Below, one piece after another: positions 1 to 64,000 of a stretch of DNA of 64,000 nucleotides. The stretch lies in NCBI RefSeq assembly GCF_023091245.1, contig NZ_JAHWXN010000001.1:1302001-1366000 (forward strand), given 5' to 3'. Both the position numbers and the translations under genes were made by a program. The stretch is from Microbacterium croceum. Its GTDB lineage: Bacteria > Actinomycetota > Actinomycetes > Actinomycetales > Microbacteriaceae. The notes below the pieces were generated by a model. It did no database searches. It saw nothing but the letters and a program-made list of their open reading frames with translations, and was not told the DNA's origin. Numbering within the stretch: the stretch's first letter is position 1; every line of letters begins with the position of its first letter.

Positions 1-638
1 GTGACTCCGCGTTCGTCAAGGCGTAGGGCGGAGCTCGGAGCCCAGCGCTCGGTGAGCGGGAACGCGGGCACATCGTGGTCGACGATCGGGGCCGGCTGCT
101 CGTCGGTGCCGAGCACAGCGGCGATGCGCGCAGCGTCGAGGGTCGCCGACATGGCGATGAGCACGAGGTCGTCTCGCAGCTCGCGCACCTCCGAGAGCAG
201 GCCGATCAGGAGGTCGGTCTCGAGTGCGCGCTCGTGCACCTCGTCGATGATCACGGCGTCCACGCCCTGGAGTCCCGGATCGTCGAGCAGGCGGCGCAGC
301 AGCACACCGGCCGTGACGAACTCGACCCGTGTCTCCCGTGCGACCGCGCGCTCGCCGCGGACCGTGAACCCGACCCGCGTGCCGAGCGGCGAGCCGTCGA
401 GCTGCGCGAGTCGACGTGCGGCTGCGCGGGCGGCGACGCGGCGCGGCTGCGTGACGATGACGCGGCCGGTCGCGCGCGAGGCGAGCAGCGGCGGCACCAG
501 CGTGGTCTTGCCGGTGCCAGGGGGCGCGCTCACCACTGCGGACGTGCTCGTGTCGAGCGTCGCCGCGAGCTCATCGACGGCGGCCGCGAACGAGAGCCCT
601 GCGCCGATGGCGGCGAGGTCGAAGGCGGCGGACGTCAT
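1..638 (-). CDS. hrpB: ATP-dependent helicase HrpB, N-terminal part (runs off left edge)
   Basis: Encodes the first ~212 residues of a DEAH-box RNA helicase of the HrpB family; the rest lies left of the window. The Walker A motif PPGTGKT is at about residues 41-47, motif Ia PRRVAARAAARRLA follows, and the Walker B box reads DEVHERALETDLL. A short N-terminal stretch before the P-loop is normal for HrpB. The ATG is at 636-638. HrpB is an NTP-driven nucleic-acid helicase whose physiological role in actinobacteria is poorly known. The neighbour to the right on the same strand is separated by about 200 bp holding a repeat unit and a terminator, so this gene probably has its own promoter. Confidence 0.9.
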   Translation of the reverse strand, partial: MTSAAFDLAAIGAGLSFAAAVDELAATLDTSTSAVVSAPPGTGKTTLVPPLLASRATGRVIVTQPRRVAARAAARRLAQLDGSPLGTRVGFTVRGERAVARETRVEFVTAGVLLRRLLDDPGLQGVDAVIIDEVHERALETDLLIGLLSEVRELRDDLVLIAMSATLDAARIAAVLGTDEQPAPIVDHDVPAFPLTERWAPSSALRLDERGV

Positions 639-676
639 CGTCCCAGTCTGCCCGGTCGGCGGGGTGCGGGGTCGTC

Positions 677-757
677 CCCAACTCAGGAGAATTGCGTCCG
701 ATGTGGCACGAATCCGCATCTCTGCGCGGCGACGGCGACGGATCGCCTGAGTTGTGG
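677..757. repeat. ~82-bp intergenic repeat unit, copy 1 (inverted ends)
   Basis: The unit starts with CCCAACTCAGGA (677-688) and ends with CCTGAGTTGTGG (746-757), a near-perfect inverted pair about 81 bp apart. Two further copies with the same end sequences and spacing lie at 61731-61813 and 61861-61942. All three sit between genes. The spacer is only loosely conserved. This resembles a REP/MITE-type dispersed repeat; no function is visible. Confidence 0.75.
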
Positions 758-781
758 ACGGCGACCGGTTCAGCCGGCACG

Positions 782-829
782 AGAACAGCGGATGCCGCGA
801 CCGAGATCGGCCGCGGCATCCGCTGTTCT
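782..829 (-). terminator. Strong hairpin terminator after the flotillin-like gene
   Basis: Two 18-nt arms (782-799 and 812-829) are perfectly complementary and flank a 12-nt loop. The hairpin begins 11 bp beyond the stop codon of the leftward gene ending at 841. There is no U-tract, as is common in high-GC actinobacteria. Confidence 0.8.
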
Positions 830-840
830 GAGTGGGGAGA

Positions 841-2451
841 CTACTCCGCGTCGGCTGCCGGTGCGGCGGGCGGCGGGGGAGTGGTCGGCGTCGGAACCCG
901 GGGCTGCGCGGGGGCCTGCGCGGGGGCGGTGGCCGCGGCCACGCCTTCGCCGATGCCGCGGCCGACGGCCTGGCCCTGGATGATGCCCGCGAGGTCGAGT
1001 CCCGTGGCCGAGTGCACGCTGTCGAACACCGACCGCATCGCGATCGCGTTGTCGGCGCCGACGACCTGCGACGCGCCCTCGTCGCCCGAGCCGCCGATGA
1101 TCGACACGTTGCCGATCGCCGCGTAGCCCTTCGAGAACTCAGCCATGATCGACGGCAGCACCTCGAGCACGCGCTGCGAGAGGAAGGCGTCCTGGTTCGA
1201 GGCGATCGCCTTCGCCTCGGCCTCGAGGGCGGCTGCTCGCGCGTCACCCTCGGCGCGGATGGCATCCGCCTCGGCGTTGGCGCGCAGTCGGCGTGCCTCT
1301 GCCTCGGCTTCGGCCTGGGATCGCAGTGCATCTGCCTCACCCTGCGCCTTCGCGACGGCTGCTGCAGCCTCACCATCGGCACGGGCCTTGTCGGCCTTCG
1401 CCTGCTGCTCGGCGATGCGGGTGCGGGCCTCTGCCTGCTTGACCTGCTCGATCGCGGCGGCCTCGGCCGCACGCTCACGGGTGTACAGCTCGGCTTGAGC
1501 ACGCGTCTCCGCCTCGTACCGCTGGGCGTCGGCGACGCGCTTGACGTCGGCGTCGAGCTGGGCCTGGCGGTTCTCGGCCTGCTGCTGCAGCACGGCCTGC
1601 TGCGCCTGCTCGCGGGCGAGGTTCTCGGCCTGCTCGGCCTCGGCGCGCGCCCGGCCGATGCCCGCGTTGGAGTTCGCCGTGTTGGTGTCGAGCGCGGTCT
1701 GCTCGATCAGGTTGGCTTCCTGGTTCGCGATGTTCTTCTGGTTGATCGCGCGATCGGCGTTGGTCTGCGAGATCTCCGCGGACTGACGCTTCGCCTGGAT
1801 CTCGGGAGCACCGAGCGACTGGATGTAACCGACCTTGTCGGTGATGCCCTTGATCTGGAACGAGTCCAGGATCAGACCCTGTTCGGCGAGCTCCTGCGAG
1901 ACGTCGGCGGCGATCTGGTCGGAGAACTTCTTGCGCTCACGCATCAGCTCGACGACCGAGAGCGTCGCGACGATGCCGCGGAGGGCACCTTCCAGCTGCT
2001 CGGTGGTGAACTGCTCGATGGCCTTGTCCTGCGAGGCGAATCGCTCTGCCGCACGGCGGACCAGGATGGGGTCGGAGCCGATCTTCACGATCGCGACACC
2101 GTCGACGTTCAGGGTGACGCTGTCGAGCGACTGCGCCTCGGCGTTCAGGGAGACCTGGCGGGAGCGCAACGAGATGATCTCGTGGCGCTGCGTGATCGGG
2201 TTGACGAGCGACTTGCCGTTCACGATGACCGTGACGGGCGACTCCGACATCTCGGACGTGCTCGAGCCGTCGGTGGCGATGACGGCGCGTTGCACCTTCT
2301 GCTTGCGTCCCGAGATGACGAGCGCCTCATCGGCGCGGGCCACCTTGATCCAGCTGCGTGCGAACAGCAGCAGGATGAGCAGGATGATGACGGCGGCGAC
2401 GATCGCGATGCCGACGATGATCAGGATGCCGACTGCTCCGGCGATCTCCAT
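841..2451 (-). CDS. Flotillin/SPFH-domain membrane protein
   Basis: A 536-residue protein with one N-terminal membrane helix (about residues 5-30, rich in I/V/A/L), then an SPFH/band-7 domain, then a long Ala/Glu-rich coiled coil made of EA(Q/R)A-type repeats (about 250-450), as in flotillins. The C-terminus (about 500-536) is rich in Pro and Ala. Flotillins scaffold functional membrane microdomains, and this one should be membrane-anchored with its coiled coil in the cytoplasm. The ATG at 2451 is chosen because a GGGAGG ribosome site lies just upstream and the membrane helix begins immediately; the frame stays open further upstream but that extension is charged and not flotillin-like. A strong terminator follows the gene. 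No NfeD-type partner is adjacent. Confidence 0.9.
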   Translation of the reverse strand: MEIAGAVGILIIVGIAIVAAVIILLILLLFARSWIKVARADEALVISGRKQKVQRAVIATDGSSTSEMSESPVTVIVNGKSLVNPITQRHEIISLRSRQVSLNAEAQSLDSVTLNVDGVAIVKIGSDPILVRRAAERFASQDKAIEQFTTEQLEGALRGIVATLSVVELMRERKKFSDQIAADVSQELAEQGLILDSFQIKGITDKVGYIQSLGAPEIQAKRQSAEISQTNADRAINQKNIANQEANLIEQTALDTNTANSNAGIGRARAEAEQAENLAREQAQQAVLQQQAENRQAQLDADVKRVADAQRYEAETRAQAELYTRERAAEAAAIEQVKQAEARTRIAEQQAKADKARADGEAAAAVAKAQGEADALRSQAEAEAEARRLRANAEADAIRAEGDARAAALEAEAKAIASNQDAFLSQRVLEVLPSIMAEFSKGYAAIGNVSIIGGSGDEGASQVVGADNAIAMRSVFDSVHSATGLDLAGIIQGQAVGRGIGEGVAAATAPAQAPAQPRVPTPTTPPPPAAPAADAE

Positions 2452-2523
2452 GGATGACCTCCCTGGTTCCCCCCGAGGGGGCGGTCTCGAGCGCGCCGTG
2501 GTGCGCGCCTTCACCTCCACCCT

Positions 2524-2543
2524 GTCAGAAAAGTACTTCTGAC
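2524..2543. promoter_or_regulatory. Inverted repeat upstream of the flotillin-like gene
   Basis: GTCAGAA (2524-2530) and TTCTGAC (2537-2543) form a perfect 7-bp inverted repeat around AAGTAC, about 75 bp upstream of the flotillin start. Position and symmetry fit an operator, possibly for the neighbouring MarR-type regulator; this is inference. Confidence 0.35.
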
Positions 2544-2665
2544 GTTCCGGCGCGGCGCCCTGGAGGAGAACTCGTTCTCGGGCGGAGAACCTCACGGGGA
2601 TCATCCGCCCGACGTGGAGAAGTCTTCCCGCAGCGTGGCGGTCGCCGCGCTGCGGCGGCGGGAGG

Positions 2666-3094
2666 TCAGCCCTGGCGGAGCTTCTCGGCGAGGTCGCGCA
2701 GCGTGCGCAGCTCGTCGTCGCCGAGAGCCGACATCCGTTCGGCGATGGAGCGGCCGTGCACGGTGGCGAGCGAGCGGAACGCGCGCGCACCGGCCTCCGT
2801 GGCGCGGATGAGGGAGCCCCGCCCGTCGTCGGGGTCGGCGCACTTCGACACGAGCCCGCGCGTGACCATGCGGTCGACGAGTCGCGAGACGCTGGGCTGG
2901 CTGATCAGCATGTTCGCCGTGACGTCGCGCAGCCGCGCGGTCATGTCGGGGGAGCGGGTGACGGTGAGCAGCACGTCGTACTCGGCCTGCGCGAGCTCGC
3001 CGTGCTCGAAGTCCGCCATCATCTCGGTGAAGAGCTCGTGCTGCGCCCGGAACAGGCTCTCCCAGGCCTCCAGGGCGAGCTTGCGATCGGTCAT
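2666..3094 (-). CDS. MarR-family transcriptional regulator
   Basis: A 142-residue winged-helix protein with the MarR layout: N-terminal dimer helix, helix-turn-helix around residues 50-75 (ISQPSVSRLVDRMVTRGLV), a basic wing containing DPDDGRG (about 83-89), and a C-terminal dimerisation helix ending in LAEKLRQG. MarR proteins usually repress neighbouring genes and release DNA on binding small aromatic or oxidising ligands. The ATG at 3094 is preceded by TGAGGA at a suitable distance; the open frame extends further but into non-MarR sequence. It lies head-to-tail upstream of the flotillin-like gene with a ~215-bp gap holding an inverted repeat. The ligand is unknown. Confidence 0.87.
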   Translation of the reverse strand: MTDRKLALEAWESLFRAQHELFTEMMADFEHGELAQAEYDVLLTVTRSPDMTARLRDVTANMLISQPSVSRLVDRMVTRGLVSKCADPDDGRGSLIRATEAGARAFRSLATVHGRSIAERMSALGDDELRTLRDLAEKLRQG

Positions 3095-3120
3095 CCTCAC
3101 AGGATAGTGCGAACAGTAAA

Positions 3121-3150
3121 GGGCCGGTCGGAGAGGCTCCCGACCGGCCC
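3121..3150. terminator. 11-bp perfect hairpin upstream of the MarR gene
   Basis: GGGCCGGTCGG (3121-3131) pairs perfectly with CCGACCGGCCC (3140-3150) across an 8-nt loop. It has the form of a terminator, but no gene clearly ends here: the MarR gene starts 27 bp to its left on the minus strand. It may insulate the MarR promoter or be a leader hairpin. Confidence 0.5.
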
Positions 3151-3289
3151 TTGTCCCTTGCACCAAGAGTGTCCTGCAATCACATGCGGTGAGTGCCACA
3201 GCAAACATTCACCGTGTGATCACTGTATAACGGCGAGGTAACGAATGCAACGGTTTGGTCACGGCGATTTGAGAACCACGACCATTGGA
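3151..3289. other. Non-coding DNA left of the mobile unit
   Basis: I see no gene here. The sequence is somewhat AT-richer than its surroundings (for example CACTGTATAACGG near 3222) and could hold the MarR promoter. The last five bases (3285-3289, TTGGA) are the left copy of the target-site duplication of the 11-kb element. Confidence 0.5.
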
Positions 3290-3378
3290 TGTGTCCGATC
3301 TCACGAGAGTTGTCGGAGTCTCACGAAGGCTGTCGGAGCGTCTCACGAAAGTGGCGGAGTCTCAGGAAGCCCGTCGGA
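3290..3378 (+). repeat. Left terminal region: inverted end plus four tandem ~20-bp units
   Basis: The terminal inverted repeat (3290-3316) overlaps the first of four head-to-tail units with consensus TCTCACGAnnnnTGTCGGA: 3299-3317, 3319-3337, 3341-3358 and 3360-3378. Later units are more diverged. Multiple tandem copies at an end are typical of transposase binding sites in IS21-family elements. Confidence 0.8.
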
Positions 3379-3404
3379 TCGCGGTGGCGCCGTCTCCCTG
3401 CCGT

Positions 3405-3422
3405 AAACGATCGTTTCCGGCG
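3405..3422. repeat. 18-bp direct repeat near element end, left copy
   Basis: AAACGATCGTTTCCGGCG occurs here and, in the same orientation, at 14217-14234 near the other end of the element. The first 12 bases are a perfect palindrome. The copies lie 115 and 235 bp inside the two tips. It could be an accessory recombination or regulator site, or the trace of an earlier rearrangement. Confidence 0.6.
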
Positions 3423-3552
3423 CGATCGAAAGTCACTAGCCGAACAGCTGCCGATAAGTCTCCGCGGAACCTGCACCATCGCTGGTGACAACTTGGGCTT
3501 GCCACGCTACAGCTGCCATCTACCAGCGACGAGACACAGATATCCTGTCCGC

Positions 3553-3750
3553 ATGAAGAAGCCGCAGCAGTATCTCGCAGGCGCAGCGTCGCTCTTCGTT
3601 GTTTCGGCGAGCACCCTTCTGATAACAACGCCGAACTGGTGGTCGGGCGCGGGGGCTTTCGGCGCTCTGGTCGCAGGCTGGACGCTGCTCCTCAGAGAAC
3701 TCGCCGAGCGCTCCACCACCAACAGCCAAGTCAGCTCTCCGCCCGAGTAA
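3553..3750 (+). CDS. Small two-helix membrane protein of unknown function
   Basis: A 65-residue protein starting with MKK, with hydrophobic segments at about residues 8-25 (LAGAASLFVVSASTLL) and 31-47 (around GAFGALVAGWTLLL) and a polar Ser/Thr-rich tail. I do not recognise a family. The ATG lies 6 bp after TATCCT (3541-3546), which would make a leaderless transcript, and no ribosome site is visible. It is inside the mobile unit just before the GntR gene and could be cargo or a chance reading frame. Confidence 0.45.
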   Translation: MKKPQQYLAGAASLFVVSASTLLITTPNWWSGAGAFGALVAGWTLLLRELAERSTTNSQVSSPPE

Positions 3751-3902
3751 GGCGCTGCAGCTGCAGATGCCGCCAGCGGGCGCTGGCTCCAGGTACGCGT
3801 CGACGAGCTCGCAGGCTGCTGCCGGTCGACCGTTCAGAGCTTAGTCGATCCAGGCGAGTCCACATCGTTATGAACCCTCGGGTTCGTATCAGCGCATATC
3901 TG

Positions 3903-3922
3903 GTGTATACCTTATGTATGTC
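3903..3922. promoter_or_regulatory. Probable GntR autoregulatory operator overlapping its start codon
   Basis: GTGTATACCTTATGTATGTC (3903-3922) matches the palindrome upstream of the ABC operon (4633-4652) at 14 of 20 positions, keeping the half-site words GTGnATAC and GTnTG. It covers the ATG of the GntR gene (3918), so binding would block its own expression. The shared word is seen; the function is inferred. Confidence 0.6.
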
Positions 3923-4580
3923 AAAGCTGACTGCCCACGAAACTGCGTACCGGTGGCTCACCCACCGCATCCGAGCAGTGCCGCCGAACGAGGGGACATA
4001 TCTCCTCGAGGTTGAGGTGGCCGAGGCGGCAGAGGTCTCTCGCACTCCGGTGCGAGAAGCGATGACGCGCCTCCAGGCGGAGGGGCTTGTTCAGCGCACA
4101 CCGCGTAAGGGTGTCTACGTGCCTCCCATCTCCGATGCCGAGATCGGCTGGCTCACCGAATCGCGCGAGCTCATCGAGCTGCATGCCTTCGCTTCCGTGC
4201 TTGGCGACAAGGGCACCGCAGAGGCGATGGCGGATGCACTTCGACGTCAGGAAGAGGTCACGGACGGGGCGGAGTTCATCGAACTCGACCACGACTTTCA
4301 CAACGCGGCTGTCACAGCAGCCGGCAACTCTTTCCAGATCGCCTCCTACAAGCTTCTGGAGGAGCGCCAGATCCGGCTCGGTCGCGGAGCAGTCGCGGTT
4401 CGTGACGAGCGACGAGATGACGTGCTCCGCGAACACAGGGCGATCCTCAACGCGTTCGTGGCGGAAGATCTCCCCGCCCTGCGCGCTGCGGTAGCGGAGC
4501 ACCTGGATAGAACACAGGAAAGCCTGAACGCCCGGCGCAGCCCGGGTTACCGAGCGAGCCGCGTCACGTCGCAGTCGTAA
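3918..4580 (+). CDS. GntR-family (FadR/FCD-type) transcriptional regulator
   Basis: A 220-residue regulator. The N-terminal winged helix contains VSRTPVREAMTRLQAEGLV followed by PRKGVYVPP, the usual GntR recognition helix and wing. The C-terminal all-helical part has the FCD signature residues (ELDHDFHNAAVTAAGN, then EHRAILNAF...AAVAEHL), where His/Asp normally bind a metal and a carboxylate ligand. Such proteins usually repress operons for uptake and breakdown of organic acids or amides. The ATG at 3918 is chosen because the conserved domain starts within a few residues and because the operator-like site spans it; the open frame runs further upstream as non-conserved Arg-rich sequence. It is the first recognisable gene of the mobile unit and sits 90 bp upstream of the ABC operon. 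Confidence 0.88.
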   Translation: MSKLTAHETAYRWLTHRIRAVPPNEGTYLLEVEVAEAAEVSRTPVREAMTRLQAEGLVQRTPRKGVYVPPISDAEIGWLTESRELIELHAFASVLGDKGTAEAMADALRRQEEVTDGAEFIELDHDFHNAAVTAAGNSFQIASYKLLEERQIRLGRGAVAVRDERRDDVLREHRAILNAFVAEDLPALRAAVAEHLDRTQESLNARRSPGYRASRVTSQS

Positions 4581-4629
4581 CTTCCACGAAACACGGGACA
4601 CATCATGCCGACACGAAGCACGCGCACAC

Positions 4630-4656
4630 TTAGTGCATACATAACGTGTGCACTAA
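4630..4656. promoter_or_regulatory. GntR operator upstream of the ABC/catabolic operon
   Basis: TTAGTGCA (4630-4637) and TGCACTAA (4649-4656) form a perfect 8-bp inverted repeat. The 21-bp core GTGCATACATAACGTGTGCA(C) resembles the site over the GntR start codon. It ends 3 bp before the ribosome site of the first permease gene, so a bound repressor would block initiation of the whole operon. Confidence 0.7.
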
Positions 4657-4669
4657 ATGAGGAGGTGTC

Positions 4670-5647
4670 ATGGCCACGATCGTGACGACGGAGCTGGCAC
4701 CCACCACTGTGCCCACTCGGTACAACCTGGTCAGGTCGGTTCTCCGCAGCCCGACGGCATGTGTGTCTGGGGCGGTGATCCTGCTTGCCGTCCTCATCGG
4801 CGCCTTCGCGCCTCTCATCGAGTCGATCTACGGATACTCACCGACCACGGTCAACTCGCAGCTTCTCGATGCGAACGGAAATCCGCTTGGCTTCTCCGGC
4901 GGGATCACGTTTTCGACTGACAACGCATCGGGCCACATCCACATCATGGGAGTGGAACCGGGGACCGGGCGAGACCTGTTCATGCAGCTCGTCTACGGGA
5001 TCCGAACGTCTCTCGTGATCTCCCTGTCCGGAGCTCTGCTCGCCGCTGTCATCGGTGTCGTGATCGGGCTTGTCGCGGGGTACGCGCCGAAGCGGACGAG
5101 TGCTGCCGTGGACTGGTTCATCGACATCGCCCTCGCTTTCCCGTTCCTCATCTTCTGCCTCGCTCTCATCCCGGTGACCAACACCTACCTGGCCGACGAG
5201 AACGGGCAGGTCAGTCCCTTCGCCCGCGGTCTCACGATCATCATCATCTTCGGCCTGTTCACCTGGATGACTGTCGCCCGCCTTGTGCGTGCGGAGGTGA
5301 AGTCGCTCTCTCAGCGCGAGTTCGTCGATGCGGCCCGTGTGGCTGGAGCGGGACATGGATGGATCCTTTTCCGCGAGCTCCTCCCCAATCTCTGGTCCCC
5401 GATCATCATCCAGACCTCGGCAGCGATCCCCATCCTGATCACCGCCGAAGCAGCGCTCTCATTCCTCGGCATCGGCATGGTCGAACCGACTCCTGACCTC
5501 GGACGCCTGCTGAACAACAGCATCCCGTACGCGCTGAGCAACCCCACCTACATGCTCGTCCCGGGCATCACCCTCGTCTCACTCGTCCTCGCATTCAACG
5601 TCTTCGGCGACGCGCTCCGTGACGCCGTAGATCCCCACACCCGATAG
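4670..5647 (+). CDS. ABC transporter permease, DppC/OppC type
   Basis: A 325-residue inner-membrane permease of the dipeptide/opine/nickel importer class. An N-terminal helix is followed by an extracytoplasmic stretch of about 70 residues and then five membrane segments. The cytoplasmic EAA loop that contacts the ATPase reads EFVDAARVAGAG (about 222-233). GAGGAGG sits just before the ATG at 4670. It is the first gene of a run of nine closely spaced genes reaching 13802. Having the C-type permease precede the binding protein, with the B-type permease third, is a less common order. The substrate is unknown; related systems import peptides, opines, glutathione or similar organic acids and amides. 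Confidence 0.9.
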   Translation: MATIVTTELAPTTVPTRYNLVRSVLRSPTACVSGAVILLAVLIGAFAPLIESIYGYSPTTVNSQLLDANGNPLGFSGGITFSTDNASGHIHIMGVEPGTGRDLFMQLVYGIRTSLVISLSGALLAAVIGVVIGLVAGYAPKRTSAAVDWFIDIALAFPFLIFCLALIPVTNTYLADENGQVSPFARGLTIIIIFGLFTWMTVARLVRAEVKSLSQREFVDAARVAGAGHGWILFRELLPNLWSPIIIQTSAAIPILITAEAALSFLGIGMVEPTPDLGRLLNNSIPYALSNPTYMLVPGITLVSLVLAFNVFGDALRDAVDPHTR

Positions 5648-5676
5648 CACCAAGAACCCTGGAAGGAACGCAGAAG

Positions 5677-7389
5677 ATGCGAAACAAGATTCTCTTGACC
5701 GCCGGCATCGTGGCCGCGGTCAGCATCACGCTCGCTGGCTGCACCTATAACGACGGCGGCTCTAGCGGCAGCACGTCAGGCCCCGCCGAGTCGCAGGTCA
5801 TCACCGTCGACTACGAGGGATCCGCCGAAGCGCCCGCAGCCGAAGTGGTTGATGCGGTGTCCGGCGGGGAGGTCATCATCGCCGACGAAAGCCCGTTCGA
5901 GAGCACGGACCCCGCTGCGCTGAACGTCTCCGCGGCTCGCTCCGTCGGCACCGAACTGCTCTTCCGCACCCTCACCACCTACCTGACTGACGGTGAGTCA
6001 GGCGACACGTCGCTTGTCGGCGATCTCGCCACGAACGCCGGCTCCGCGAACGAGGACGACACCGTCTGGACTTACACGCTCCGCGAGGGCATCACCTTCG
6101 AAGACGGCACCCCCATCACCGCGCAGGACGTCGCCTACGGCATTGCCCGCTCCTTCACCACTCTGGGCGTCGCCGGCGAGCAGAACCTTCAGGACGCCCT
6201 CGACCCCGACCGCGCCTACCAGGGCCCCTACGACGGTGAGCTCCTGCCGCCCGGGGTGACCACCCCTGACGAGCAGACCATCGTGTTCACCCTCGACCAG
6301 CCCACCCCGTTGCTGCCCTACTTCCTCTCGACGGCCAACACCAGCCCGGTCCCGGCCGATGCCGACACGCGCCAGTCCTACGGCTCCGAGTTCGTCTCCA
6401 CCGGCCCGTACCGCCTCGGTGAATACGTTCCCGAGCAGTACATGGTGCTTGTGCGCAACGAGGGCTGGGATCCGGAGACTGACCCGGTGCGCCACCAGTA
6501 CCCGGACTCCTACCGGATCGAGTTCAACGTGTCGGCATCCACCCAGGTGCAGCGGGCACTCGCCAGCCAGGGCGCGGACGGGAACCTCCTCGGCTCGAGC
6601 AATGTCCCGCAACAGGACATGCCCTCCGTGACGGGCGACGACGAAGCGAACATCATCGCCGGTGCGATCCCCGCCACCTACTTCATCACCATCAACACTG
6701 AACGGGTCACGGACCTGGCGGTGCGTCAGGCGCTGAACTATGCGATCGACCGTGACGGGCTGGCAAAGGCGCGCGGCGGCGTCAACGTCGCCACCCCGCT
6801 GAACACCATCCTGCCGTCGGCCCTCGTCGGCTATGTCGAGTCGGACACCTACCCGATGTCGCCGGACGTGGAGGCCGCGGAGAAGGCGCTGGATGGACAG
6901 ACCCCCGAGCTGACCTACTGCTACGCCAACTCCACTCTCGGCAATGGTGACGCCGTGGTCGTGCAGTCCTCTCTGGAGGCCGCCGGCTTTAAGATCAACC
7001 TCAACCCCATCGAGGGCGCCAGCTACGTGAGCACCGTCCGCAATCCGGACAGCGGCTGCGACCTGTTCTTCTTCAGCTGGGCACCGGCCTACCCGGACCC
7101 GTCCGCGGTCATGAACCCGCTCCTCAACGGTGCGTCGGGCATCAACCTGTCGCTGCTGGATGACAAGGCGGTCAACGACGAGCTCGCGACGCTCGCGGGT
7201 GAAAGCGACCGCGCGGTCGCTGCACCCCAGTACGGCGAACTCGATAAGACGGTCATGACGGACCAGGTCCCGATGATCCCCACTGTCAGCGAGAACGTGT
7301 ACCAGCTCGCAGGCAGCAACGTGAAGGGGAGCTTCGTCAACCCGATCCGCTCGTTCCCCAGCCTCGTCAACATCTACCTCGAGCAGTAG
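5677..7389 (+). CDS. ABC transporter substrate-binding lipoprotein (SBP family 5)
   Basis: A 570-residue extracytoplasmic binding protein of the DppA/OppA class. The signal peptide ends in the lipobox LAGC with Cys22 as the predicted lipidated residue, followed by a Ser/Gly-rich linker. The mature part has SBP_bac_5 features such as WTYTLREGITFEDGTPITAQDVAYG and the later block FSWAPAYPDPSAVM. It would capture the substrate outside the membrane and hand it to the two permeases. It starts 29 bp after the upstream permease gene, and a strong hairpin follows it, which commonly lets binding-protein mRNA accumulate above the rest of its operon. The specificity cannot be read from sequence. Confidence 0.92.
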   Translation: MRNKILLTAGIVAAVSITLAGCTYNDGGSSGSTSGPAESQVITVDYEGSAEAPAAEVVDAVSGGEVIIADESPFESTDPAALNVSAARSVGTELLFRTLTTYLTDGESGDTSLVGDLATNAGSANEDDTVWTYTLREGITFEDGTPITAQDVAYGIARSFTTLGVAGEQNLQDALDPDRAYQGPYDGELLPPGVTTPDEQTIVFTLDQPTPLLPYFLSTANTSPVPADADTRQSYGSEFVSTGPYRLGEYVPEQYMVLVRNEGWDPETDPVRHQYPDSYRIEFNVSASTQVQRALASQGADGNLLGSSNVPQQDMPSVTGDDEANIIAGAIPATYFITINTERVTDLAVRQALNYAIDRDGLAKARGGVNVATPLNTILPSALVGYVESDTYPMSPDVEAAEKALDGQTPELTYCYANSTLGNGDAVVVQSSLEAAGFKINLNPIEGASYVSTVRNPDSGCDLFFFSWAPAYPDPSAVMNPLLNGASGINLSLLDDKAVNDELATLAGESDRAVAAPQYGELDKTVMTDQVPMIPTVSENVYQLAGSNVKGSFVNPIRSFPSLVNIYLEQ

Positions 7390-7396
7390 AAACCAC

Positions 7397-7431
7397 GGGC
7401 CGAGAGCGATCCCCTCGCTCGCTCTCGGCCC
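7397..7431 (+). terminator. Intra-operon hairpin after the binding-protein gene
   Basis: GGGCCGAGAGCGA (7397-7409) and TCGCTCTCGGCCC (7419-7431) make a perfect 13-bp stem with a 9-nt loop, between the binding-protein and second permease genes. It probably acts as a partial terminator or mRNA 3'-end stabiliser that raises binding-protein yield. Confidence 0.65.
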
Positions 7432-7456
7432 ATCGCCCCTACACGAATGACATGCC

Positions 7457-8446
7457 GTGAACTTTCTGATCCGAAGAATCCTTCTGGCAGTAGCGACGCT
7501 GCTGGTCGTATCGATCGTGACCTTTCTGCTGTTCTTTGCGGCGCCCTCAGACCCTGCTGAAGCCCTCTGCGGAGTGAGAGGGTGCGGTGAAGAACAACTC
7601 GCACAGATCCGGGCCACCTACGGCCTCGACCTCCCTCTCTACGTGCAGTACTTCACCTTCCTGGGCGGCATCTTCTTCGGTCGCCAGATCGGAGTCGGAG
7701 GCGCGGCGATCGACTGCGTCGCCCCCTGCTTCGGTGTGTCCATGCGCACGGGCGAGGCCGTCACCGACATCATCGCCCGGGGTATCCCCGTCACGCTGAG
7801 CATCGTCATCGGCGGCTTCGTCCTCTACATGATCATCGGCGTCGGCCTCGGAGTCCTCGCAGCCACTCGCCACCGCACCATCATCGACCGGATCGCCGTC
7901 GGCGGATCCATCGCCGGAGCCTCACTGCCGATCTTCTTCGTTGGCCTCATCCTCACCACCGTGCTGGTGTACGGCCTCGAAGTCCTTCCTCGCCCCGGAT
8001 ACGTCGACCCCACGAAAGACCTTGCGGGTTGGGCCGGCGGGATGCTGCTGCCGTGGATCACCCTGGCGATCGTGAACTCCGCGATCTACGCACGGTTGTC
8101 GCGGTCCGCGATGCTCGACGCTCTGTCACAGGACTTCATCCGCACGGCGCGGGCGAAGGGACTGAGCACAGGCACCGTCAACCTCAAGCACGCCCTCCGC
8201 GCAGCGATCACCCCTATCGTCACGATCGCCGGCCTGGACCTCGGAGCACAGCTGGGCGGAATCGCCATCCTCGAGAACGTCTTCGGCCTCAACGGCGTCG
8301 GACAGATCGCGGTCACCGCAGTCGCCGCTGTGAACTTCCCCGTCGTCATGGGAGTCGTCCTGCTCGCGGCGTTCTTCGTCGTCGTGATGAACCTGGTCAC
8401 AGACTCCATGCAACTAGTGCTCGACCCCCGGATCGAGAGGCGCTGA
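7457..8446 (+). CDS. ABC transporter permease, DppB/OppB type
   Basis: A 329-residue permease with the DppB N-terminus (LIRRILLAVATLLVVSIVTF), an extracytoplasmic region carrying several Cys residues, and five further membrane segments. The EAA-like loop is at about DFIRTARAKGLS. It pairs with the DppC-type permease encoded upstream to form the membrane channel. The GTG at 7457 gives the canonical first helix; no strong ribosome site is visible, so translation may be weak or coupled. The ATPase gene follows after one base. The insertion of about 20 residues with paired Cys near residues 77-90 is unusual for DppB and may be specific to this subfamily. Confidence 0.9.
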   Translation: MNFLIRRILLAVATLLVVSIVTFLLFFAAPSDPAEALCGVRGCGEEQLAQIRATYGLDLPLYVQYFTFLGGIFFGRQIGVGGAAIDCVAPCFGVSMRTGEAVTDIIARGIPVTLSIVIGGFVLYMIIGVGLGVLAATRHRTIIDRIAVGGSIAGASLPIFFVGLILTTVLVYGLEVLPRPGYVDPTKDLAGWAGGMLLPWITLAIVNSAIYARLSRSAMLDALSQDFIRTARAKGLSTGTVNLKHALRAAITPIVTIAGLDLGAQLGGIAILENVFGLNGVGQIAVTAVAAVNFPVVMGVVLLAAFFVVVMNLVTDSMQLVLDPRIERR

Positions 8447-8447
8447 C

Positions 8448-9320
8448 ATGTCCCAGCCATTCCTCGAGGTGACGAACCTCACCATCAAGACCCAGGCCGG
8501 CAAAGTCCTCGTCGACGATCTGTCCTTCGGTGTCGAGAAGGGGGAGACCCTCGCGATCATCGGTGAATCAGGATCCGGGAAGAGCCTCACCTGCCTCGCG
8601 ATCATGGGGCTGCTTGACCCCTTCATCATGAAGGTGAGCGGATCCATCCGCGTCGACGGCACCGAGCTGGTCGGCCTCCGGGAAGCGGGTTATCGGCGGC
8701 ACCGAGGATCGTCGATTGGCATGGTCTTTCAAGATCCGCTGACCGCACTCCATCCGTTCTTCACGGTCGGCGCTCAACTCGTCGAAGGGCTGCGAGTGCA
8801 CCGCCGCATCTCCAAGACGGAAGCACGAGACCTGTCCGTGGAGCTCCTCGAACGGGTGGGAATCGAGAACCCCGCCCAGCGGATGAAGCAGTACCCGCAT
8901 CAGTTCTCCGGCGGCATGAGGCAGCGAGTCGTCATCGCCATGGCCGTGGCCAACCGCCCGGGACTACTCCTGGCCGATGAGCCGACCACCGCTCTTGACG
9001 TCTCCGTACAAGCGCAGGTTCTCACGCTGCTCCGCTCCCTCACCGACGAGCTCGGCTCCGCTGTGCTGCACGTAACCCACGACCTCGGCGTCACCCGAGA
9101 ATCGGCGGACACCGTCCTCGTCATGCACAGCGGCCGCGTGCTCGAGCGCGGCCGCGTCTCCAAAGTGCTGCACACCCCCCGACATCCCTACACGCAGGCC
9201 CTGCTCGACAGCTACCCGACGCTCACCACGCCGCCCGAATCGACGCTGAAGCCCGCTGATGCCGCGCTCGCAGACCTGCCGCCCGTTGACTGGCGCGACC
9301 CGAAAGAAGAATCGGCATGA
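8448..9320 (+). CDS. ABC transporter ATPase, DppD/OppD type
   Basis: A 290-residue nucleotide-binding subunit. Walker A is GESGSGKS (about residues 42-49), the ABC signature is SGGMRQR, Walker B is LLLADEPT, and the H-loop is in VTHDLG. The C-terminal part keeps the HTPRHPYTQALL motif typical of oligopeptide-type ATPases, but the protein is about 30-40 residues shorter than most DppD and lacks the Cys-rich iron-sulfur tail seen in some. It overlaps the next ATPase gene by 4 bp (ATGA), so the two are probably translationally coupled and form a heterodimer. Confidence 0.92.
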   Translation: MSQPFLEVTNLTIKTQAGKVLVDDLSFGVEKGETLAIIGESGSGKSLTCLAIMGLLDPFIMKVSGSIRVDGTELVGLREAGYRRHRGSSIGMVFQDPLTALHPFFTVGAQLVEGLRVHRRISKTEARDLSVELLERVGIENPAQRMKQYPHQFSGGMRQRVVIAMAVANRPGLLLADEPTTALDVSVQAQVLTLLRSLTDELGSAVLHVTHDLGVTRESADTVLVMHSGRVLERGRVSKVLHTPRHPYTQALLDSYPTLTTPPESTLKPADAALADLPPVDWRDPKEESA

Positions 9321-10105
9321 CCACCGCCGCGGACTACCTGAAAGTCAACGACCTCGTCGTCGACTTCCGCACCAAGCGCCAACGAGCCGACCCGCGCACC
9401 AGACCCGCCGTCGGCGGAGTCGATTTCACCATCCCTCGCGGGTCCATCACAGGCCTGGTCGGAGAATCCGGATCCGGCAAGTCCACGTTCGGTCGTGTCC
9501 TCGTGGGGCTGCAACGCCCCACGTCCGGAGAGGTGGAGTTCGTTGACAAGGAACATGCCTCGCGCGCTCAAATGGTGTTCCAGGACCCGTACTCCTCGCT
9601 CAACCCACGACAGACCGTCCTCGAGCTGATCGGCATGCCGCTGCGCGTCGTCGGAATGAAATCCGCCAAGCAGCGCCGCGACCGTGTCCTCGAGATGCTC
9701 GGTTTCGTGGGGCTCACCGAAGAGCACCTCGATCGCTACCCGCACGAGTTCTCCGGGGGGCAACGCCAACGAATCGGCATTGCCCGTGCACTCGTCACGT
9801 CCCCAGATTTCATCGTCGCCGACGAACCGGTCTCTGGACTGGATGCCTCCGTGCAGGCGCAGGTGCTCGGGCTTCTGCGACGCTCCCGCGACGAGTTCGG
9901 TCTGACCATGCTGTTCATCAGCCACGATCTCGCCGTCACCCGTTACCTGTGTGAGCACATCGCGGTGATGCAGCACGGTCACATCGTCGAGGTCGGCACC
10001 CGCGACGAGGTCTTCAACAACCCGCAGCACCCCTATACGCGCGCGTTGCTCGCCGCGGTCCCGGGGGAGGGCCCGGCGCCCGCAGATCGAGAGGAAGCAC
10101 CGTGA
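9317..10105 (+). CDS. ABC transporter ATPase, DppF/OppF type
   Basis: A 262-residue second nucleotide-binding subunit. Walker A is GESGSGKS, the Q-loop region reads QMVFQDPYSSLNPR, the signature is SGGQRQR, and Walker B is FIVADEPVSGLD. The QDPYSSLNPR block is characteristic of OppF/DppF rather than OppD. It starts inside the stop region of the preceding ATPase (ATGA) and its own stop overlaps the GTG start of the serine hydrolase gene (GTGA), tying transport and enzyme genes into one translational unit. Confidence 0.92.
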   Translation: MTTAADYLKVNDLVVDFRTKRQRADPRTRPAVGGVDFTIPRGSITGLVGESGSGKSTFGRVLVGLQRPTSGEVEFVDKEHASRAQMVFQDPYSSLNPRQTVLELIGMPLRVVGMKSAKQRRDRVLEMLGFVGLTEEHLDRYPHEFSGGQRQRIGIARALVTSPDFIVADEPVSGLDASVQAQVLGLLRRSRDEFGLTMLFISHDLAVTRYLCEHIAVMQHGHIVEVGTRDEVFNNPQHPYTRALLAAVPGEGPAPADREEAP

Positions 10106-11235
10106 GGTACACCGAACCGGTTGTGAGCTCATCGTTCGTCGCTCCGGGGCTCGAGGGTGTTCGCTCCGCGTTCTTGGCCAACTTCGAGCAGGGGCTGGAG
10201 GTGGGAAGCAGTTTCGCCGCATTCAAAGACGGGAAGAGGATCGTGGATCTCGCCGCGGGAGTGGCACACCCCATGACCCTGGAGCCCTACACCCGGGACA
10301 CCATCACGCTCTCATTCTCGGGAACCAAAGGGTTCGTCGCCATGTGCCTGGCAATCCTGCTGGATCGCGGTGAGATTGACCTCAACGAACCCGTCGTCCG
10401 ATACTGGCCAGAGTTTGGGCAGCACGGGAAACACACCATCACCGTTCGTGATGTCGTCACGCATCGGTCCCGGCTTCCCGGGATCGATGTCCCCGTGGAC
10501 TTCGACGACATCACGCACCCGCAACACATCGCCGCGATCCTCGCCGCTCAAGCACCCAGCACTGATCCGCGGGCGGGATTCTGCTACCACGCGCTCACCT
10601 ACGGGTGGCTGTGCGCGGAGCTCGTGCGCCGCGTAGACGGGCGCAGCATCGGCACCTTTTTCCGCGAAGAAGTGGCTGCACCCCTCGATGCGGAGGTTTG
10701 GATCGGTCTGCCCGACGATGTTCTGCCGCGCGTATCCCACCTCATCCCGGACCCCGACTGGATCACGAATCCCGCCCTCAACGGCGAACGGTTCTCGGTG
10801 GACCCGCTGTTCCGCTCGATCATCGGAAACCCGCCGATTCTCGACCCCGGCGACTACCGCTGGAACACGCGCGCACTCCGCCAAGCGGAGATGCCGGCCT
10901 CCAACGGTGCCGGCACAGCAGTCGGAATCGCGAGCCTCTATGCGGGATTCCCTCACCTCATCAGCCTTCCCACACTTAACCTCGTGACCTCGCCCCTGGA
11001 GTCCGGGTTCGATGAGACCTACAACTCGCACAGCACCTACGGTGTGGGGTTCTCCCTCAAAGACGATGAACCGGGCCGACCCGCCGCTGTCGGCGGCTAC
11101 GGGCATGCCGGCAATGGCGGCTCCGTGCATGGCTACTGGCCGGCGTCCGGAATCGCATACTCCTACCTCCCCAACCTGGCCCGTAAGACCGAGAGGGCCG
11201 CGCCGATCCTCGACGCGCTCTCCGCTGCGCTCTGA
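10102..11235 (+). CDS. Serine hydrolase of the beta-lactamase / EstB-like family
   Basis: A 377-residue enzyme with the serine beta-lactamase fold. The SxxK motif is S73-G-T-K76, the second catalytic segment is around YHALTYGW, and the third motif reads YGHAGNGG in place of KTG/HGG. No signal peptide is visible, so it acts in the cytoplasm. Relatives include esterases, amide hydrolases and D-aminopeptidases rather than true beta-lactamases. It is tied to the importer genes by GTGA overlap, so it probably hydrolyses the imported compound (ester, lactone, lactam or amide). The substrate is unknown. Confidence 0.85.
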   Translation: MRYTEPVVSSSFVAPGLEGVRSAFLANFEQGLEVGSSFAAFKDGKRIVDLAAGVAHPMTLEPYTRDTITLSFSGTKGFVAMCLAILLDRGEIDLNEPVVRYWPEFGQHGKHTITVRDVVTHRSRLPGIDVPVDFDDITHPQHIAAILAAQAPSTDPRAGFCYHALTYGWLCAELVRRVDGRSIGTFFREEVAAPLDAEVWIGLPDDVLPRVSHLIPDPDWITNPALNGERFSVDPLFRSIIGNPPILDPGDYRWNTRALRQAEMPASNGAGTAVGIASLYAGFPHLISLPTLNLVTSPLESGFDETYNSHSTYGVGFSLKDDEPGRPAAVGGYGHAGNGGSVHGYWPASGIAYSYLPNLARKTERAAPILDALSAAL

Positions 11236-11245
11236 AAGGACTTCC

Positions 11246-11968
11246 ATGTACGCCAAGAAAGCACGCATCGGATTGCTCATCCCTTCCCTCAACGTCGTCG
11301 CCGAGCAAGACTTCTTCCGTCTTCTCCCCGACGGATACCAGGCGATCTCCACCCGCATTCGGTTCGAGGGCGGAGGAAAAGCAGGTCTCGCCCGGATGAA
11401 TGAGGAAGTGAGCAGCGGAACCTCCCTCCTCGTCACTGCCGGTGTCGACGCCGTGGGTTTCATCTGCACCTCCGGGAGCTTCATCGACGGCCCCGAGGGA
11501 GAACAGAAGCTCATCGAGAGCATCCGGTCAGAACTTCCCGAAACCACCCCGGTGATTACCACCTCCTATGCGATCGTCGACGCACTAAAGCACATGGACA
11601 TCTCACGCATTGCGCTCGTCACCCCGTACGGGGATGATCTCAACGCGCTCGAAGTGGACTACTTCCAGTCCGCGGGCCTGGACGTGAAGCGATTCGCGTC
11701 GTTGTACGTCGGCGCTGCTGTCGAGGCCGGACGCCAGGATGATGACGCCGCCTACAACCTCGCCCGACAGTTCGACCGGGACGACCTGGACGCGATCGTG
11801 ATCAGCTGCACCAACCTCCCCGCAATAGACGCAATCGATCGGCTCGAGAAGGAAACCGGGCTTCCCGTGATCACCAGCAACCAGGCCACCCTGTGGCAGC
11901 TGCTGCGCGCGCTGGGATGGTCGGGCTCACTCCCCGGATACGGGGCACTGCTACGAGACAACCTCTAA
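11246..11968 (+). CDS. Asp/Glu racemase-superfamily enzyme (maleate isomerase / arylmalonate decarboxylase type)
   Basis: A 240-residue protein starting MYAKKARIGLLIPSLN, as in maleate cis-trans isomerases and arylmalonate decarboxylases. Both potential catalytic cysteines are present: C74 in GFICTSGS and C188 in VISCTN. Arylmalonate decarboxylases keep only the second Cys, so the two-Cys pattern favours an isomerase or racemase. The ATG at 11246 follows AAAGGA. Together with a nitrilase-fold amidohydrolase next door it suggests conversion of an amide to a small dicarboxylate followed by isomerisation, as in N-heterocycle pathways (nicotinate breakdown yields maleamate then maleate). That pathway link is inference. 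Confidence 0.85.
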   Translation: MYAKKARIGLLIPSLNVVAEQDFFRLLPDGYQAISTRIRFEGGGKAGLARMNEEVSSGTSLLVTAGVDAVGFICTSGSFIDGPEGEQKLIESIRSELPETTPVITTSYAIVDALKHMDISRIALVTPYGDDLNALEVDYFQSAGLDVKRFASLYVGAAVEAGRQDDDAAYNLARQFDRDDLDAIVISCTNLPAIDAIDRLEKETGLPVITSNQATLWQLLRALGWSGSLPGYGALLRDNL

Positions 11969-11978
11969 GGAGCCGAAC

Positions 11979-12782
11979 ATGCGCATCAACCTCATTCAGG
12001 CCTCCAGCCCCGACAACGAAGACATCACCACTCGCCGCGCACGCATCGCCGACATGGTGCTCAGCACGCGCGGTGACCTCGTCGTCCTCCCCGAGCTGTG
12101 GCCCGTCGGCTACAACAACTTCGACCAGTACGCCGAAACCGCCGAGCCAATGAACGGCGCAACCATCACCGATGCCTCGGTGTGGGCGCGCACCCTCGGC
12201 TCCTACGTGCACGTGGGGAGCTTTGTCGAAGATGCCGGCGACGGAAAGTTCCACAACACGACTGCGCTCATCAACCCCGACGGCGAACTCATCCACTCCT
12301 ACCGGAAAATGCATGTCTTCGGCTACAAATCTCTCGAAGCAGAGCTGCTCGCCCCCGGAGAATCGATCACCGCAACCACCTGGCCGTTCGGCGAGGTCGG
12401 GTCAACCACCTGCTACGACCTTCGGTTCCCCGAACTCTGGCGCGGACTCGTAGATGAAGGTGCCGAGACCGTCATCACCCCCGCAGCCTGGCCACAGGCG
12501 CGTCTCGCACACTGGCGCCTCTTCACCTCCGCCCGAGCAGTCGAGAACCAGATGCTCATCATCGCCTGCAACGCTGCCGGGGAACAGCGCGGAGTCACCC
12601 TCGCGGGCCACTCCCGCGTCATCGATCCCTGGGGAAACGTCCTGCTCGAAGCCGATGACGCAGAAGGCATCTTCAGCATCGACGTCGACCCAGACATCGT
12701 CCGCCAAGTGCGAGCGGAATTCCCCGTACTCGGCGACAGAAAACTCACGTTCGGCCCCCGACCCACTGAAAGGCCGGCATGA
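11979..12782 (+). CDS. Carbon-nitrogen hydrolase (nitrilase superfamily amidohydrolase)
   Basis: A 267-residue enzyme with the nitrilase catalytic triad in order: Glu39 in LVVLPELWP, Lys110 in YRKMHVFG and Cys145 in TTCYDLRFPELWR. The CYDLRFPEL context is typical of amidases and omega-amidases of this superfamily rather than true nitrilases. It hydrolyses a C-N bond, most likely releasing ammonia from an amide, in the cytoplasm. The gene starts 10 bp after the racemase-like gene and overlaps the next gene by 4 bp (ATGA), so it belongs to the same operon. The substrate is not identified. Confidence 0.88.
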   Translation: MRINLIQASSPDNEDITTRRARIADMVLSTRGDLVVLPELWPVGYNNFDQYAETAEPMNGATITDASVWARTLGSYVHVGSFVEDAGDGKFHNTTALINPDGELIHSYRKMHVFGYKSLEAELLAPGESITATTWPFGEVGSTTCYDLRFPELWRGLVDEGAETVITPAAWPQARLAHWRLFTSARAVENQMLIIACNAAGEQRGVTLAGHSRVIDPWGNVLLEADDAEGIFSIDVDPDIVRQVRAEFPVLGDRKLTFGPRPTERPA

Positions 12783-13468
12783 CCCCGCCCCGTGAAGCTC
12801 TCATCGATCTTCCCGAACTCCACAACCCAAAAGTAGTCGTCGTCGGATATGCAGGACGGGATCTTGCCTCAGTCCAGCACCACATCGACGAGCTCGCCGC
12901 CATCGGCGTGGCCCCGCCCCCCGAGGTTCCCATGCTGTACCCCATGCCCCAGGAGACTCTGGAACGCTCCGCCGCGATCGAGGTGCAGGGCCGCGGGACG
13001 TCCGGAGAGGTAGAGCCCGTTCTCGTGCGGGCAGGATCCCGCTGGTACCTCACCATCGGCTCCGATCACACAGACCGAGATCTCGAAGTCCAAGACATCC
13101 TTCTCTCCAAGCAGGTATGCGGGAAGCCCATCGCGTCGCAAGCGATCGCCCTCGATGGCGACCCGACTGACGGGGCTGCCGATGCCCTATGGGACTCCGC
13201 GCACATGGACAGCTGGGTGGATGGTGTGCCCTATCAGAGCGGACCACTCTCCACCCTTCGTCACCCCAGCGACCTCATCGAGCGCGTTACCGCAGCCAAC
13301 GACACCACCGGCGATCTCGTGATCTTCGGCGGAACCGTACCCCTGATTGACGGCACGTTCCGACCCGGCCAGGTGTTCACCGCGACCCTGGCAGTGCCAG
13401 GCGTTGACTCACTCCACCTCGCATACACAACCACCGTCTCGAAAGAAGAAACCGATGAACAAGCCTGA
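12779..13468 (+). CDS. DUF2848-family protein
   Basis: A 229-residue protein that I place in DUF2848 from conserved blocks: an N-terminal VVVVGYAGRDLASVQHHIDEL, then EVPMLYPMP, TSGEVEPVLV and a central GSDHTDRDLE. The acidic/His cluster SDHTDRD suggests a metal or substrate site. No function is established that I know of. It is encoded between the amidohydrolase and the cupin, with 4-bp and 14-bp overlaps, so it is likely needed for the same catabolic step, for example as a hydrolase or isomerase of the ring-opened product. Confidence 0.75.
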   Translation: MTPPREALIDLPELHNPKVVVVGYAGRDLASVQHHIDELAAIGVAPPPEVPMLYPMPQETLERSAAIEVQGRGTSGEVEPVLVRAGSRWYLTIGSDHTDRDLEVQDILLSKQVCGKPIASQAIALDGDPTDGAADALWDSAHMDSWVDGVPYQSGPLSTLRHPSDLIERVTAANDTTGDLVIFGGTVPLIDGTFRPGQVFTATLAVPGVDSLHLAYTTTVSKEETDEQA

Positions 13469-13802
13469 AGTCGAATTCACTGACATCGAGACCGTGCCAG
13501 TCACCCCGTGTGCCGGCACCGTCGCAGAGCTAACCGAACGCATCCTCGCAGCGGACCCTGACAGCGGCACCGCCACCCGCATCCTGTACTTCGCCCCAGG
13601 ATGCGACACCACCCCCAACGGCGTCCAGATCCACGACTTCTGGGAAGAGGTCTACATCCTCAACGGCTCCATCACGGACACCCGCCTCGGACAGACCTTC
13701 ACAGCCGGAATGTACGCCGTCCGGCCCCCCGGAATGCCCCACGGCCCCTGGACCTCCACCGAAGGCGCCCAAACCTACGAAGTGCGATACCCGGCGTCCT
13801 AA
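13455..13802 (+). CDS. Small cupin-domain protein
   Basis: A 115-residue single-domain cupin. The first metal-binding segment reads IHDFWEEVYILNGSI and the second is RPPGMPHGPW, giving His, Glu and a second-motif His as in ChrR-like or dioxygenase-like cupins. It is the last gene of the operon; its ATG at 13455 lies inside the end of the DUF2848 gene. Possible roles are metal-dependent isomerase, dioxygenase or sensor of the pathway product. A hairpin terminator follows 50 bp downstream. Confidence 0.8.
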   Translation: MNKPEVEFTDIETVPVTPCAGTVAELTERILAADPDSGTATRILYFAPGCDTTPNGVQIHDFWEEVYILNGSITDTRLGQTFTAGMYAVRPPGMPHGPWTSTEGAQTYEVRYPAS

Positions 13803-13852
13803 CACCAAGCGCCCCGACCGAGCTCAAACTAGCTGCTCCTGTCGATACAGTC

Positions 13853-13888
13853 GCGGCCACCGCTGAACGTCGATCCAGTGGTGGCCGC
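13853..13888 (+). terminator. Terminator hairpin of the catabolic operon
   Basis: GCGGCCACCGCTG (13853-13865) pairs with CAGTGGTGGCCGC (13876-13888), a 13-bp stem with one G-U pair and a 10-nt loop, 50 bp after the cupin stop codon. No U-tract. Confidence 0.7.
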
Positions 13889-13969
13889 GTCCGCGTCTAT
13901 GACGATCGCGCGGTCAACGTTTAAAGACTGCCGTGCCGGGTCGTCACCCCTGACTAACCGCAGACGGGG

Positions 13970-13998
13970 AAGGGTCGAGTCCCCAGTATTCGACCCTT
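13970..13998. terminator. Second hairpin after the catabolic operon
   Basis: AAGGGTCGA (13970-13978) and TCGACCCTT (13990-13998) form a perfect 9-bp stem with an 11-nt loop. It may be a backup terminator for either strand. Confidence 0.5.
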
Positions 13999-14216
13999 CA
14001 CTGACGTCCGCCTGGCGGAGTCCCGCGAGACGCTGCAGCCGCGGGGCACGATGCAGCGTACAAAAGGAGTAACCCTCGCAGTGACCACCGGCTAGGGTGC
14101 CCGCTCTCGTCACGGGTGAGGATCCAGCTGCGGGTCGAAGGCTCCCGCACGAACGTTCGGCCAGACTCGCTTACGGTGTAAGTCCTTGCGATCGGCTGAC
14201 CACCACCGCCCACCGA

Positions 14217-14234
14217 AAACGATCGTTTCCGGCG
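14217..14234. repeat. 18-bp direct repeat near element end, right copy
   Basis: This is the same AAACGATCGTTTCCGGCG as at 3405-3422, in the same orientation. The 12-bp palindrome at its start makes either orientation equivalent for a dimeric protein. Confidence 0.6.
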
Positions 14235-14360
14235 GGCGCACCGAGGTCGCCGGCCGACTGCACGACACGCCGGTCCCTCAGCTGCCGAAACATCATGCCG
14301 GAACATGTTGCGCCGAAACGGTCCGCCCGACTTTTAGGCAGGGTGAGAGCGAAACGCGAT

Positions 14361-14469
14361 TACCGACAAGTTTCGTGAGACAACCGGCAGTTTGTGCGGC
14401 GCACCACTTACCCGTCTTTCCGGGGATGCCCTGTCTCACCAACCGACAGCTCTCGCGAGATCGGACACA
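14361..14469 (-). repeat. Right terminal region of the 11-kb element
   Basis: The outer 27 bp (14443-14469) are the inverted partner of the left tip. A second copy of the unit, read on the minus strand as TCTCACGAAACTTGTCGGTA, lies at 14361-14380. The two copies are about 80 bp apart, unlike the four tandem copies at the left end, so the ends are asymmetric as in IS21-type elements. Confidence 0.75.
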
Positions 14470-14540
14470 TTGGATGCGCGTGATCGGGGCGGAGCACGTC
14501 GACCAGGACGGGCCACGCGCCCCTGACCGGCATCCGCGAC

Positions 14541-15437
14541 TCACCGCCCCTGCGGCGAGATCACCAACCGCGTGCCCCACGGGTCGGCGAGATGCAGGCT
14601 GCGACCGTCGTCGGCGCCGTGGATCCCGTGACCGAGCACCCGTTCCGCCATCGCCTCGACGTCGTCGCGGGTCGGCACCTGGATGCGCACATCGCCGAGC
14701 CCGAGGGAGGCGGCACGGGGTCCGGCCCCGGCGCTCTGCCAGGTGTTCATGCCGATGTGATGGTGGTAGCCGCCGGCAGAGACGAACAGGGCCGATCCCA
14801 GATCGGCGGTGACGTCGAGGCCGAGCACGTCGACGTAGAACCGCTTCGCCGTGGGGATGTCGCCCACCTGCAGGTGCACGTGACCGATCGCCGCGGTGTC
14901 TCCGGCGGTGGCCGCATCCTCGTCGAGCCACTGCCGCAGGAACGCATTCGGGTCGAGCGGGAGGGAGTCCATCACCACACCGCCGCCCGGTGTCCGCTGC
15001 CACTCGCCGCGAGGGCGGTCATGGTAGAGCTCGAGGCCGTTGCCCTCGGGATCGGTGAAGTAGAACGCCTCGCTGACGAGGTGGTCCGCTGAGCCCGTGA
15101 AGGTCTGGGGCACCCGCTGGGCCATCTGGAAGAGCGAGGATGCGAGCTGCTGCGGATCCTGGAACAGGATGGCCGTGTGATAGAGCCCGGCGCCGCGGGG
15201 GTTCGCCGCGGGGAGGTCCCTTTCCTGCCGCAGCGTCATGATCTTCTGCGCGCCGCGTCCGAGCACGGCAGAGGCGCCGGAGTGCTCGAGCACATCGAGC
15301 GTGACGGCATCGCGGTAGTAAGCGGTCATGGCGTCGAGGTCGCGGACGAGCAGCTCGACGGTGTCCATCTGCGTGCCGTCGGGCGCGGCTCCTGTCGTCG
15401 CCGTCGGAGTCGAGCGCCAGTCCCCGGGCGAAGACAT
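14541..15437 (-). CDS. VOC-family ring-cleavage dioxygenase-like protein (CatE type)
   Basis: A 298-residue protein made of two vicinal-oxygen-chelate modules. Metal-ligand candidates are His in GLYHTAILF, Glu in GNGLELYHD, His in IGHVHLQV and the later YHHHIGMNTW block. The arrangement matches the catechol-2,3-dioxygenase-like CatE proteins of firmicutes and actinobacteria. Its start codon shares one base with the stop of the DoxX-like gene (TGATG), so the two are coupled. A longer start at 15446 is possible. In Bacillus the equivalent catDE pair protects against quinones and catechols; the same role is inferred here from the order DoxX-CatE plus divergent MarR. Confidence 0.85.
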   Translation of the reverse strand: MSSPGDWRSTPTATTGAAPDGTQMDTVELLVRDLDAMTAYYRDAVTLDVLEHSGASAVLGRGAQKIMTLRQERDLPAANPRGAGLYHTAILFQDPQQLASSLFQMAQRVPQTFTGSADHLVSEAFYFTDPEGNGLELYHDRPRGEWQRTPGGGVVMDSLPLDPNAFLRQWLDEDAATAGDTAAIGHVHLQVGDIPTAKRFYVDVLGLDVTADLGSALFVSAGGYHHHIGMNTWQSAGAGPRAASLGLGDVRIQVPTRDDVEAMAERVLGHGIHGADDGRSLHLADPWGTRLVISPQGR

Positions 15438-15808
15438 CACGCCCATGATGCGAATCCGAGCCAGGCGGCGGCGATGGCGAGCACCAGCAGCACGATGTTC
15501 ACCACGAGCGTCTTGACCTCGCCGCGCACGACGTGGGTGACGATCGCGCCGAGCTGCACCAGCACCAGACCGACGGCGGCGAGCGGGGCCAGGATCGTGG
15601 CGATGCCGGTGAGCGGGGGAAGGATCAGGCCGAGGGCGCCGAGCACCTCGACGACTCCGATCGCCTTGACCGTCCACAGCGGGAAGTCGGGAGCCCAGGT
15701 CAGGCCGGACTCGGCCAGCGTGGCCGGTGGGCGAACGACCTTCATCGCACCAGCGCCGAGATAGGCGAGTGCGAGCAGCCCCGCGACGATCCAATATGCG
15801 ATCAACAT
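15437..15808 (-). CDS. DoxX-family membrane protein (CatD type)
   Basis: A 123-residue protein with four membrane segments. It contains the DoxX N-terminal block ALAYLGAGAMKV and the central VVEVLGALGLILPP. DoxX-like proteins accompany oxidoreductases or dioxygenases and are linked to thiol or quinone stress. The ATG at 15808 has AGGAGA just upstream. It is the first gene of a two-gene operon with the CatE-like gene, divergent from a MarR regulator across a 71-bp spacer. Confidence 0.87.
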   Translation of the reverse strand: MLIAYWIVAGLLALAYLGAGAMKVVRPPATLAESGLTWAPDFPLWTVKAIGVVEVLGALGLILPPLTGIATILAPLAAVGLVLVQLGAIVTHVVRGEVKTLVVNIVLLVLAIAAAWLGFASWA

Positions 15809-15847
15809 CGTGATCTCCTTCTGAGGTCCTGCGATCCGGATACGAAT

Positions 15848-15866
15848 GGTTGTTGCTTCAACTAAC
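15848..15866. promoter_or_regulatory. Probable MarR operator in the DoxX/MarR divergent spacer
   Basis: GTTGCTTCAAC (15852-15862) is an inverted repeat (GTTG-CTT-CAAC) inside the longer near-symmetric GGTTGTTGCTTCAACTAAC. It lies midway in the 71-bp spacer between the divergent genes, where one site could repress both directions. Confidence 0.6.
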
Positions 15867-15879
15867 GTACGCTGGTCGC

Positions 15880-16365
15880 ATGGCATTCCAGGTTCCGAGA
15901 ATGGATGAGCGTGAGTCGCGCGCCTGGCTCGGCCTGGTGGCTGTGACGCAGCTGCTTCCGGCCGCTCTGGATTCGCAGCTGCAGCGGGAAGCGCACCTGA
16001 CGCACTTCGAGTTCATGGTGCTGACGGTGCTCCGGTTCGCGCCGCAGAGCACGCTGCGCATGACCGCTCTCGCCGACGCCACCCATGCGACGCTCGCGAG
16101 GCTCTCCCACGTCTGCACGCGTCTGGAGAAGCGCGGGGTGGTGGAGCGCACACCGTCTCCCGACGATCGGCGGGCGACCGACGTCCGGCTCACCTCCGAC
16201 GGGCGGCGGATGCTGATCCGCGCGATGCCGGGGCATATCGCGACCGCACGACGCCTCGTGATCGATGCGCTGACCCCGGCGCAGCTGGACGCGCTGGCCG
16301 AGATCGCCGAGTCGATCACCGACCGGTTGACGGCCGGTGGGGCGTGCCCGCCCGACCGCGACTGA
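15880..16365 (+). CDS. MarR-family regulator, divergent from the DoxX/CatE operon
   Basis: A 161-residue winged-helix regulator. The helix-turn-helix is around TALADATHATLARLSHVCTRLEKRGVVER, and the wing contains PDDRRATDVRLT. It has one Cys, in the recognition-helix region (HVCTRL), which could take part in redox sensing, although the classic N-terminal sensing Cys of YodB/CatR-type proteins is absent. It probably represses the divergent doxX-catE pair. ATG 15880 is used; MDERES at 15901 is an alternative start. Confidence 0.85.
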   Translation: MAFQVPRMDERESRAWLGLVAVTQLLPAALDSQLQREAHLTHFEFMVLTVLRFAPQSTLRMTALADATHATLARLSHVCTRLEKRGVVERTPSPDDRRATDVRLTSDGRRMLIRAMPGHIATARRLVIDALTPAQLDALAEIAESITDRLTAGGACPPDRD

Positions 16366-16453
16366 TGCGTCGCCGCAACGACTTCTCTCCGACTGCAACG
16401 TTTCCTCGCCTGCCGGCCATGTTCTTGATGAGCCACGATGGACGAGGAGCGTC

Positions 16454-16795
16454 ATGAACGATCAGGAACTCGATGAGCGGTTGCGCCGCGCCGATCCGGC
16501 CGGCCGTGCCCCGGAGACGCTCGAGTGGACGATAGACCAGCTGGTCACACGTCCACTCGTCGCTCGCCCGCAGGAGTGGATGCAGCACCCTCGCCCCCAG
16601 GACATCGGCTCCCCGGAGTCGATCCAACCCTGGGCGGTGGTCGAGCAGGGCCTCGCCGTGCTCGATCACGTGATCCCCGGCATCGCGTGGGGGGCCGCGA
16701 CTCCCGGCGAGTCCTTCGAGCCGGGCGATCCGCATCTGGCGTCGGTCACCCAGTTGTGCCGCGACGACCTCGACAGTCTCGAGCCCGGCGAATGA
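16454..16795 (+). CDS. Hypothetical protein, possible remnant of an anti-sigma-like gene
   Basis: A 113-residue soluble protein beginning MNDQELDERLRRADPAG, a start resembling N-termini of anti-sigma or associated proteins encoded beside ECF sigma genes in Microbacteriaceae. The rest is rich in Pro, Trp and acidic residues and is not recognised. Its stop overlaps a short frame that leads, after an apparent frame change, into a sigma-factor region-4 remnant, so the locus looks like a decayed sigma/anti-sigma pair. Expression is uncertain. Confidence 0.5.
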   Translation: MNDQELDERLRRADPAGRAPETLEWTIDQLVTRPLVARPQEWMQHPRPQDIGSPESIQPWAVVEQGLAVLDHVIPGIAWGAATPGESFEPGDPHLASVTQLCRDDLDSLEPGE

Positions 16796-16864
16796 CGCCG
16801 AAGCTGCGCGCGCCGGTGCCGGACATCACCGCCGGCGCCGAGCGGATCGAATCCATCGTCCGGC

Positions 16865-17002
16865 GAGATCATCCGTCTGCGTCACTGGGACGGGTTCGCG
16901 CTCACCGAGATCGCACAGCACCTCGGCAGGCCTGCGGGAACGATCCGCAGTCGCTACAGCCGAGCGCGCGCCGTGTTGCGGGCCGTCCTCGAGGCGGAGT
17001 GA
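16865..17002 (+). pseudogene. Remnant of an ECF sigma factor (region 4 only)
   Basis: Translation from 16865 gives 45 residues starting EIIRLRHWDGFALTEIAQ and ending in LRAVLEAE, which is the sigma-70 region 4 helix-turn-helix including the GRPAGTIRSRYSRAR recognition part. Regions 2 and the linker are missing, and no start codon or upstream in-frame sigma sequence is present. The piece is followed directly by a strong terminator. I read it as the 3' end of a deleted sigma gene. Confidence 0.7.
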
Positions 17003-17044
17003 GCCGGTTGCACGGAACGGATGTCCGATCCGTGCGACCGGCTC
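17001..17044. terminator. Bidirectional terminator between the sigma remnant and nhaA
   Basis: Two 16-nt arms (17001-17016 and 17029-17044) pair with a single G-U wobble around a 12-nt loop. It lies between converging genes and can serve both. Confidence 0.8.
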
Positions 17045-17059
17045 TGCGGGGGTGTCGCC

Positions 17060-18331
17060 TCAGTCGACGAGCTGAGCGCGGCGCGCGCGAGCGTTGCGGC
17101 GGGCCAGGATCACTCCGCCGATGACCGCAGCGAGGAACGACCCGAGGAGCACGCCGATCTTCACATGCTCGTCGGCGACCGAGCTCGATCCATAGGCGAG
17201 CTCGCCGACCAGGAGAGAGACGGTGAAGCCGATTCCGGCGACGAAGCTCATACCGACCAGGTCTGGCCAGCGCAGCGTCTCGTCGAGGCGCAGTGCGGGG
17301 AGTCGACTGAGCAGGAACGTCGTCGCGAGGATCCCGATGGGCTTTCCGGCGACCAAGCCCACGATGATGCCGATCGTGATCGGGTCGGTGAGTGCAGAGC
17401 GGAGTCCATCGAGTCCGCCGATGGTCACCCCTGCGGCGAAGAACGCGAAGATCGGCACGGCGAAGAGCGTCGCAACGACACCCCAGCGGTCCGCGAAGTG
17501 CGGAGCCATGCCGTCGTACAGCGGCTCGCCGGACTCATCGTTCCCCGCGCGCACGCGAGCGCGTTCCGTGGGTACCACGGGCACGACGAAGCCGAGCAGC
17601 ACACCGGCGACCGTGGCATGCACGCCTGCGGTGTGGATGCACACCCACACCGCGATCGCGAGCGGCAGCAGGATCCACCAGGCGCACACACCCTTCTGTG
17701 CGAGCAGCGCGAATCCGGCCAGCGGCAGCAGCGCGAGAGCGAGCCACGGGACGCTGATCGTCTCGGTGTAGAAGGTCGCGATGATGGTGATCGCGATCAG
17801 GTCATCGATGATCGCCAGCGTCAGCAGGAAGACGCGGAGTGCAGGAGGGAGGAATTTCCCGACCACGGCGATCACGGCGACGGCGAAGGCGATGTCCGTC
17901 GCGGTGGGGATCGCCCACCCGCGCAGCACGTCCGCCCCGCTGTTCACGTTGATCATGACGAAGATCAATGCCGGCACGGCGACGCCTCCCACCGCCGCGG
18001 CGATCGGCAGGGCGGCCTGGCGTGGGTCGCGCAGGCGTCCGGTGACGAACTCCTCCTTCAGCTCGAGGCCCACGACGAAGAAGAAGATCGCCAGCAGCCC
18101 GTCGGCGGCCCAGGCCCCGACGCTGAGCTCGAGATGCAGTTCGGGGATGCCGAAGGTGAAGTCGCGCACCGATTCGTACCAGGGGGCCGCCGGGCTGTTC
18201 GCCAGGATGAGGGCGGCCACCGTCGCCACGAGAAGGAGAGAGCCTCCGAGGACGTCGCTGCGGGCGTTGGAGCGGATGCCCCGCCACAGCTCGTGCGGAG
18301 CGAGGGAGAAACGAGAAGGGGAAGTGGACAC
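17060..18331 (-). CDS. nhaA: Na+/H+ antiporter NhaA
   Basis: A 423-residue inner-membrane antiporter of full length, with about 12 membrane segments. The pair of transport aspartates is D176-D177 in LAIIDDLIAI, and the upstream conserved Asp is D146 in TATDIAFA; these correspond to D163/D164 and D133 of the E. coli protein. It exchanges internal Na+ or Li+ for protons, controlling pH and salt. The ATG at 18331 precedes a typical cytoplasmic N-terminus. The spacer upstream is Arg/His-rich on the minus strand and holds a GC-rich hairpin that could be a leader element. Confidence 0.95.
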   Translation of the reverse strand: MSTSPSRFSLAPHELWRGIRSNARSDVLGGSLLLVATVAALILANSPAAPWYESVRDFTFGIPELHLELSVGAWAADGLLAIFFFVVGLELKEEFVTGRLRDPRQAALPIAAAVGGVAVPALIFVMINVNSGADVLRGWAIPTATDIAFAVAVIAVVGKFLPPALRVFLLTLAIIDDLIAITIIATFYTETISVPWLALALLPLAGFALLAQKGVCAWWILLPLAIAVWVCIHTAGVHATVAGVLLGFVVPVVPTERARVRAGNDESGEPLYDGMAPHFADRWGVVATLFAVPIFAFFAAGVTIGGLDGLRSALTDPITIGIIVGLVAGKPIGILATTFLLSRLPALRLDETLRWPDLVGMSFVAGIGFTVSLLVGELAYGSSSVADEHVKIGVLLGSFLAAVIGGVILARRNARARRAQLVD

Positions 18332-18400
18332 GACGAGACCTCACGGGGGAGAAGGGGTGGATGGCACAGAAGACCACCGCCCCGTCCTTCGAGGCGTGGC

Positions 18401-18574
18401 CTAGGTGCGTGGCGGTGGGCAGCCGGCGATCTCGCCGTGCGAGAGCGTGCCCCACACGCTGGTCCATCCGTTCGTGCCGGGGTGCAGCACGACGCGCATC
18501 CACTCCCTCATCGGGGTCGCCGAGCGCAGCTCATGCGGAGCGCGCGTCGAGCCGGCGATCGAGAGGATGGGCAT
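18401..18574 (-). CDS. Possible small protein upstream of nhaA
   Basis: A 57-residue frame containing VVLHPGTNGWTSVWGTLSHG and ending CPPPRT. It lies between the ArsR gene and nhaA on the same strand. No ribosome site is evident and I recognise no family. The Trp/Gly/His composition is not the usual Ala/Arg-rich look of spurious frames in this genome, so it is listed as possible. Confidence 0.35.
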   Translation of the reverse strand: MPILSIAGSTRAPHELRSATPMREWMRVVLHPGTNGWTSVWGTLSHGEIAGCPPPRT

Positions 18575-18628
18575 CAGACCAGCCTATCGGGAGCGCTGAT
18601 GCACCTGGAGACGGCATGCACGCGCTGC

Positions 18629-18970
18629 TCACAGGGCGCGGAGGGCTGCGGCGGCGGCATCCATCGCGTCGACGTCGAGAGCGAAGTAGGCCCACTTGCC
18701 GCGTTGTTCGCGCGTGACGAGTCCGGCGTCCGCGAGGAGCTTCATGTGGTGAGAAACGGTGCCCTGCGAGAGGCCGACGGGCTCGGTCAGGTCGCAGATG
18801 CACGCCTCCCCGCCCGCGCCGGCAGCGATGAGAGACAACAGTCTGACCCGCGTGGGGTCGCCCAGCGCCTTGAACACCCGAGCGACACGGTCGGCATCCT
18901 CGGGGGACATCGAGGGGCTGATGCGCGGGACACAGCACTCGCTCGCTTCGCTCCTCGTTGGCACGCTCAC
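18629..18970 (-). CDS. arsR: ArsR/SmtB-family metalloregulator, arsenic-sensor type
   Basis: A 113-residue winged-helix repressor. Counting from the GTG at 18970, an adjacent Cys pair (C12-C13) sits at the N-terminus and CIC (C57, C59) at the start of the DNA-binding helices; this pattern is like the three-coordinate As(III) site of corynebacterial ArsR. The HTH reads GLSQGTVSHHMKLLADAGLV. The GTG start is preferred to the longer ATG starts at 19024 and 19039 because the two ArsR-type boxes (18989-19004 and 19025-19040) would otherwise lie within the gene. It is divergent from an FAD oxidoreductase that it probably represses. Confidence 0.82.
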   Translation of the reverse strand: MSVPTRSEASECCVPRISPSMSPEDADRVARVFKALGDPTRVRLLSLIAAGAGGEACICDLTEPVGLSQGTVSHHMKLLADAGLVTREQRGKWAYFALDVDAMDAAAAALRAL

Positions 18971-18988
18971 GAGTCGATTCTGACACGC

Positions 18989-19040
18989 ATTGACAATCTT
19001 CGATAGGTCGATCAGAGTCGTCATATTGAAGAATCTCAAT
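18989..19040. promoter_or_regulatory. Two ArsR-type operator boxes
   Basis: ATTGAAGAATCTCAAT (19025-19040) has inverted ATTGA/TCAAT arms. ATTGACAATCTTCGAT (18989-19004), read on the other strand, matches it at 12 of 16 positions. Both lie in the divergent spacer between the arsR gene and the flavoprotein gene, the second ending 13 bp before the flavoprotein start. Confidence 0.65.
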
Positions 19041-19053
19041 GTGAGGAGATGTG

Positions 19054-20355
19054 ATGTCCGAGCTTCCTGTCGTCGTCATCGGAGCGGGCCCGCAGGGCCT
19101 TGCCGCCGCGGCGCATCTCGTCGAACGCGACGTGAGCGTCATCGTCGTCGAGCGTGGGCGTGGTCCTGCCTCGGCGGTCTCCGAATGGGGGCATGTGCGC
19201 CTGTTCTCGGCGTGGCCGGAGCTCACGGATGCAGCCGCCCGTCGCCTGCTCGAGTCGACCGGGTGGAGTGCGCCCGTGTCGGGCTATCCGACCGGGGCGG
19301 AGTGGGTGCGCGACTACCTGGCGCCGCTCGCCGGTGTCATGGGAGAGCGGATCCGCTACGGCGCGACCGTCACCGGAGTGGCGCGCCAGGGGCGGGACAA
19401 AGTCGTCGACGCAGGGCGCAGGAGTCAACCGTTCGTCGTCCACACGGTCGATGGCGAGGGCGGCGAATCCCGCTTTCTCGCCCGTGCTGTCATCGACGCG
19501 AGCGGCACCTGGGGGCTACCGAATCCTGCGGGGGCGGACGGCTTCCCTGCCATCGGCGAGACCGCGGCAGTGGACCTGATCTCGTACCGCATCCCTGCCG
19601 AAATCTCGGAACTCGCCGGTTCGCATGTCGTCGTCGTGGGGGCAGGGCACTCGGCAACTCACGCCGTACTGCGCCTGAGCGAGCTGGCACGTCGGTCACC
19701 GGGAACGCGCGTGACCTGGTTGCTGCGCCGGGGGAGTGCGGCGAACGTCTTCGGCGGCGGCGCCGGAGACGAGCTTACCGAGCGCGCCGCACTCGGCTCC
19801 CGTGCGCGCAAGGTGATCGACGACGGTGTCGTGGATCTGGTGACAGGGTTCCGTGTCGCCGAGTTCCGGCAGCGCGATGACGGGCTGACGGTCATCGCCG
19901 AAGACGGACGCGAGGTAACGGCTGTCGGGCACGTCTTCGCCCTCACCGGCTTCCGTCCTGACACCGGGATGCTGCGAGAGCTGCGGATCGACCTCGATCC
20001 CACGCTCGAGGCCGTCGCGGGCATCGCATCCGATATCGACCCGAACATCCACTCCTGCGGATCGGTGCCTGCGACCGGCGCGAGAGAGCTTGCGCAGCCG
20101 GAAGCGGGGTTCTTCATCGTCGGAGCGAAGTCGTACGGGCGAGCCCCGACCTTCCTGGCGCTCACCGGGTATGAGCAGGTACGCAGCGTCGTCGCGCATC
20201 TCACGGGCGACGTCGTGGCGGCCGCCCGCAGCGAGCTCACCCTTCCGGCAACCGGAGTGTGCGGCGGATCCGGAGACTTCGACGACAACGCGGCTGGGTG
20301 CTGTGTCGCCCCCGCTGTCCTTCAGATCGGTGCGCGGCCGGTGAGCGCCCCCTGA
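19054..20355 (+). CDS. FAD-dependent NAD(P)H oxidoreductase of the arsenic locus (ArsO-like)
   Basis: A 433-residue two-dinucleotide-binding flavoprotein. The FAD motif is GAGPQG near residue 10, and the NAD(P) motif is VVVGAGHSATHA at about 195. The C-terminus is Cys-rich (CGGSGDF and AGCC), which could bind arsenite or shuttle thiols. Such flavin monooxygenase-like proteins recur in actinobacterial ars loci, but their exact reaction is not settled. GAGGAG precedes the ATG at 19054. It is transcribed divergently from arsR and followed by a weak hairpin, and the next ars genes are on the same strand. Confidence 0.82.
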   Translation: MSELPVVVIGAGPQGLAAAAHLVERDVSVIVVERGRGPASAVSEWGHVRLFSAWPELTDAAARRLLESTGWSAPVSGYPTGAEWVRDYLAPLAGVMGERIRYGATVTGVARQGRDKVVDAGRRSQPFVVHTVDGEGGESRFLARAVIDASGTWGLPNPAGADGFPAIGETAAVDLISYRIPAEISELAGSHVVVVGAGHSATHAVLRLSELARRSPGTRVTWLLRRGSAANVFGGGAGDELTERAALGSRARKVIDDGVVDLVTGFRVAEFRQRDDGLTVIAEDGREVTAVGHVFALTGFRPDTGMLRELRIDLDPTLEAVAGIASDIDPNIHSCGSVPATGARELAQPEAGFFIVGAKSYGRAPTFLALTGYEQVRSVVAHLTGDVVAAARSELTLPATGVCGGSGDFDDNAAGCCVAPAVLQIGARPVSAP

Positions 20356-20356
20356 T

Positions 20357-20371
20357 CCCCGCTCGGCGGGG
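20357..20371 (+). terminator. Short GC hairpin after the flavoprotein gene
   Basis: CCCCGC (20357-20362) and GCGGGG (20366-20371) form a tight 6-bp stem with a 3-nt loop directly after the stop codon. It is weak evidence for termination. Confidence 0.4.
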
Positions 20372-20454
20372 CATACTCCGGCCTCTCACACCGTCTCGAC
20401 GACGGTGGCGTCCTGAGCTGAACGACAGGTGAACTCTCTGCCACACCCTTGCTT

Positions 20455-20500
20455 CTTGAATCGATAGTCATCAATATAGAAACATGTCGAATCAAGAGAT
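20455..20500 (+). promoter_or_regulatory. Promoter/operator region of the arsRC-arsC genes
   Basis: CTTGAATCGA and TCGAATCAAG form a near-perfect 10-bp inverted repeat around an AT-rich core containing TATAGA, a good -10 candidate. The AT content stands out from the neighbourhood. A repressor of the ArsR class, probably the fusion protein encoded 70 bp downstream, is the likely binder. Confidence 0.5.
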
Positions 20501-20566
20501 CGGGTCGATCGTCTTCGTGGGCGGGCCTGTCCACACCGACCCGTGCTCCGCCGAGAGGATGCCGTC

Positions 20567-21553
20567 ATGAGTGTCACCCTGACGACCGCAGATGACACCT
20601 GCAGTCCCGTCGCCACCCACGCCATCGGGCTGGAGGCCGCCTCCTCGGTCGCAGCCACGCTGAAGGCCCTGTCGGATCCGCTGCGGCTGCGGATGCTGTC
20701 GGCCATCGCATCCGACCCGCGCGGCGAGTCCTGTGTCTGCGATCTCGCCGAGCTCGCGGATGTCTCGCAGCCGACCGTCTCACACCATCTCAAGGTGCTG
20801 AAGGATGTCGACGTCCTCACCTCCGAGCGGCGGGGAACCTGGGTCTGGTACCGGATCGATCCGAGCCGACGGAGCGCCGTCACGGCACTGCTCGATTCGT
20901 TCGCACCCGCCAGCGTCGCGCCCTGGAGCGGCGACGGCGAAGCGCGCCGGCCCGACTTCGATGCACGGGTGACCCGTCTCGCGCAGGAGCTCGCGGCGGA
21001 GACCCCGGAGCTCGATGCCGACGTCGTGCTCACGACCGTCCGCGAGTCCTACACGGCCCTCGCGCGGACCGCTCGCGTCACCTCGGCGCTGGTTCCCCTC
21101 ACCGAGCGCTTCGCCCGTCAGCGCCTCAGCGACCTCACCCGTGACCGGGCCACGGCGGTGCCCCAGGTGCTGTTCGTCTGTGTCGCCAACGCCGGACGCT
21201 CGCAACTCGCCGCGGCGCTCGTCAACAAGCTCGCCGGTGGCAAGGTCGTGGCCCGCTCGGCGGGATCGAGCCCGGCGGACGTCATCCACCCGCATGTGCG
21301 CTCGCTGCTGGCCGAGATCGAAGGCGATACCGCAGCCGAGCGATTCCCGAAGCCGCTCACCGACGACGCCGTCCGCGCGGCCGACGTCGTCATCACGATG
21401 GGGTGCGGCGATGTCTGCCCCATCATCCCCGGGGTGCGCTACGACGACTGGGCTGTCGGCGACCCGGCCCTCGCCTCGCCCGAAGGCGTCGAGGCCATCC
21501 GCGACGACATCGCCGGCCGCGTGCGCGCACTCGTCGACGACCTCCTTCCCTGA
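20567..21553 (+). CDS. ArsR-ArsC fusion: metalloregulator plus arsenate reductase domain
   Basis: A 328-residue two-domain protein. Residues about 30-110 form an ArsR winged helix (ESCVCDLAEL, then DVSQPTVSHHLKVL). Residues about 115-190 are a helical linker with an Asp/Glu-rich segment. Residues about 195-328 are a low-molecular-weight-phosphatase-type arsenate reductase with the P-loop VCVANAGRSQ and the later GCGDVCP. The reductase part would convert As(V) to As(III), which the sensor part could detect. The ATG at 20567 has GAGAGGA at 8 bp. It is followed 26 bp later by a stand-alone ArsC. The same fusion type is known in other actinobacteria. Confidence 0.88.
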   Translation: MSVTLTTADDTCSPVATHAIGLEAASSVAATLKALSDPLRLRMLSAIASDPRGESCVCDLAELADVSQPTVSHHLKVLKDVDVLTSERRGTWVWYRIDPSRRSAVTALLDSFAPASVAPWSGDGEARRPDFDARVTRLAQELAAETPELDADVVLTTVRESYTALARTARVTSALVPLTERFARQRLSDLTRDRATAVPQVLFVCVANAGRSQLAAALVNKLAGGKVVARSAGSSPADVIHPHVRSLLAEIEGDTAAERFPKPLTDDAVRAADVVITMGCGDVCPIIPGVRYDDWAVGDPALASPEGVEAIRDDIAGRVRALVDDLLP

Positions 21554-21579
21554 TCCCACCCCTCGCACCTGGAGCACTC

Positions 21580-21987
21580 ATGACCGACACGACCACCATG
21601 CCCTCCGTCCTCTTCGTCTGCGTGCACAACGCCGGCCGCTCGCAGATGGCCGCCGGGTTCCTGCGCGAGATCGCCGGTGACCGCATCGAGGTGCGCTCCG
21701 CCGGTTCGATGCCCGCCGAGCAGATCAACCCGATCGCCGTCGAAGCCATGTCCGAAGTCGGCATCGACATCACCGCCGAGCAGCCCAAGGTGCTCACCAC
21801 GGAGGCCGTTCAAGCCTCGGATGTGGTGATCACGATGGGATGCGGCGACGCCTGCCCCTTCTTCCCCGGCAAGCGCTACGAGGATTGGAAGCTCGACGAC
21901 CCGGCCGGCCAGGGCATTGATGCGGTGCGCCCGATCCGGGACGACATCCGTGCGCGGATCGAACAGCTGGTGAGCGAACTGATCTGA
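21580..21987 (+). CDS. arsC: Arsenate reductase ArsC (LMW-phosphatase type)
   Basis: A 135-residue single-domain reductase. The catalytic P-loop is C14-V-H-N-A-G-R20-S, and the resolving-side segment is CGDACPFFPGKRYEDW. In actinobacteria this class uses mycothiol/mycoredoxin or thioredoxin to reduce arsenate to arsenite. It starts 26 bp after the fusion gene and is probably cotranscribed. It converges on the sulfur-redox gene with only 4 bp between stop codons. No arsenite exporter (Acr3 or ArsB) is adjacent. Confidence 0.9.
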   Translation: MTDTTTMPSVLFVCVHNAGRSQMAAGFLREIAGDRIEVRSAGSMPAEQINPIAVEAMSEVGIDITAEQPKVLTTEAVQASDVVITMGCGDACPFFPGKRYEDWKLDDPAGQGIDAVRPIRDDIRARIEQLVSELI

Positions 21988-21991
21988 CTGA

Positions 21992-23644
21992 TCAGGTCCG
22001 GCTGCCGGATCTCGCGCTCCGGGCGTCGTGCCAGGTGCGGTAGCCTCCGTCGAGGTTGCGCACGGCGAAGCCGTGCTGTGCGAGCAGGCGGGTGGCGGCG
22101 TGTCCCCGCAGCCCGACCTGGCAGTGGACGATGAGCGGGCCGTCGGGAAGCTCGTCGAGACGCTCTCTGAGTTCGTCGAGCGGCACGTTGATCGCTCCGG
22201 GGATGGCCCCGGCTGCGAACTCCGCCGGTGTCCGCACGTCGATCAGCGCTGCTCCCGCGGTGAGCGCGTCATCGAGTTCGTGCCACTGCAGCGTCGGGGT
22301 CGTGCCGGATCGGGTGTTCTCCGCGACGTATCCGAGCATGTTCACGGCATCCTTGGCTGAGCCGAACTGCGGCGCGTAGGCGAGTTCGAGCTGGGACAGC
22401 TCGGAGGCCGGGAGCCCCGCGTGCATCGCCGTCGCGATCACGTCGATCCGCTTGTCGATCCCCTCGCGACCGACGATCTGCGCGCCGAGGATGCGATCCG
22501 TCAGGGGGTCCGCGAGGAGCTTCATCGACATCGTCTCCGCGCCAGGGAAGTAGCCGGCGTGTGATGCGGGGTGCACGTGCGCCGTGTAGAAGTCGCGGCC
22601 GGCGGTCGTCAGCTGCTTCTCGCTCCAGCCGACCTTCGCGGCGACGCTTCCGAAGACGCTGACGATGCCTGTGCCGAGAGCCGGTCGCGACGACGGAGCG
22701 CGACCGGCGATGATGTCGGCGACCATTCGACCGTGCCGGTTCGCCAAGCCGGCCATCGTGATCAGCGCGGTGCCCCCACCGACGAGCTCGGTCTTCTCCA
22801 CGCCGTCACCCACAGCGAAGACATCGGGGGCGCTGGTGCGGCAGGATGCGTCGACGCGGATTCCGCCTGTCTCGCCGATCGCGATCCCCGCCGCGGTCGC
22901 GAGCTGCGTCTCCGGGGTGACACCGGATGCATCGACGATGAGTTCGGCAGGAGCCGACGTGCCATCGCTCAGCGCGACAGCGCCGTCCGTCGTCCCGGTG
23001 ATCGTCACGCAGAGCCGCACATCCACGCCGTGTGAGCGCACGGCGGCGAGGATCGGGGCGCTCATCTCGATGTCCAACGGCGAGAGCAACTGCTCACCGC
23101 GCTGCACCAGTGTCACGGCGGCGCCTCGGCTGACGAGATTCTCGGCAGCCTCGAGCCCGGTATAGCCACCGCCGATGACCACGACGGGGATGCCGGGGCG
23201 CGTGAGCGAGGAGTGGATCGCGTCGGCGTCGGCGACCGTGCGCAGCGAGAGGACGGGGATGCTCGATCCCGTCTCGGCTCGTCGGGGGGAGGCGCCGAGC
23301 GCGAGCACGAGAGCGTCGTATGTCTCGACGGTGCGCCGACCGCTGTCGAGGTCGATCACGTCGACCGTCTTCCGAGCCGTGTCGATACGCGAGGCCTCAT
23401 GCCGTACGCGCACGTCGAGGCGGAAGCGTCTGTGCAGGGAGTCCGGTGTCTGCAGCAGCAGCGATGCCCGCTCCGGGATCACGCCCCCGACGTAGTAGGG
23501 CAGGCCGCAGTTGGCATACGAGACCTCGGGCCCGCGTTCGATCACGGTGATCTCGGCGGATTCGTCGAGTCTGCGCAGCCTGGTCGCCGCCGACATTCCG
23601 CCGGCCACCCCTCCGACGATCAGGACCCTGCGGGGCGCGGTCAT
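21992..23644 (-). CDS. CoA-disulfide/persulfide reductase with C-terminal rhodanese domain
   Basis: A 550-residue flavoprotein. The N-terminal FAD motif is VLIVGGVAGG, the redox cysteine is C46 in SYANCGLPYYVGG, and the NAD(P)H motif is VVVIGGGYTGLEAA. The C-terminal ~85 residues are a rhodanese domain with active-site loop VHCQVGLRG. Proteins of this architecture (CoADR-RHD, Npsr-like) reduce CoA disulfides, persulfides or polysulfide with NAD(P)H. The start at 23644 overlaps the stop of the small Cys protein gene (ATGA). Two CsoR-type operators lie upstream of the pair, and the CsoR-family gene is divergent. Confidence 0.9.
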   Translation of the reverse strand: MTAPRRVLIVGGVAGGMSAATRLRRLDESAEITVIERGPEVSYANCGLPYYVGGVIPERASLLLQTPDSLHRRFRLDVRVRHEASRIDTARKTVDVIDLDSGRRTVETYDALVLALGASPRRAETGSSIPVLSLRTVADADAIHSSLTRPGIPVVVIGGGYTGLEAAENLVSRGAAVTLVQRGEQLLSPLDIEMSAPILAAVRSHGVDVRLCVTITGTTDGAVALSDGTSAPAELIVDASGVTPETQLATAAGIAIGETGGIRVDASCRTSAPDVFAVGDGVEKTELVGGGTALITMAGLANRHGRMVADIIAGRAPSSRPALGTGIVSVFGSVAAKVGWSEKQLTTAGRDFYTAHVHPASHAGYFPGAETMSMKLLADPLTDRILGAQIVGREGIDKRIDVIATAMHAGLPASELSQLELAYAPQFGSAKDAVNMLGYVAENTRSGTTPTLQWHELDDALTAGAALIDVRTPAEFAAGAIPGAINVPLDELRERLDELPDGPLIVHCQVGLRGHAATRLLAQHGFAVRNLDGGYRTWHDARSARSGSRT

Positions 23645-23805
23645 CGCTGGAAGAGCCTCGAGAAGAAACCGCCCTGGCTCGGCTGCTTCGGGTGCCCGGG
23701 GCACCACTGAGACGACGGGACCGAGCGGCGCACGGACTCGACGTGCTGACCGCACCCCGCCCATGTGGTCTTCCCGCAGGTTCGACAACTGACGGCTCGG
23801 CACAT
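23641..23805 (-). CDS. Small Cys-rich zinc-finger-like protein
   Basis: A 54-residue protein starting MCRAVSCRTCGKTTWAGCGQ, followed later by WCPGH and ending GGFFSRLFQR. Cysteines at 2, 7, 10, 18 and 35 suggest a zinc-ribbon or persulfide-carrying site. Closely similar short proteins (CRTCGKTTWAGCGQH) are common next to csoR and redox genes in actinobacteria, but their role is unknown to me. AGAGGAG sits 5-8 bp before the ATG. Its stop overlaps the start of the CoADR-rhodanese gene, so the two are translationally coupled. Confidence 0.82.
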   Translation of the reverse strand: MCRAVSCRTCGKTTWAGCGQHVESVRRSVPSSQWCPGHPKQPSQGGFFSRLFQR

Positions 23806-23821
23806 ATCGATCTCCTCTTCT

Positions 23822-23863
23822 TATACCCCGGTGGGTATGTAGAACTATACCCTAGGGGGTATC
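23822..23863. promoter_or_regulatory. Tandem CsoR-type operators
   Basis: TATACCCCGGTGGGTAT (23822-23838) and TATACCCTAGGGGGTATC (23846-23863) are two GC-centred palindromes with TATACCC/GGGTAT arms, the classic form of CsoR-family operators. They lie in the spacer between the divergent csoR-like gene and the sulfur-redox operon and overlap the likely promoters of both. Confidence 0.85.
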
Positions 23864-23895
23864 GTAGAAGTTCAGTCCACACACAGGGAGAGACG

Positions 23896-24174
23896 ATGAT
23901 CATCGAGAACGCAGACGCGCAACGAAAGATCCTCAACCGGCTCAAGCGCGCTCAGGGGCAGCTGGCGGCGGTCATCGCCGCAGTGGAGGCGGAGAGCGAC
24001 TGCCGGACCGTCGTCACCCAGCTCTCTGCCGTGAGCTCCGCCCTGGACAGGGCGGGTTTCCAGATCATCGCGACCGCGATGAAGGAGTGCCTCGCCGACC
24101 CCGACGACGGTGCGCAGAATGCGGAGGGCGTGTCGCTGGCAGAACTCGAGAAGCTCTTCCTGTCATTGTCCTGA
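23896..24174 (+). CDS. CsoR-family regulator, probably a persulfide sensor (CstR-like)
   Basis: A 92-residue all-helical repressor with the family start (RKILNRLKRAQGQLAAV). Conserved cysteines are C36 (ESDCRTVV) and C65 (MKEC). Copper-sensing CsoR needs His at the position four before the second Cys (His61); here residue 61 is Ala. The Cys pair without the His is the pattern of CstR, which senses persulfides by forming a di-, tri- or tetrasulfide crosslink. The divergent operon encodes a rhodanese-fused reductase, which supports sulfur rather than copper. ATG 23896; two CsoR boxes lie just upstream. Confidence 0.88.
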   Translation: MIIENADAQRKILNRLKRAQGQLAAVIAAVEAESDCRTVVTQLSAVSSALDRAGFQIIATAMKECLADPDDGAQNAEGVSLAELEKLFLSLS

Positions 24175-24209
24175 CCGCGGCTTCGCGACGGGGTGCCCTC
24201 CGGCGCGCC

Positions 24210-24716
24210 CTACCCGTGGGCCAGCACCTGCAGTCCGATCACGGCCAGGCCGAGCGCAGCCTCGGCGCCGAGCGCGATGAGCCGCTGGAACCAGGTCAAG
24301 GGGATACGCCGCACCGCGACCCAGCCGATCACGATCAGCGAGGCGAGCAGGGCGATCGCGCTCGCGTGCAGCGCCGCTTCGGTGCTCCACACGCCGAGCG
24401 CGGCGACGCCGAGGAAGAGGAACGGCAGCACCACGGTGCTCAGTGCCCCGAAGCTCGACCCGACCGCGTGGCGCAGCTCGGCGCGGGTGAACAGGCGTCC
24501 GTGCACCACCAGGTGCGAGACGAGATCGGCGGTGAACACCGCGAGCAACGTGCCCAGCACGGTGACGATCAAGGTCGTGGCGGACTGGCCGGCGGTCGCG
24601 TGGCCATGGCTGGAGAGGGTGATCACGACCGCGAGGGCGGCGAAGGTGAGGTAGATCCGCTCCTTCAGATGCGCCGCGCGCGCGGCTCGTTCGGCGTCGT
24701 CGATCTCGTGAGCCAT
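24210..24716 (-). CDS. Hypothetical four-helix membrane protein
   Basis: A 168-residue protein with a charged N-terminus (HEIDDAERAARAAHLKERIY) and four membrane segments (about 25-45, 58-75, 100-120, 125-145 plus a short last one). I do not recognise a named family; similar proteins in actinobacteria are labelled hypothetical membrane protein. His and Arg lie between helices 2 and 3 (SHLVVHGRLF). The ATG at 24716 is chosen because the conserved-looking N-terminus starts there. It converges on the csoR-like gene and is divergent from the riboswitch-led terC gene. Confidence 0.75.
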   Translation of the reverse strand: MAHEIDDAERAARAAHLKERIYLTFAALAVVITLSSHGHATAGQSATTLIVTVLGTLLAVFTADLVSHLVVHGRLFTRAELRHAVGSSFGALSTVVLPFLFLGVAALGVWSTEAALHASAIALLASLIVIGWVAVRRIPLTWFQRLIALGAEAALGLAVIGLQVLAHG

Positions 24717-24819
24717 ACCGGTCTCCGCTCTGTGGGGGCGGATCCAGCGTAATCGGGCCTCGGAGCCGGTTCGCGGCGAATCGTCAGAGAGCACCCTCCG
24801 CAGCCCCTTACAATGGGGG

Positions 24820-24893
24820 TACCAAGGGGAGTACTCCGACACGGTGGGTTCGTCATTACGGATGCAGTCGCATCCCGGTCCACCGGTTCCTGA
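24820..24893 (+). ncRNA. yybP-ykoY-type (manganese) riboswitch leader of the TerC gene
   Basis: The segment contains CCAAGGGGAGTACTCC, close to the GGGGAGUA core of yybP-ykoY RNAs, then GGTGG...CCACC pairing (24844-24848 with 24880-24884) enclosing GTTCGTCATTACGGATGCAG, and a trailing GGTTCCTGATC. A TACAAT -10 candidate is at 24809-24814, so transcription would start at about 24821. Placement directly upstream of a TerC-family gene matches the known distribution of this Mn2+-sensing class. The assignment is by motif recognition, not a covariance-model search. Confidence 0.75.
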
Positions 24894-24901
24894 TCTCAGG
24901 A

Positions 24902-25966
24902 ATGGAGAAGACTTTGGCGCTGCTTTTTGCTACGCCGAGTCTGGAGCCTCTCTTGGAAATCACGCCCCTCATCTGGGTCATCACGATCGCGGTCACGATC
25001 GCGTTCTTCGTCTATGAGTTCTTCGCGCACGTGCGCACACCGCACGAGCCGAGCATCGCCGAGTCCGCGCGGTGGTCGATCTTCTACATCAGCCTCGCGC
25101 TGCTGTTCGGTGTCGGCATCGGCGTCTTCTCCGGGTGGACGTTCGGCGGGGAGTACTTCGCCGGGTATCTGACCGAGAAGGCACTGTCGGTCGACAACCT
25201 CTTCGTGTTCCTGATCGTGATGACCGGGTTCGCGGTACCGAAGATCTATCAGCAGAAGGTGCTGATGATCGGCATCGTGATCGCGCTGATCCTGCGCGGG
25301 ATCTTCATCGCGGTCGGCGCGACGCTGATCGAGAACTTCTCCTGGATCTTCTACCTGTTCGGCGCGTTGCTCCTCGTGCTCGCCTACCGTCAGGCGTTCA
25401 GCAACCATGAGAGCGACCCCGCCAACGGACGCTTCATGACCTTCGTCCGCCGCCACCTTCCCGTGAGCGACGAGTACAACGAGGACCGTCTGACGGTCGT
25501 CAAGAACGGCAAGCGCTTCGTCACACCGATGCTCCTGACGATCATCGCGATCGGCTTCGTCGACCTGGTCTTCGCGGTCGACTCGATCCCCGCGATCTAC
25601 GGCCTGACCGACGAGGCGTACATCGTGTTCACCGCGAACGCCTTCGCGCTCATGGGTCTGCGTCAGCTGTACTTCCTGATCGGCGGTCTCCTGGAGCGCC
25701 TGGTCTACCTCGCGCAGGGTCTCGCGGTCATCCTCGCGTTCATCGGCGTCAAGCTCGTCTTCCACGCCCTGCATGTCAACGAGCTCCCGTTCGTCAACGG
25801 CGGTGAGCCGGTGCTCTGGGCCCCCGAGATCCCCATCTGGTTCTCGCTGCTCTTCATCGCCGCGACCATCGCGGTCGCCACGGTCGCCAGCCTCATGAAG
25901 ACGCGACGCGACCCCGCCGCCGTCACTTCCGACACCGAAACCCCCATCACAAAGGAGCACTCTTGA
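24902..25966 (+). CDS. TerC-family integral membrane protein (probable Mn2+ exporter)
   Basis: A 354-residue protein with about nine membrane segments and the TerC signature: EKALSVDNLFVFLIVM in the third to fourth helix and FVDLVFAVDSIPAIYGLT later, both containing the conserved Asp residues thought to bind metal. TerC/Alx-type proteins export manganese, in line with the Mn riboswitch upstream. ATG 24902 is used, but GGAG is inside the first codons and a TTG at 24914 is a credible alternative start. The C-terminal tail is short and Thr-rich. Confidence 0.9.
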   Translation: MEKTLALLFATPSLEPLLEITPLIWVITIAVTIAFFVYEFFAHVRTPHEPSIAESARWSIFYISLALLFGVGIGVFSGWTFGGEYFAGYLTEKALSVDNLFVFLIVMTGFAVPKIYQQKVLMIGIVIALILRGIFIAVGATLIENFSWIFYLFGALLLVLAYRQAFSNHESDPANGRFMTFVRRHLPVSDEYNEDRLTVVKNGKRFVTPMLLTIIAIGFVDLVFAVDSIPAIYGLTDEAYIVFTANAFALMGLRQLYFLIGGLLERLVYLAQGLAVILAFIGVKLVFHALHVNELPFVNGGEPVLWAPEIPIWFSLLFIAATIAVATVASLMKTRRDPAAVTSDTETPITKEHS

Positions 25967-26006
25967 GCGCGCAGCGCTGTTCTGACTCTTCGGACTCTGA
26001 CAGTAC

Positions 26007-26032
26007 GAGCGTCCGGTTCGCACCGGGCGCTC
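26007..26032 (+). terminator. Hairpin between the terC and CNNM genes
   Basis: GAGCGTCCGG (26007-26016) pairs with CCGGGCGCTC (26023-26032) through one G-U pair, around a 6-nt TTCGCA loop. It may terminate or attenuate transcription into the CNNM gene 29 bp downstream. Confidence 0.55.
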
Positions 26033-26060
26033 ACCCCACGACAGACAGGGCCGCCCGCTG

Positions 26061-27332
26061 ATGGGCGACCTGCTCTGGAACATCGCTCTCGTCTTCGCGT
26101 TCGTGCTCATCGGTGGCGTGTTCGCCGCCACCGAGATGGCGCTCGTCACGCTGCGCGAGAGCCAGATCACGGCGATCGGCCAGCGCGGACGCCGCGGCGC
26201 GAAGGTCGCGGCCCTCGCCCGCAACCCCAACACCTTTCTCTCCGCGGTGCAGATCGGGGTGACCGTGGCCGGCTTCGCGTCGGCCGCGTACGGTGCGACC
26301 TCGATCGCGCCGTCCGTGGCTCCGGTGCTCGAGTCGTGGGGAATGGCGGCCCCGCTGTCGCTCACCGTCGCGACGCTGGTGCTCACGCTGGTCATCGCGT
26401 ACCTGTCGCTCGTGCTCGGCGAGCTCGTGCCGAAGCGTCTGGCGATCCAGCGCAACGCGCAGTTCGCCTACGCCGTCGCTCCTGCGCTGAACGGTTTCGC
26501 GACCGTCATGCGTCCGGTGATCTGGCTGCTGTCGGTCTCGACCAATGCGCTCGTACGCGTGCTCGGCGGCGATCCGCACAAGACCGCCGACGAGATGACC
26601 GACGAGGAGGTGCGCGAGATCGTCGCCAGCCATCAGGGACTTCCGGATGACGAGCGGCGGATCCTGGACGACGTGCTGTCTCTGCGCGGGCGGCAGATCA
26701 GCGAGGTCATGCGACCGCGTCCGGAGGTCGTCGCACTCGACGAGACGTTCACGGTGGGCGAGGCGATCGCGCAGGCGCGGGAGCTGCCGTTCTCGCGGTA
26801 CCCCGTGTCGGACAAGTCCATCGACGACATCACCGGGTTCGTCCATGTGCGCGACCTGTTCGAGGCCGTCGCCGAGGAGCCGACGCAGGCGCTCTCGACG
26901 CTGGTGCGCCCCATCCTCTACATCCCGTCGACGGCGCGGGTGCTGCCGACGCTCACGCGACTGCGGGCCGAGGGGCACCACATCGCCGTCGTCGTGGACG
27001 AATACGGCGGAACCGACGGGCTCGTCACGCTTGAAGACCTCGTGGAGGAGGTCGTCGGAGAGATCTTCGACGAGTACGACACCGCCGAGCTGGAGGTTGC
27101 GGGCGGCGCCATCGACGGTCGGCTCAACCTGCAGGACTTCGAGGAGGCGACCGGCATCGAGCTGCCCCGAGGATCCTCCGACACGATCGCCGGGTTCGTG
27201 ACCGAGCAGCTCGGACGCCTGGCGGTCGTCGGCGATGTCGTGGAGGTCGAGGGGGCCACCATCCAGGTGGCCGAGCTCGACCGGCGCCGCATCGCCCGGG
27301 TGCGGGTGACCGCACACAGCGAGTCCGACTGA
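26061..27332 (+). CDS. CNNM/CorC-family transporter (hemolysin III-like, CBS domains)
   Basis: A 423-residue protein with the standard three-part layout: a DUF21 membrane domain (about 1-180, starting with IGGVFAATEMALVTL), a CBS-domain pair (about 200-320, including the EVMRPRPEVVALD and FSRYPVSD blocks) and a C-terminal CorC_HlyC domain (DGRLNLQDFEEATG). CNNM/CorC proteins export Mg2+ or related divalent metals. It follows a Mn-linked terC gene after 95 bp, suggesting joint metal homeostasis. No toxin role should be inferred from the old hemolysin name. Confidence 0.92.
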   Translation: MGDLLWNIALVFAFVLIGGVFAATEMALVTLRESQITAIGQRGRRGAKVAALARNPNTFLSAVQIGVTVAGFASAAYGATSIAPSVAPVLESWGMAAPLSLTVATLVLTLVIAYLSLVLGELVPKRLAIQRNAQFAYAVAPALNGFATVMRPVIWLLSVSTNALVRVLGGDPHKTADEMTDEEVREIVASHQGLPDDERRILDDVLSLRGRQISEVMRPRPEVVALDETFTVGEAIAQARELPFSRYPVSDKSIDDITGFVHVRDLFEAVAEEPTQALSTLVRPILYIPSTARVLPTLTRLRAEGHHIAVVVDEYGGTDGLVTLEDLVEEVVGEIFDEYDTAELEVAGGAIDGRLNLQDFEEATGIELPRGSSDTIAGFVTEQLGRLAVVGDVVEVEGATIQVAELDRRRIARVRVTAHSESD

Positions 27333-27372
27333 CGCGCCTCCGGTGGCCGCCCGGCGGTCGTGCGCCGAGGCG

Positions 27373-28278
27373 TCAGCCGGGGCGGACGGCGCTGCCCAGG
27401 CCACCCAAGCCCTCCGTGAGGATGTCGACGAGCACCCGCGCGTAGCGCCCGTCGGGGTCGAGATCGGGGTCGAACACGGTCACGGATGCGCCGATCGCGT
27501 TCGGCGCGAGAGCGCGGAGGAGTGCGGTGAGGTCGGTGGACGAGAGGCCGCCGGGGTCGGGGCTGTCGACGGCGGGCATCACGGTCGGGTCGAGCACGTC
27601 GACATCGACCTGAAGCCAGTACCTCCCGCCGGCGACCGCGGCGGACTCGGCGGCGACAGTGACGGCACCGCGCGCGGCGACGTCCGCGGCCGGCGTCACG
27701 CGAGCCAGGATGCCGCGCACCTCTTCCTGCTCCTCGTCGTCGGCGCGGTGGCCGATGTGGGCCGTGCGGTCCGCCGAGAAATACGGCCCCTGCCCGTCGA
27801 TGTCCGCGATGGCGGGCCAGTGCCGTCCGATCGCTGCGGCGAGTGCTTCGCCGGCCACACTCGCGCACTCCTCGCTGTTGCCGGGGTGGCGGAAGTCGGT
27901 GTGTCCGTCGATGTGCACGAGCCCGGTATCGCCGTCGCGCACCGCCGAGAGTCCCGCGCCGAGGAGCACGGCGCAGTCGCCGCCGATCACCAACGGTGCG
28001 GTTCCGGCCTCGAGCGCGGCGGTGATCCGTGCGGAGAGCCGTCGAGAATGGTCGATCATCGCCGTCTCGTTGCGTACATGCCCGGCCGCTCTGGTGTCGT
28101 CATCGTCGACGTAGCGCCCCGAAAGGACGATGCCTCCGTCGCGAGCGCCGAGCGTGGCGAACCGGTGGAACAGCCCGGCCTCGCGCAGCGCCTCTGGTGC
28201 CTTTGCCGCACCGGGGACGCTTCCGGGTTGCGGCGGGCGGAGCCCGAGGTTGCTCGGGGCCGAGAGCAGGGTGATCAT
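27373..28278 (-). CDS. Arginase/agmatinase/formiminoglutamase-family hydrolase
   Basis: A 301-residue binuclear-manganese ureohydrolase fold. Metal-binding segments are GGDCAVLLG (where most members have GGDHS), VHIDGHTDF (the usual DAHxD variant) and QVDVDVLDP. The Cys in place of His in the first motif is uncommon and may alter the metal site. The N-terminus LLSAPSNLGLRPP is typical of the broader family. The substrate could be arginine, agmatine or another guanidino compound; the family name only is assigned. It converges on the CNNM gene and shares its strand with an SDR gene upstream. Confidence 0.85.
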   Translation of the reverse strand: MITLLSAPSNLGLRPPQPGSVPGAAKAPEALREAGLFHRFATLGARDGGIVLSGRYVDDDDTRAAGHVRNETAMIDHSRRLSARITAALEAGTAPLVIGGDCAVLLGAGLSAVRDGDTGLVHIDGHTDFRHPGNSEECASVAGEALAAAIGRHWPAIADIDGQGPYFSADRTAHIGHRADDEEQEEVRGILARVTPAADVAARGAVTVAAESAAVAGGRYWLQVDVDVLDPTVMPAVDSPDPGGLSSTDLTALLRALAPNAIGASVTVFDPDLDPDGRYARVLVDILTEGLGGLGSAVRPG

Positions 28279-28323
28279 GCACCCAGTCTGGCGAGGGGGT
28301 CGGACATCGCCGGCGCTGCGGCG

Positions 28324-29217
28324 TCAGGCCGAGAAGGGAACCCCGGTGATCCGCTCGGCCGCGTCCCACAGCGCGGCACCGGTAGCGGGGGAGTGCACCT
28401 GGTCCGATGCGCTGACACGGGCCGGGGCGCCCCGGAACTCCAGCGCGCTGCTCGGACCCCAGTAGTCGCCGCCGACGACATCGGCGCCGGTGGCGGCGTG
28501 CACGATCGGTAGCGCCCCGCCGTCCTTTCCCTGCACGACCACGCGTGTCGGCGCGGCGAGGGCGCGCAGGATGGCCGGCGTCTCGACCGCACCCGGGCGC
28601 TGCGGGGTGAGCGGATCGACCGCGTAGCCCGGGTGCGCGCACACCGCAAGGCGAGACGAGTCGGCCCAGCGACGGTCGAGCTCGAACGCGAAGGCCATGA
28701 GTGCGGCCTTCGAGCGCCCGTACTGCCGGAGGGAGGAGCCCCGCCACGAATCGGAGAGCGTGGCGGGGTCGATGTCAGCGAAGCGGTGGGCGAGCGACCC
28801 GACGGCGACCACACGGGCATCCTGCGCGAGGGCGTGCTCGAGCTGGGCGAGGAGCGCGAAGTGCCCGAGGAAGTTCGTGCCGACCATCAGGTCGAGCCCA
28901 TCGCTCGTGCGGGCATCGCGGCGCGCAGCTTTCACCCCCGCATTGCAGATGACGGCGTCGAGCTGCTCGTCGACGCCGACCGCCGCCTCGGCGACGCTCG
29001 TGAGGGACCCGAGGTCGAGGGGGAGGATGCCCAGATCGGCTGCCGGCACCTGCGACCTGACCGCAGCCACGGCCTGCCGCGCACGGTCGGGGGAGCGGCA
29101 GCCCAGCACGACGCGGGCGCCTCGCGCCGCCAGCTGCTCGACGCACCAGTACCCGATCCCCGCGTTTGCACCGGTGACGAGGATCGTGCGGCCGTGCAGT
29201 TCGGCGAGAGCATCCAT
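28324..29217 (-). CDS. Short-chain dehydrogenase/reductase
   Basis: A 297-residue classical SDR. The cofactor motif is TGANAGIGY near residues 15-23, NAG follows in VICNAGVKAA, and the catalytic YxxxK is YGRSKAAL. An Arg after strand 2 (LGCRSPDR) suggests NADP preference. Similar enzymes are annotated as retinol dehydrogenase- or WW-domain-oxidoreductase-like, without known substrate. It lies between the arginase-family gene and the glycan operon on the same strand, with no clear functional link. Confidence 0.87.
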   Translation of the reverse strand: MDALAELHGRTILVTGANAGIGYWCVEQLAARGARVVLGCRSPDRARQAVAAVRSQVPAADLGILPLDLGSLTSVAEAAVGVDEQLDAVICNAGVKAARRDARTSDGLDLMVGTNFLGHFALLAQLEHALAQDARVVAVGSLAHRFADIDPATLSDSWRGSSLRQYGRSKAALMAFAFELDRRWADSSRLAVCAHPGYAVDPLTPQRPGAVETPAILRALAAPTRVVVQGKDGGALPIVHAATGADVVGGDYWGPSSALEFRGAPARVSASDQVHSPATGAALWDAAERITGVPFSA

Positions 29218-29221
29218 CCCC

Positions 29222-29686
29222 TCAACCTACGTGCTGCAGGGGGCTGAGCGATTCGGCACGGAACACCCAACGACGCGACGCGCTGAAGCGGAAGAGGGAG
29301 CCGAGCAGGAGGCCGATCACGTTGGCGGAGATGTTGTCGGCCAGCGCCGAGGTGAATCCGAACAGGTAGTGGCTGATCGCGAGGCATCCGAGTGCGATGG
29401 CGCTTCCGACGAGGCTGACGGCGATGAAAGATGCCATCTCGACAGTGATGCTCGTGCCGCGCCTGTCCCGGAACGTCCACCACCGGTTTCCTGCCCAGTT
29501 CGCCAGGATCGCGAGTGCAGTGGCCGCGACCTTCGCGATCAGCACCGCGCCCGTGACGCTTCCATCGGGCAGGATCGTGGCGCGCAGGGCGTTGAAGACG
29601 ACGACATCGATCACCACGCCCACGCCTCCCACCGCCGCGAAGCGGATGAGGTCTCGTGCGAGGGGCCCGGTGTGGCTCTCAGGCAT
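29222..29686 (-). CDS. GtrA-family membrane protein
   Basis: A 154-residue protein with four membrane segments and the GtrA signature FAAVGGVGVVIDVVVFNALR at the N-terminus and NWAGNRWWTFRDRR between helices 2 and 3. GtrA proteins help move or present polyprenyl-linked sugars for cell-wall polysaccharide decoration. It overlaps the end of the GT2 gene by 8 bp and is the last gene of a three-gene glycan operon. Confidence 0.88.
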   Translation of the reverse strand: MPESHTGPLARDLIRFAAVGGVGVVIDVVVFNALRATILPDGSVTGAVLIAKVAATALAILANWAGNRWWTFRDRRGTSITVEMASFIAVSLVGSAIALGCLAISHYLFGFTSALADNISANVIGLLLGSLFRFSASRRWVFRAESLSPLQHVG

Positions 29687-30428
29687 GGCGGGGCTCCCCG
29701 CTTGTGCGGCCCGGGGAGTGCGAGCGGGACTCCCATGCCCAGCGGGTGACGCGCCACATCGCCTCGGCCACGATGCGTCCCCGCATCTTCGACGCTCCCA
29801 GCCGCCGATCGGTGAAGGTGATCGGCACCTCCGCGATCGAGAGGCCGGCGTTGTTCGCGCGCCACAGCATCTCGATCTGGAAGCAGTACCCCTCGCTCTG
29901 GATGCCATCAAGACCGATGCGATCGAGCGCTGCCGCGCGAAAAGCACGATAGCCGCTGGTCACATCGTGCTGCGGAAGGTGCAGCGCCGCCCGGGCGTAG
30001 GCACTCCCGGCTCGGGACAGTGTGCGCCGCGACACGGGCCAGTCTTCGACGGCACCGCCGGGCACCCACCGTGAGCCGATGACCACGTCGGCGGTCCGTA
30101 CGGCGTCGAGGAGACGCTCGAGTTCCTCGGGATGGTGCGATCCGTCGGCATCGCACTCGACGACGACACCGTATCCGTGTTGTCGTGCCCAGGAGAAGCC
30201 GTGCAGATACGCGGCACCGAGCCCGGACTTGCCGGGCCGATGGAGCACGTGCACCGCCTCATCCCGACGGGCCAGTTCATCAGCGATCCCACCGGTGCCG
30301 TCCGGAGAGCCATCGTCGACGACGAGGAGGTCAGCCGTGGGAACGCTCAGGCGGAGACGGTCGACCAGGGGACCGATGTTCTCCGCTTCGTTGTAGGTGG
30401 GCAGGATGACGAGAGCGCGATCGGACAT
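29679..30428 (-). CDS. Family 2 glycosyltransferase (polyprenol-phosphate mannosyltransferase type)
   Basis: A 249-residue soluble GT2 enzyme of the dolichol-phosphate-mannose-synthase class. Typical motifs are LPTYNEAENIGPLV, VVDDGSPDGTG, the metal-binding DADGSHHPE and the QIEMLW segment. It makes a polyprenyl-phosphate sugar donor from a nucleotide sugar at the inner face of the membrane. It is encoded immediately after a GT39-like membrane protein (2 bp apart) that could use the donor, and it overlaps the GtrA-family gene. Confidence 0.92.
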   Translation of the reverse strand: MSDRALVILPTYNEAENIGPLVDRLRLSVPTADLLVVDDGSPDGTGGIADELARRDEAVHVLHRPGKSGLGAAYLHGFSWARQHGYGVVVECDADGSHHPEELERLLDAVRTADVVIGSRWVPGGAVEDWPVSRRTLSRAGSAYARAALHLPQHDVTSGYRAFRAAALDRIGLDGIQSEGYCFQIEMLWRANNAGLSIAEVPITFTDRRLGASKMRGRIVAEAMWRVTRWAWESRSHSPGRTSGEPRHA

Positions 30429-30430
30429 TG

Positions 30431-31948
30431 TTACTCCTTGGTCAAGTGGTAGACGGTGGTGCGGTTGATTCGATGAGAGGCGTCGACCCGGAAGTCGTCC
30501 TGCAACAGCGCAGTGATGTCGGCGGGACGGCCGAACGGAGAGGACAGTTCCACCGCCCAGATGCTCGTCTCTCCCGGTGCGTCGGCGACAGCGACCATGT
30601 TCGGTACGACCGCATCCCACAGATGCGTGCGCTCGGCGTAGGAGGTCCGCAGCGCCAGGTCCTGCAGATCGGAGAACGCGTGCGGGTAGAGGGAGACGAG
30701 GATGCGGGGGTCTCTCGATGGCTTCGTCGTCTGGTCGAAGATCACTGCGTCTCCGTGGTGGGCGTTCGTTGCGATGTACTCCGCGACGTCGCGCCAATCG
30801 CTTCCGCCGTCCTTCGCCCACGGGGTGCGTTGCCCGAGATAGACGGGCACGCACACGACCACGAGAGCGATGACCAACCCGAGCGGAACGATGCGTCGTC
30901 GGTGCGCGGCGAGAAGTGAGCCGACTGCCTCGGCACCGCGTGCGATGAGGATTGCGGCGGCCGGGGTGCAGAACGAGAGATAGCGCACGTTGTACGTCGG
31001 CGAGATCAGGTTGCCCGCGAGCAGGAGTGCAGTGGGAACCACGAGCCACAGCAGCGCGAGCACGGTGAGGTGCTGGTCCGGTCGGTCCTTCGCGCTCCCG
31101 CGCACCAGAGCAACAACGAGCGCTGCGGAGGCCGCGATCACGAGGTACCACGCGAAGAGCGCAACCACGGGGTGCCCGAACCACTGCGACACGAGCACGT
31201 TCCGGACTGTCGTGTAGTCGCGTCGCGCGAGAAAGGCGATCTGGGCGCGCTGCTGGTATCCGAGAACCACGATGGGCGTCGCGAGCACCACCGACGCTGC
31301 GGTGGAACGCAACCACGACGCGAAACGCTCACGATGCATGACCGCGACGTACAGGCCGTGCACGACGAGCAGCAGGCCCAGATAGAGGAAGAGGTACATG
31401 CACGCCGCCGCGCCGAAGGCGTAGCCGATCCAGCCGCCGATCCCGGCACGGCGCCGGAGAAGGCGCAGGAGCAGCACGGTCAGCCACACGGCAGCAGCCG
31501 CACCGAGGGCATACGAGCGGGCCTCGGAGGCCATCGACGTCGTTCGAGGAAGCACGACCGCGGCGATACCAGCCATGGTCGCGAACCGATCGCTCGCAGA
31601 CCCCCGCACCAACACCACGATTCCGGCGACCATCACCCCGGCGGCGAGGGCGCTGAGCAGCCGTGTGGCTGCCTCCGCGGATCCGAACGCGCCCACCCAC
31701 AGGTGAAGCATCACGTAGTAGAGGCCGTGCACGGCATCGACCGAGCCGAGCATTCCGGCCAGACTCGACCAGGACCGCTCCGCCGACATCACGCTGGCTG
31801 CCTCATCGCCCCAGTAGGACGGGATCCATGAGCCCGTGAATCCCACGGCGGCGCCGACGGTGCCCCACAGCCAGGGGGCGGAGGCACGTGGAATCCGCCA
31901 TCGCGCACGACGAGCCTCCTCGGCCGGCGCGATCGTCGTAGACGACAT
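30431..31948 (-). CDS. Polytopic membrane glycosyltransferase, GT39-like (PMT/ArnT fold)
   Basis: A 505-residue protein with about 11-12 membrane segments. The first extracytoplasmic loop contains SYWGDEAASVMSAERSW, with the conserved acidic residues of GT-C enzymes, followed by VDAVHGLYYVMLHLW. A C-terminal extracytoplasmic domain of about 120 residues follows the last helix. Such proteins transfer sugars from polyprenyl phosphate to envelope acceptors. GGAGGAAC precedes the ATG at 31948. It heads the operon with the GT2 and GtrA genes, which would supply and flip its donor. Confidence 0.85.
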   Translation of the reverse strand: MSSTTIAPAEEARRARWRIPRASAPWLWGTVGAAVGFTGSWIPSYWGDEAASVMSAERSWSSLAGMLGSVDAVHGLYYVMLHLWVGAFGSAEAATRLLSALAAGVMVAGIVVLVRGSASDRFATMAGIAAVVLPRTTSMASEARSYALGAAAAVWLTVLLLRLLRRRAGIGGWIGYAFGAAACMYLFLYLGLLLVVHGLYVAVMHRERFASWLRSTAASVVLATPIVVLGYQQRAQIAFLARRDYTTVRNVLVSQWFGHPVVALFAWYLVIAASAALVVALVRGSAKDRPDQHLTVLALLWLVVPTALLLAGNLISPTYNVRYLSFCTPAAAILIARGAEAVGSLLAAHRRRIVPLGLVIALVVVCVPVYLGQRTPWAKDGGSDWRDVAEYIATNAHHGDAVIFDQTTKPSRDPRILVSLYPHAFSDLQDLALRTSYAERTHLWDAVVPNMVAVADAPGETSIWAVELSSPFGRPADITALLQDDFRVDASHRINRTTVYHLTKE

Positions 31949-32065
31949 CTTGTTCCTCCGAATGGGTGGGTGCGATGTCGTCGTCACCCTGCCCCTGGAA
32001 CATCGGAACTGCCTCGGCTGGTCGCCCTGCGGTATGAGAACTCTCTCAAGATTGCGGACAGGAGT

Positions 32066-32078
32066 GCTTCTCTGAGAG
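32066..32078. promoter_or_regulatory. 13-bp palindrome upstream of the COG4705-like gene
   Basis: TTCTCTGAGAGAA is a perfect odd palindrome at 32066-32078 in the divergent spacer between the GT39-like gene and the membrane protein/two-component operon. A second related word (ACTCTCTCA) lies about 30 bp to the left. It may bind the response regulator encoded downstream; this is inference. Confidence 0.4.
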
Positions 32079-32142
32079 AACACTCACCGGGCAGCATGCC
32101 GCTGCGGGGCGAACGCCAAGCATCCGTCGAGACCCTGTGGGC

Positions 32143-32961
32143 ATGACGAACCCCATGCCCGACCACATGCGCACCATCCTGATGAACAGGGTGCCCGAGG
32201 TGACCCTCGCCTTCTGGGTGATCAAGATCCTCTCCACGACCACCGGCGAGACCTTCGCCGACTACCTCAACGTCGACCTCGGCCTGGGACTGAGCATCAC
32301 CACCTGGGTGATGGGCGGCCTCCTTCTGACCGCGCTCGCCGCCCAGTTCGCCACGAGGCGCTACACCTCAGGTATCTATTGGACGGTCGTCGTGCTGATC
32401 AGCATCGTGGGAACGCTCCTCACCGATAATCTGACCGATGTGCTCGGTGTCCCGCTCTGGGTTAGCACGCTCATCTTCAGCGTCGTACTCGCCGTCACGT
32501 TCGGAATCTGGTTCGCCCGCGAGCACACGCTCTCCATCCACACGATCTTCACGCGACGTCGCGAGTCGTTCTACTGGATCGCCGTCCTGTTCACCTTCGC
32601 GCTCGGCACCGCCGCGGGCGACCTCATCTCGGAAGGGATCGGTGTCGGCTATGTCTTCGGCACGGTCCTCTTCGCCGCGCTGATCGGGGTCATCGTGATC
32701 GCCCGCTTCGCATTCCGCCTCAACGTGGTGTTCTGCTTCTGGGCCGCATACATCCTGACGCGCCCGCTGGGAGCCTCGATTGGGGACCTGCTCTCACAAC
32801 GCCCTTCCGACGGTGGTCTCGGCCTCGGGACGACGGTGACGAGCCTCGTCTTCCTGGTGATCATCGTCGCAGTCGCGGTGTACCTCGGGGTGAAGACGTC
32901 CGCGCAACGCCGCGAAGCGCTGGCCCCCGGTCGCTCGCCGCAGGTTGTGGCCGCCCCGTAG
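32143..32961 (+). CDS. COG4705-like membrane protein next to a two-component system
   Basis: A 272-residue protein with about eight membrane segments. It contains NRVPEVTLAFWVIKILSTT near the N-terminus and repeats a related sequence after the middle (SFYWIAVLFTFALGTAAGDL), so it looks like an internal duplication of a four-helix unit. This matches the uncharacterised COG4705 membrane-anchored family. ATG 32143 is used over the GTG at 32137. The response regulator starts 25 bp downstream, so the three genes are probably one operon and the protein may be sensed or controlled by the kinase. Confidence 0.78.
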   Translation: MTNPMPDHMRTILMNRVPEVTLAFWVIKILSTTTGETFADYLNVDLGLGLSITTWVMGGLLLTALAAQFATRRYTSGIYWTVVVLISIVGTLLTDNLTDVLGVPLWVSTLIFSVVLAVTFGIWFAREHTLSIHTIFTRRRESFYWIAVLFTFALGTAAGDLISEGIGVGYVFGTVLFAALIGVIVIARFAFRLNVVFCFWAAYILTRPLGASIGDLLSQRPSDGGLGLGTTVTSLVFLVIIVAVAVYLGVKTSAQRREALAPGRSPQVVAAP

Positions 32962-32986
32962 GATCGCCACGAGGGAGGTCGATCAC

Positions 32987-33667
32987 GTGACTCTGCGAAT
33001 ACTCACGGTCGAGGACGAGCGCGAGATGGCGGATCTCATCGCCAGGGGCCTGCGAGCAGATGGGTATGTCGTCGATGTCGCCGGTGACGGGGTGGAGGCG
33101 ATGGCGTTCGCCAGCGACGGCGGTTATGACATCGCGATCCTCGACGTGATGCTTCCCGGCATGTCGGGCTTCGAGCTGTGCAGATGGTTGCGGCGGCAGC
33201 ACTCAGGGCTCGCGATCATCCTCCTGACTGCGCGCGATGCCGTGGACGACCGGGTGCGCGGTCTCGATGCGGGCGCCGACGACTACTTGACCAAGCCGTT
33301 CGAGTTCGTCGAGCTCGCCGCCCGGTTGCGTGCGCTGAGCCGCAGGGACGCGATCGGCAGCACCCGCATGCACGTCGGTGGCCTGCACATCGACATGACC
33401 AGGCATCAGATCTCGACGGACTCCGGCGAGCTGCGGTTGAGTCGTACCGAGTTCGATCTGCTGCGCCTGCTCGCGTCGAACGTGGGACGGGTGATGCCCA
33501 GGGCGGAGATCCTGGATGTGATCTGGGGTTCCGCCGCCTACATCGACCCGAATATCGTCGACCAGTACATCAGCTACGTCCGTCGCAAGCTCGACACTGT
33601 CGACGCGCACGTGCGCATCGTCACCGCGCGCGGCGTGGGATTCGAGTTGATCGCGATGGACCCGTGA
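32987..33667 (+). CDS. OmpR-family response regulator
   Basis: A 226-residue regulator. The receiver domain has acidic residues E9/D10, the phosphoacceptor D53 in ILDVMLPG and the conserved Lys in TKPFEF. The C-terminal winged helix has the recognition segment NIVDQYISYVRRKL. A GGAGGT ribosome site precedes the GTG at 32987. Its stop overlaps the GTG start of the kinase gene (GTGA). The target genes are unknown; the upstream membrane protein and the neighbouring copper/iron-linked genes are candidates. Confidence 0.92.
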   Translation: MTLRILTVEDEREMADLIARGLRADGYVVDVAGDGVEAMAFASDGGYDIAILDVMLPGMSGFELCRWLRRQHSGLAIILLTARDAVDDRVRGLDAGADDYLTKPFEFVELAARLRALSRRDAIGSTRMHVGGLHIDMTRHQISTDSGELRLSRTEFDLLRLLASNVGRVMPRAEILDVIWGSAAYIDPNIVDQYISYVRRKLDTVDAHVRIVTARGVGFELIAMDP

Positions 33668-35040
33668 ATTCGTCCAGGCTGGGGATCCGGACGCGGATCA
33701 CCGGAGGAAGCCTGCTGATCGCGATCCTGATCTCCGTCATCGCCGGCATCGTGATCTACACCCAGGTCGAGCGGCTCGTGAACGAGAGCCAGGCACGCAT
33801 CCTCGAGGGGATCGCGGGCCAATACGTCACGGCCATCACCACGGGCGACACGGAGGAGCTGGACATGCCCGGCCACGGGCAGCTCGTGCTGGTCGTCGAC
33901 TCCAGCGGCGCGATCGCGGTCGACACCTTCCCCGCCGACCTGGCCGCACAGACCCCGGACCTGGTCGCGCGTCGGGACGGAACGCGCACGGTCGAGGCCG
34001 GCTCCGCCGAGTTCCTCGTCCGTTCCACGTCGGTGGATGCGGCGGACGGTACCTGGCACGTGATCACGGCGAGCGACAGCGACACGAACGTGCTCGACGA
34101 GGTGGCGTGGCTGCTCATCGTCAGCATCGCCGTGATCAACATCGCTTTCGGAGCCTCGTCGTGGTTGATCGGGTCTGCGGCGCTCGGCCCGGTCTCGCAG
34201 CTGCGGCGGAGCGCCGCCGCTCTGGTCGCGAGCCCCAGTACCGAGACGCTTCCGGTTGGCGCGGCGCGCGACGAGATCTCAGAGCTGGCCGAGACTCTCA
34301 ACACGCTCATCGCGGAGCTGCGGGCGTCCGCGGAGCGGGAGCGGCAGATCGTCTCCGATGCGAGTCATGAGATCCGCACCCCGCTCGCGATCATCCAGAC
34401 GCGTCTGGAGCTCGCCCAGCGCGAGGCTCGCAGTCTCGATGACATGAAGGTCGACGTCGCCGCCGCGCAGCGGACCCTCGCCCGGTTGTCCTCCCTCGCC
34501 GCTTCGCTGCTGGAGCTGTCGCGAATCGACGCGCAGCACTCTTCCGGAAGTGCAACCGTCGGAGCGCTCGTCGCTGAGCTGGCGGAGGCCGCTGATCGCG
34601 GACGTCTGCGCGTCGCTGATCGCAACATCCTGATCGACTACACCGACGACATCTCCAGCCCTTCGGCCGTCGTCGCGGTGAGCGAGGAGGACTTCGGTCG
34701 GGTGTGTGACAACCTCGTCGGCAACGCCGTGCACGCGATCCGAGACCGCGGCAGCGTGCAGCTCCGTCTCGCCGAGGAGCAGGGCGCCGTGATCCTGACC
34801 GTCACCGATGACGGCGGCGGAATGAACGAGGACTTCGTGCCACTCGCCCTGGATCGCTTCTCGCGGCAGAGCGAGGCGCGCACCGGGGGCGGCGCGGGCC
34901 TGGGGCTGCCCATCGTCGCCGGGATCGCAGCCAATGCGGGAGGCCTCGTCGAGTTGAGGAACGATCCCGGCGTCGGGTTGTGCGTGTCCGTGCGACTGCC
35001 CACCAGGCAGCCACACGGGAATACACTGACCCCCGGGTAG
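33664..35040 (+). CDS. Sensor histidine kinase
   Basis: A 458-residue kinase with two membrane helices (about 13-33 and 147-170) enclosing a ~110-residue extracytoplasmic sensor domain, then HAMP, then the HisKA box with phosphoacceptor H235 in SDASHEIRTPL. The ATPase domain has NLVGNAVHAI, DDGGGM and GAGLGLPI. It pairs with the overlapping OmpR-type regulator. The sensor region is rich in Asp/Thr and lacks obvious metal-binding His/Cys clusters, so direct copper sensing is not supported. Confidence 0.9.
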   Translation: MNSSRLGIRTRITGGSLLIAILISVIAGIVIYTQVERLVNESQARILEGIAGQYVTAITTGDTEELDMPGHGQLVLVVDSSGAIAVDTFPADLAAQTPDLVARRDGTRTVEAGSAEFLVRSTSVDAADGTWHVITASDSDTNVLDEVAWLLIVSIAVINIAFGASSWLIGSAALGPVSQLRRSAAALVASPSTETLPVGAARDEISELAETLNTLIAELRASAERERQIVSDASHEIRTPLAIIQTRLELAQREARSLDDMKVDVAAAQRTLARLSSLAASLLELSRIDAQHSSGSATVGALVAELAEAADRGRLRVADRNILIDYTDDISSPSAVVAVSEEDFGRVCDNLVGNAVHAIRDRGSVQLRLAEEQGAVILTVTDDGGGMNEDFVPLALDRFSRQSEARTGGGAGLGLPIVAGIAANAGGLVELRNDPGVGLCVSVRLPTRQPHGNTLTPG

Positions 35041-35077
35041 GGCTGCTCGGCCGTCCTCGCTCTGGAGGCATGAGCTG

Positions 35078-36319
35078 TCACGGCCGTTGCTCTCCCGTGA
35101 GGAGGGTGTCGCCGATGAAGCCGCCCTCGCGGCACCCCGGTGGAACGGCGAACACGGCGGAGCCGATCGGGGTGGTCCACTCGTTGAGCAGATCGAGCTC
35201 GTCGAGCCGTCGCTGCATCGGGGTGAACTGCCGGTCGACGTCGGCCTGGAACGACACGAAGATCAGCCCGGACTCCGAGACGCTGCTCCCGGCTGGCCGC
35301 TCGTCGTAGTTGTAGGCCCGACGGAAGATCTTCTCTCTGTCATCGCCCCGGGCGCGACGGATGTGAGCGAACTGCGGGATGACGGGGAAGCCGATCGATG
35401 TCGTCGCCTCGAAGTCGGGTTCGTCGAACTCCTCCTTCCCGGTCAGGGGAGCGCCGTTCGCGAGGTTCCGTCCGATCGACGCCTCCCGTCCGCTGCGGTC
35501 GAGCCGATCCCACTTGTCGAGGTCCATCCGGATGCGGCGGATCACGGCGCTCGTGCCACCGGCCAGCCAGTCGTCATCCGACCACACCACGGCGTCGAAG
35601 TCCTTCGTCCCCGGCTGCGGGTTCGTGGTGCCGTCGACCTGTCCGAACAGGTTGCGCATGGTCGTGCCCGCTCGTTCGGTGCCGTGGGCGCGGCGGAACC
35701 CGTTCTGACTCCAGCGCAGACTCGCGAAGCTGCGGGTGTCCTTCAGCAGCATGCGCGCCGCGTGCGCCACGGTCAGCGGATCGTCTCCGGCGATCTGCAA
35801 CAGCAGGTCGCCGTCGCTGAACTCGGGCTGGAGCCGGTCGACCGTGAAGGCCGGGAGCGGCGCGAGCCACGACGGCCCCGTGCTGGCGGCGCGTGCGACC
35901 AGCCCTGGGCCGAAGCCGAAGGTCACGGTCAGCCGCGCAGGCGCCAGGGCGAGTTCGGGCTCCGAGTCCGCGAGCGCGGGGGTGCCCTGGGTGAGGCGGG
36001 CGGCGTCGTCGGTGAGGATGCGCAGCAGGCGGGTGAGCCCCTCGCGGTCGGTCGTGTCGAGCAGGTCCAGACCGAGGAACAGGCCGTGAGCCTGCGCCGG
36101 GGTGTCGATCCCGGCCTGGTGGATGCCGAAGAAGGGCACCGTCTGTTCGCCGTTCAGGGGCGTCGATGGTGCGGTCGCCGGTGCGTCCTGTCGAGTGAGC
36201 GCGTAGTCGACACCGATCGCCGCGGCCGCGCCGACACCGGCGACAGCTCCTCCGAGGAGGAACTGCCGCCGGGTCGACCCGGTGCGATCGGTGCGCGCGC
36301 CCTCAGCGGGCGCCGGCAT
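35078..36319 (-). CDS. efeB: Dye-decolourising peroxidase, EfeB type, Tat-exported
   Basis: A 413-residue heme peroxidase. A twin-arginine signal (STRRQFLLGG) is followed by an Ala/Gly-rich hydrophobic stretch. The DyP distal motif GxxDG is in LFGQVDGTTNP, and the proximal heme His is probably in QFAHIRRARG. EfeB-type enzymes work with EfeUO in iron uptake or in peroxide removal outside the membrane. Here it is instead coupled (1-bp overlap) to a PCu(A)C-type copper chaperone and follows CopC, so a link to copper or iron handling under oxidative conditions is likely. No EfeU or EfeO gene is adjacent. Confidence 0.9.
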   Translation of the reverse strand: MPAPAEGARTDRTGSTRRQFLLGGAVAGVGAAAAIGVDYALTRQDAPATAPSTPLNGEQTVPFFGIHQAGIDTPAQAHGLFLGLDLLDTTDREGLTRLLRILTDDAARLTQGTPALADSEPELALAPARLTVTFGFGPGLVARAASTGPSWLAPLPAFTVDRLQPEFSDGDLLLQIAGDDPLTVAHAARMLLKDTRSFASLRWSQNGFRRAHGTERAGTTMRNLFGQVDGTTNPQPGTKDFDAVVWSDDDWLAGGTSAVIRRIRMDLDKWDRLDRSGREASIGRNLANGAPLTGKEEFDEPDFEATTSIGFPVIPQFAHIRRARGDDREKIFRRAYNYDERPAGSSVSESGLIFVSFQADVDRQFTPMQRRLDELDLLNEWTTPIGSAVFAVPPGCREGGFIGDTLLTGEQRP

Positions 36320-36858
36320 CAGTGATCCATGCCTTCGTGCTCGTCGCCGTCCTCGTAGTTCTCGTTCGCGCCGGAGTAGTCCTTCACGGGAGCAGTGAAC
36401 TCGTACGTCGAGTCGTCGGAGAACGTCAGAGTGATGGTGACCTCGGCGCCCGCCTGCAGCGGCTCGGCGAGATCCATGAGCATGATGTGGCTGGCTCCGG
36501 GCTCCAGCGGCAATGTGCCCCCTGCCGGGATAACGAAACCGCCCGCGATCTCGCGCATGACCATCTCGCCCGCCTCGTTCTCCACGGTCTCGTGCAGCTC
36601 GACCATGGTCGAGGCGGCGGTCTCGGCGGAGACGACGGTCACGTCATCCGATCCGGTGTTGGTGAGGGTGCCGAACGCTGCCGACATCCCCTCCTCGGCG
36701 GACTTCACCCACGCGTCCTCGATCGTGACCGAATCGCCGGCCGGAGCGGACTCCGACTCGGCCGGAGCAGCGGTGCCGGCGCATCCGGTCAGCGCGAGCA
36801 GCGAGACCGCGACCAGCGCGGCGAAGCGTGACAGGGGCTTCAGGGAGGTGTTGTTCAT
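36319..36858 (-). CDS. PCu(A)C-family periplasmic copper chaperone lipoprotein
   Basis: A 179-residue lipoprotein with lipobox LTGC and a Ser/Glu-rich linker. The mature domain carries the Cu(I) site of PCu(A)C: His and Met residues in VELHETVENEAGEMVMR and HIMLMDL, matching the H(M)x10Mx21HxM pattern. It probably delivers copper to cytochrome oxidase or another surface enzyme. A His/Glu/Asp-rich tail (DGDEHEGMDH) adds metal ligands. The ATG at 36858 has GAAAGG upstream; its end overlaps the DyP gene start by one base. Confidence 0.88.
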   Translation of the reverse strand: MNNTSLKPLSRFAALVAVSLLALTGCAGTAAPAESESAPAGDSVTIEDAWVKSAEEGMSAAFGTLTNTGSDDVTVVSAETAASTMVELHETVENEAGEMVMREIAGGFVIPAGGTLPLEPGASHIMLMDLAEPLQAGAEVTITLTFSDDSTYEFTAPVKDYSGANENYEDGDEHEGMDH

Positions 36859-36869
36859 GGGATGACCTT

Positions 36870-37484
36870 TCACAGTTCTCGTTCTGCGGTGCCGTCGTTC
36901 TCGGGCACCGCAACTGCCGTCCGTGGACGGCGAAGGAATCGATAGAGGGCGAACGCGGCGACGGCGATGACCGCCCCGCCTCCGCCGATGAGCAGCGCGC
37001 GAGGCGCGCCGCTCGGTTCCTGAGTGGTCTGATCCCCAGGGTCCTCTGCATTTGTGGTGGACTGCCCGCCGCCTGCGTCCTGCGACGCCATCGGTTCGGC
37101 ATCCCCGACCGTGAACGGGACGATGCCCGAGATCGGATGTCCGTCTTCCGAGACGACCTGCCAGCGCACCTGGTAGCCGGAATCCGGCATGCCGGGCTTG
37201 ACGTCGACGGTCACAGTGTTGCCTTCGACCTCGACATCGCCGCCGGCCCAGTCGCGGCCGTCCTCATCGATCACGAGTACCACGGCCCCCGTGGTCGATT
37301 CTCCGAGCATCAGCAGCTCTCCCGAGAACGTCAGGACGATCTTCTCGGGAGCGGCGTCCAGCCGCTCGCCGGCTTGCGGGGTGCTGTGGACCAGGGCGTC
37401 GTGGGCGGATGCCGGCACAGCCGTCGCGAGGATCGCGACCGCCGCCACCGTCACCCCCACCACCCATCGGCGGACAGGAGACAT
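36870..37484 (-). CDS. copC: CopC-domain copper-binding protein with C-terminal membrane anchor
   Basis: A 204-residue exported protein. After a signal peptide ending in ASAHD, the mature protein starts with His (HDALVHSTP), as CopC requires for Cu(II) binding, and has the CopC beta-sandwich (VSEDGHPISGIVPFTV). A Gly/Thr/Gln linker and one C-terminal helix (LLIGGGGAVIAVAAFALYRF) anchor it to the membrane. It precedes the copper chaperone and peroxidase genes, so these three genes are probably one operon for surface copper handling. Confidence 0.9.
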   Translation of the reverse strand: MSPVRRWVVGVTVAAVAILATAVPASAHDALVHSTPQAGERLDAAPEKIVLTFSGELLMLGESTTGAVVLVIDEDGRDWAGGDVEVEGNTVTVDVKPGMPDSGYQVRWQVVSEDGHPISGIVPFTVGDAEPMASQDAGGGQSTTNAEDPGDQTTQEPSGAPRALLIGGGGAVIAVAAFALYRFLRRPRTAVAVPENDGTAEREL

Positions 37485-37603
37485 GATGAAGGACCTCTCG
37501 ACAGGCGTCGTCGAGCGACGCCGCACGTGCGTTCGGAGCGCTCGCGCGGAGGAGTCTCCGGGCGGGCGCGGATCGCCGCCGGCCAGGACAGCCGGGGCGT
37601 GGA

Positions 37604-38227
37604 TCAGACCGTGCGGAGGGCAGGCGGGGCGCGCCCGCGAAGGGTCGCGAGCAGCGGTGCGCTGTGCGGCGCTTCGATGCGAGCGCCGATGAAGGCGCGG
37701 GACGTACGGCGCGGCAGAGGAGCGGCGAGGACGGCGTCGATGCGCTGCTGCATCCAGCGGACGCTCTGCTGGGCGAGATCGCGCAGGCCGAGGAGCAGGC
37801 GCTCGCCGCGGTGCAGAGCGAAGGTCGTCACCATCGCGGCGAACGCGTGGCCGATCCACATCGTGGCGTCGAGCGCGACGATGGTGTCGGCGCTCCCGGC
37901 GATCGCGGGAAGCACGACGGGGGCGCCGTGCACGTGGGGCGCCACGGCAGCAGCGGACGAGGATGAGACGGTCCCCAGCACGAACAGCACGTGGAAGAGG
38001 AACTGGCTGATCGCGACCGAGAGCGTCAGCCTCAGCGCGGAAAGACGGCGGCCGGCGAGCAGTACGCACACCATGAACGACAGCACCCAGGGGACCGCGA
38101 TGCCCAGCAGGCCGGGCATCGCGCCACCGGCGGAGACGTGACCGGCGAGGGCGGCGAAGATCGCCACGGACGACGCCGCGAACCCACGCAGGACCGCGGG
38201 CCTCCTGGACTGATGCACGTTTTCCAT
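37604..38227 (-). CDS. Hypothetical membrane protein of the copper cluster
   Basis: A 207-residue protein with five or so membrane segments, including HVSAGGAMPGLLGIAVPWVLSF and SQFLFHVLFVLGT, and a basic C-terminal tail. His residues recur in or near helices (GHVSAGG, FHVLF, APHVHGAPV), which would suit metal contact. No family is recognised. It is placed just upstream of copC (120-bp gap) and on the same strand; similar membrane proteins accompany CopC in related genomes. Confidence 0.72.
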   Translation of the reverse strand: MENVHQSRRPAVLRGFAASSVAIFAALAGHVSAGGAMPGLLGIAVPWVLSFMVCVLLAGRRLSALRLTLSVAISQFLFHVLFVLGTVSSSSAAAVAPHVHGAPVVLPAIAGSADTIVALDATMWIGHAFAAMVTTFALHRGERLLLGLRDLAQQSVRWMQQRIDAVLAAPLPRRTSRAFIGARIEAPHSAPLLATLRGRAPPALRTV

Positions 38228-38263
38228 TCTGTCAGGCCGATGCCCGCTCGATAGACTCCCCGC

Positions 38264-38683
38264 ATGCGGATCCGCCCGATCGATCTCGTCGACGTCCTGG
38301 TGTATCTCGTGGTCCTCGGCGCTTTCAGCCAGCTCTTCCCCGCAGTGATCTCCGAGACGTTCCTGCTGGCTCTCCTGACCGCGATCCTGCTCAAGATCGT
38401 GCTCGAGATCGTCGTGTGGGTGAAGTCGCAGGCGCTCGCCCGCATCCGCTCAGAGGGGGCTGTCGCCTCGCGGGTGATCGGCGTCGTCGTGCTCGTACTG
38501 GTGCTCCCGGGGAGCAAGTTCCTGGTGCTGGAGCTGGTCGATCTCGTGTTCGGCGACGCCGTGCAGCTCGGCGGCTTCTTCCTCGTCACTCTGCTGATCG
38601 TCGTGCTCATGCTGTCGCGCGGCGGCGTGCGGCGGCTTTTCGCCTCTTCTGAGCCCCGACAGGGCGACGCGGAGATCTCCTAG
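38264..38683 (+). CDS. Hypothetical small membrane protein
   Basis: A 139-residue protein with four membrane segments: a first pair (about 8-27 and 31-50), a basic loop (WVKSQALARIRSEG), and a second pair ending LLIVVLMLSRGGVRRLF. It has no recognised domain. It is divergent from the copper-cluster membrane protein with a 36-bp spacer, so the two promoters must overlap. Confidence 0.72.
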   Translation: MRIRPIDLVDVLVYLVVLGAFSQLFPAVISETFLLALLTAILLKIVLEIVVWVKSQALARIRSEGAVASRVIGVVVLVLVLPGSKFLVLELVDLVFGDAVQLGGFFLVTLLIVVLMLSRGGVRRLFASSEPRQGDAEIS

Positions 38684-38713
38684 CCCGCAGGGAGCATCGG
38701 TCGCCCGTGCTCG

Positions 38714-39379
38714 TCAGTGCTCGTGGTGCTCGTGGTGCTCGTCCTCCTCGAGCAGCATGCCCACCGACGTGGCGCACGCGTCGCCCCTCCACGCCTCCAG
38801 CCCCTCGCGCACGGCGAAGGCCGCGATCACGAGCCCGGCGACGGCATCCGCCCACCACCACCCGAAGAGCGTGTTGACGACGAGGCCGATGAGCACGGCG
38901 GCCGACAGGTAGGTGCAGATCAGCGTCTGCATCGAGTCGGCGACGGCGGTCGCTGATCCGATCTCCCGCCCGGCCCGCCGCTCCGCGAACGACAGGAAGG
39001 GCATCACGGCCACGCTGATCGCGGTCAACACGATGCCGACGGTGCTGTGCTCCGGACGCTGCGCGGTGACCAATGACAGCACCGAGGTCGCAGTGACGTA
39101 GATCGCGAGGGCGAAGAAGGCGACGGCGATCACCCGCAGGGTCGGCTTCTCCCACCGCTCGGGGTCGCGGCGCGTGAACTGCCACGCGACGGCGGCGGCC
39201 GAGAGCACCTCGATCGTGGAGTCCAGGCCGAAGCCGATCAGCGCGGCGGATGACGCCACCGAGCCCGCGGCGATCGCGATGACCGCTTCGATCAGGTTGT
39301 ACCCGATCGTGATCGCGACGATCAGGCGGATGCGGCGGTGCAGAGTCTCGTGCCGTGCCGAGGAGACGACGGCCGACAT
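38714..39379 (-). CDS. Cation transporter of the CDF-like (TMEM163-type) family
   Basis: A 221-residue protein with six membrane segments and CDF-type metal motifs: GFGLDSTIEVLSA in helix 2 and WWADAVAGLVIAA in helix 5, each with acidic residues at metal-site positions. The C-terminus is His-rich (EDEHHEHHEH), a likely metal-binding tail. It lacks the usual cytoplasmic CDF domain. It is encoded directly after a CmtR-type sensor with a 1-bp overlap, which points to efflux of Cd, Pb or Zn. Confidence 0.85.
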   Translation of the reverse strand: MSAVVSSARHETLHRRIRLIVAITIGYNLIEAVIAIAAGSVASSAALIGFGLDSTIEVLSAAAVAWQFTRRDPERWEKPTLRVIAVAFFALAIYVTATSVLSLVTAQRPEHSTVGIVLTAISVAVMPFLSFAERRAGREIGSATAVADSMQTLICTYLSAAVLIGLVVNTLFGWWWADAVAGLVIAAFAVREGLEAWRGDACATSVGMLLEEDEHHEHHEH

Positions 39380-39714
39380 CAGCAGGTGCAGCCTTCTCCG
39401 GAGCAGCAGTCGGGTTCGACGATCAGCACCACGCGCATGAGCTCGTCCAGTGCGGGAGCGAGGTGCTCATCGGTCAGCCGGTACCGGCTGCGGCGGCCGT
39501 CAGGAACGCTCTCGACGAGACCGCACCCGCGCAGGCAGGCGAGGTGGTTCGACATCACCTGACGCGAGACGCCGAGCGACTCGGCGAGGTCGGCCGGATA
39601 AGCGGCGTTCTCACGCAGCGCGAGCAGGATGCCGGCGCGTGTGGGGTCCGACAGTGCGTGTCCGAGTCGGGCGACGGCGGCGGTGTGCGTCAGGGAGGCG
39701 GGAGCGGCGATCAC
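39379..39714 (-). CDS. CmtR-type ArsR-family metal sensor
   Basis: A 111-residue winged-helix repressor. Cysteines C60 and C64 lie in the recognition helix (NHLACLRGCGLV), and C103/C104 plus C109/C111 are in the tail (DCCSGEGCTC). This is the Cd/Pb site of mycobacterial CmtR (Cys57, Cys61, Cys102) with extra tail cysteines. Metal binding should release DNA and derepress itself and the overlapping cation-transporter gene. A long inverted repeat lies 8 bp upstream of the start codon. Confidence 0.88.
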   Translation of the reverse strand: MIAAPASLTHTAAVARLGHALSDPTRAGILLALRENAAYPADLAESLGVSRQVMSNHLACLRGCGLVESVPDGRRSRYRLTDEHLAPALDELMRVVLIVEPDCCSGEGCTC

Positions 39715-39721
39715 TCTCTGA

Positions 39722-39759
39722 GAGTACAGATAATTCTGAATTCATTCAAGGCTGTACTC
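39722..39759. promoter_or_regulatory. Probable CmtR operator
   Basis: GAGTACAG (39722-39729) and CTGTACTC (39752-39759) are perfect inverted 8-bp arms around a 22-bp AT-rich centre (TAATTCTGAATTCATTCAA) that should hold the promoter. Location immediately upstream of the sensor gene supports autoregulation. Confidence 0.7.
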
Positions 39760-39765
39760 ACATCA

Positions 39766-39777
39766 TGACAGTTGTCA
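39766..39777. promoter_or_regulatory. TGACAGTTGTCA palindrome, shared site 1
   Basis: This 12-bp inverted repeat, read on the other strand as TGACAACTGTCA, recurs exactly at 41816-41827 before the NarL-type kinase gene. Here it lies about 105 bp upstream of the alpha/beta hydrolase gene. It is a candidate site for the NarL-type regulator encoded at 43042-43644. Confidence 0.55.
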
Positions 39778-39882
39778 CCGCGATCGGTGACGCGCCGGCA
39801 CTTCTCCCCGGATGCCGTCGGTGATGGGCTGAGAGGACACTCCCGGACCTGTCTTCATCGGTCCCCGACCCGAACGGAACCC

Positions 39883-40818
39883 ATGCGAAAGCTCGCGAAA
39901 TCCCTGCTCATCACCGTCGGCGTCCTCGTCGCCATCCCCGTGCTCGCCGTTGCGTCCACCGCGGTCGGCAATGCGATCGCCACCCAGGTGGAATCGTCCC
40001 AGATCACCGCCTACGGGCAGGGCGTGGAGGTCGACGGCAAGACCATGAATGTCGTGGTCTCCGGCGACGGCGAGGAGACGATCGTGCTGCTGCCCGGTCT
40101 CGGCACCGCGTCGCCGGGGCGCGACTTCGAGCCCCTGACCGACGAGCTGTCGAAGGACTATCGGGTGGTCGTCGTCGAGCCGTTCGGCACCGGGCTCAGC
40201 GACGCCACCGACAGCCCGCGCACGAGTGAGAACATCGCGGCGGAGATCCATGAAGCCCTCCAGCAGCTCGGCGTCACGAAGTACGCGCTCATGGCGCACT
40301 CGATCGGCGGTATCTACGCGCTCACCTACAGCGCCGCATACCCCGACGAGCTCACGGCCTTCATCGGCATCGACAACAGCGTGCCCGATCAGGCGGGCTC
40401 CGACGAGCCGATCCCGACCGACGCGATGGTGGTGCTGCGGAACCTCGGGATCACGCGTCTGCTCGCCGCGGTCGCTGGCGACCCGTACGACGGGCTGCCC
40501 TACGATGACGAGTCCCGACGGCAGATGGCGATGCTGAGCGCGAAGAACGCGGGGGCGCCGACCATGGTCGACGAGGTCGAGCACACTCCCGGCAACTTCG
40601 CCGCGGTCAGCGGGAAGGTCTTCCCGGCCGATCTGCCGGTGTTGAGCTTCGTGAGCGGTCAGGACACCGCGGAGTGGATCGAGATCCACGAGCAGCAGGC
40701 AGCGAGCGTCGAGCACGGAGAAGTCGTGGTCCTGGACGGGCCGCACTACCTGCACCACGAACGGGCGACGGAGATCGCTCAGGGAACAGCTGCGTTCCTC
40801 TCGGCGCTGGATCACTGA
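39883..40818 (+). CDS. Alpha/beta hydrolase, membrane-anchored or secreted
   Basis: A 311-residue alpha/beta hydrolase. An N-terminal hydrophobic segment (LLITVGVLVAIPVLAVAST) anchors or exports it. The oxyanion region is LLPGLGTASPG, the nucleophile is Ser in MAHSIGGIYA, and the His is near DGPHYLHHE. Such hydrolases act on esters or lactones; the substrate is unknown. The start at 39883 gives a typical signal sequence. A strong terminator follows. The shared TGACA palindrome upstream may put it under the NarL-type two-component system. Confidence 0.87.
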   Translation: MRKLAKSLLITVGVLVAIPVLAVASTAVGNAIATQVESSQITAYGQGVEVDGKTMNVVVSGDGEETIVLLPGLGTASPGRDFEPLTDELSKDYRVVVVEPFGTGLSDATDSPRTSENIAAEIHEALQQLGVTKYALMAHSIGGIYALTYSAAYPDELTAFIGIDNSVPDQAGSDEPIPTDAMVVLRNLGITRLLAAVAGDPYDGLPYDDESRRQMAMLSAKNAGAPTMVDEVEHTPGNFAAVSGKVFPADLPVLSFVSGQDTAEWIEIHEQQAASVEHGEVVVLDGPHYLHHERATEIAQGTAAFLSALDH

Positions 40819-40827
40819 CATCGTCAG

Positions 40828-40860
40828 AGCGGTTGCCGACTCCCGGGCTCGGCAACCGCT
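40828..40860 (+). terminator. Terminator of the alpha/beta hydrolase gene
   Basis: AGCGGTTGCCGA (40828-40839) pairs perfectly with TCGGCAACCGCT (40849-40860), a 12-bp stem with a 9-nt loop followed by TTCG, 10 bp after the stop codon. Confidence 0.85.
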
Positions 40861-40878
40861 TTCGCGTACCCGGCATCC

Positions 40879-40970
40879 GGCCGTGACGGATCACGGAACC
40901 TGTGACGATCGACGGAGGTATGTCCACGGATCGGTCCGTGGTTCGTCATCGTCTCCGTGATTCGTCGGCC
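40879..40970. repeat. 92-nt nested inverted repeat in a gene-free stretch
   Basis: The outer arms (40879-40897 and 40954-40970) pair over GGCCG...ATCACGGA with few mismatches, middle segments (GACGATCGACGGA against TCGTCATCGTC) are partly complementary, and the centre is CCACGGA-TCGG-TCCGTGG (40924-40941). The whole can fold into one long hairpin on either strand. No gene is seen. It could be a structured RNA, a cruciform or a degenerate repeat. Confidence 0.55.
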
Positions 40971-41102
40971 GGGGGTGCCGGCCCGTCCACCGGGGGATGC
41001 CGTGTCCGACCGTGATCGGTCGGCACCACTCCGCCACCACTCCGGCGCGGCGGAGGCTGACGACGGATGTCGGGCGCCGCGGCGGTCATGCCCGCCGACG
41101 CA

Positions 41103-41133
41103 GAACACCCCCGTCGATCTGACAGGGGTGTTC
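41103..41133 (-). terminator. Terminator of the small export protein gene
   Basis: GAACACCCC (41103-41111) and GGGGTGTTC (41125-41133) form a perfect 9-bp stem with a 13-nt loop, 15 bp past the stop of the leftward gene ending at 41149. Confidence 0.75.
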
Positions 41134-41148
41134 CGGTTCGTGCGCAGG

Positions 41149-41691
41149 TCAGCTCACGGCGTAGACCGCGCCGCCGATGATGACGGAGACGACCGTGGTC
41201 CAGCCGACGATCGCGACCGCCTGCCAGAGGAGGATGCGCGCCTTGCCGATTCCGGCTGCCGCGAGCATCGTCGCGGTGAAGTGCGTGGGGAGCAGGAGCG
41301 GGCCGAGCAGGCTCACTCCGGGCACGCCGTAGCGCTCGAATGCGCGCTGGAACTTCTCCGTGCGGGCGGTGCGGTGTCCGGCATCCACAGAGGGCGTCTC
41401 GTCGACCAGCGGCGCTCCGCCGCCGACGACCACGGACTCGCGGCTGCGAGAGCGGTTGACGATCGCCTGCCGGGCTCCGGAGCTGGCGAGCACGAGGATC
41501 GCGACGCAGACGAAGTTCCCGATCATCGCGGCGATGGCGGCGATCACAGGCGGGATGCCGCCGATGATCCCGATCCCCGCCGCGCCCTCGCCCTCGATGA
41601 ACGGGATGGCACCGGCGAGAGCGACGATGAGCGGCTGCACGAGATCCGGGACCTGGGCGACCAGGTTCTGGAAGGTGTCGATGAGGTTCAT
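41149..41691 (-). CDS. Small multi-drug export (COG2426)-like membrane protein
   Basis: A 180-residue protein with four or five membrane segments. The first helix pair contains ALAGAIPFIEGEGAAGIGIIGG, the family hallmark, and the later half has FERYGVPGVSLLGPLLLPTHF, resembling the DedA/COG2426 fold. The middle loop is cytoplasmic and charged (SVDAGHRTARTEKFQRA). The family is named small multi-drug export but transport is not proven. The ATG at 41691 is used. It is divergent from the NarL-type kinase gene, with the shared TGACA palindrome between them. Confidence 0.82.
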   Translation of the reverse strand: MNLIDTFQNLVAQVPDLVQPLIVALAGAIPFIEGEGAAGIGIIGGIPPVIAAIAAMIGNFVCVAILVLASSGARQAIVNRSRSRESVVVGGGAPLVDETPSVDAGHRTARTEKFQRAFERYGVPGVSLLGPLLLPTHFTATMLAAAGIGKARILLWQAVAIVGWTTVVSVIIGGAVYAVS

Positions 41692-41814
41692 GGTGATGCT
41701 CCTGGGGTCGGTGCAGCGGTCTCCTCGCTGCGATGACTCCAGTCCATCGGGATGCTGCGGCGAGCGGCAGTGCCGTGCTGTCACCTCTTTCCGGGCGGAT
41801 CTCATGCGCCGTCC

Positions 41815-41828
41815 GTGACAACTGTCAC
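41815..41828. promoter_or_regulatory. GTGACAACTGTCAC palindrome, shared site 2
   Basis: A perfect 14-bp palindrome 18 bp upstream of the kinase GTG. Its 12-bp core matches the site at 39766-39777 exactly in inverse orientation. Its position in the divergent spacer allows control of both the kinase operon and the export-protein gene. Confidence 0.6.
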
Positions 41829-41845
41829 GCCCGTATCGTGGTGGG

Positions 41846-43042
41846 GTGACCAGCCCTGACGTGCCTCTCGCCCTCGCCGCGCCGACGCCGGGGGCCCGAC
41901 AGCTGTCCCGTGGCGTCACCGCGACCTGGTGGTACACCGCGACGGCCGTGATCGCCTTCGAGCTCACGATCGTCGGTGCGTGGACGGCCATCACGATGGC
42001 GGTCGATCTGAGGGCATTCGTCGGAGTCGTGGTGGGCGGTGGCGGTCTGCTCTGGATCGCCTCCACGATTCCGCTGCTGGTCGACTATCGGCACCGGCTC
42101 GACGCAGAGCCGGGTGTGCGTTGGGCGCGGCTGGTCGTGCCGCTCCTGGTCGCCGTCGCCTACGGGATCGCAGCGGGTGCCGTCGCCGGGAGCTGGCAGC
42201 TGCTGCTGATGCCGATCGCGCAGTCCCTCGTGCTGCTGAACTGGCCGCGAGGGGTGCGCTACCGCGTCGTCCTCGCCGTGACGATCGCGCTGATCTGCCT
42301 CGCCGTGGTGGATTCCACCGTCGATGTCACCGAGGAGATCCCGTTGTTGTTCCCCGTCGCCTACACGGTGCTGCTGCCGCTCATGACGGTCAGCTCGCTG
42401 TGGTGGTGGGACGTGCTGATCACCCTCGACAGGGCGAGGGCTTCGGAGTCTCGCCTGGCCGCGACTCAGGAGCGGCTGCGTGTCGCGACCGATGTGCACG
42501 ACCTGCAGGGCCATCATCTCCAGGTGGTGGCGCTGCAGCTGGAACTCGCGGAACGATTGATGCCGCAGGATGCCGCTGCCGGCATGGAGCAGCTTCGAGC
42601 CGCGCGCGCCAGTGTCGATGACGCACGCCAGGGCACGCGCGACCTCGCGCTGCGTTTCCGTTCGGTCCCGCTCGGCGACGAGATCGCGAACGCCCGCGAT
42701 CTGCTTCGCGCTGCCGGGCTCGATGTCGAGGCGGTGATCCCCGCCGACGCCGATGAGGCCCCCGCCGCGGCGCTGGGCCCGGTGATCCGGGAGACGACCA
42801 CGAACGTGCTCCGGCACGGCGGCGGGCACCGCGCACGTCTCGTGCTCGCCCGGGAGGGCGCCTCCTGGCGCTACTCGATCTCGAACGACGCGGTCGGCGG
42901 TGCGCTCCAGGATGCGGCCGGCTCCGGGCTCGAGGGCATCCGACGACGCATCGACGAGGCGAACGGCACGCTCGAGGTCGGTCGCGATGCCGAGGAGTTC
43001 ACGGTCGCGGTGACCGTGCCCATGCACCCGGCGGCGACCTGA
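41846..43042 (+). CDS. NarL-type sensor histidine kinase (HisKA_3)
   Basis: A 398-residue kinase with six membrane helices in the N-terminal half (about 30-190), a DesK-like architecture without an extracellular domain. A short coiled coil leads to the HisKA_3 box with the phosphoacceptor His in DVHDLQGHHLQVVALQLELA. The ATPase domain has the N-box RETTTNVLRHG and a short GSGLEGI G-box. It probably senses a membrane property. GTG 41846; its stop overlaps the regulator start (TGATG). Confidence 0.9.
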   Translation: MTSPDVPLALAAPTPGARQLSRGVTATWWYTATAVIAFELTIVGAWTAITMAVDLRAFVGVVVGGGGLLWIASTIPLLVDYRHRLDAEPGVRWARLVVPLLVAVAYGIAAGAVAGSWQLLLMPIAQSLVLLNWPRGVRYRVVLAVTIALICLAVVDSTVDVTEEIPLLFPVAYTVLLPLMTVSSLWWWDVLITLDRARASESRLAATQERLRVATDVHDLQGHHLQVVALQLELAERLMPQDAAAGMEQLRAARASVDDARQGTRDLALRFRSVPLGDEIANARDLLRAAGLDVEAVIPADADEAPAAALGPVIRETTTNVLRHGGGHRARLVLAREGASWRYSISNDAVGGALQDAAGSGLEGIRRRIDEANGTLEVGRDAEEFTVAVTVPMHPAAT

Positions 43043-43644
43043 TGATCCGCGTGCTGCTCGCCGATGACGAGGCCATGATCCGCTCAGCGCTCGCCGCGTT
43101 GCTGCGACTCGAAGACGACATCGAGGTCATCGCGGAATGCGCGGACGGGGAACAGGCCGTCGCGGAAGCACTGCGACTGCGTCCCGACGTCTGCCTGCTC
43201 GACCTGGAGATGCCAGGGCTCGACGGGGTGCAGGTCTCTGAGCGCCTGAACCGCGCGATCGCCACACGCTGCATCGTCGTGACCCGCCATGCCAGGCCCG
43301 GCGTACTGCGTCGCGCGCTGGCATCCGGCGTGGCGGGATTCCTGCCCAAGTCCCGCGGTGCCGACGAGGTGGCCGCCGTCATCCGTCGGGTCGCCGCAGG
43401 CGCCCGTTACGTCGACCCCGAAGTCGCCGCCGACGCCTTGAGCGACGAACGCTCGCCGCTCACCGATCGCGAGCTCGACGTGCTGCGCGCCGGACGTCGG
43501 GGAGAGACCACCGGGCAGATCGCCCGCACACTCGCCCTGGCGCCGGGAACCGTGCGCAACCACATCTCCGCGATCCTCGGCAAGCTCGCGGTCGGCACGC
43601 GCCAGCAGGCGGTGCTGATCGCCGAGGAGCGCGGCTGGATCTGA
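43042..43644 (+). CDS. NarL/LuxR-type response regulator
   Basis: A 200-residue regulator: receiver domain with D8/D9, phosphoacceptor D54 (LLDLEMPG) and Lys in PKSRGA, then a LuxR helix-turn-helix (PLTDRELDVLRAG...TGQIARTLALAPGTVRNHISAILGKL). Partner of the overlapping kinase gene. The palindrome TGACAACTGTCA upstream of its own operon and of the alpha/beta hydrolase gene is a candidate binding site. Confidence 0.92.
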   Translation: MIRVLLADDEAMIRSALAALLRLEDDIEVIAECADGEQAVAEALRLRPDVCLLDLEMPGLDGVQVSERLNRAIATRCIVVTRHARPGVLRRALASGVAGFLPKSRGADEVAAVIRRVAAGARYVDPEVAADALSDERSPLTDRELDVLRAGRRGETTGQIARTLALAPGTVRNHISAILGKLAVGTRQQAVLIAEERGWI

Positions 43645-43690
43645 TCGTCGGGGCAGCCGCGGCGTCCGCACGCCGGGGTAGCCTCATCGC

Positions 43691-44185
43691 ATGAGTTCGT
43701 TCGGATCGCTGTCGACCCCGGTGGGCGTGGTCGGCGTCGTGAGCGACGGCTCGGCGATCACCCGAGTCACCTGGCGCTCCGAGGCCCCGGATGGCGTCGC
43801 AGCAGAACCGGATGCGCTGGTGGGCGAGGCGCTCGCCCAGTTGCGCGCGTACTTCGATGGGCGGCTGCACACCTTCGACGTGCCGATCGACCTCGGCGAC
43901 CAGACCGTCGCCACACGGGCAGTGCTGTTGGCGCTCTACGAGACGGTCGGACACGGCGAGACCGTGACCTACGGCGGTCTGGCTGCGCGCAGCGGCACGA
44001 CGGTGCCGGCGCGGGGGATCGGCTCGATCATGGGCGCGAACCCGGTGCCGCTGATCGTTCCCTGCCATCGCGTGGTCGCCGGGGATGGCCTGGGCGGCTA
44101 CTCGGGAGGCGACCCCGGCGAAGGGCTCATGACCAAGCGGTGGCTCCTGGAGCACGAGGGCGCGCTGCCGACCTCCCTGTTCTGA
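43691..44185 (+). CDS. ogt: Methylated-DNA-[protein]-cysteine S-methyltransferase
   Basis: A 164-residue repair protein. The acceptor cysteine is in the invariant PCHRVV motif, followed by GLGGYSGG. The DNA-binding helix region is GETVTYGGLAARSG. It removes methyl groups from O6-alkylguanine by suicide transfer to its own cysteine. It stands alone between the two-component pair and thrC, with an ATG at 43691. Confidence 0.93.
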   Translation: MSSFGSLSTPVGVVGVVSDGSAITRVTWRSEAPDGVAAEPDALVGEALAQLRAYFDGRLHTFDVPIDLGDQTVATRAVLLALYETVGHGETVTYGGLAARSGTTVPARGIGSIMGANPVPLIVPCHRVVAGDGLGGYSGGDPGEGLMTKRWLLEHEGALPTSLF

Positions 44186-44288
44186 GCGCGGCGGCGCTGA
44201 GCATGGCGTGAGCATCCGTCATCCCGTCATCGGGCGCCGGCGCGGCCTGAGAGAATGGACACGCCGAGTCCCGAGCCGAGGAGCCAAC

Positions 44289-45692
44289 GTGCAGTTCATC
44301 TCCACCCGCGGCGGCATGCAGCCGCAGCCGTTCAGCGAGACGCTCTTGGAGGGCCTCGCGCCCGATGGGGGGCTCGCCGTTCCCGAGGCGATGCCGACCG
44401 TGAGCCCCGAGACGCTCGAGCGGTGGCGGGCGCTGACCTACCCGCAGCTCGCGACCGAGGTGCTCGGACTCTTCGCCACCGACATCCCGCGCGAAGACCT
44501 CGCGCGCATGACGGATGCGGCCTACGCCTCCTTCCCCGAGAGCGTCGTCCCGCTGCGCTCGATCGGCGACGGTCTCACGCTCGTCGGACTGTCCGAGGGG
44601 CCGACCCTGGCGTTCAAGGACATGGCGATGCAGTTCCTCGGCCAGGTGATCGAGTACGCGTTGGAGCGCAAGGGATCGGTGCTCAACATCCTCGGTGCGA
44701 CCTCGGGTGACACCGGCTCAGCAGCAGAGCACGCGCTGCGCGGCAAGGAGCGCATCTCGGTCTTCATGCTCTCGCCGCAGGGCCGGATGAGCGCGTTCCA
44801 GCGCGCCCAGATGTTCTCGCTCGACGATGCGAACGTGCACAACATCGCGGTCGAGGGCGTCTTCGACGACTGCCAGAACCTGGTCAAGCACCTCGCCGGC
44901 GACCTGGAGTTCAAGCGCTCGCAGAACCTGGGTGCGGTGAACTCGATCAACCTCGCCCGCATCACGGCGCAGACCGTCTACTACTTCTGGGCCTGGCTGC
45001 GGGCGACGGATGCGCACGGCGCGACCGAGGTGTCGTTCACGGTTCCGTCCGGAAACTTCGGCAACATCCTCTCCGGCTTCTTCGCGAAGCAGATGGGTCT
45101 GCCGATCCGCCGTCTCGTGCTCGCTGCGAACGAGAACAACGTGCTCGACGAGTTCTTCCGCACAGGGATCTACCGCCCGCGCAGCGCCGCGCAGACATTG
45201 GCGACCTCCAGCCCCTCGATGGACATCTCGAAGGCCTCGAACCTGGAGCGCTTCATCTTCGAGCTCGTCGATCGCGACCCGGAGCGTGTCGTCGGCGCCT
45301 GGCGCGAGCTCGATCACCAGGGATTCTTCGACTTCAGCGACCAGCAGCCCCGCTTCGCCGACGAGTTCGGCATCGTCAGCGGCACCAGCACGCACGCGGA
45401 CCGCCTCGCGACCATCCGCTCGGTGCACGAGTCCTCGGGCGAGATCATCGATCCGCACACGGCCGATGGCGTGAAGGTCGCGCGCGAGCACGTCGAAGAC
45501 GGCGTGCCGATGCTCGTGCTCGAGACGGCCAAGCCCGAGAAGTTCGCCGAGACCATCCTCGAGGCGATCGGCGTCGAGCTCGACTACTCGCCGGAGCTCC
45601 GGCAGATGCTCGACGCTCCGCAGCACGTGACGGAGATGGCCGACGACGAGCTCGCGCTGCGGGCGTTCATCGCGGCCCACGCTCTGCGCTGA
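44289..45692 (+). CDS. thrC: Threonine synthase
   Basis: A 467-residue PLP enzyme converting O-phosphohomoserine to threonine. The start VQFISTRGG (GTG 44289, preceded by CGAGGAG) is the standard N-terminus of this long, bacterial/yeast-type ThrC. The PLP lysine is in LAFKDMAMQFLG, and phosphate-binding residues are in GATSGDTGSAAEHA. It lacks neighbouring thrB or hom, so threonine biosynthesis genes are not clustered here. A perfect 16-bp terminator follows. The open frame upstream of 44289 is not conserved-looking. Confidence 0.95.
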   Translation: MQFISTRGGMQPQPFSETLLEGLAPDGGLAVPEAMPTVSPETLERWRALTYPQLATEVLGLFATDIPREDLARMTDAAYASFPESVVPLRSIGDGLTLVGLSEGPTLAFKDMAMQFLGQVIEYALERKGSVLNILGATSGDTGSAAEHALRGKERISVFMLSPQGRMSAFQRAQMFSLDDANVHNIAVEGVFDDCQNLVKHLAGDLEFKRSQNLGAVNSINLARITAQTVYYFWAWLRATDAHGATEVSFTVPSGNFGNILSGFFAKQMGLPIRRLVLAANENNVLDEFFRTGIYRPRSAAQTLATSSPSMDISKASNLERFIFELVDRDPERVVGAWRELDHQGFFDFSDQQPRFADEFGIVSGTSTHADRLATIRSVHESSGEIIDPHTADGVKVAREHVEDGVPMLVLETAKPEKFAETILEAIGVELDYSPELRQMLDAPQHVTEMADDELALRAFIAAHALR

Positions 45693-45716
45693 GCAGAACA
45701 CATCTCACGAGCGACC

Positions 45717-45752
45717 AGACCCCGTTCCGCTGACGCCAGCGGAACGGGGTCT
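45717..45752. terminator. Strong bidirectional terminator after thrC
   Basis: Two 16-nt arms (45717-45732 and 45737-45752) are perfectly complementary with a 4-nt ACGC loop. The terminator sits between the convergent thrC and VOC genes. Confidence 0.9.
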
Positions 45753-45773
45753 CGTCCGTTCTGAGTCCGCGCG

Positions 45774-46184
45774 TCATTCGGGGTCGCCGTGCAGCATCCA
45801 CGGGATGCCGAAGCGGTCGACCAGCATGCCGAAGGTGCCACCCCACGGCGGCACGTCGAGCGGCATCGTGACGGTGCCGCCGTCGGCGAGCCCGTCCCAG
45901 ACCTCCTGGGTGCGGGCCCGTGTGTTGCCGCTCAGCGACACCGAGAAACCCTGAGGGATCTCGTACGGCATGCCGTCGGGCGTGTCCGAGCCCATCAGCA
46001 CCAGGCCGTCGGCGGTGGTGAGCTGGGCGTGCATCACCAGGTCCTTCTGGCTCGGATCCTGGATCATGTCGGGGAAGTCGCCGAAGACGGTGATCTCCAG
46101 TGCACCGCCAAGCACACTCTGATAGAACTCCATCGCCTGACGGGCTTCGGTGCGGAAGGAGAGATACGGGTTGAGGTTGGCCAT
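45774..46184 (-). CDS. PhnB-like VOC-family protein
   Basis: A 136-residue glyoxalase/bleomycin-resistance-fold protein of the PhnB subgroup, with the typical start NPYLSFRTEARQAMEFYQSVLGG and later VMHAQLTTADGLVLMGSD and ending GIPWMLHG. No catalytic role is proven for this subgroup. ATG 46184. It may be cotranscribed with the thioredoxin-fold gene upstream (about 100-bp gap). Confidence 0.88.
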   Translation of the reverse strand: MANLNPYLSFRTEARQAMEFYQSVLGGALEITVFGDFPDMIQDPSQKDLVMHAQLTTADGLVLMGSDTPDGMPYEIPQGFSVSLSGNTRARTQEVWDGLADGGTVTMPLDVPPWGGTFGMLVDRFGIPWMLHGDPE

Positions 46185-46282
46185 GAGAACTCCCGGGATG
46201 AGTGGCGGGCCGTGCTCGACCCGATTCCTGCTCAGTCTCCGACGACGACCACGTCCCCACAAGACCGATCGCGCGAAGTCCC

Positions 46283-46555
46283 CTAGGTCGAACGGGGGAG
46301 CGCTCTGACTGCGGCGGTGAGCACCTGCGGGACCGTCGGTACACCCTCGGCGCGGAACACCTGCGCTCCGCTGTCGTCGCGGATGATCACGGTCGGGGTG
46401 AAGCGGATGTCGAGCGCCTCGGCGGCGTCGGGGTCGCGCGCCACGTCGATCTCGGTGACGGTCGCATCCGGCAGGAAGCGGACGGCGTCGGCCAGTACCG
46501 CCCGGGTGCGAGAGCACGCCCCGCAGAACGCGGAGGTGACCAGCGTCAGTTCCAT
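46283..46555 (-). CDS. Small thioredoxin/glutaredoxin-fold protein
   Basis: A 90-residue single-domain thiol-disulfide protein. The active site is CGAC (C11-C14, in TSAFCGACSRT), and the cis-Pro loop is in FTPTVIIRDD. Its size and CGxC pair resemble mycoredoxin- or thioredoxin-like proteins. It is soluble with no signal peptide. Partner unknown. The ATG at 46555 gives the expected first beta strand. Confidence 0.85.
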   Translation of the reverse strand: MELTLVTSAFCGACSRTRAVLADAVRFLPDATVTEIDVARDPDAAEALDIRFTPTVIIRDDSGAQVFRAEGVPTVPQVLTAAVRALPRST

Positions 46556-46622
46556 CGATGCCCCTTCCCTCGGTTGCCTGCTCAGTGATGCAACCGGGCG
46601 AGAACGCCGGGTGTTCCCGGCG

Positions 46623-47021
46623 TCAGAACGCGGTGCGCTTGACGAGGCCGCGGTTCGTGCGGATGTGCTCGTAGTCCCATTGGATGTCGCGCGCGGCGGC
46701 GAGCCAGGCGGCGAGAGTGTCGGTGTCGATCTCGGAGACGTCGTCGTAGCGCACCTCGGCGGCCTGGAACGTGCCGGACGCCGTGAGGCCGGGGAGAGCG
46801 AACGACTGACCGCTCCAGAACATGAGCCGCACCGCATCCTTCAGCCGGTGGTAGCCCACGATCGGATTGCCATCGAGGAACCAGACCGGATGCGCATGCC
46901 AGACCTTGCTCTCCGCCTCGGGGAGGCCCCGCTCGATCTCGGTCGCGAGCACGGCGCAGATCTCCTGATCCGACGGGGAGAGCCGGCGGTGGTACTCGTC
47001 GATCTCGGCGGGGCGTGTCAT
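46623..47021 (-). CDS. DUF1801-family protein
   Basis: A 132-residue protein with the DUF1801 (YdhG/iron-chaperone-like) blocks ESKVWHAHPVWFLDGNPIVGYH and LMFWSGQSF. The fold resembles frataxin-like or YdhG proteins, and the function is unknown. ATG 47021 is used. It lies between the FUSC-family gene and the thioredoxin-fold gene on the same strand. Confidence 0.82.
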   Translation of the reverse strand: MTRPAEIDEYHRRLSPSDQEICAVLATEIERGLPEAESKVWHAHPVWFLDGNPIVGYHRLKDAVRLMFWSGQSFALPGLTASGTFQAAEVRYDDVSEIDTDTLAAWLAAARDIQWDYEHIRTNRGLVKRTAF

Positions 47022-47059
47022 GAACCGAGTATGTCGCTGCGCCGAGCGAAACGCGAGGG

Positions 47060-48070
47060 TCAGTCGCGCGGGGGGATCGCGCGCGGATGCAGCAGTCCGG
47101 ACGCCGCTCCGAGCGCCGCCCCGACGACGGTGTCGACGATGCGCTCGAGCGCCACGTCGACCGATCCGATGCTGCCGGTCGCCGCTCCCGTCAGCAGCAG
47201 CACCAACGGAGTGATGAACACGAGCGCGAGCGCGTAGTGGCGCACGACGACGAGTTCGATGGCGAACTGCAGTGCGCCCAACAGCAGCGCCAGCCACAGC
47301 CCGTACGGATGCAGGAGCGAGAGCAGCACGTACACGCCGGCGCCGACGATCGTGCCGAGCATGCGATGCAGTCCGCGTTGGAACGCCGCCCGCCGCGCGG
47401 CAGCGACACCGATCACCGCGACCGCCGAGCCGACGATCCAGTAGGTGCGCTCGGGGTCGATGATCAGCCCGAGCAGCACGCCGAGCACGGCGACGATGGC
47501 GACGCGCACCAGCAGCAGGCGGGAGTCTGCGCTCAACGCCGGACCAGGCAGGAGCTCGCGCACGGGCTTCGCGGTGATGGCGCGCACGCGGGGGAGTAGT
47601 AGCGGGGTCATCGCCACGATGTAGGAGAACACGCACCCCGCGGTCAGTGCGGCGACGTACACGACCGGCGAGATCGACCCGGCGGCGACCACATGAGCGG
47701 ACAGCCCGAACACGAGCACGAAGAACAGGGGCCCCGGTGGTCCGAGACGGAAGCCGAAGGCGAGCGCCGCACTGGCGATCGCGACGAGCACGACGCCGAT
47801 GCTGACGAGCCAGTCGTCGCCCGACGCCAATACCCCGAGTGCGGCGCACACGACGAGCCCGAGGGCGACGAACGGAAGGACGCGTGCTCTGTCGACCACG
47901 GCCGCCGAGCCGGCGAACAACACCGTGAACGCACCGGAGGCGGCGATGTAGCCGAGGGAGGCGTTGCCGAGGAGCGTCATCACTGCGATCGGCGCCGCGA
48001 TGCCGAGCGCCGCCTGGGTCGCCAGCGGCCAGCGGGGGCCGCGGGACGGCGCGAAGGCGAACAGGCTCAC
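47060..48070 (-). CDS. FUSC-family membrane protein
   Basis: A 336-residue protein with about ten membrane helices arranged as two sets of five, as in fusaric-acid-resistance (FUSC/ArAE) proteins. The second set contains WIVGSAVAVIGVAAARRAAFQRGLHRMLGT, the typical FUSC_2 block. It could export aromatic acids. No membrane-fusion partner is adjacent, and the C-terminal cytoplasmic part is short (HPRAIPPRD). Confidence 0.83.
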   Translation of the reverse strand: MSLFAFAPSRGPRWPLATQAALGIAAPIAVMTLLGNASLGYIAASGAFTVLFAGSAAVVDRARVLPFVALGLVVCAALGVLASGDDWLVSIGVVLVAIASAALAFGFRLGPPGPLFFVLVFGLSAHVVAAGSISPVVYVAALTAGCVFSYIVAMTPLLLPRVRAITAKPVRELLPGPALSADSRLLLVRVAIVAVLGVLLGLIIDPERTYWIVGSAVAVIGVAAARRAAFQRGLHRMLGTIVGAGVYVLLSLLHPYGLWLALLLGALQFAIELVVVRHYALALVFITPLVLLLTGAATGSIGSVDVALERIVDTVVGAALGAASGLLHPRAIPPRD

Positions 48071-48238
48071 GCTTCCATTGTGCGCCGCCGCAGACCTCGC
48101 GGCGCGCGAGCCTCCATCCTGCCGAGGGGGCAGCGCCGTGCAGCGCTTCCGGAGCCAGACACGTGAACAACGGGCTGCGCTGTCGAGCGGTGCAGGATGA
48201 CAGGGGCATGCGCGCCGCTCGTCGCTACGATGGCGAAC

Positions 48239-49579
48239 GTGACCTCAGTGACCGTGCGCCCCGGCATCGACGAACGACTCTCGCGGATGATCCAACTGCC
48301 CACCGTGTCCGCCGAGCTGGAGGAGCGCGGCGCCGAACCGTTCGAGAGCTTCGTCGCGCTGATCGCCGAGCTCTACCCGCGCACACACGAGCACCTCACG
48401 GTGGAGCGTCACACGGACTTCGGTCTGCTGTTCCGCTGGGCGGGGAAGGCCGAACAGTCGGAGGGGCCCGTCGTGCTGATGGCCCACTACGACGTGGTCC
48501 CGGTCGACGAGAGCGACGCCTGGACCCATCCGCCGTTCGCCGGGGTCATCGCCGACGGCATCGTCTACGGTCGGGGTGCGCTCGATGACAAGGGACCGTT
48601 GATCGTCGTGCTCGAAGCGGTCGAGAATCTGCTGAGCGACGGTTTCGTCCCGGCGCGCGACGTGTACCTCTCGTTCGGCGGCAACGAGGAGACGTACGGG
48701 CGCGCGGCGCAGGAGATCGCCGCCGTGTTCCGTGAGCGCGGCATCGTGCCCTGGCTCGTGGTCGACGAAGGCGGCGCCGTGGTCGATGCACCGCTGCCGT
48801 TCGTGCCAGGGCGTGCGGCGATGATCGGCGTCGGCGAGAAGGGCGTCATGACGGTGACGCTCTCGGCGCGCGGCGAGGGCGGCCATGCGTCCGCACCACC
48901 GTCTCTCACAGCCGTCCGACGCATCGCGCGGGCCGTGGACCGCCTCGGTCCTGCCACGTTCCGGCCCCGGGCGTCGACGGCGATCCTGCGAATGCTGACG
49001 CGGCTGTCCGCAGAGACGCCTGGCCCCGCGCGCCATCTGCTGCGATTCCTCGGGGCGGCGCCGCTGGTGACGGCACGGCTGTTCGCGCTGCTCGGCGGAG
49101 AGCCGGCAGCCCTCGTCCGCACCACGATCGCCACCACGATGCAGTCCGGCGGCACCGCGGCCAACGTGCTCCCGTCGCAGGCATCCGCCACCATCAACCT
49201 GCGCATCGCGCTGGGGGAGACGACGCAGCAGACCGTGCTGCGTGTGCGACGCCGCATCCGTGACCCGCTCGTCACGGTGCAGGTGGTCGAGGCGAGCGAG
49301 CCGTCACCGGAGTCCTCGACAGACAATGCGCAGTTCGCCCTGCTCGCCGACGCGCTCGCCGTGTCGCATCCCGGTGTGCCCGCCGTTCCCTACGTCATGA
49401 TGGCGGCCACCGACTCCCGCCATTTCCACCGGTTCTCGCCGGCGGTCTACCGGTTCGCGCCGCTGGAGATGTCGAATGCGCAGCGGGCGTCGATCCACGG
49501 TGTCGATGAGAACGTCGAGATCGCCGCGCTCGAGCGCGGGGAGCGGTTCCATCGGGCTCTGCTCGAACGGCTAGTGTGA
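48239..49579 (+). CDS. M20-family metallopeptidase (dipeptidase/deacylase type)
   Basis: A 446-residue zinc peptidase. The metal motifs are MAHYDVVPVD (first His/Asp), GRGALDDKG (bridging Asp), GGNEETYG (catalytic Glu) and a final His in the C-terminal AATDSRHFH segment. A dimerisation lid domain lies between about 200 and 330. Members remove amino acids or acyl groups from peptides. TACGAT (48226-48231) lies 7 bp before the GTG at 48239, the spacing of a leaderless transcript; an ATG at 48230 inside that box is the alternative start. Confidence 0.87.
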   Translation: MTSVTVRPGIDERLSRMIQLPTVSAELEERGAEPFESFVALIAELYPRTHEHLTVERHTDFGLLFRWAGKAEQSEGPVVLMAHYDVVPVDESDAWTHPPFAGVIADGIVYGRGALDDKGPLIVVLEAVENLLSDGFVPARDVYLSFGGNEETYGRAAQEIAAVFRERGIVPWLVVDEGGAVVDAPLPFVPGRAAMIGVGEKGVMTVTLSARGEGGHASAPPSLTAVRRIARAVDRLGPATFRPRASTAILRMLTRLSAETPGPARHLLRFLGAAPLVTARLFALLGGEPAALVRTTIATTMQSGGTAANVLPSQASATINLRIALGETTQQTVLRVRRRIRDPLVTVQVVEASEPSPESSTDNAQFALLADALAVSHPGVPAVPYVMMAATDSRHFHRFSPAVYRFAPLEMSNAQRASIHGVDENVEIAALERGERFHRALLERLV

Positions 49580-49631
49580 TCTCACCCGACCTTCGGCGCG
49601 CTGTGCGGCCGAGAGAGAAGCAGGAGACGCG

Positions 49632-51104
49632 ATGACGCGCAGTCGGACATTGGGCACCCTCGCGGTCGTCGTGGGCTTCCTTGCCTTCGTCGAGTTCACG
49701 AGCGGTGTGCTGCAGGGCTACTACACGCCGATGCTCACCGACATCGCCCGTCATCTGGGCATCCACGACGCCGACGTCAACTGGCTCGAGGGTGCGCAGC
49801 TGATGCTGTCGGCACTCGTCGTCCCCGCATTCGCGAAGCTGGGAGATATGGTCGGGCACAAGCGGATGCTGCTGATCTCGACGGCGTTGACCGCGGCGGC
49901 CGCGCTCGTGCTTCCGTTCACGGACTCGTTCCCGATCTTCCTCGCGGCGTGGGCGCTGATGGGCTTCTACGTGGTGTGGCTGCCGCTGGAGATCGCGCTC
50001 ATCTGGTCGCGCTCCCGCCGGATGGAGGGGCGCGCCAGCATCACGGCGAAGGCCGCGGGGCTGCTGGTCGCCGCGCTGGAAGGCGGTGCGATCATCGGCG
50101 CCCTGGTGGGTGGCGCGCTCATCGATGTGCTCCCGCTCACGATGGTGCTGCTGGTGCCTGCGGTGCTCATCGTCGTGTGCTTCTTCGTGATCCTGTTCGG
50201 GGTCAAGGAGTCGCCGGAGCCGACGGGCGGCGTCTTCGACACGGTCGGCCTCATCCTGATCTCGCTGGCGCTGATCTGCTTCACCGGCGGACTCAGCCTG
50301 CTGCGCCTCGACGGCGGCCTGGTGAACCCCTGGTCGTGGGCGGTCGTGGTGTTCGGGGTGCTGCTGGTGATCCCGTTCGCTCTCTGGGAGCTGCGCCACG
50401 ACGACCCGCTGATCGATGTGCGCATGTTCCGCTCGCCCGCGCTGGGGCCGGTCTTCCTCACGGCCGGTCTGTTCGGGGTCAGTGTGCTCGGCGCCCAGGC
50501 GCCGCTGTCGACCTTCGCTCGCACCGATCCGTCGGTGTACGGCTACGGCCTCGGCACCACCGGCTTCGCGACGTCGCTGATCATCGGTGTGTATCTGATC
50601 GCGATGATCGCTGGAGCGTTGTCGTTCCCCTTCGTCGCCCGCCGGATCTCGCCGCGGATCACCCTGATGGGAGCCTCGGTTCTGGTCGGGGTGGGATTCC
50701 TGATGTTCCTGCCGTTCCACGACGCCTACGCCCAGGTCATCACCAACATGGTCATCGTCGGAATCGGCTCGGGCGCACTCGTCGCTGCTCTTCCCGCGGC
50801 GGCGGCCTCGGCTGCTCCGGCCTCGCAGACGGGCGTCGCGACCGGCCTCACCAACTCGGTCAAGACAATCGGCGGCGCGATCGCGTCGTGTGTCTTCGGC
50901 ATCGCGCTCCTCCACGGCGTGAGCGCGACCGCTGGTGCCGCCGAGGGGACGGCGGGGTCGTTGGCCGGTTACTTCACGGTGTGGATCGTGTGCGGAGTCA
51001 CGGCTCTTGCGGCGGCCGTTCTGCTCGTGTTCGTGCCGAAGGCCGCGTTCACAGATCCTCCCCTCGACGCCGAGCTCACGCCGATCGTCGCAGACCCGCG
51101 CTAG
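49632..51104 (+). CDS. MFS transporter (DHA2-like, multidrug-exporter type)
   Basis: A 490-residue permease with about 14 membrane segments. The loop 2-3 motif is present as LGDMVGHKRMLL, and the N-terminal helix starts VVVGFLAFVEF. The pattern fits the DHA2 drug:proton antiporters of actinobacteria. The substrate is unknown. It is preceded 30 bp earlier by an AGGAG-containing leader and follows the M20 peptidase gene by 52 bp, so cotranscription is likely and it may export the peptidase product or its substrate. Confidence 0.88.
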   Translation: MTRSRTLGTLAVVVGFLAFVEFTSGVLQGYYTPMLTDIARHLGIHDADVNWLEGAQLMLSALVVPAFAKLGDMVGHKRMLLISTALTAAAALVLPFTDSFPIFLAAWALMGFYVVWLPLEIALIWSRSRRMEGRASITAKAAGLLVAALEGGAIIGALVGGALIDVLPLTMVLLVPAVLIVVCFFVILFGVKESPEPTGGVFDTVGLILISLALICFTGGLSLLRLDGGLVNPWSWAVVVFGVLLVIPFALWELRHDDPLIDVRMFRSPALGPVFLTAGLFGVSVLGAQAPLSTFARTDPSVYGYGLGTTGFATSLIIGVYLIAMIAGALSFPFVARRISPRITLMGASVLVGVGFLMFLPFHDAYAQVITNMVIVGIGSGALVAALPAAAASAAPASQTGVATGLTNSVKTIGGAIASCVFGIALLHGVSATAGAAEGTAGSLAGYFTVWIVCGVTALAAAVLLVFVPKAAFTDPPLDAELTPIVADPR

Positions 51105-51204
51105 CGGCACTTCATCGGGGGAGGGGTGCTGCCCGACATCTCCGAACCAGCGGATCGTCAGCGTCGTGGTGCAGGATCATCCGCAGAACGGAACGGCAGC
51201 GGCG

Positions 51205-51495
51205 TCATTCGCGATCCAAGCCGAAGGTGCGCTTCACGAGCGCCTGCACGTCCCGATCGAGCCCGTCGATGCGGCTGCCCACGGCGTCGAACCTCGCGTT
51301 CATCTCGTTGCGGAGCCCACTGATCTGACCGTTCATCTCGTTGCGGAGCCCGCCGATCTGACCGTTCATCTCGTTGCGCAGCCCGCCGATCTCACTGCGG
51401 ACGACGCGGACGAAGCGCGTGGAGATCACGGTCAGCATGCCGATCATGAGGGCGCTGAACGCTCCGATCATGGCCCAGCTCTGCGCGTCGTTCAT
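51205..51495 (-). CDS. Small membrane-anchored coiled-coil protein with 11-residue repeats
   Basis: A 96-residue protein: one N-terminal membrane helix (about 8-27, AMIGAFSALMIGMLTVIS), a basic stretch (RFVRVVR), then three near-identical 11-residue repeats IGGLRNEMNGQ, then a coiled coil ending in a basic tail (LVKRTFGLDRE). Eleven-residue (hendecad) repeats form slightly right-handed coiled coils. Similar short proteins occur in many bacteria without known function. ATG 51495 is used. Confidence 0.78.
   Translation of the reverse strand: MNDAQSWAMIGAFSALMIGMLTVISTRFVRVVRSEIGGLRNEMNGQIGGLRNEMNGQISGLRNEMNARFDAVGSRIDGLDRDVQALVKRTFGLDRE
51301..51393. repeat. 33-bp tandem repeat, three copies, in-frame
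   Basis: Units at 51301-51333 and 51334-51366 differ at only 2 bases, and a third, partly matching unit begins at 51367. Each unit begins CATCTCGTTGCG on the plus strand and encodes 11 residues on the minus strand. The low divergence points to recent expansion or contraction by slippage or recombination. Confidence 0.85.
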
Positions 51496-51696
51496 GAGTC
51501 CCACTCCCTCATGCTGGCATCGATCCTCGGAGTCTGCCACCGCCGGACGTGGGGGATCGGGCCCGCACGCACGGTTCGTGGACAGCTGCGGCGGAGGCTG
51601 TCGTGTGCAGTGCGGGTGCGGGCAGGGAAACACCCCGGGGCTCGACAGGGGAGTGGGGTGGGAATGCGTCGAGCCCCGGGGCGGTCTGTGCGGCGG

Positions 51697-53913
51697 TCAG
51701 TCCGTGACGGCTGCCGCTCGGCGTCGGGCGACAGCGAGTGCCGCTCCGAGAAGCGCCATCGCCGTAGCGACAGCAGCCGCTACCACGGCGAAGGTGAGGT
51801 CGTTACCCGTGTTGGCGAGCGCCTCCGCGGTGATCTCCTTCTCTGCCGATGGAGTCTCCTCCGCGGGCGGCGTCTTCGCTTCGCCGGTCTCCTCCGGGGA
51901 CACCTCGCCGGCGCCGCGCGGAACGGTCGCCTCCGAGGGAGATGACTCCACCGTGGTTCCCGACGTCTGCCCGACGGCGATCGCCGCGTTGTCGATCGTC
52001 GCTGCCGCGAGGTCGGCGTCATGGACGGTGTAGCTCGCCGTGCACGTCATCGATTCGCCGGGAGCGAGTGCGGCAGCATCAGGAGGGCAGGTCACTTCGG
52101 GCACCTGACCGGCGCCGCTGAAGGCGGTCTCGTCGACACGCACGTCCGTCACGGTGAGTTCGCCCGTGTTGGTCACGACGAAGGTGTAGTCGATGACGCT
52201 GCCGCTCCAGAAGGCTTCCGCATCCGTGGACTTCACGATCGCCAGCCCCGGAGCCCCGGGGGTGCTCACGACCACCTGTGAGGGAGGCGACGTGATGCGT
52301 CCGGTATCGGGTGTCGTACCCGTGGCGGTCGCGGTGTTCTCGACCGAGCCGCGGTCCACATCCGCCTGCAGCACCGTGTAGGTCGCCGAGCACACGACCG
52401 TCTCGGCGACGGCGAGGGAGAGCGGTTGCGAGGGGCACGTCACCTCGGGGGTGGCGCCGGACCCGCTGAACGCCACCTCCTCCACCGTGACATCGCTCAA
52501 CGGACTGGTGCCGGTGTTGGTGATCTCGAAGGAGTACGTCACGGTGTCGCCCTGACGCGCTTCGGCGACATCCGCCGTCTTCGTCAGAGTGATCTCGCCG
52601 TCGCCGCGCGGGGAGTTGACGAATGTGCAGAGCAGCCCGACGCCGTCGGCCACACGGGGGACCGTGAGGCTCCCGTGGGTGCCGTCGCCGGAAGCGAGGA
52701 TCGCGCCGGATGCATCGTCGATGCAGTTCCACGAGGAGTGGTACCGTTCCTGCTCAGCACCGGCACCTGTCTCCTCGATCTCGATCGTCGCGCCAGGGAG
52801 GACAGGAAGCGTGAGCCGTCGCTGCTGCACCCCAGGAGAGGTGCCGGTGGTGGTGACGGAGAGATCGGTGAGTCCGTCGCCGGAGACGGACAGGCGCACC
52901 TGGTCGGCGGGATCCTCGGAGTGCCTGCCCTCGGGGAAGTCCTTCTGCAGGGTGAGGCGGCTGGGAGAGGAGCACGACGCGATGTCCACGATGCCGGGCT
53001 CGGTGAACGTGACGTGGCTGGTCACGGCTCCCGACATGGGGTTGACGCGGAGCAGTTCCAGCCCGGTGCTGACGACCAGGTGGCCGTCGCTGCCGAAGGC
53101 GATGCCGTTGACTCCGAGTCCATCGGTGTCATCGACGCGGAAGGACTGGATGCGGGTTGCGCGCACCGTCGGGTACGGCGCACTCGACGCGAGAGCGATG
53201 TCGTGCACGTCGACCGAGTAGATCGCCGCATCATTGGCCGAACTCATGACGATGTAGAGGTTGCCGTCGCGGTCGAACGCGATGTCGCCGTTGCTGCCGG
53301 GGGCCGGTGCTGCCGAGAAGCTGATGGCCATTCGGCCCTGGCGATCACCGGTGGACGGGTCGCGCGCCTCGAGGTGCAGCTGGCCTCCGGTCGCAGCCCC
53401 GTGGAAGAACAGCCGCGAGTGAGAGTCGTAAGCCCCGTGGGTCTGAGTCGCGCCCCAGCCGGCAGGCATGCGGACCACCGGCGACGTGGTCGTCGTCGAG
53501 GTCGCGAAGTCGAAGGTCGCCAGAGCGCCGGCGTCGTTCGTGGTCCAGGGGTCCCACCGCATGGCGAAGGCCGCGCCGTCGGGATGCTCCGGCGTGACCG
53601 CGACACCGAGCCCGTTGAAGAGCGAGGTGGGATCCGCCCCCTCATCGATGGTTCCGATAGTGGTCTGGGCGCCACTGATCGCGTCGAGACTCCACAGCGT
53701 GCTGCCGTTGCCGTTGTTGGCATTGATCGCGTAGATCGTCGAGCAGTCGAATGGCTCGGCCGCGTGCGCCGGGGCCGTGTCGACCAGCGCTCCGGGGATC
53801 ATGATCGCCGCGCCCGCGAGGGTGGCGACGGTGAATCGACCTGCGCGTCTCCCGCGCGGTCGACGCGCCCCCGGCGGGGACTTCCGTGAGGTGTGGGTGT
53901 TCGGGTGCGCCAT
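51697..53913 (-). CDS. Secreted, sortase-anchored protein with DUF11-like repeats
   Basis: A 738-residue surface protein. A signal peptide ends near PAHA/AEP (about residue 51). The N-terminal ~280 residues form a beta-propeller-like region (DIAFDRDGNLYIV and VNGIAFGSDGHLVVS blades). Two DUF11-type beta-sandwich repeats follow (TKTADVAEARQGDTVTYSF and VKSTDAEAFWSGSVIDYTF), each ending in CPxxxxxLA...E...C. The C-terminus has a Pro/Glu linker, then LANTG, one membrane helix and a basic tail, the form of a class-E-type sortase substrate. It is encoded next to a large LuxR regulator on the same strand. A role in adhesion or surface structure is likely. Confidence 0.88.
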   Translation of the reverse strand: MAHPNTHTSRKSPPGARRPRGRRAGRFTVATLAGAAIMIPGALVDTAPAHAAEPFDCSTIYAINANNGNGSTLWSLDAISGAQTTIGTIDEGADPTSLFNGLGVAVTPEHPDGAAFAMRWDPWTTNDAGALATFDFATSTTTTSPVVRMPAGWGATQTHGAYDSHSRLFFHGAATGGQLHLEARDPSTGDRQGRMAISFSAAPAPGSNGDIAFDRDGNLYIVMSSANDAAIYSVDVHDIALASSAPYPTVRATRIQSFRVDDTDGLGVNGIAFGSDGHLVVSTGLELLRVNPMSGAVTSHVTFTEPGIVDIASCSSPSRLTLQKDFPEGRHSEDPADQVRLSVSGDGLTDLSVTTTGTSPGVQQRRLTLPVLPGATIEIEETGAGAEQERYHSSWNCIDDASGAILASGDGTHGSLTVPRVADGVGLLCTFVNSPRGDGEITLTKTADVAEARQGDTVTYSFEITNTGTSPLSDVTVEEVAFSGSGATPEVTCPSQPLSLAVAETVVCSATYTVLQADVDRGSVENTATATGTTPDTGRITSPPSQVVVSTPGAPGLAIVKSTDAEAFWSGSVIDYTFVVTNTGELTVTDVRVDETAFSGAGQVPEVTCPPDAAALAPGESMTCTASYTVHDADLAAATIDNAAIAVGQTSGTTVESSPSEATVPRGAGEVSPEETGEAKTPPAEETPSAEKEITAEALANTGNDLTFAVVAAAVATAMALLGAALAVARRRAAAVTD

Positions 53914-54137
53914 GCGGCGATGTCCTTTCTCGAGGCAGGACGCGATGAACTCGGGAGATCGCGCCGTCCGATGCCCCCAGTTTTCAGCGAGAGACGGATG
54001 CTGCGCGTCGAGCTCCGTGATCAGCGCGAAGAGATCAGTGCCTGCGCGACCGTCCCGCATGCATGCCGCTGGCGACTCCGTAGCACACCACGGAGCATCG
54101 GCCGGTCACGATCCTTCGGGCAGGCGCAGGGAGGGAT

Positions 54138-56690
54138 TCAGGCCCAGGAGAAGGCTGCGAGCTCAGCGCGCGCCGAGATCTGCAGCTTTCGGAACGCCTT
54201 GAGAAGGTGACTTTCCACCGTTCTCGGGCTGATGTGCAGGAGCTCGGCGATCTCCTGATTGGACTGGCCGTGTGCAGCGAGTCGCGCGACCTCGAGTTCG
54301 CGGGTCGAAAGTCGCTTCTGGGCGTCGCCGCGTCCCGCTCTCGGCAAGAGATCGAGCGGGTCGCGGCGTGCGTGCAGGTTCGCGAGGTCGGAGGACAACG
54401 CGTCGGCAGCGGCCTGATCTCCGTGCCGAGCGGCTGCATCGCGCCCGTGGGTGAACGCGATGAGGGCATGCTCGACGCGCCCCTCGCCCTCGAACCACGC
54501 CCCGAGCCGACGCAGGTCCGCGGCATTCTCGTCGAGGATCGCCTTCTGCAAGTCGAAGACCGGCCTCACCAGCGTCCCATCCAGGGCGCCGAGCTCCGGG
54601 TCTCCGGTCGTCCGCGGGATCGTCGATGCACCGAGTCCGGTCGTGATGATGCGCAATGTCGCCGCAGCGAGCAGATAGCCGCGCGCGCGCAGGAGAACGA
54701 TCTGTTCGTGCAGCAGCTCTTCTGCCCGCCGTGACTCTCCCGCGAGCAAGGCGGATACGATCTCCGGCAGGGCGGCGACCATCCCCGGCCATGGTCCGAT
54801 TCTGACGCCGGTCGTGAGGGCCTGCGACGCGAGCGACTCGGCGGTGCCGTGTCGGCCGGCGCGCGCAGCCAGCACCGCCGCGAGCGCGAGGGCACCCATC
54901 CGGGTCCCCTCCTGACCCAGTCCGGGTTCCCCGAGCGCCAGGAACCGCCCCAGATGCAGCTCTGCCGTGCGGAATCTGCCGAGCACGATGCCCGACACCG
55001 CCGCGAGATACGTGTGCCCCCGCAGGTTCTCCAGGTCGAGCTCCACACGGCTCTGCTCGATGTGGACGACAGCCCACTCGTATGCGTCCCGCACGGCGCC
55101 GCTGCCGAACATCGCCCACCCACGCAGCAGCGCCAGCACTCGCCCGAGCTTGGTGGAGGTGTCATCCGAGCCGGCGAGCTTCTCCATTGCAGCCGGCGCA
55201 TGGCCGCGCAGGATCAACGCTGTCACGAGCACTGCCAAGATCGAGCTCTCAGTCGTCGCGTCCCGTCCCGTCAGCGCGGTAAGCCGTTGGACATGCTCGG
55301 GTCGAGTTCCGTCGATGCCGATCTCCAGCTGCGTCGACCAGACGTCGAACATGGTTCGATAGCGCGGTTGTTCTCGTGCGGCGGCTGCGAGCAGGCGGCG
55401 TGCTTCGGCGCCGTCGCCGGCTGCCAGCGCGTACCACCGCGCCTGGAAGATGCGGAACATCGCCAGCGCTCTGGCGTCGCCGCCCGTCGTGTCGGTGCGC
55501 TCGAAGACCCGCAGAGCGGTGCCGGGGTCGTGGCGTTGATCGAACAGGACGAAGAGATACTCGATCGCTGCCGCCGCATGGGGATCGCGTTCCCACGCAC
55601 GACGCCGCGCCGAGAGCTGGGCAGCATGTCGATCTCGGATCAGCCGGATCACGGACATCTCCGCAGCATCCGGTTCGAGCGAGGAATCGAGACCGGCGGG
55701 AGGAACGAGTCCGGCGGCCGAAGGGTCCGGTCCATCGGCGCCGAACTGATTCTGGATGCGATTCAGGATCCGGGATCGCCGGCTGGACGTCGGCCGGTTC
55801 TGGAAGTAGTCGGCGATCAGCGGGGGAGTGACGGCGACCGACAGCCGTCCGAAGGGCTCGATGCTCAGGAGGAGTCCGCTGGCTTCGAGCGTCTCGATGA
55901 GTTCGCGCCCCACCAGCTCGGACGCGGTGTCGATGTCGAGGACGCCAGCGAGTGCGAGAGTCTCGACGGCCTCGAGCTCGGTGGCATCCAACGGGGCGAG
56001 CAGGTGCTCGACGGCGCCCGACATCGCGTCGTGCCACAGCTCGCCGTTCGTCGTCCAGATGTCGTCGGTGCGCACGATGTGGCCGTAAGCCTGGGCGGCG
56101 GTGGTCATCGCCACCGCGAGACTGGGTATTCCTGCCGATCGCGTGTACACGCGTCCGACGAGGCCGGTATCGACGGGGCCGCCGAGTTGCTCGTGGATCA
56201 GATCCGACACGGCTTCGAAGCTGATCGGACGTAGGCGCAGTTCCGCCGCCTGGCTGGCGATCGCGTGCAGGCGTTTCGCGCCGCCGTCGACGGCAGAGCT
56301 CGATGTCGTCACGATCACCGCGCCCGTGCGTGCGTGCACCGCCGCCACCGCACCCCAGGATTCCTCGTCGACGAACTCGGCGTCGTCGACGAGGATCACG
56401 CAGCGTCGGTCCACCACACGCTCCGCGATCGCGGCGACCACCTGGCCCACGGCGAGCATGGGCGACGGCTTCGAGACCTCTCCGGCGAGATCGAGCGCGC
56501 CGAGAGGGACCCGCCGAAGCGCCTCGACACCGACGATCCGAATGGTCGTGTAGCCGCGCTGCTCCAGGCTCCCCGCGATCTCGCGCAACAGCACGGACCG
56601 GCCGCTCCCGTCAGGTCCGACGATGCTGACGCAGGAGCCGGAAGTGATGAACCTCAGCGCCGCGGCGAGATCGTCAGCGCGAACGAACAT
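54138..56690 (-). CDS. Large LuxR-family (LAL-type) ATPase-regulator
   Basis: An 850-residue protein. The N-terminal ~250 residues are an AAA/STAND-like ATPase with P-loop GPDGSGRS (Arg where Lys is usual) and Walker [12 protein letters not shown] long helical TPR-like middle follows. The C-terminal ~65 residues are a LuxR helix-turn-helix ([41 protein letters not shown]). The atypical P-loop suggests altered ATP use. ATG 56690 is used, with GGAGG upstream. It precedes the sortase-anchored protein gene by about 220 bp and probably controls it. Confidence 0.88.
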
Positions 56691-56854
56691 CCGTGCCTCC
56701 TGATGGCTGCGACCGGGACCTGCATGGCGATGTACGCGGCCTTCCCGGTTCGGTCGACAGTGTAATGAACGCTCCAGCCGGCGCGCAGTATTCTGGCCGC
56801 ACAGCGCCAGCGGCCTCTGAGCGGGTGACGGGGAAGCCGCCACCCGCCCAGAGA

Positions 56855-57275
56855 TCAGTCGCCCTTCACGTTGACCAGCTGGCGCAGCGTGTGCCGGATC
56901 GATACGAGGCTCGCGGCATCCGCCATCACCTGGTCGATCGGCTTGTACGCCTGCGGGATCTCGTCGATGAACGCGTCCGTGTCGCGGAACTCGATCCCCG
57001 TCATCGCCTCCCGCAGCTGGTCGTGCGTGAACGTCCTCCGCGCGGCCGACCGAGAGTACTCCCGTCCAGCGCCGTGCGGTGAGGAGTTCAGCGACAGCGG
57101 GTCGCCGAGGCCCTCCACGACGTACGACGCGGTGCCCATCGACCCGGGGATGAGCCCCGGCCGACCGGCATCCGCCTGGATCGCTCCCTTGCGCGACACC
57201 CACACCTGCTTGCCGAAGTGCTTCTCCGACTCGGTGAAGTTGTGGTGGCAGTTGATGCGCTCCTGCTCGTCGACC
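56855..57275 (-). pseudogene. rtcB: RtcB RNA ligase, C-terminal fragment
   Basis: The reading frame on the minus strand runs from about [20 protein letters not shown] to the stop at 56855 with the RtcB C-terminal signature, including [15 protein letters not shown] (the guanylated-His loop), [14 protein letters not shown] and the family-typical ending RQLVNVKGD. It has no start codon of its own. The N-terminal part of the same gene lies at 59020-59761, separated by a ~1.74-kb mosaic insertion. Catalytic His is in this half, metal-binding Cys/His in the other, so neither piece alone should ligate RNA. Confidence 0.88.
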
Positions 57276-57515
57276 GGTGAGATTGATCTGTTCGAATAGG
57301 CCTTTCCCGATCTCCTCGGAGAATCCGAGAGGACGTGTGGTGAGGACGGTCATGACGTCTGCGTCTTCGGCCTCGCAGTCGTTCACGAACTCCGAAATCT
57401 GTTCGATGATGCGATGACGGAGTGTCGACTCGACGACCTCGTCGAAACCATCGAGGGCGAGGAGCCACGGCCACCTGTTTCGCCACCTACTCAGCAGCGA
57501 GGGAGACGCGGCGAC
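57276..57515 (-). pseudogene. Fragment of a NACHT-domain NTPase (NLR-like)
   Basis: Minus-strand translation across 57276-57515 gives [25 protein letters not shown], then after a helical stretch [16 protein letters not shown]. The [10 protein letters not shown] block is the Walker B of NACHT ATPases, and TTRPLG is the sensor strand. The fragment abuts the rtcB C-terminal half at about 57275 without a start codon and is cut off on its other side near 57515. Full-length NACHT proteins of bacteria are often antiphage NLR-like defences (Avs and bNACHT); this is only a relic of about 80 codons. Confidence 0.75.
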
Positions 57516-57533
57516 CCCTACGCGGGCGGAAGC

Positions 57534-58133
57534 GTGACGATCAACACGGTTCTGATGAACGCCAGCGCCCCGGACTCGTTCGCGTACCCCGTCAACGTAC
57601 CGGCGGGCGGCTCAGTTGCCCTCACCGAGAGCGGTGGCGTCCGGATTGCGGACGCATCGGGAACGGCGATCGGCTTCCTGGAGACGCCATGGGCGAAGGA
57701 TGCGACTGGGAAGGATGTGCCCACATACTTCGAAGTCGCCGGCAACACGGTAACCCAGAACGTCGACCTCAGCGATCCCACTATTCAGTTCCCCGTGGTG
57801 GCGGACCCCGACATGTGGGCTGTGATCAAGGCGGCCGCCGGCTGCGCTGCAGAAATCGCCGGGCTCGCTCTCGCTGGCGCGAAGGTGCTTCAGGTGTTCC
57901 TCAAAGCGGACAAGATTGTAAAGTCCCTCAAGAAGGCCATCAAGTTCTACAACCAGCTTGGTGGGAAGATGGGCAAGGTAATCGCGGCTCTGAAGAAGTA
58001 CGTCAAGAACAAGTCGAGCCTGTCGAAGAAGCAGGTCGACGCACTTGAAGGCCTTTTCAGGTCGGGAGGAACAATTCTGCTCAATGCTGTCGGCCTAGGA
58101 AGTTGCTGGGCTCTCGTCACGAGGGACTACTAA
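57534..58133 (+). CDS. Truncated secreted-type protein of unknown function
   Basis: About 200 residues from GTG 57534; an ATG at 57414 in the same frame would add 40 residues that are antisense to the NACHT relic and look spurious. The N-terminal half resembles the beta-rich domain that ends in FPVVADPD in many exported actinobacterial proteins ([20 protein letters not shown], then [20 protein letters not shown]). The C-terminal half is helical and Lys-rich ([20 protein letters not shown]) and ends [13 protein letters not shown]. No signal peptide is left, so the 5' end is probably lost at the mosaic junction. Codon use is less GC-rich than in the surroundings. Confidence 0.6.
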
Positions 58134-58135
58134 CC

Positions 58136-58429
58136 ATGGGTGATTTCTTGCGCTGGATCGGCGCCATCGGCCTTCCCTTTGCATCCCTCGGCTTGGGATT
58201 CTTCGTCGCACTTCGCATGGTGCACACCGGCAAAGAGCGATTGACCGGACTCGGCACAATGATCGCCGCCGTGATCCTCTGCGGCATCCAGCTGATCAGC
58301 GAGCCTGTCATCGAACCGATCTGGCTGCAGTACGTGATCCTCTTCATTCTCCCCGCTCTCGGGGGAGCCGCACTAATCGTCCGGCCACGGGGAAGGCGAA
58401 CCGGAGTGAAAGACCAGGACCTGTCCTAG
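58136..58429 (+). CDS. Small three-helix membrane protein, possible partner of the upstream gene
   Basis: A 97-residue protein with three membrane segments (about 4-24, 33-52, 58-77) and a basic tail (RPRGRRTGVKDQD). ATG 58136 lies 2 bp after the stop of the truncated secreted-type gene. Small multi-span proteins encoded right after a short secreted helical protein can be immunity proteins, which is one explanation here; no family is recognised. A strong terminator follows, so the pair forms a unit. Confidence 0.6.
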   Translation: MGDFLRWIGAIGLPFASLGLGFFVALRMVHTGKERLTGLGTMIAAVILCGIQLISEPVIEPIWLQYVILFILPALGGAALIVRPRGRRTGVKDQDLS

Positions 58430-58493
58430 ACCGGCACGCACGGCGCGGAGCGTGGTCTGGCGGTAGCCCGCACCACTGCCCTTCTGTGCGAAC

Positions 58494-58526
58494 GTTGCCT
58501 TCCCGCTGCTAGATCGGGAAGGCAAC
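58494..58526 (+). terminator. Terminator after the two-gene insert unit
   Basis: GTTGCCTTCCCG (58494-58505) pairs perfectly with CGGGAAGGCAAC (58515-58526), a 12-bp stem with a 9-nt loop followed by TTTC, 65 bp after the stop of the 3-TM gene. Confidence 0.85.
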
Positions 58527-58591
58527 TTTCGTATGGGCAACACAGAGTGATGTCAGTGTGTTCGATTCAGCTGCTCACGGTCGCAACGCGA

Positions 58592-59761
58592 TCAGGCGGC
58601 ATGGCGGGCGGCGATCAGGTGCAGCGCTGCGGAGTGGTCCCAGCTGCCGTCAGGCTCCCGCGGGTACTTCGGGTCGCGGCCGCGAATGGTGGCGCTCTCG
58701 AACAGCGGGACCGCGGTCGAATCGGGGCGTGCGGGCCGTCGGCGACCGTGCGAGTCTGATTTGTGGATCCAGGTGACCTGGTTGAGCCACTGATCCCACC
58801 GCTCCCGTTCGTACCGGTAGCGGACCGCCCGGGTCTCCAGGTACCCGTCGACGTCGAGGTGGAGGGCGAGGGCGCGCATGACGGTGGTGAGGTCCTGCAC
58901 AACGGTTCCAGCGTCGTCGATCGTCAGCGGGACCTCGCGCGGGAGCTCGAGCAAATGCCGGTACACGTTCCCGGCGTGCCGGCCCAAGCTGTGCGGCGCC
59001 GCGAACACGTCCGCCGAGCCGAGGAACTCCGACACCTGACGGATGACCCGGTCCATCATCTCCTCCCGGTTCAGCAGGGCGAAGTGCTGGGCCCACCGCA
59101 GCTCCCGGATGTACCGGGTGAACTCCGGGGTGCCCTCGACCAGGTACGCCAGGTCGGGGTCGGGGAGGTCGATCCACCACTGCTTCGCCAGCCGCTGCGC
59201 GACGGCGATGTGGTGGCCGGCGATCTTGTTGCCGACGCCGCGGGATCCCGAGTGCAGGAACAGCCACACCCGGTCGAGCTCGTCGGCCGACACCTCGATG
59301 AAGTGGTTGCCGGAGCCGAGCGTTCCCAGCTGCAGCCGCCAGTTCCCCGCGTAGGTCTCGGGGTCGAACTCGTGCTTCGCAGCCAGGTCCTCGAGCTCGG
59401 CGATGCGCGGCTCGGCGGTGGCCACGATCTTGCGGTTGTACCGTCCGGCCGACAGCGGGATGGCGCGCTCGATCTGCTCCCGGAGTTCCGCGAGGTCGCG
59501 CCCGTCGAGGTGGCTCCTCGTGAACTGCGTGCGGACGGCGATCATGCCGCAGCCGATGTCGACGCCGACGGCCGCGGGGATGATCGCGCCGAGCGTCGGG
59601 ATGACCGAGCCGACCGTCGCCCCCTTGCCGAGGTGCGCATCCGGCATCAGCGCCAGGTGCGGGTGGATGAACGGCATGCGGGCCGTGGTGTGCGCCTGAT
59701 CGAGTGTCTTCTCGTCGATCAGCGACGCCCACGACAGCAGCCGTTCGGAGAGCCTCTCCAT
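58592..59761 (-). pseudogene. rtcB: RtcB RNA ligase, N-terminal half fused to an unrelated C-terminus
   Basis: The 389-residue frame from ATG 59761 (AAGGAAAGGA upstream) matches RtcB through LNREEMMDRVIRQVSEFLG at about 59020, with VGVDIGCGMIAV (metal Cys) and LHSGSRGVGNKIAGHHI. After that point it continues as unrelated sequence (about 145 residues, for example LALHLDVDGYLETRAVRYRYERERW and HKSDSHGRRR) that I do not recognise. The missing RtcB part is at 56855-57275. The fused frame may be translated, but it lacks the catalytic guanylated-His loop. Confidence 0.85.
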
Positions 59762-59814
59762 GATTCCTTTCCTTGGGTGGTGTTCAGCCACAGGTCGGGA
59801 TGCTCATGAGAAAG

Positions 59815-59838
59815 GCCCCGGACCTGACGGTACGGGGC
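59815..59838 (-). promoter_or_regulatory. Hairpin in the rtcB leader
   Basis: GCCCCG (59815-59820) and CGGGGC (59833-59838) form a 6-bp GC stem with a 12-nt loop between the small upstream frame and the rtcB start. It may be an attenuator. Confidence 0.4.
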
Positions 59839-59857
59839 TGTGTGAAAGCGGATGCTG

Positions 59858-59956
59858 TCACACGGCGCGTGCCGGAGGGTACGACTCGAAACGGTCATTG
59901 CGCTTCTGCTGAAGCGGCAATGCCGTTGCGTGGGGAAGATTCCGCAGGGCGGTCAT
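59858..59956 (-). CDS. Possible 32-residue peptide upstream of rtcB
   Basis: A short frame starting MTALRNLPHATALPLQQKRN and ending PPARAV, with GAGGAG at 7-8 bp before the ATG. It sits about 100 bp upstream of the rtcB N-terminal half on the same strand, followed by a GC hairpin. The good ribosome site and position suggest a translated leader or small protein. No family is recognised. Confidence 0.45.
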   Translation of the reverse strand: MTALRNLPHATALPLQQKRNDRFESYPPARAV

Positions 59957-60029
59957 CCGTCGTCTCCTCGGCTGGGGGCTGCGCCGATCGGCACAGCCCT
60001 CCGAGACTAGGGGGGGGCACGCCCGGGCG

Positions 60030-60434
60030 TCAAGCCGGGTCGCGCGGCGGGTTGTGCATGAACTCGATGCGGATGCCGTCGTCATCCTCGACGAACGATG
60101 CGTAGTACCGGTCGCTGTAGCGGGGGTACTCCTTCGGGTCGCGCACGGCGGTCCACCCGGCCTCCAGGGCGATGGCATGCAGGCGATCGACCTCCTCGCG
60201 GGAGTCCACCGCCCACGCCAGATGCTGCCAGCCGACTCGGCCGTGCCGGTGTGGGGCGGAGTCCTCGTCCCATGCGTAGAGGATCATCTCGGTCTCATCG
60301 CCGTTGTGCCACGAGATCGAGTGGTCGTCCTCACCGCCGCTCTGATAGCCCAGCGCCGTGAGGATCGGGTGGAACTGCGCGCGTCCGCGCTCGAGGTCTG
60401 CGACGGTGATGCCCAGGTGATCGAGAAGAGCCAT
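60030..60434 (-). CDS. VOC-family (glyoxalase-like) protein
   Basis: A 134-residue single-module VOC protein starting with LDHLGITVADLERGRAQF. Potential metal ligands are His in LDHLGI, His in WQHLAWAV and Glu in GIRIEFMHNP. The C-terminal strand YYASFVEDDDGIRIEF is typical of lyase-type members. The substrate is unknown. ATG 60434. Confidence 0.87.
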   Translation of the reverse strand: MALLDHLGITVADLERGRAQFHPILTALGYQSGGEDDHSISWHNGDETEMILYAWDEDSAPHRHGRVGWQHLAWAVDSREEVDRLHAIALEAGWTAVRDPKEYPRYSDRYYASFVEDDDGIRIEFMHNPPRDPA

Positions 60435-60501
60435 GTGCCCAGTCTCATCGTCGATGCGCGACGGGAGCAGGATTGCTCCCGCGCGTGCGGTGGATCGGGA
60501 C

Positions 60502-60708
60502 TCAGAGTTCGATGCCGTGGTCCTCGTCGTTCACGCCGGCGTTGTGGCCTCGGCGGGACTCATAGCCGAGGAACCAGCCCAGCCAGATGATCGCGGCCAG
60601 GAGCACGCCGAGCCAGACGTTCTGGAAGATCAGCCCCACGACGACGCCGATGATGAAGAGGCCGATCGTGACGAGCAGGCGGAGACCGAGGCGCCGGGGT
60701 GCGTTCAT
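60502..60708 (-). CDS. Small two-helix membrane protein
   Basis: A 68-residue protein: a basic N-terminus (MNAPRRLGLRLL), two membrane segments (about 13-27 and 31-47, the second containing GVLLAAIIWLGWFLGY) and a polar acidic tail (NAGVNDEDHGIEL). No family is recognised; such proteins are common conserved small membrane proteins in Microbacteriaceae. Confidence 0.72.
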   Translation of the reverse strand: MNAPRRLGLRLLVTIGLFIIGVVVGLIFQNVWLGVLLAAIIWLGWFLGYESRRGHNAGVNDEDHGIEL

Positions 60709-60731
60709 GCCCTCAGCCTAGGGGCTGGGGG

Positions 60732-61691
60732 TCAGCGGTCGCGGTGGTCCTCGGGTGCCAACCGGGGCCCGCGGCGCTGCTCGTGCACGCCGCTGGCGAC
60801 GATGAACCGGATCACGCGTTGCCGGTGCCCGCTCCACGGGGCGAGCAGCTCGATCATCCCGTCGTCATCCGTGCGCTTCCCCGCGAGCGCATGGCCGACC
60901 TCGTGCGCGAGGTGGTAGTCGCCCACGCTCACGGCATCAGGGTCGCCGAGGGCGCGGATGCGGGTCTCCGCCGAAGTCCAGACGCCGACACCGGGAAGGC
61001 TCGTGAGCACGCGGTCGCGAGCCGCTCCCGTCGGGGCTGCGTGCACCGCGCGTTCGATGCTGTCGCCACGCATGGCGGCACGCACGATCGTCTTCGACTG
61101 CGGGGGCTCGACGCCTGCGCGGTGCCAGGCCCACGAAGGGATGCCGCGCCACACGGACGAGGGCGGAGCGGCGTGCATCGGGCGCGGCGTCGGCCCTGGG
61201 GCGCGCTCGCCGAAGCGCGACACGAGGGCGCGCCAGGCGCCGAAGGCCTGCATGCCGGTGACCTTCTGCTCGATGATCGCGCAGGCGAGGGCATCGAAGA
61301 CCTCGTCTGTGCGGGTGAGGCGCAGTCCGGGGTGTCGGCGAGCGGACTCGGCGATCAGGGGGTGCAACGAGGCGTCGAAGCCCTCGGCATCGTCGTCCGC
61401 TCCGCACAGGCGGGGTACGCGGCTCAGGGCGACTTCGGCGCCCGGCCCCCACGCCGAGGCGCGGATCTCACCGCTCGCGGAGCGCAGGGCGAGAGTCGCC
61501 ACGCCGGCCGGCGTGCGGAGCGCGCGCCAGATGACGGGGCCGTCGATGACGGTGGTGGGGTCGGTGCGGCCGCGTCGGAGCATGCCGACGGTGGCGAGCA
61601 GGTCGACGGGGTGCGCCGGTCGGTACACGGTCTCCCTGGGCGGCTCCGCTATGGCGGTATCGGCCGCTCCGGCGTCCGCTGTCAGGGTCAT
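60732..61691 (-). CDS. AlkA-like DNA-3-methyladenine glycosylase
   Basis: A 319-residue HhH-GPD base-excision enzyme. The hairpin-helix-hairpin is in LTSLPGVGVWTSAETRIRALGD, and the catalytic Asp follows in AVSVGDYHLAHEVG. The N-terminal AlkA-like domain (GPVIWRALRTPAGVATLAL) precedes it. It removes alkylated purines such as 3-methyladenine. The length and domain order match actinobacterial AlkA homologues. It is not linked to the ogt gene at 43.7 kb. Confidence 0.88.
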   Translation of the reverse strand: MTLTADAGAADTAIAEPPRETVYRPAHPVDLLATVGMLRRGRTDPTTVIDGPVIWRALRTPAGVATLALRSASGEIRASAWGPGAEVALSRVPRLCGADDDAEGFDASLHPLIAESARRHPGLRLTRTDEVFDALACAIIEQKVTGMQAFGAWRALVSRFGERAPGPTPRPMHAAPPSSVWRGIPSWAWHRAGVEPPQSKTIVRAAMRGDSIERAVHAAPTGAARDRVLTSLPGVGVWTSAETRIRALGDPDAVSVGDYHLAHEVGHALAGKRTDDDGMIELLAPWSGHRQRVIRFIVASGVHEQRRGPRLAPEDHRDR

Positions 61692-61730
61692 GCGCCCACA
61701 CTACGTGGCGGGCCCGACACTCGGGCGCAC

Positions 61731-61813
61731 CCACAACTCAGGAAGAAGTGGCGCCACCGGCGGGTTGCCGCGTCGGAATCCGCGTGTTCTCGCTCAGGCG
61801 TCCTGAGTTGTGG
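61731..61813. repeat. ~82-bp intergenic repeat unit, copy 2
   Basis: CCACAACTCAGGA (61731-61743) and TCCTGAGTTGTGG (61801-61813) are perfect 13-bp inverted ends of an 83-bp unit. The same ends and spacing occur in copies 1 and 3. Confidence 0.85.
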
Positions 61814-61860
61814 CGGACGCACTCGGCTGCGGCTCGCTGTTCGGCAGGGTTCGGGGGCGG

Positions 61861-61942
61861 CCACAACTCAGGCAGTTCGGCCACGTGCACCGGTCAGAAC
61901 TGCGATTTCGGGCTCCGGAGTATCGACAGTCCTGAGTTGTGG
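61861..61942. repeat. ~82-bp intergenic repeat unit, copy 3
   Basis: CCACAACTCAGG (61861-61872) and TCCTGAGTTGTGG (61930-61942) end an 82-bp unit lying 47 bp after copy 2 in the same intergenic gap. The interior differs from copy 2 more than the ends do. Confidence 0.85.
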
Positions 61943-61976
61943 ACGTCGAACCTCGGTGCCCGGGTGTGGACTCGGG

Positions 61977-62672
61977 TCAGAAGCGGTCGGGCGAAGGCGT
62001 GCCGTGACCGTAGCGGATCACGACGTCGGCGTGCCGGTCGAAGCGGTAGCCGATGCCGCGCACGGTGCGGACGATGTCCTCGTAGCGACCGAGCTTGGCG
62101 CGCAGGCGACGCACGTGCACGTCGATCGTGCGTTCGCCGGGAGTCTCGTCATCCTGCGCCTGCCACAGGGCGGAGACGAGCTCGCTGCGTTCGATCGTGC
62201 GTCCTTCGCGGAGCACGAGGTACTGCAGCAGCTCGAACTCCTTGTAGGTGAAGGCAGCGGATTCGCCGTCGATCAGCACCCGCTTGCGGGAGATGTCGAC
62301 GACGACGCCACCCTCTTCGTCGGTGGCATCCTCTTCGGCGGCTGCCTTGGTACGGGCGATCGCGCCGGGCTCGTGCAGGGCGAGGCGCACGACGTCGAGG
62401 TCGCGACCGCCGGAGCCGTGCGGGGCGAGGGCGACGGTGGCGTGCGTCTCGGCGCCGGGGGCGAGCTCGGCGAGCGTGCGGCGCAGTGCGTCGACGAGCA
62501 GCGGGAGGCTCACTCCGGCTTCGGCTGCCTTGATCTCGTCGAGACCGACGTAGAGGGCGAAGCCGCGGGGGGAGCGGACGGCGGGGAGGTCGGCGGCGAG
62601 CGGCGCGGGGGAATCCTGTGCGGTGGGGACGGCGGTGGCGGCGGGACGCTCAAGGAGTGCGATGTTCGACAT
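61977..62672 (-). CDS. Winged-helix (OmpR-type) DNA-binding protein without a receiver domain
   Basis: A 231-residue protein. The N-terminal ~125 residues have no phospho-receiver motif; they are Ala/Pro-rich then a small alpha/beta region (GFALYVGLDEIKAAEAGVS, ATVALAPHGSGG). The C-terminal ~90 residues are a Trans_reg_C winged helix (AFTYKEFELLQYLVLREGR, then RTIDVHVRRLRAKLGRYED). Such receiver-less regulators are widespread in actinobacteria. A Cys-rich peptide frame with its own strong promoter lies 150 bp upstream on the same strand, so expression may be attenuated. Confidence 0.87.
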   Translation of the reverse strand: MSNIALLERPAATAVPTAQDSPAPLAADLPAVRSPRGFALYVGLDEIKAAEAGVSLPLLVDALRRTLAELAPGAETHATVALAPHGSGGRDLDVVRLALHEPGAIARTKAAAEEDATDEEGGVVVDISRKRVLIDGESAAFTYKEFELLQYLVLREGRTIERSELVSALWQAQDDETPGERTIDVHVRRLRAKLGRYEDIVRTVRGIGYRFDRHADVVIRYGHGTPSPDRF

Positions 62673-62821
62673 GATGATGAAGTCCTCAGGACGTGAGCCG
62701 ATATGGCTCTGATGCGTTGCATGAATGACCGGGCGAGCCGGAAAGCGAGCAAAGGGTGGATGCTCGGCGACTCAGGCTTCGCAGATCGCGAAGAGTCGAG
62801 TCGGGCGGGGTGGCTGTTCGT

Positions 62822-62923
62822 TCAGCGACACATTCGGCAACACATGCCAACGCGACCGGGCATCATCATCCCGGCAGTCCTGTTCGCCTCCTGGGCGGAC
62901 AAAGGGCGTGCGTTGGTGGTCAT
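62822..62923 (-). CDS. 33-residue Cys-rich leader peptide
   Basis: A short frame starting MTTNARPLSAQEANRTAGMM and ending GRVGMCCRMCR, with three Cys in the last six residues. Its ATG (62923) lies 6 bp downstream of a CATAAT -10 box with TTGACA at 18 bp, so the mRNA is probably leaderless and the frame is the first thing translated. The run of Cys codons just before the stop has the form of a cysteine-responsive attenuator. The next gene on the strand is the winged-helix regulator. Confidence 0.6.
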   Translation of the reverse strand: MTTNARPLSAQEANRTAGMMMPGRVGMCCRMCR

Positions 62924-62929
62924 GGGGGG

Positions 62930-62959
62930 ATTATGTCGGATCGTGTCGCTCCGTGTCAA
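62930..62959 (-). promoter_or_regulatory. Strong consensus promoter of the leader peptide
   Basis: On the minus strand TTGACA (62959-62954) and CATAAT (62935-62930) are separated by 18 bp, the best housekeeping-sigma match seen in the window. Transcription should begin at or next to the ATG of the leader peptide. Confidence 0.7.
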
Positions 62960-62998
62960 AACGACGACACCCTCGTGCGGCGGGCGTAACGTGGCAGG

Positions 62999-63307
62999 GT
63001 GACCACCTCGACGCTCGCCTCCGGCTTCCTGCTCACCGACGAGAAGGACGCATCGCGCTACACGCTGCACCGGGACGGCAACCTGGTGAGTGTCCTCGAC
63101 TACCGCGACGACGGACGCACCATCGCCCTCACCAGGGCCTTCACCGTCCCGACTTTCCGCGGCCACGGCTACGCGGGGGTCGTCGTGGAGGGAGCGGTGG
63201 CCGACATCATCGCGCGGGGTGACCGGAAGATCGACGCGGTGTGCTGGTACGTCGCCGACTGGTTCGCCGCGCACCCGGAGCATGCGGGGCTGCTGCGCGT
63301 GCGCTGA
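62999..63307 (+). CDS. GNAT-like N-acetyltransferase (YidJ/Acetyltransf_CG type)
   Basis: A 102-residue small acetyltransferase-fold protein with the acetyl-CoA loop in VPTFRGHGYAGVVVEGAV and a preceding strand pair (YTLHRDGNLVSVLDYRDDG). This short class (DUF-like, GCN5-related) typically lacks the full catalytic cleft. GTG 62999. The promoter region is shared with the divergent leader peptide. Confidence 0.82.
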   Translation: MTTSTLASGFLLTDEKDASRYTLHRDGNLVSVLDYRDDGRTIALTRAFTVPTFRGHGYAGVVVEGAVADIIARGDRKIDAVCWYVADWFAAHPEHAGLLRVR

Positions 63308-63361
63308 CCCTGGGGGTGTGTGACGCTGTGTTACGCGAGATCCGGCTGACAGGATGAGGAC

Positions 63362-63829
63362 ATGAAACTCGCCGAAGCCCTCACCGCGCGCGCCGATCTG
63401 CAGCGCCGCATCGAACAGCTCCGCGCACGGATCACCGCCAACGCCCGGTACCAGGAGGGCGAGGAGCCGGCCGAAGACGCAGCCGCGCTGATCGTCGAAG
63501 CGGATGCCGCGCTGGAGCAGCTACGACAGCTCATCCGCCGCATCAACGCCACGAACGCGCGTCTCGATCTCGGCGCAGACGGCACCATGACCGACGCGCT
63601 CGCCGCGCGCGACGTGCTCCGCCTGCAGCACTCCCTGCTGGTGGATGCGGCGGCGGCGGCATCGGGTGCGAACGACCAGTTCCTGAGGCAGATGCGCTCG
63701 GAGCTGCGCCAGGTCTCGGCGCTCCCCGTCGGCGCGCTGCGCGCACGCGCTGACCGCGTCGCACAGGAGCTGCGCGAGCTCGACAACCGGATCCAGCAGG
63801 CGAACTGGAGCAACGACCTGGAGGAGTAA
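63362..63829 (+). CDS. DIP1984-family protein
   Basis: A 155-residue, almost entirely helical protein with the family start MKLAEALTARADLQRRIEQL, the central LIRRINATNARL and an end in RELDNRIQQANWSNDLEE. This matches DIP1984 (septicolysin-like) proteins of actinobacteria, whose function is unknown; a cytolysin role is not supported. ATG 63362. Confidence 0.85.
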   Translation: MKLAEALTARADLQRRIEQLRARITANARYQEGEEPAEDAAALIVEADAALEQLRQLIRRINATNARLDLGADGTMTDALAARDVLRLQHSLLVDAAAAASGANDQFLRQMRSELRQVSALPVGALRARADRVAQELRELDNRIQQANWSNDLEE

Positions 63830-64000
63830 CAGCGGAAGTCGGTAGTCACGACGAGGCGGACACAACCCCTGCCGGAGGGGCAATCCGGCTCATGTGGGGC
63901 GGAGGGCAGCCCGGAACGCATCGCGCAGCCCCGCACGCTGCACATGTGATCGCGCACTGCGCACCATGCATCACCGCGTGTCGATCATCGTGACGAGGGT
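63830..64000. other. Right-edge DNA with no recognised feature
   Basis: I see no convincing gene, repeat or RNA in the last 171 bp. A gene could begin beyond the edge. Confidence 0.4.

Follow-up and report, generated by a model that had tools for sequence, protein, structure and literature searches.

A palindrome-framed catabolic cassette between Tn7-like ends, probably non-autonomous, in Microbacterium croceum

Related mobile systems

Mobile insertion cassettes (MICs) are composed of insertion-sequence ends surrounding passenger genes; they encode no transposase and are moved in trans. Integron gene cassettes and the p-dif modules of Acinetobacter are framed by short recombination sites, occur in arrays and are reassorted. 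Tn7-like transposons featuring TnsA, TnsB and TnsC together with two TniQ proteins were surveyed in PMC8649781 and PMC10293859, and metabolic cargo is mentioned in PMC8649781. Because the search described there started from profiles of core Tn7 proteins, elements devoid of tns genes would presumably have been missed. Within the titles and abstract openings of the open-access literature, no work was evident that deals with naturally occurring non-autonomous Tn7-like elements, with elements of this kind in Microbacterium or with the palindrome described below.

The unit studied here is located in a stretch of 64,000 nucleotides of the M. croceum genome (the window). It shares with Tn7-like transposons repeated putative TnsB sites, TGT...ACA tips, a fixed attachment site and orientation, and cargo between the ends, but differs in that no tns or tniQ genes were found in it, and by a direct repeat of 9 bp flush to the ends and the palindromes framing its cargo. 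As in MICs, passenger genes reside between transposon ends without a transposase; in contrast to MICs with their insertion-sequence ends, the ends are Tn7-like, the site is a dedicated one and the passenger is an 11-gene operon. The proposed cassettes would resemble those of integrons and the p-dif modules in being flanked by short sites, lined up in arrays and reassorted, whereas their framing site is a palindrome of 20-28 bp, fully symmetric and with a central AT, for which no link to an integrase or Xer was evident.

Table 1. Features of the unit and its neighbors (positions within the window)
Feature	Position	Strand	Remark
MarR-like gene beside attachment site	2666..3208	-	ORF; start likelier near 3094; family by sequence reading
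Conserved core, Tn7-like attachment site	3220..3264		upstream of MarR gene
Left direct-repeat copy	3283..3291		CATTGGATG; contains TTGGA (3285-3289)
Left end	3292..3400	+	tip TGTCCGATCTCACGAGAG
Palindrome 1	3401..3420		CCGTAAACGATCGTTTCCGG; putative cassette boundary
GntR/FCD regulator	3918..4580	+	
ABC importer permease	4670..5647	+	BPD_transp_1
Solute-binding protein	5677..7389	+	family 5
ABC importer permease	7457..8446	+	
ABC ATPase	8448..9320	+	oligopeptide/dipeptide-type C-terminal region
ABC ATPase	9317..10105	+	oligopeptide/dipeptide-type C-terminal region
Esterase	10102..11235	+	beta-lactamase fold
Maleate isomerase/arylmalonate decarboxylase-like enzyme	11243..11968	+	
Carbon-nitrogen hydrolase	11979..12782	+	Nit2/amidase type
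DUF2848 protein	12779..13468	+	
Cupin protein	13455..13802	+	
Palindrome 2	14213..14232		CCGAAAACGATCGTTTCCGG; putative cassette boundary
Right end	14233..14467	-	Tn7-like type
Right direct-repeat copy	14468..14476		CATTGGATG; contains TTGGA (14470-14474)
Native right neighbor, glyoxalase/VOC-like	14541..15794	-	ORF; named by reading

Terminal sequences, attachment site and tns-bearing relatives

As described in the earlier note, the unit is bounded by 27-bp inverted tips (3290-3316 and 14443-14469) with two mismatches, starting with TG and ending with CA. Allowing up to three mismatches, a 25-bp tip pattern occurred at exactly two sites in the window (mean of 0.00 in 100 shuffles), and the whole-genome search returned these two positions only; for the 18-bp tip core, the next-best genome sites were two, each with two mismatches. 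The TTGGA motif immediately outside both tips was likewise recovered, but could be refined to the middle of a longer repeat. With the tip read as TGTCCG, as in the relatives, the repeat flush to both ends comprises 9 bp, the outer TG and CA of the 27-bp tip being its last and first bases, and a 5-bp duplication is obtained only if the tip is extended by 2 bp. Internal tip repeats had been claimed for both ends; those after the left tip were found as a tandem series of tip-like copies near 3311, 3331, 3352 and 3372. They represent putative TnsB sites, and the repeats in the ends of the unit would be bound by TnsB.

The ends had previously been regarded as IS21-type, an assignment that was not supported: homologous ends in Microbacterium bound elements carrying tnsA, tnsB and tnsC together with two genes in tniQ position. 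The left end of the unit is 93% identical over 73 bp to the left ends of several of these tns-bearing elements and 87% over 75 bp to that of the element in genome G020. It was detected by nhmmer at 1e-33 with a model that itself includes this left end. Its closest relatives originate from G235 (92%), G204 (88%) and G308 (87%). Right ends of 11 other genomes matched with 79-90% over 215-267 bp and that of G020 with 70% over 216 bp, further matches being weaker or shorter; no match to the right end was obtained in plasmids. The G020 element encodes TnsA (PF08722), TnsB (rve and Mu C-terminal domains), TnsC (TniB/AAA) and two proteins in TniQ position. Its TnsB matches a solved Tn7-like TnsB (Tn6677, E 1.9e-17) and its TnsC matches ShTnsC, and no molecule named IS21 transposase was among the solved-structure matches of the two proteins. 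The TniQ-position proteins had no family match at 1e-3 (first protein: Pfam and NCBIfam; second: Pfam only); their position, length and mutual similarity of 30-35% suggest that they are TniQ. Flush repeats were present in all nine tns-bearing or composite elements, with a length of 5 bp in eight of them and 4 bp in one.

Insertion occurred at a fixed distance and in a fixed orientation from a site next to a MarR-like gene, the corresponding query (2660-3288) finding a match in 365 of the 366 genomes of the genus. The majority of the top-scoring matches stop at the final base of the conserved core or shortly beyond it, the more distant ones earlier. In the window, 27 bp separate the core from the tip, with the left end facing the core; gaps of 20-27 bp in the same orientation were observed in 11 of 12 tns-bearing elements, an ungapped alignment of this interval being impossible for the twelfth (G127). 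In 22 of the 25 checkable TnsB rows, the distance from the core to the start of TnsB is 961-1027 bp. Moreover, G101, in which no such end was found, and G100, which carries an element, diverge exactly at the insertion point. A known RNA was rejected as an explanation for the core, the two Rfam matches being far below their thresholds (23.7 vs. 58.8 bits and 23.5 vs. 47 bits). Neither the attachment site nor the palindromes had been mentioned in the earlier note.

The empty site predicted for related genomes was not found in exact form. On the right side, the DNA from 14530 onward is 89% identical in G147, where it adjoins the same attachment site. G147 is the nearest relative possessing both neighbors of the unit, which are separated there by 2.3 kb of different DNA. 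The empty target site would be expected to read ...CACGACCATTGGATGCGCGTG....

Units without tns genes and origin of the locus

The annotated cargo genes included no recognizable transposase or recombinase, in agreement with the earlier description. An autonomous Tn7-like element needs TnsB and TnsC; neither is encoded between the ends. A protein search for TnsB only, at 1e-20 and with at most three candidates scored per genome, returned no match in the genome of the window, as opposed to 97 of 366 genomes with one, and no autonomous partner was found in the same genome. Since the Pfam profiles of TniQ and of the Mu C-terminal domain gave no signal in the controls either, the absence at the genome level rests on the TnsB search. 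A search for partners with the same ends and istA/istB had also been proposed; the partners examined carry tns genes instead.

Eleven more units with such ends and without tns genes were identified in 10 other genomes, and their cargo varied. Direct repeats of 4 bp or more that are flush to the ends occur in 5 of the 12 units (the present one included): besides the unit studied here, these are G204 (9.1 kb, CCAAG, with cytochrome P450/amidohydrolase cargo), G132 (3.3 kb, CTTTT), G058 (2.3 kb, ACTCCCAG, likewise at the MarR locus) and G302 (2.1 kb, CTGA). Because the remaining seven lack a flush repeat, some units may represent decayed remnants and not mobile elements. As a group, the tns-less units look like non-autonomous elements moved in trans.

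Taken together, the locus is very probably a non-autonomous element with Tn7-like ends, delivered in trans and holding a single palindrome-framed cassette. The inserted unit of the earlier note, with intact ends, target duplication, metabolic cargo and most likely mobilization in trans, is retained, but not its membership in IS21. The shell, about 110 bp on the left and 235 bp on the right, could be bound and moved by the TnsABC-TniQ of another element and delivered, with its left end foremost, to the attachment site that recurs throughout the genus upstream of the MarR gene. The 9-bp flush repeat, compared to 5 bp in eight of the nine tns-bearing or composite elements, is a counterpoint to this explanation and raises the question of how such ends are joined. 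Also against it, neither an exact empty site nor a second copy of the cargo was found. Alternatively, an autonomous Tn7-like element that brought in the catabolic genes could have inserted here, an internal deletion removing its tnsABC-tniQ afterwards. The common family of ends and the genome now lacking TnsB would fit such a local remnant, as would G106, an element counted as tns-bearing, though outside the 97 TnsB-positive genomes, in which tnsA and a short TnsB match are all that is left. We consider this course unlikely: the left end carries the palindrome 109 bp in, as do many tns-less but none of the tns-bearing left ends (see below), and the close left-end relatives G204 and G308 (the two of three that were read) are tns-less with different cargo, G204 being inserted elsewhere with a separate 5-bp repeat. 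Derivation from an IS21-family element that lost istA/istB appears highly improbable. IS21-family elements have TG...CA ends, multiple internal repeats and direct repeats of 4-8 bp, a pattern with which the ends and repeats of the unit are compatible, and five IstB-family matches were obtained in the genome, one of them above the cut-off. However, none of the five is complete: they span 24-100 of 238 positions within open frames 435-905 aa long, the one above the cut-off covering 100 positions in the 905-aa frame. Neither istA nor istB was found in the element (the search covered istB in its own genome), and homologous ends elsewhere enclose tnsABC genes.

Palindromes and catabolic cargo

The genome contains exactly two copies of the 20-bp palindrome CCGNAAACGATCGTTTNCGG, one on either side of the cargo (mean of 0.05 in window shuffles). 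With up to three mismatches, it was present in 17 of 26 tns-less left ends compared to none of 12 tns-bearing left ends, several rows in both groups being near-copies of one another. With 17 of 26, it is not a hallmark of all tns-less left ends. In other genomes, the palindrome punctuates gene arrays, and several blocks common to genome pairs (98-99.8% identical) start and stop at it, the DNA outside being mostly unrelated. Since the palindrome frames the cargo here and bounds shared blocks elsewhere, the unit can be regarded as a transposase-free Tn7-like shell holding one cassette. No exact match to the palindrome was found in viral contigs, and two palindrome-framed cassettes had only partial matches in plasmids. 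Small serine resolvases were detected in G016 (two), G098 and G122, and a tyrosine recombinase by a G098 array; no recombinase recurred in all array regions in the motif scan, by which further recombinases may be missed.

The cassette may have entered between the palindromes by recombination at these sites. Instead, the palindrome may be a mere transcription insulator of each gene cluster, the transfer of cassettes being due to homologous recombination or to other transposons. This possibility is doubtful, but deserves attention: by reading, CCGNAAAC-GATC-GTTTNCGG could form a short hairpin, no recombinase gene is common to all arrays, and 1361 of 1396 block ends are not located at a palindrome on both sides. 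Against this possibility, the palindrome occurs at only two places in the genome, and homology breaks on both sides at the palindrome in several genome pairs. Furthermore, 25 flank families are paired with two or more different partners, and of 65 one-sided junction pairs, 54 retained the inner N and 37 the outer N. For Microbacterium in general, a two-layer mobility is about evenly balanced between right and wrong in our view: palindromes of approximately 28 bp with a central AT would frame cassettes assembled and reassorted by a putative site-specific recombinase, and Tn7-like shells (left end-palindrome ... palindrome-right end) would pick them up for delivery to the genus-wide safe site by TnsABC-TniQ of other elements, the window representing a complete single-cassette catabolic case. 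Should carriers of this kind be common, the attachment sites of Tn7-like elements would serve as joint docking sites to which other elements bring adaptive cassettes (importers, cytochrome P450, alkylsulfatase, metal resistance and reverse transcriptases), and the palindrome may represent an integron-like cassette system in Actinobacteria that is directly testable.

The cargo consists, as noted previously, of a GntR regulator, a full ABC importer (two permeases, a binding protein and two ATPases) and five further enzyme or accessory genes. The proposed 10.8-kb cassette between the two symmetric palindromes would combine a GntR-controlled importer of the oligopeptide/dipeptide type with ester-, amide- and isomerase-type enzymes. 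A search for the same cargo at other loci had been suggested; no second copy was found. A scan of genome contigs for exact 8-residue words yielded one distant match (28%), and tblastn against plasmids 10 records at 30-32%. For the solute-binding protein, the best relative in the genus among the matches listed reaches 36%, and the best anywhere 80% and 75% (source 'lgn'). The importer might conceivably take up a small amide-, ester- or peptide-like nitrogen compound, and a step from maleamate via maleate to fumarate is one speculative option. The closest solved chains to the esterase are fenoxaprop-P-ethyl hydrolase and carboxylesterases.

Ends of the window unit and their tns-bearing relatives

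The inverted tips, repeats and cargo content described in the earlier note were borne out by re-examination of the window. Allowing three mismatches, the 25-bp tip pattern occurred exactly twice in the window and in none of 100 shuffles, and a genome search returned only these two copies in the whole genome. Given the TGTCCG tip, as fixed by relatives, the direct repeat flush with both window ends is CATTGGATG (9 bp), with TTGGA as its centre. Several tandem tip-like repeats are located at the left end and a different inner sequence at the right end, so that the ends are asymmetric, and the unit holds one end of each type.

Among the 366 compared genomes of the genus (G numbers; L numbers denote individual loci from them), the tip pattern was matched with up to three mismatches in 29, with 0 for the reversed control in the rows. 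In eight genomes besides that of the window, the outermost matches face each other at distances of 18–64 kb. The earlier note suggested looking for an autonomous istA/istB element with these tips; the element between such ends in G020 carries tnsABC-type genes. Between its ends, an 18-kb pair, lie genes for a TnsA-like protein, for a DDE transposase of TnsB type and for a TnsC/TniB ATPase, as well as two further genes in TniQ position and, after these, genes resembling, by reading, type I restriction-modification. Compared to solved structures, the G020 TnsB matched Tn6677 TnsB (1.9e-17) and the TnsC matched ShTnsC; the organism-named TnsB relatives among the matches listed were all Microbacterium except one, Cryobacterium, which points to Microbacterium as the genus of the compared genomes. 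Because tns genes lie between matching ends in G020 and an asymmetric end pair is present in the window, the window ends are of the Tn7-like type. The earlier interpretation as a non-autonomous, trans-mobilised catabolic element was retained, while its IS21-type family assignment was abandoned.

Attachment site and tns-less units

The DNA left of the window unit (MarR-like gene and intergenic region, up to 3264) matches the DNA adjoining the left ends of relatives. The query 2660–3288 was matched in 365 of the 366 genomes, where weak rows may represent other MarR genes and more distant rows end before 3264. Eleven of the 12 tns-bearing elements have their tip 20–27 bp past the conserved core (3220–3264), the exception being G127, which was not alignable without gaps; this distance is 27 bp in the window and 24 bp in the tns-less unit of G082, whereas the G058 core is too divergent for the measurement. 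Furthermore, of the top 46 TnsB rows, 44 were checked, 25 being in genomes with an attachment row, and TnsB was found to start 961–1027 bp past the core in 22 of these 25 (exceptions G111, G132 and G226), the 22 site-linked proteins being 40 to 100% identical to the G020 TnsB. G101, with no such end at the site, diverges from G100, where an element is present, exactly at the tip of the G100 element. The exact empty site predicted earlier was not recovered: in the closest case, G147, both neighbours are present and no such end was seen, but the core is separated from the right neighbour by 2.3 kb of other DNA.

Stacks of elements were observed at the attachment site in G016, G017, G042, G099, G122 and G246 (L048–L050, L051–L052, L054–L058, L061–L063, L111–L114), with about 1–21 bp separating a right end from the left end that follows it. 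The tns-bearing element comes first and the tns-less ones after it, and a 5-bp repeat flanks the entire stack, as if the whole stack moved as a single unit.

In total, 12 tns-less units with ends of this type could be delimited, among them the window unit. They measure 0.79 to 20 kb and belong to 11 genomes, G340 contributing two; genes were read in 11 of the units (Table). The G082 unit, at the attachment site, is close to a minimal mini-element, and the reverse transcriptases of G266 possibly have a defence role. A direct repeat of 4 bp or more, flush with the ends, was detected in five of the 12 units (window 9, G204 5, G132 5, G058 8 and G302 4 bp) and in none of the remaining seven, G082 having a near match only; tns-bearing or composite elements featured one in nine out of nine cases (5 bp in eight, 4 bp in one). 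The two longest repeats (window; G058, L129) both belong to tns-less units and adjoin the MarR locus, most others being 5 bp long.

TnsB relatives were found at 1e-20 in 97 of the 366 genomes. The same search gave no match at this threshold in the window's genome, nor in G204, G308, G263, G253, G302, G058 and G082, all of which hold tns-less units; divergent matches were present in G132, G266 and G340. Pfam searches of the window's genome for Mu C-terminal and TniQ gave no match, as did their controls. The simplest reading is that tns-less units are a non-autonomous group moved in trans, which arrived horizontally in cells now without the enzyme. A single unit may also be the product of local deletion of tns genes, and G106 demonstrates that such loss occurs: its element (L059–L060) has intact ends and a 5-bp repeat, with tnsA retained and only a short TnsB match, and is possibly a step towards tns-less units.

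Concerning the cargo, the best listed relative of the binding protein in the 366 genomes was 36% identical, while its best relatives anywhere reached 80% and 75%, followed by about 42% (Longispora among the latter). Similarities of the enzymes are to esterases of the fenoxaprop type, to maleate isomerase and to amidases of the Nit2 type; the DUF2848 protein had no relative among solved structures at 0.001. We infer uptake and hydrolysis of a small amide-, ester- or peptide-like compound.

Coordinates and properties of the features analyzed
Feature	Genome	Locus and position	Size or identity
9-bp direct repeat	window	3283-3291 / 14468-14476	9 bp
Palindromes, left and right	window	3401-3420; 14213-14232	20 bp
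Unit with cytochrome P450/amidohydrolase/permease cassette	G204	L103	
Unit with alkylsulfatase cassette	G263	L130	
Unit with two reverse transcriptases	G266	L125	5.4 kb
Units with cadmium-resistance type genes (sequence reading only)	G253, one of G340		
Unit with small heat-shock protein (sequence reading only)	G132		
Unit with metallophosphoesterase (sequence reading only)	G308		
Unit whose two ends enclose a single small frame (by eye NTF2-like)	G082	L133, 952179-952965	787 bp
Protein without Pfam match, after TniQ-position genes	G020	L053 6945-7445	
ORF beside the G204 unit, by eye similar to the preceding protein	G204	L103 5976-6950	
Shared palindrome-bounded block	G051, G002		11,189 bp; 99.8%
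Shared block, left palindrome degenerate (3 mismatches) in 3/4	G042, G051, G210, G002		5.6 kb; 98%
Shared block	G051, G016		1.5 kb; 99%
Recombinases at palindrome arrays: a tyrosine recombinase next to one array, small serine resolvases of two families close to other arrays		L156 15923-17140; L150 4928-5509; L172 8395-8961; L182 5515-6096; L061 4066-4632	

The proposed palindromic cassette frame

The palindromic frame around the cargo represents the most novel aspect of the window unit. A survey of Tn7-like cargo started from core protein profiles and mentioned metabolic cargo (PMC8649781), and two further studies dealt with target selectors (PMC10293859) and Shewanella elements (PMC12452197). 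Nothing relevant on non-autonomous Tn7-like elements, Microbacterium Tn7-like elements or the palindrome was found in the open-access text searched.

The sequence CCGNAAACGATCGTTTNCGG occurs at exactly two sites in the genome, each adjoining one end of the unit on its inner side, so that the two copies closely flank the cargo. With up to three mismatches, a level reached by no shuffle, it was present at 17 of 26 tns-less left ends versus 0 of 12 tns-bearing ones, both sets containing near-copies and some tns-less ends (G194, G039) having been traced over a few kilobases only. Of 21 right ends, tns-bearing and tns-less taken together, 13 carried it; those of the three stand-alone tns-bearing elements (G020, G106, G136) did not. 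Allowing one mismatch, the palindrome was detected in 40 of 79 genomes tested (26 of 36 preselected by tip or left-end match, 14 of 43 others), and a control pattern in none. Copies are clustered, lying about 0.15 to 17 kb apart, and such clusters also exist away from Tn7-like ends.

For 35 of 1396 ends of blocks shared between genomes, both genomes had a palindrome no more than 40 bp away, against a background of about 1% of bases that close to one, the rows being not independent and many loci having been chosen for their palindromes. The three shared blocks in the table are the clearest examples. The 300 bp outside shared blocks showed no similarity on either side in four of five pairs tested, and one 32-bp match on one side in the fifth. 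Furthermore, 107 copies from 29 genomes formed 100 junction types, with 25 flank families joined to at least two partners; the right-end family at the window's right palindrome is such a multi-partner family, with members in G017, G340, G204, G235, G246 and G253. Of 65 one-sided junction pairs, 54 retained the inner variable base and 37 the outer one, which would fit exchange inside the 12-bp core; this signal is not overwhelming, because several pairs share a family.

The extended consensus is symmetric, about 28 bp long and has a central AT, and such a site would suit a dimeric site-specific recombinase. No recombinase recurring across palindrome arrays was found among candidates near the array regions; the tyrosine and serine recombinases listed in the table are possible candidate enzymes for the palindrome.
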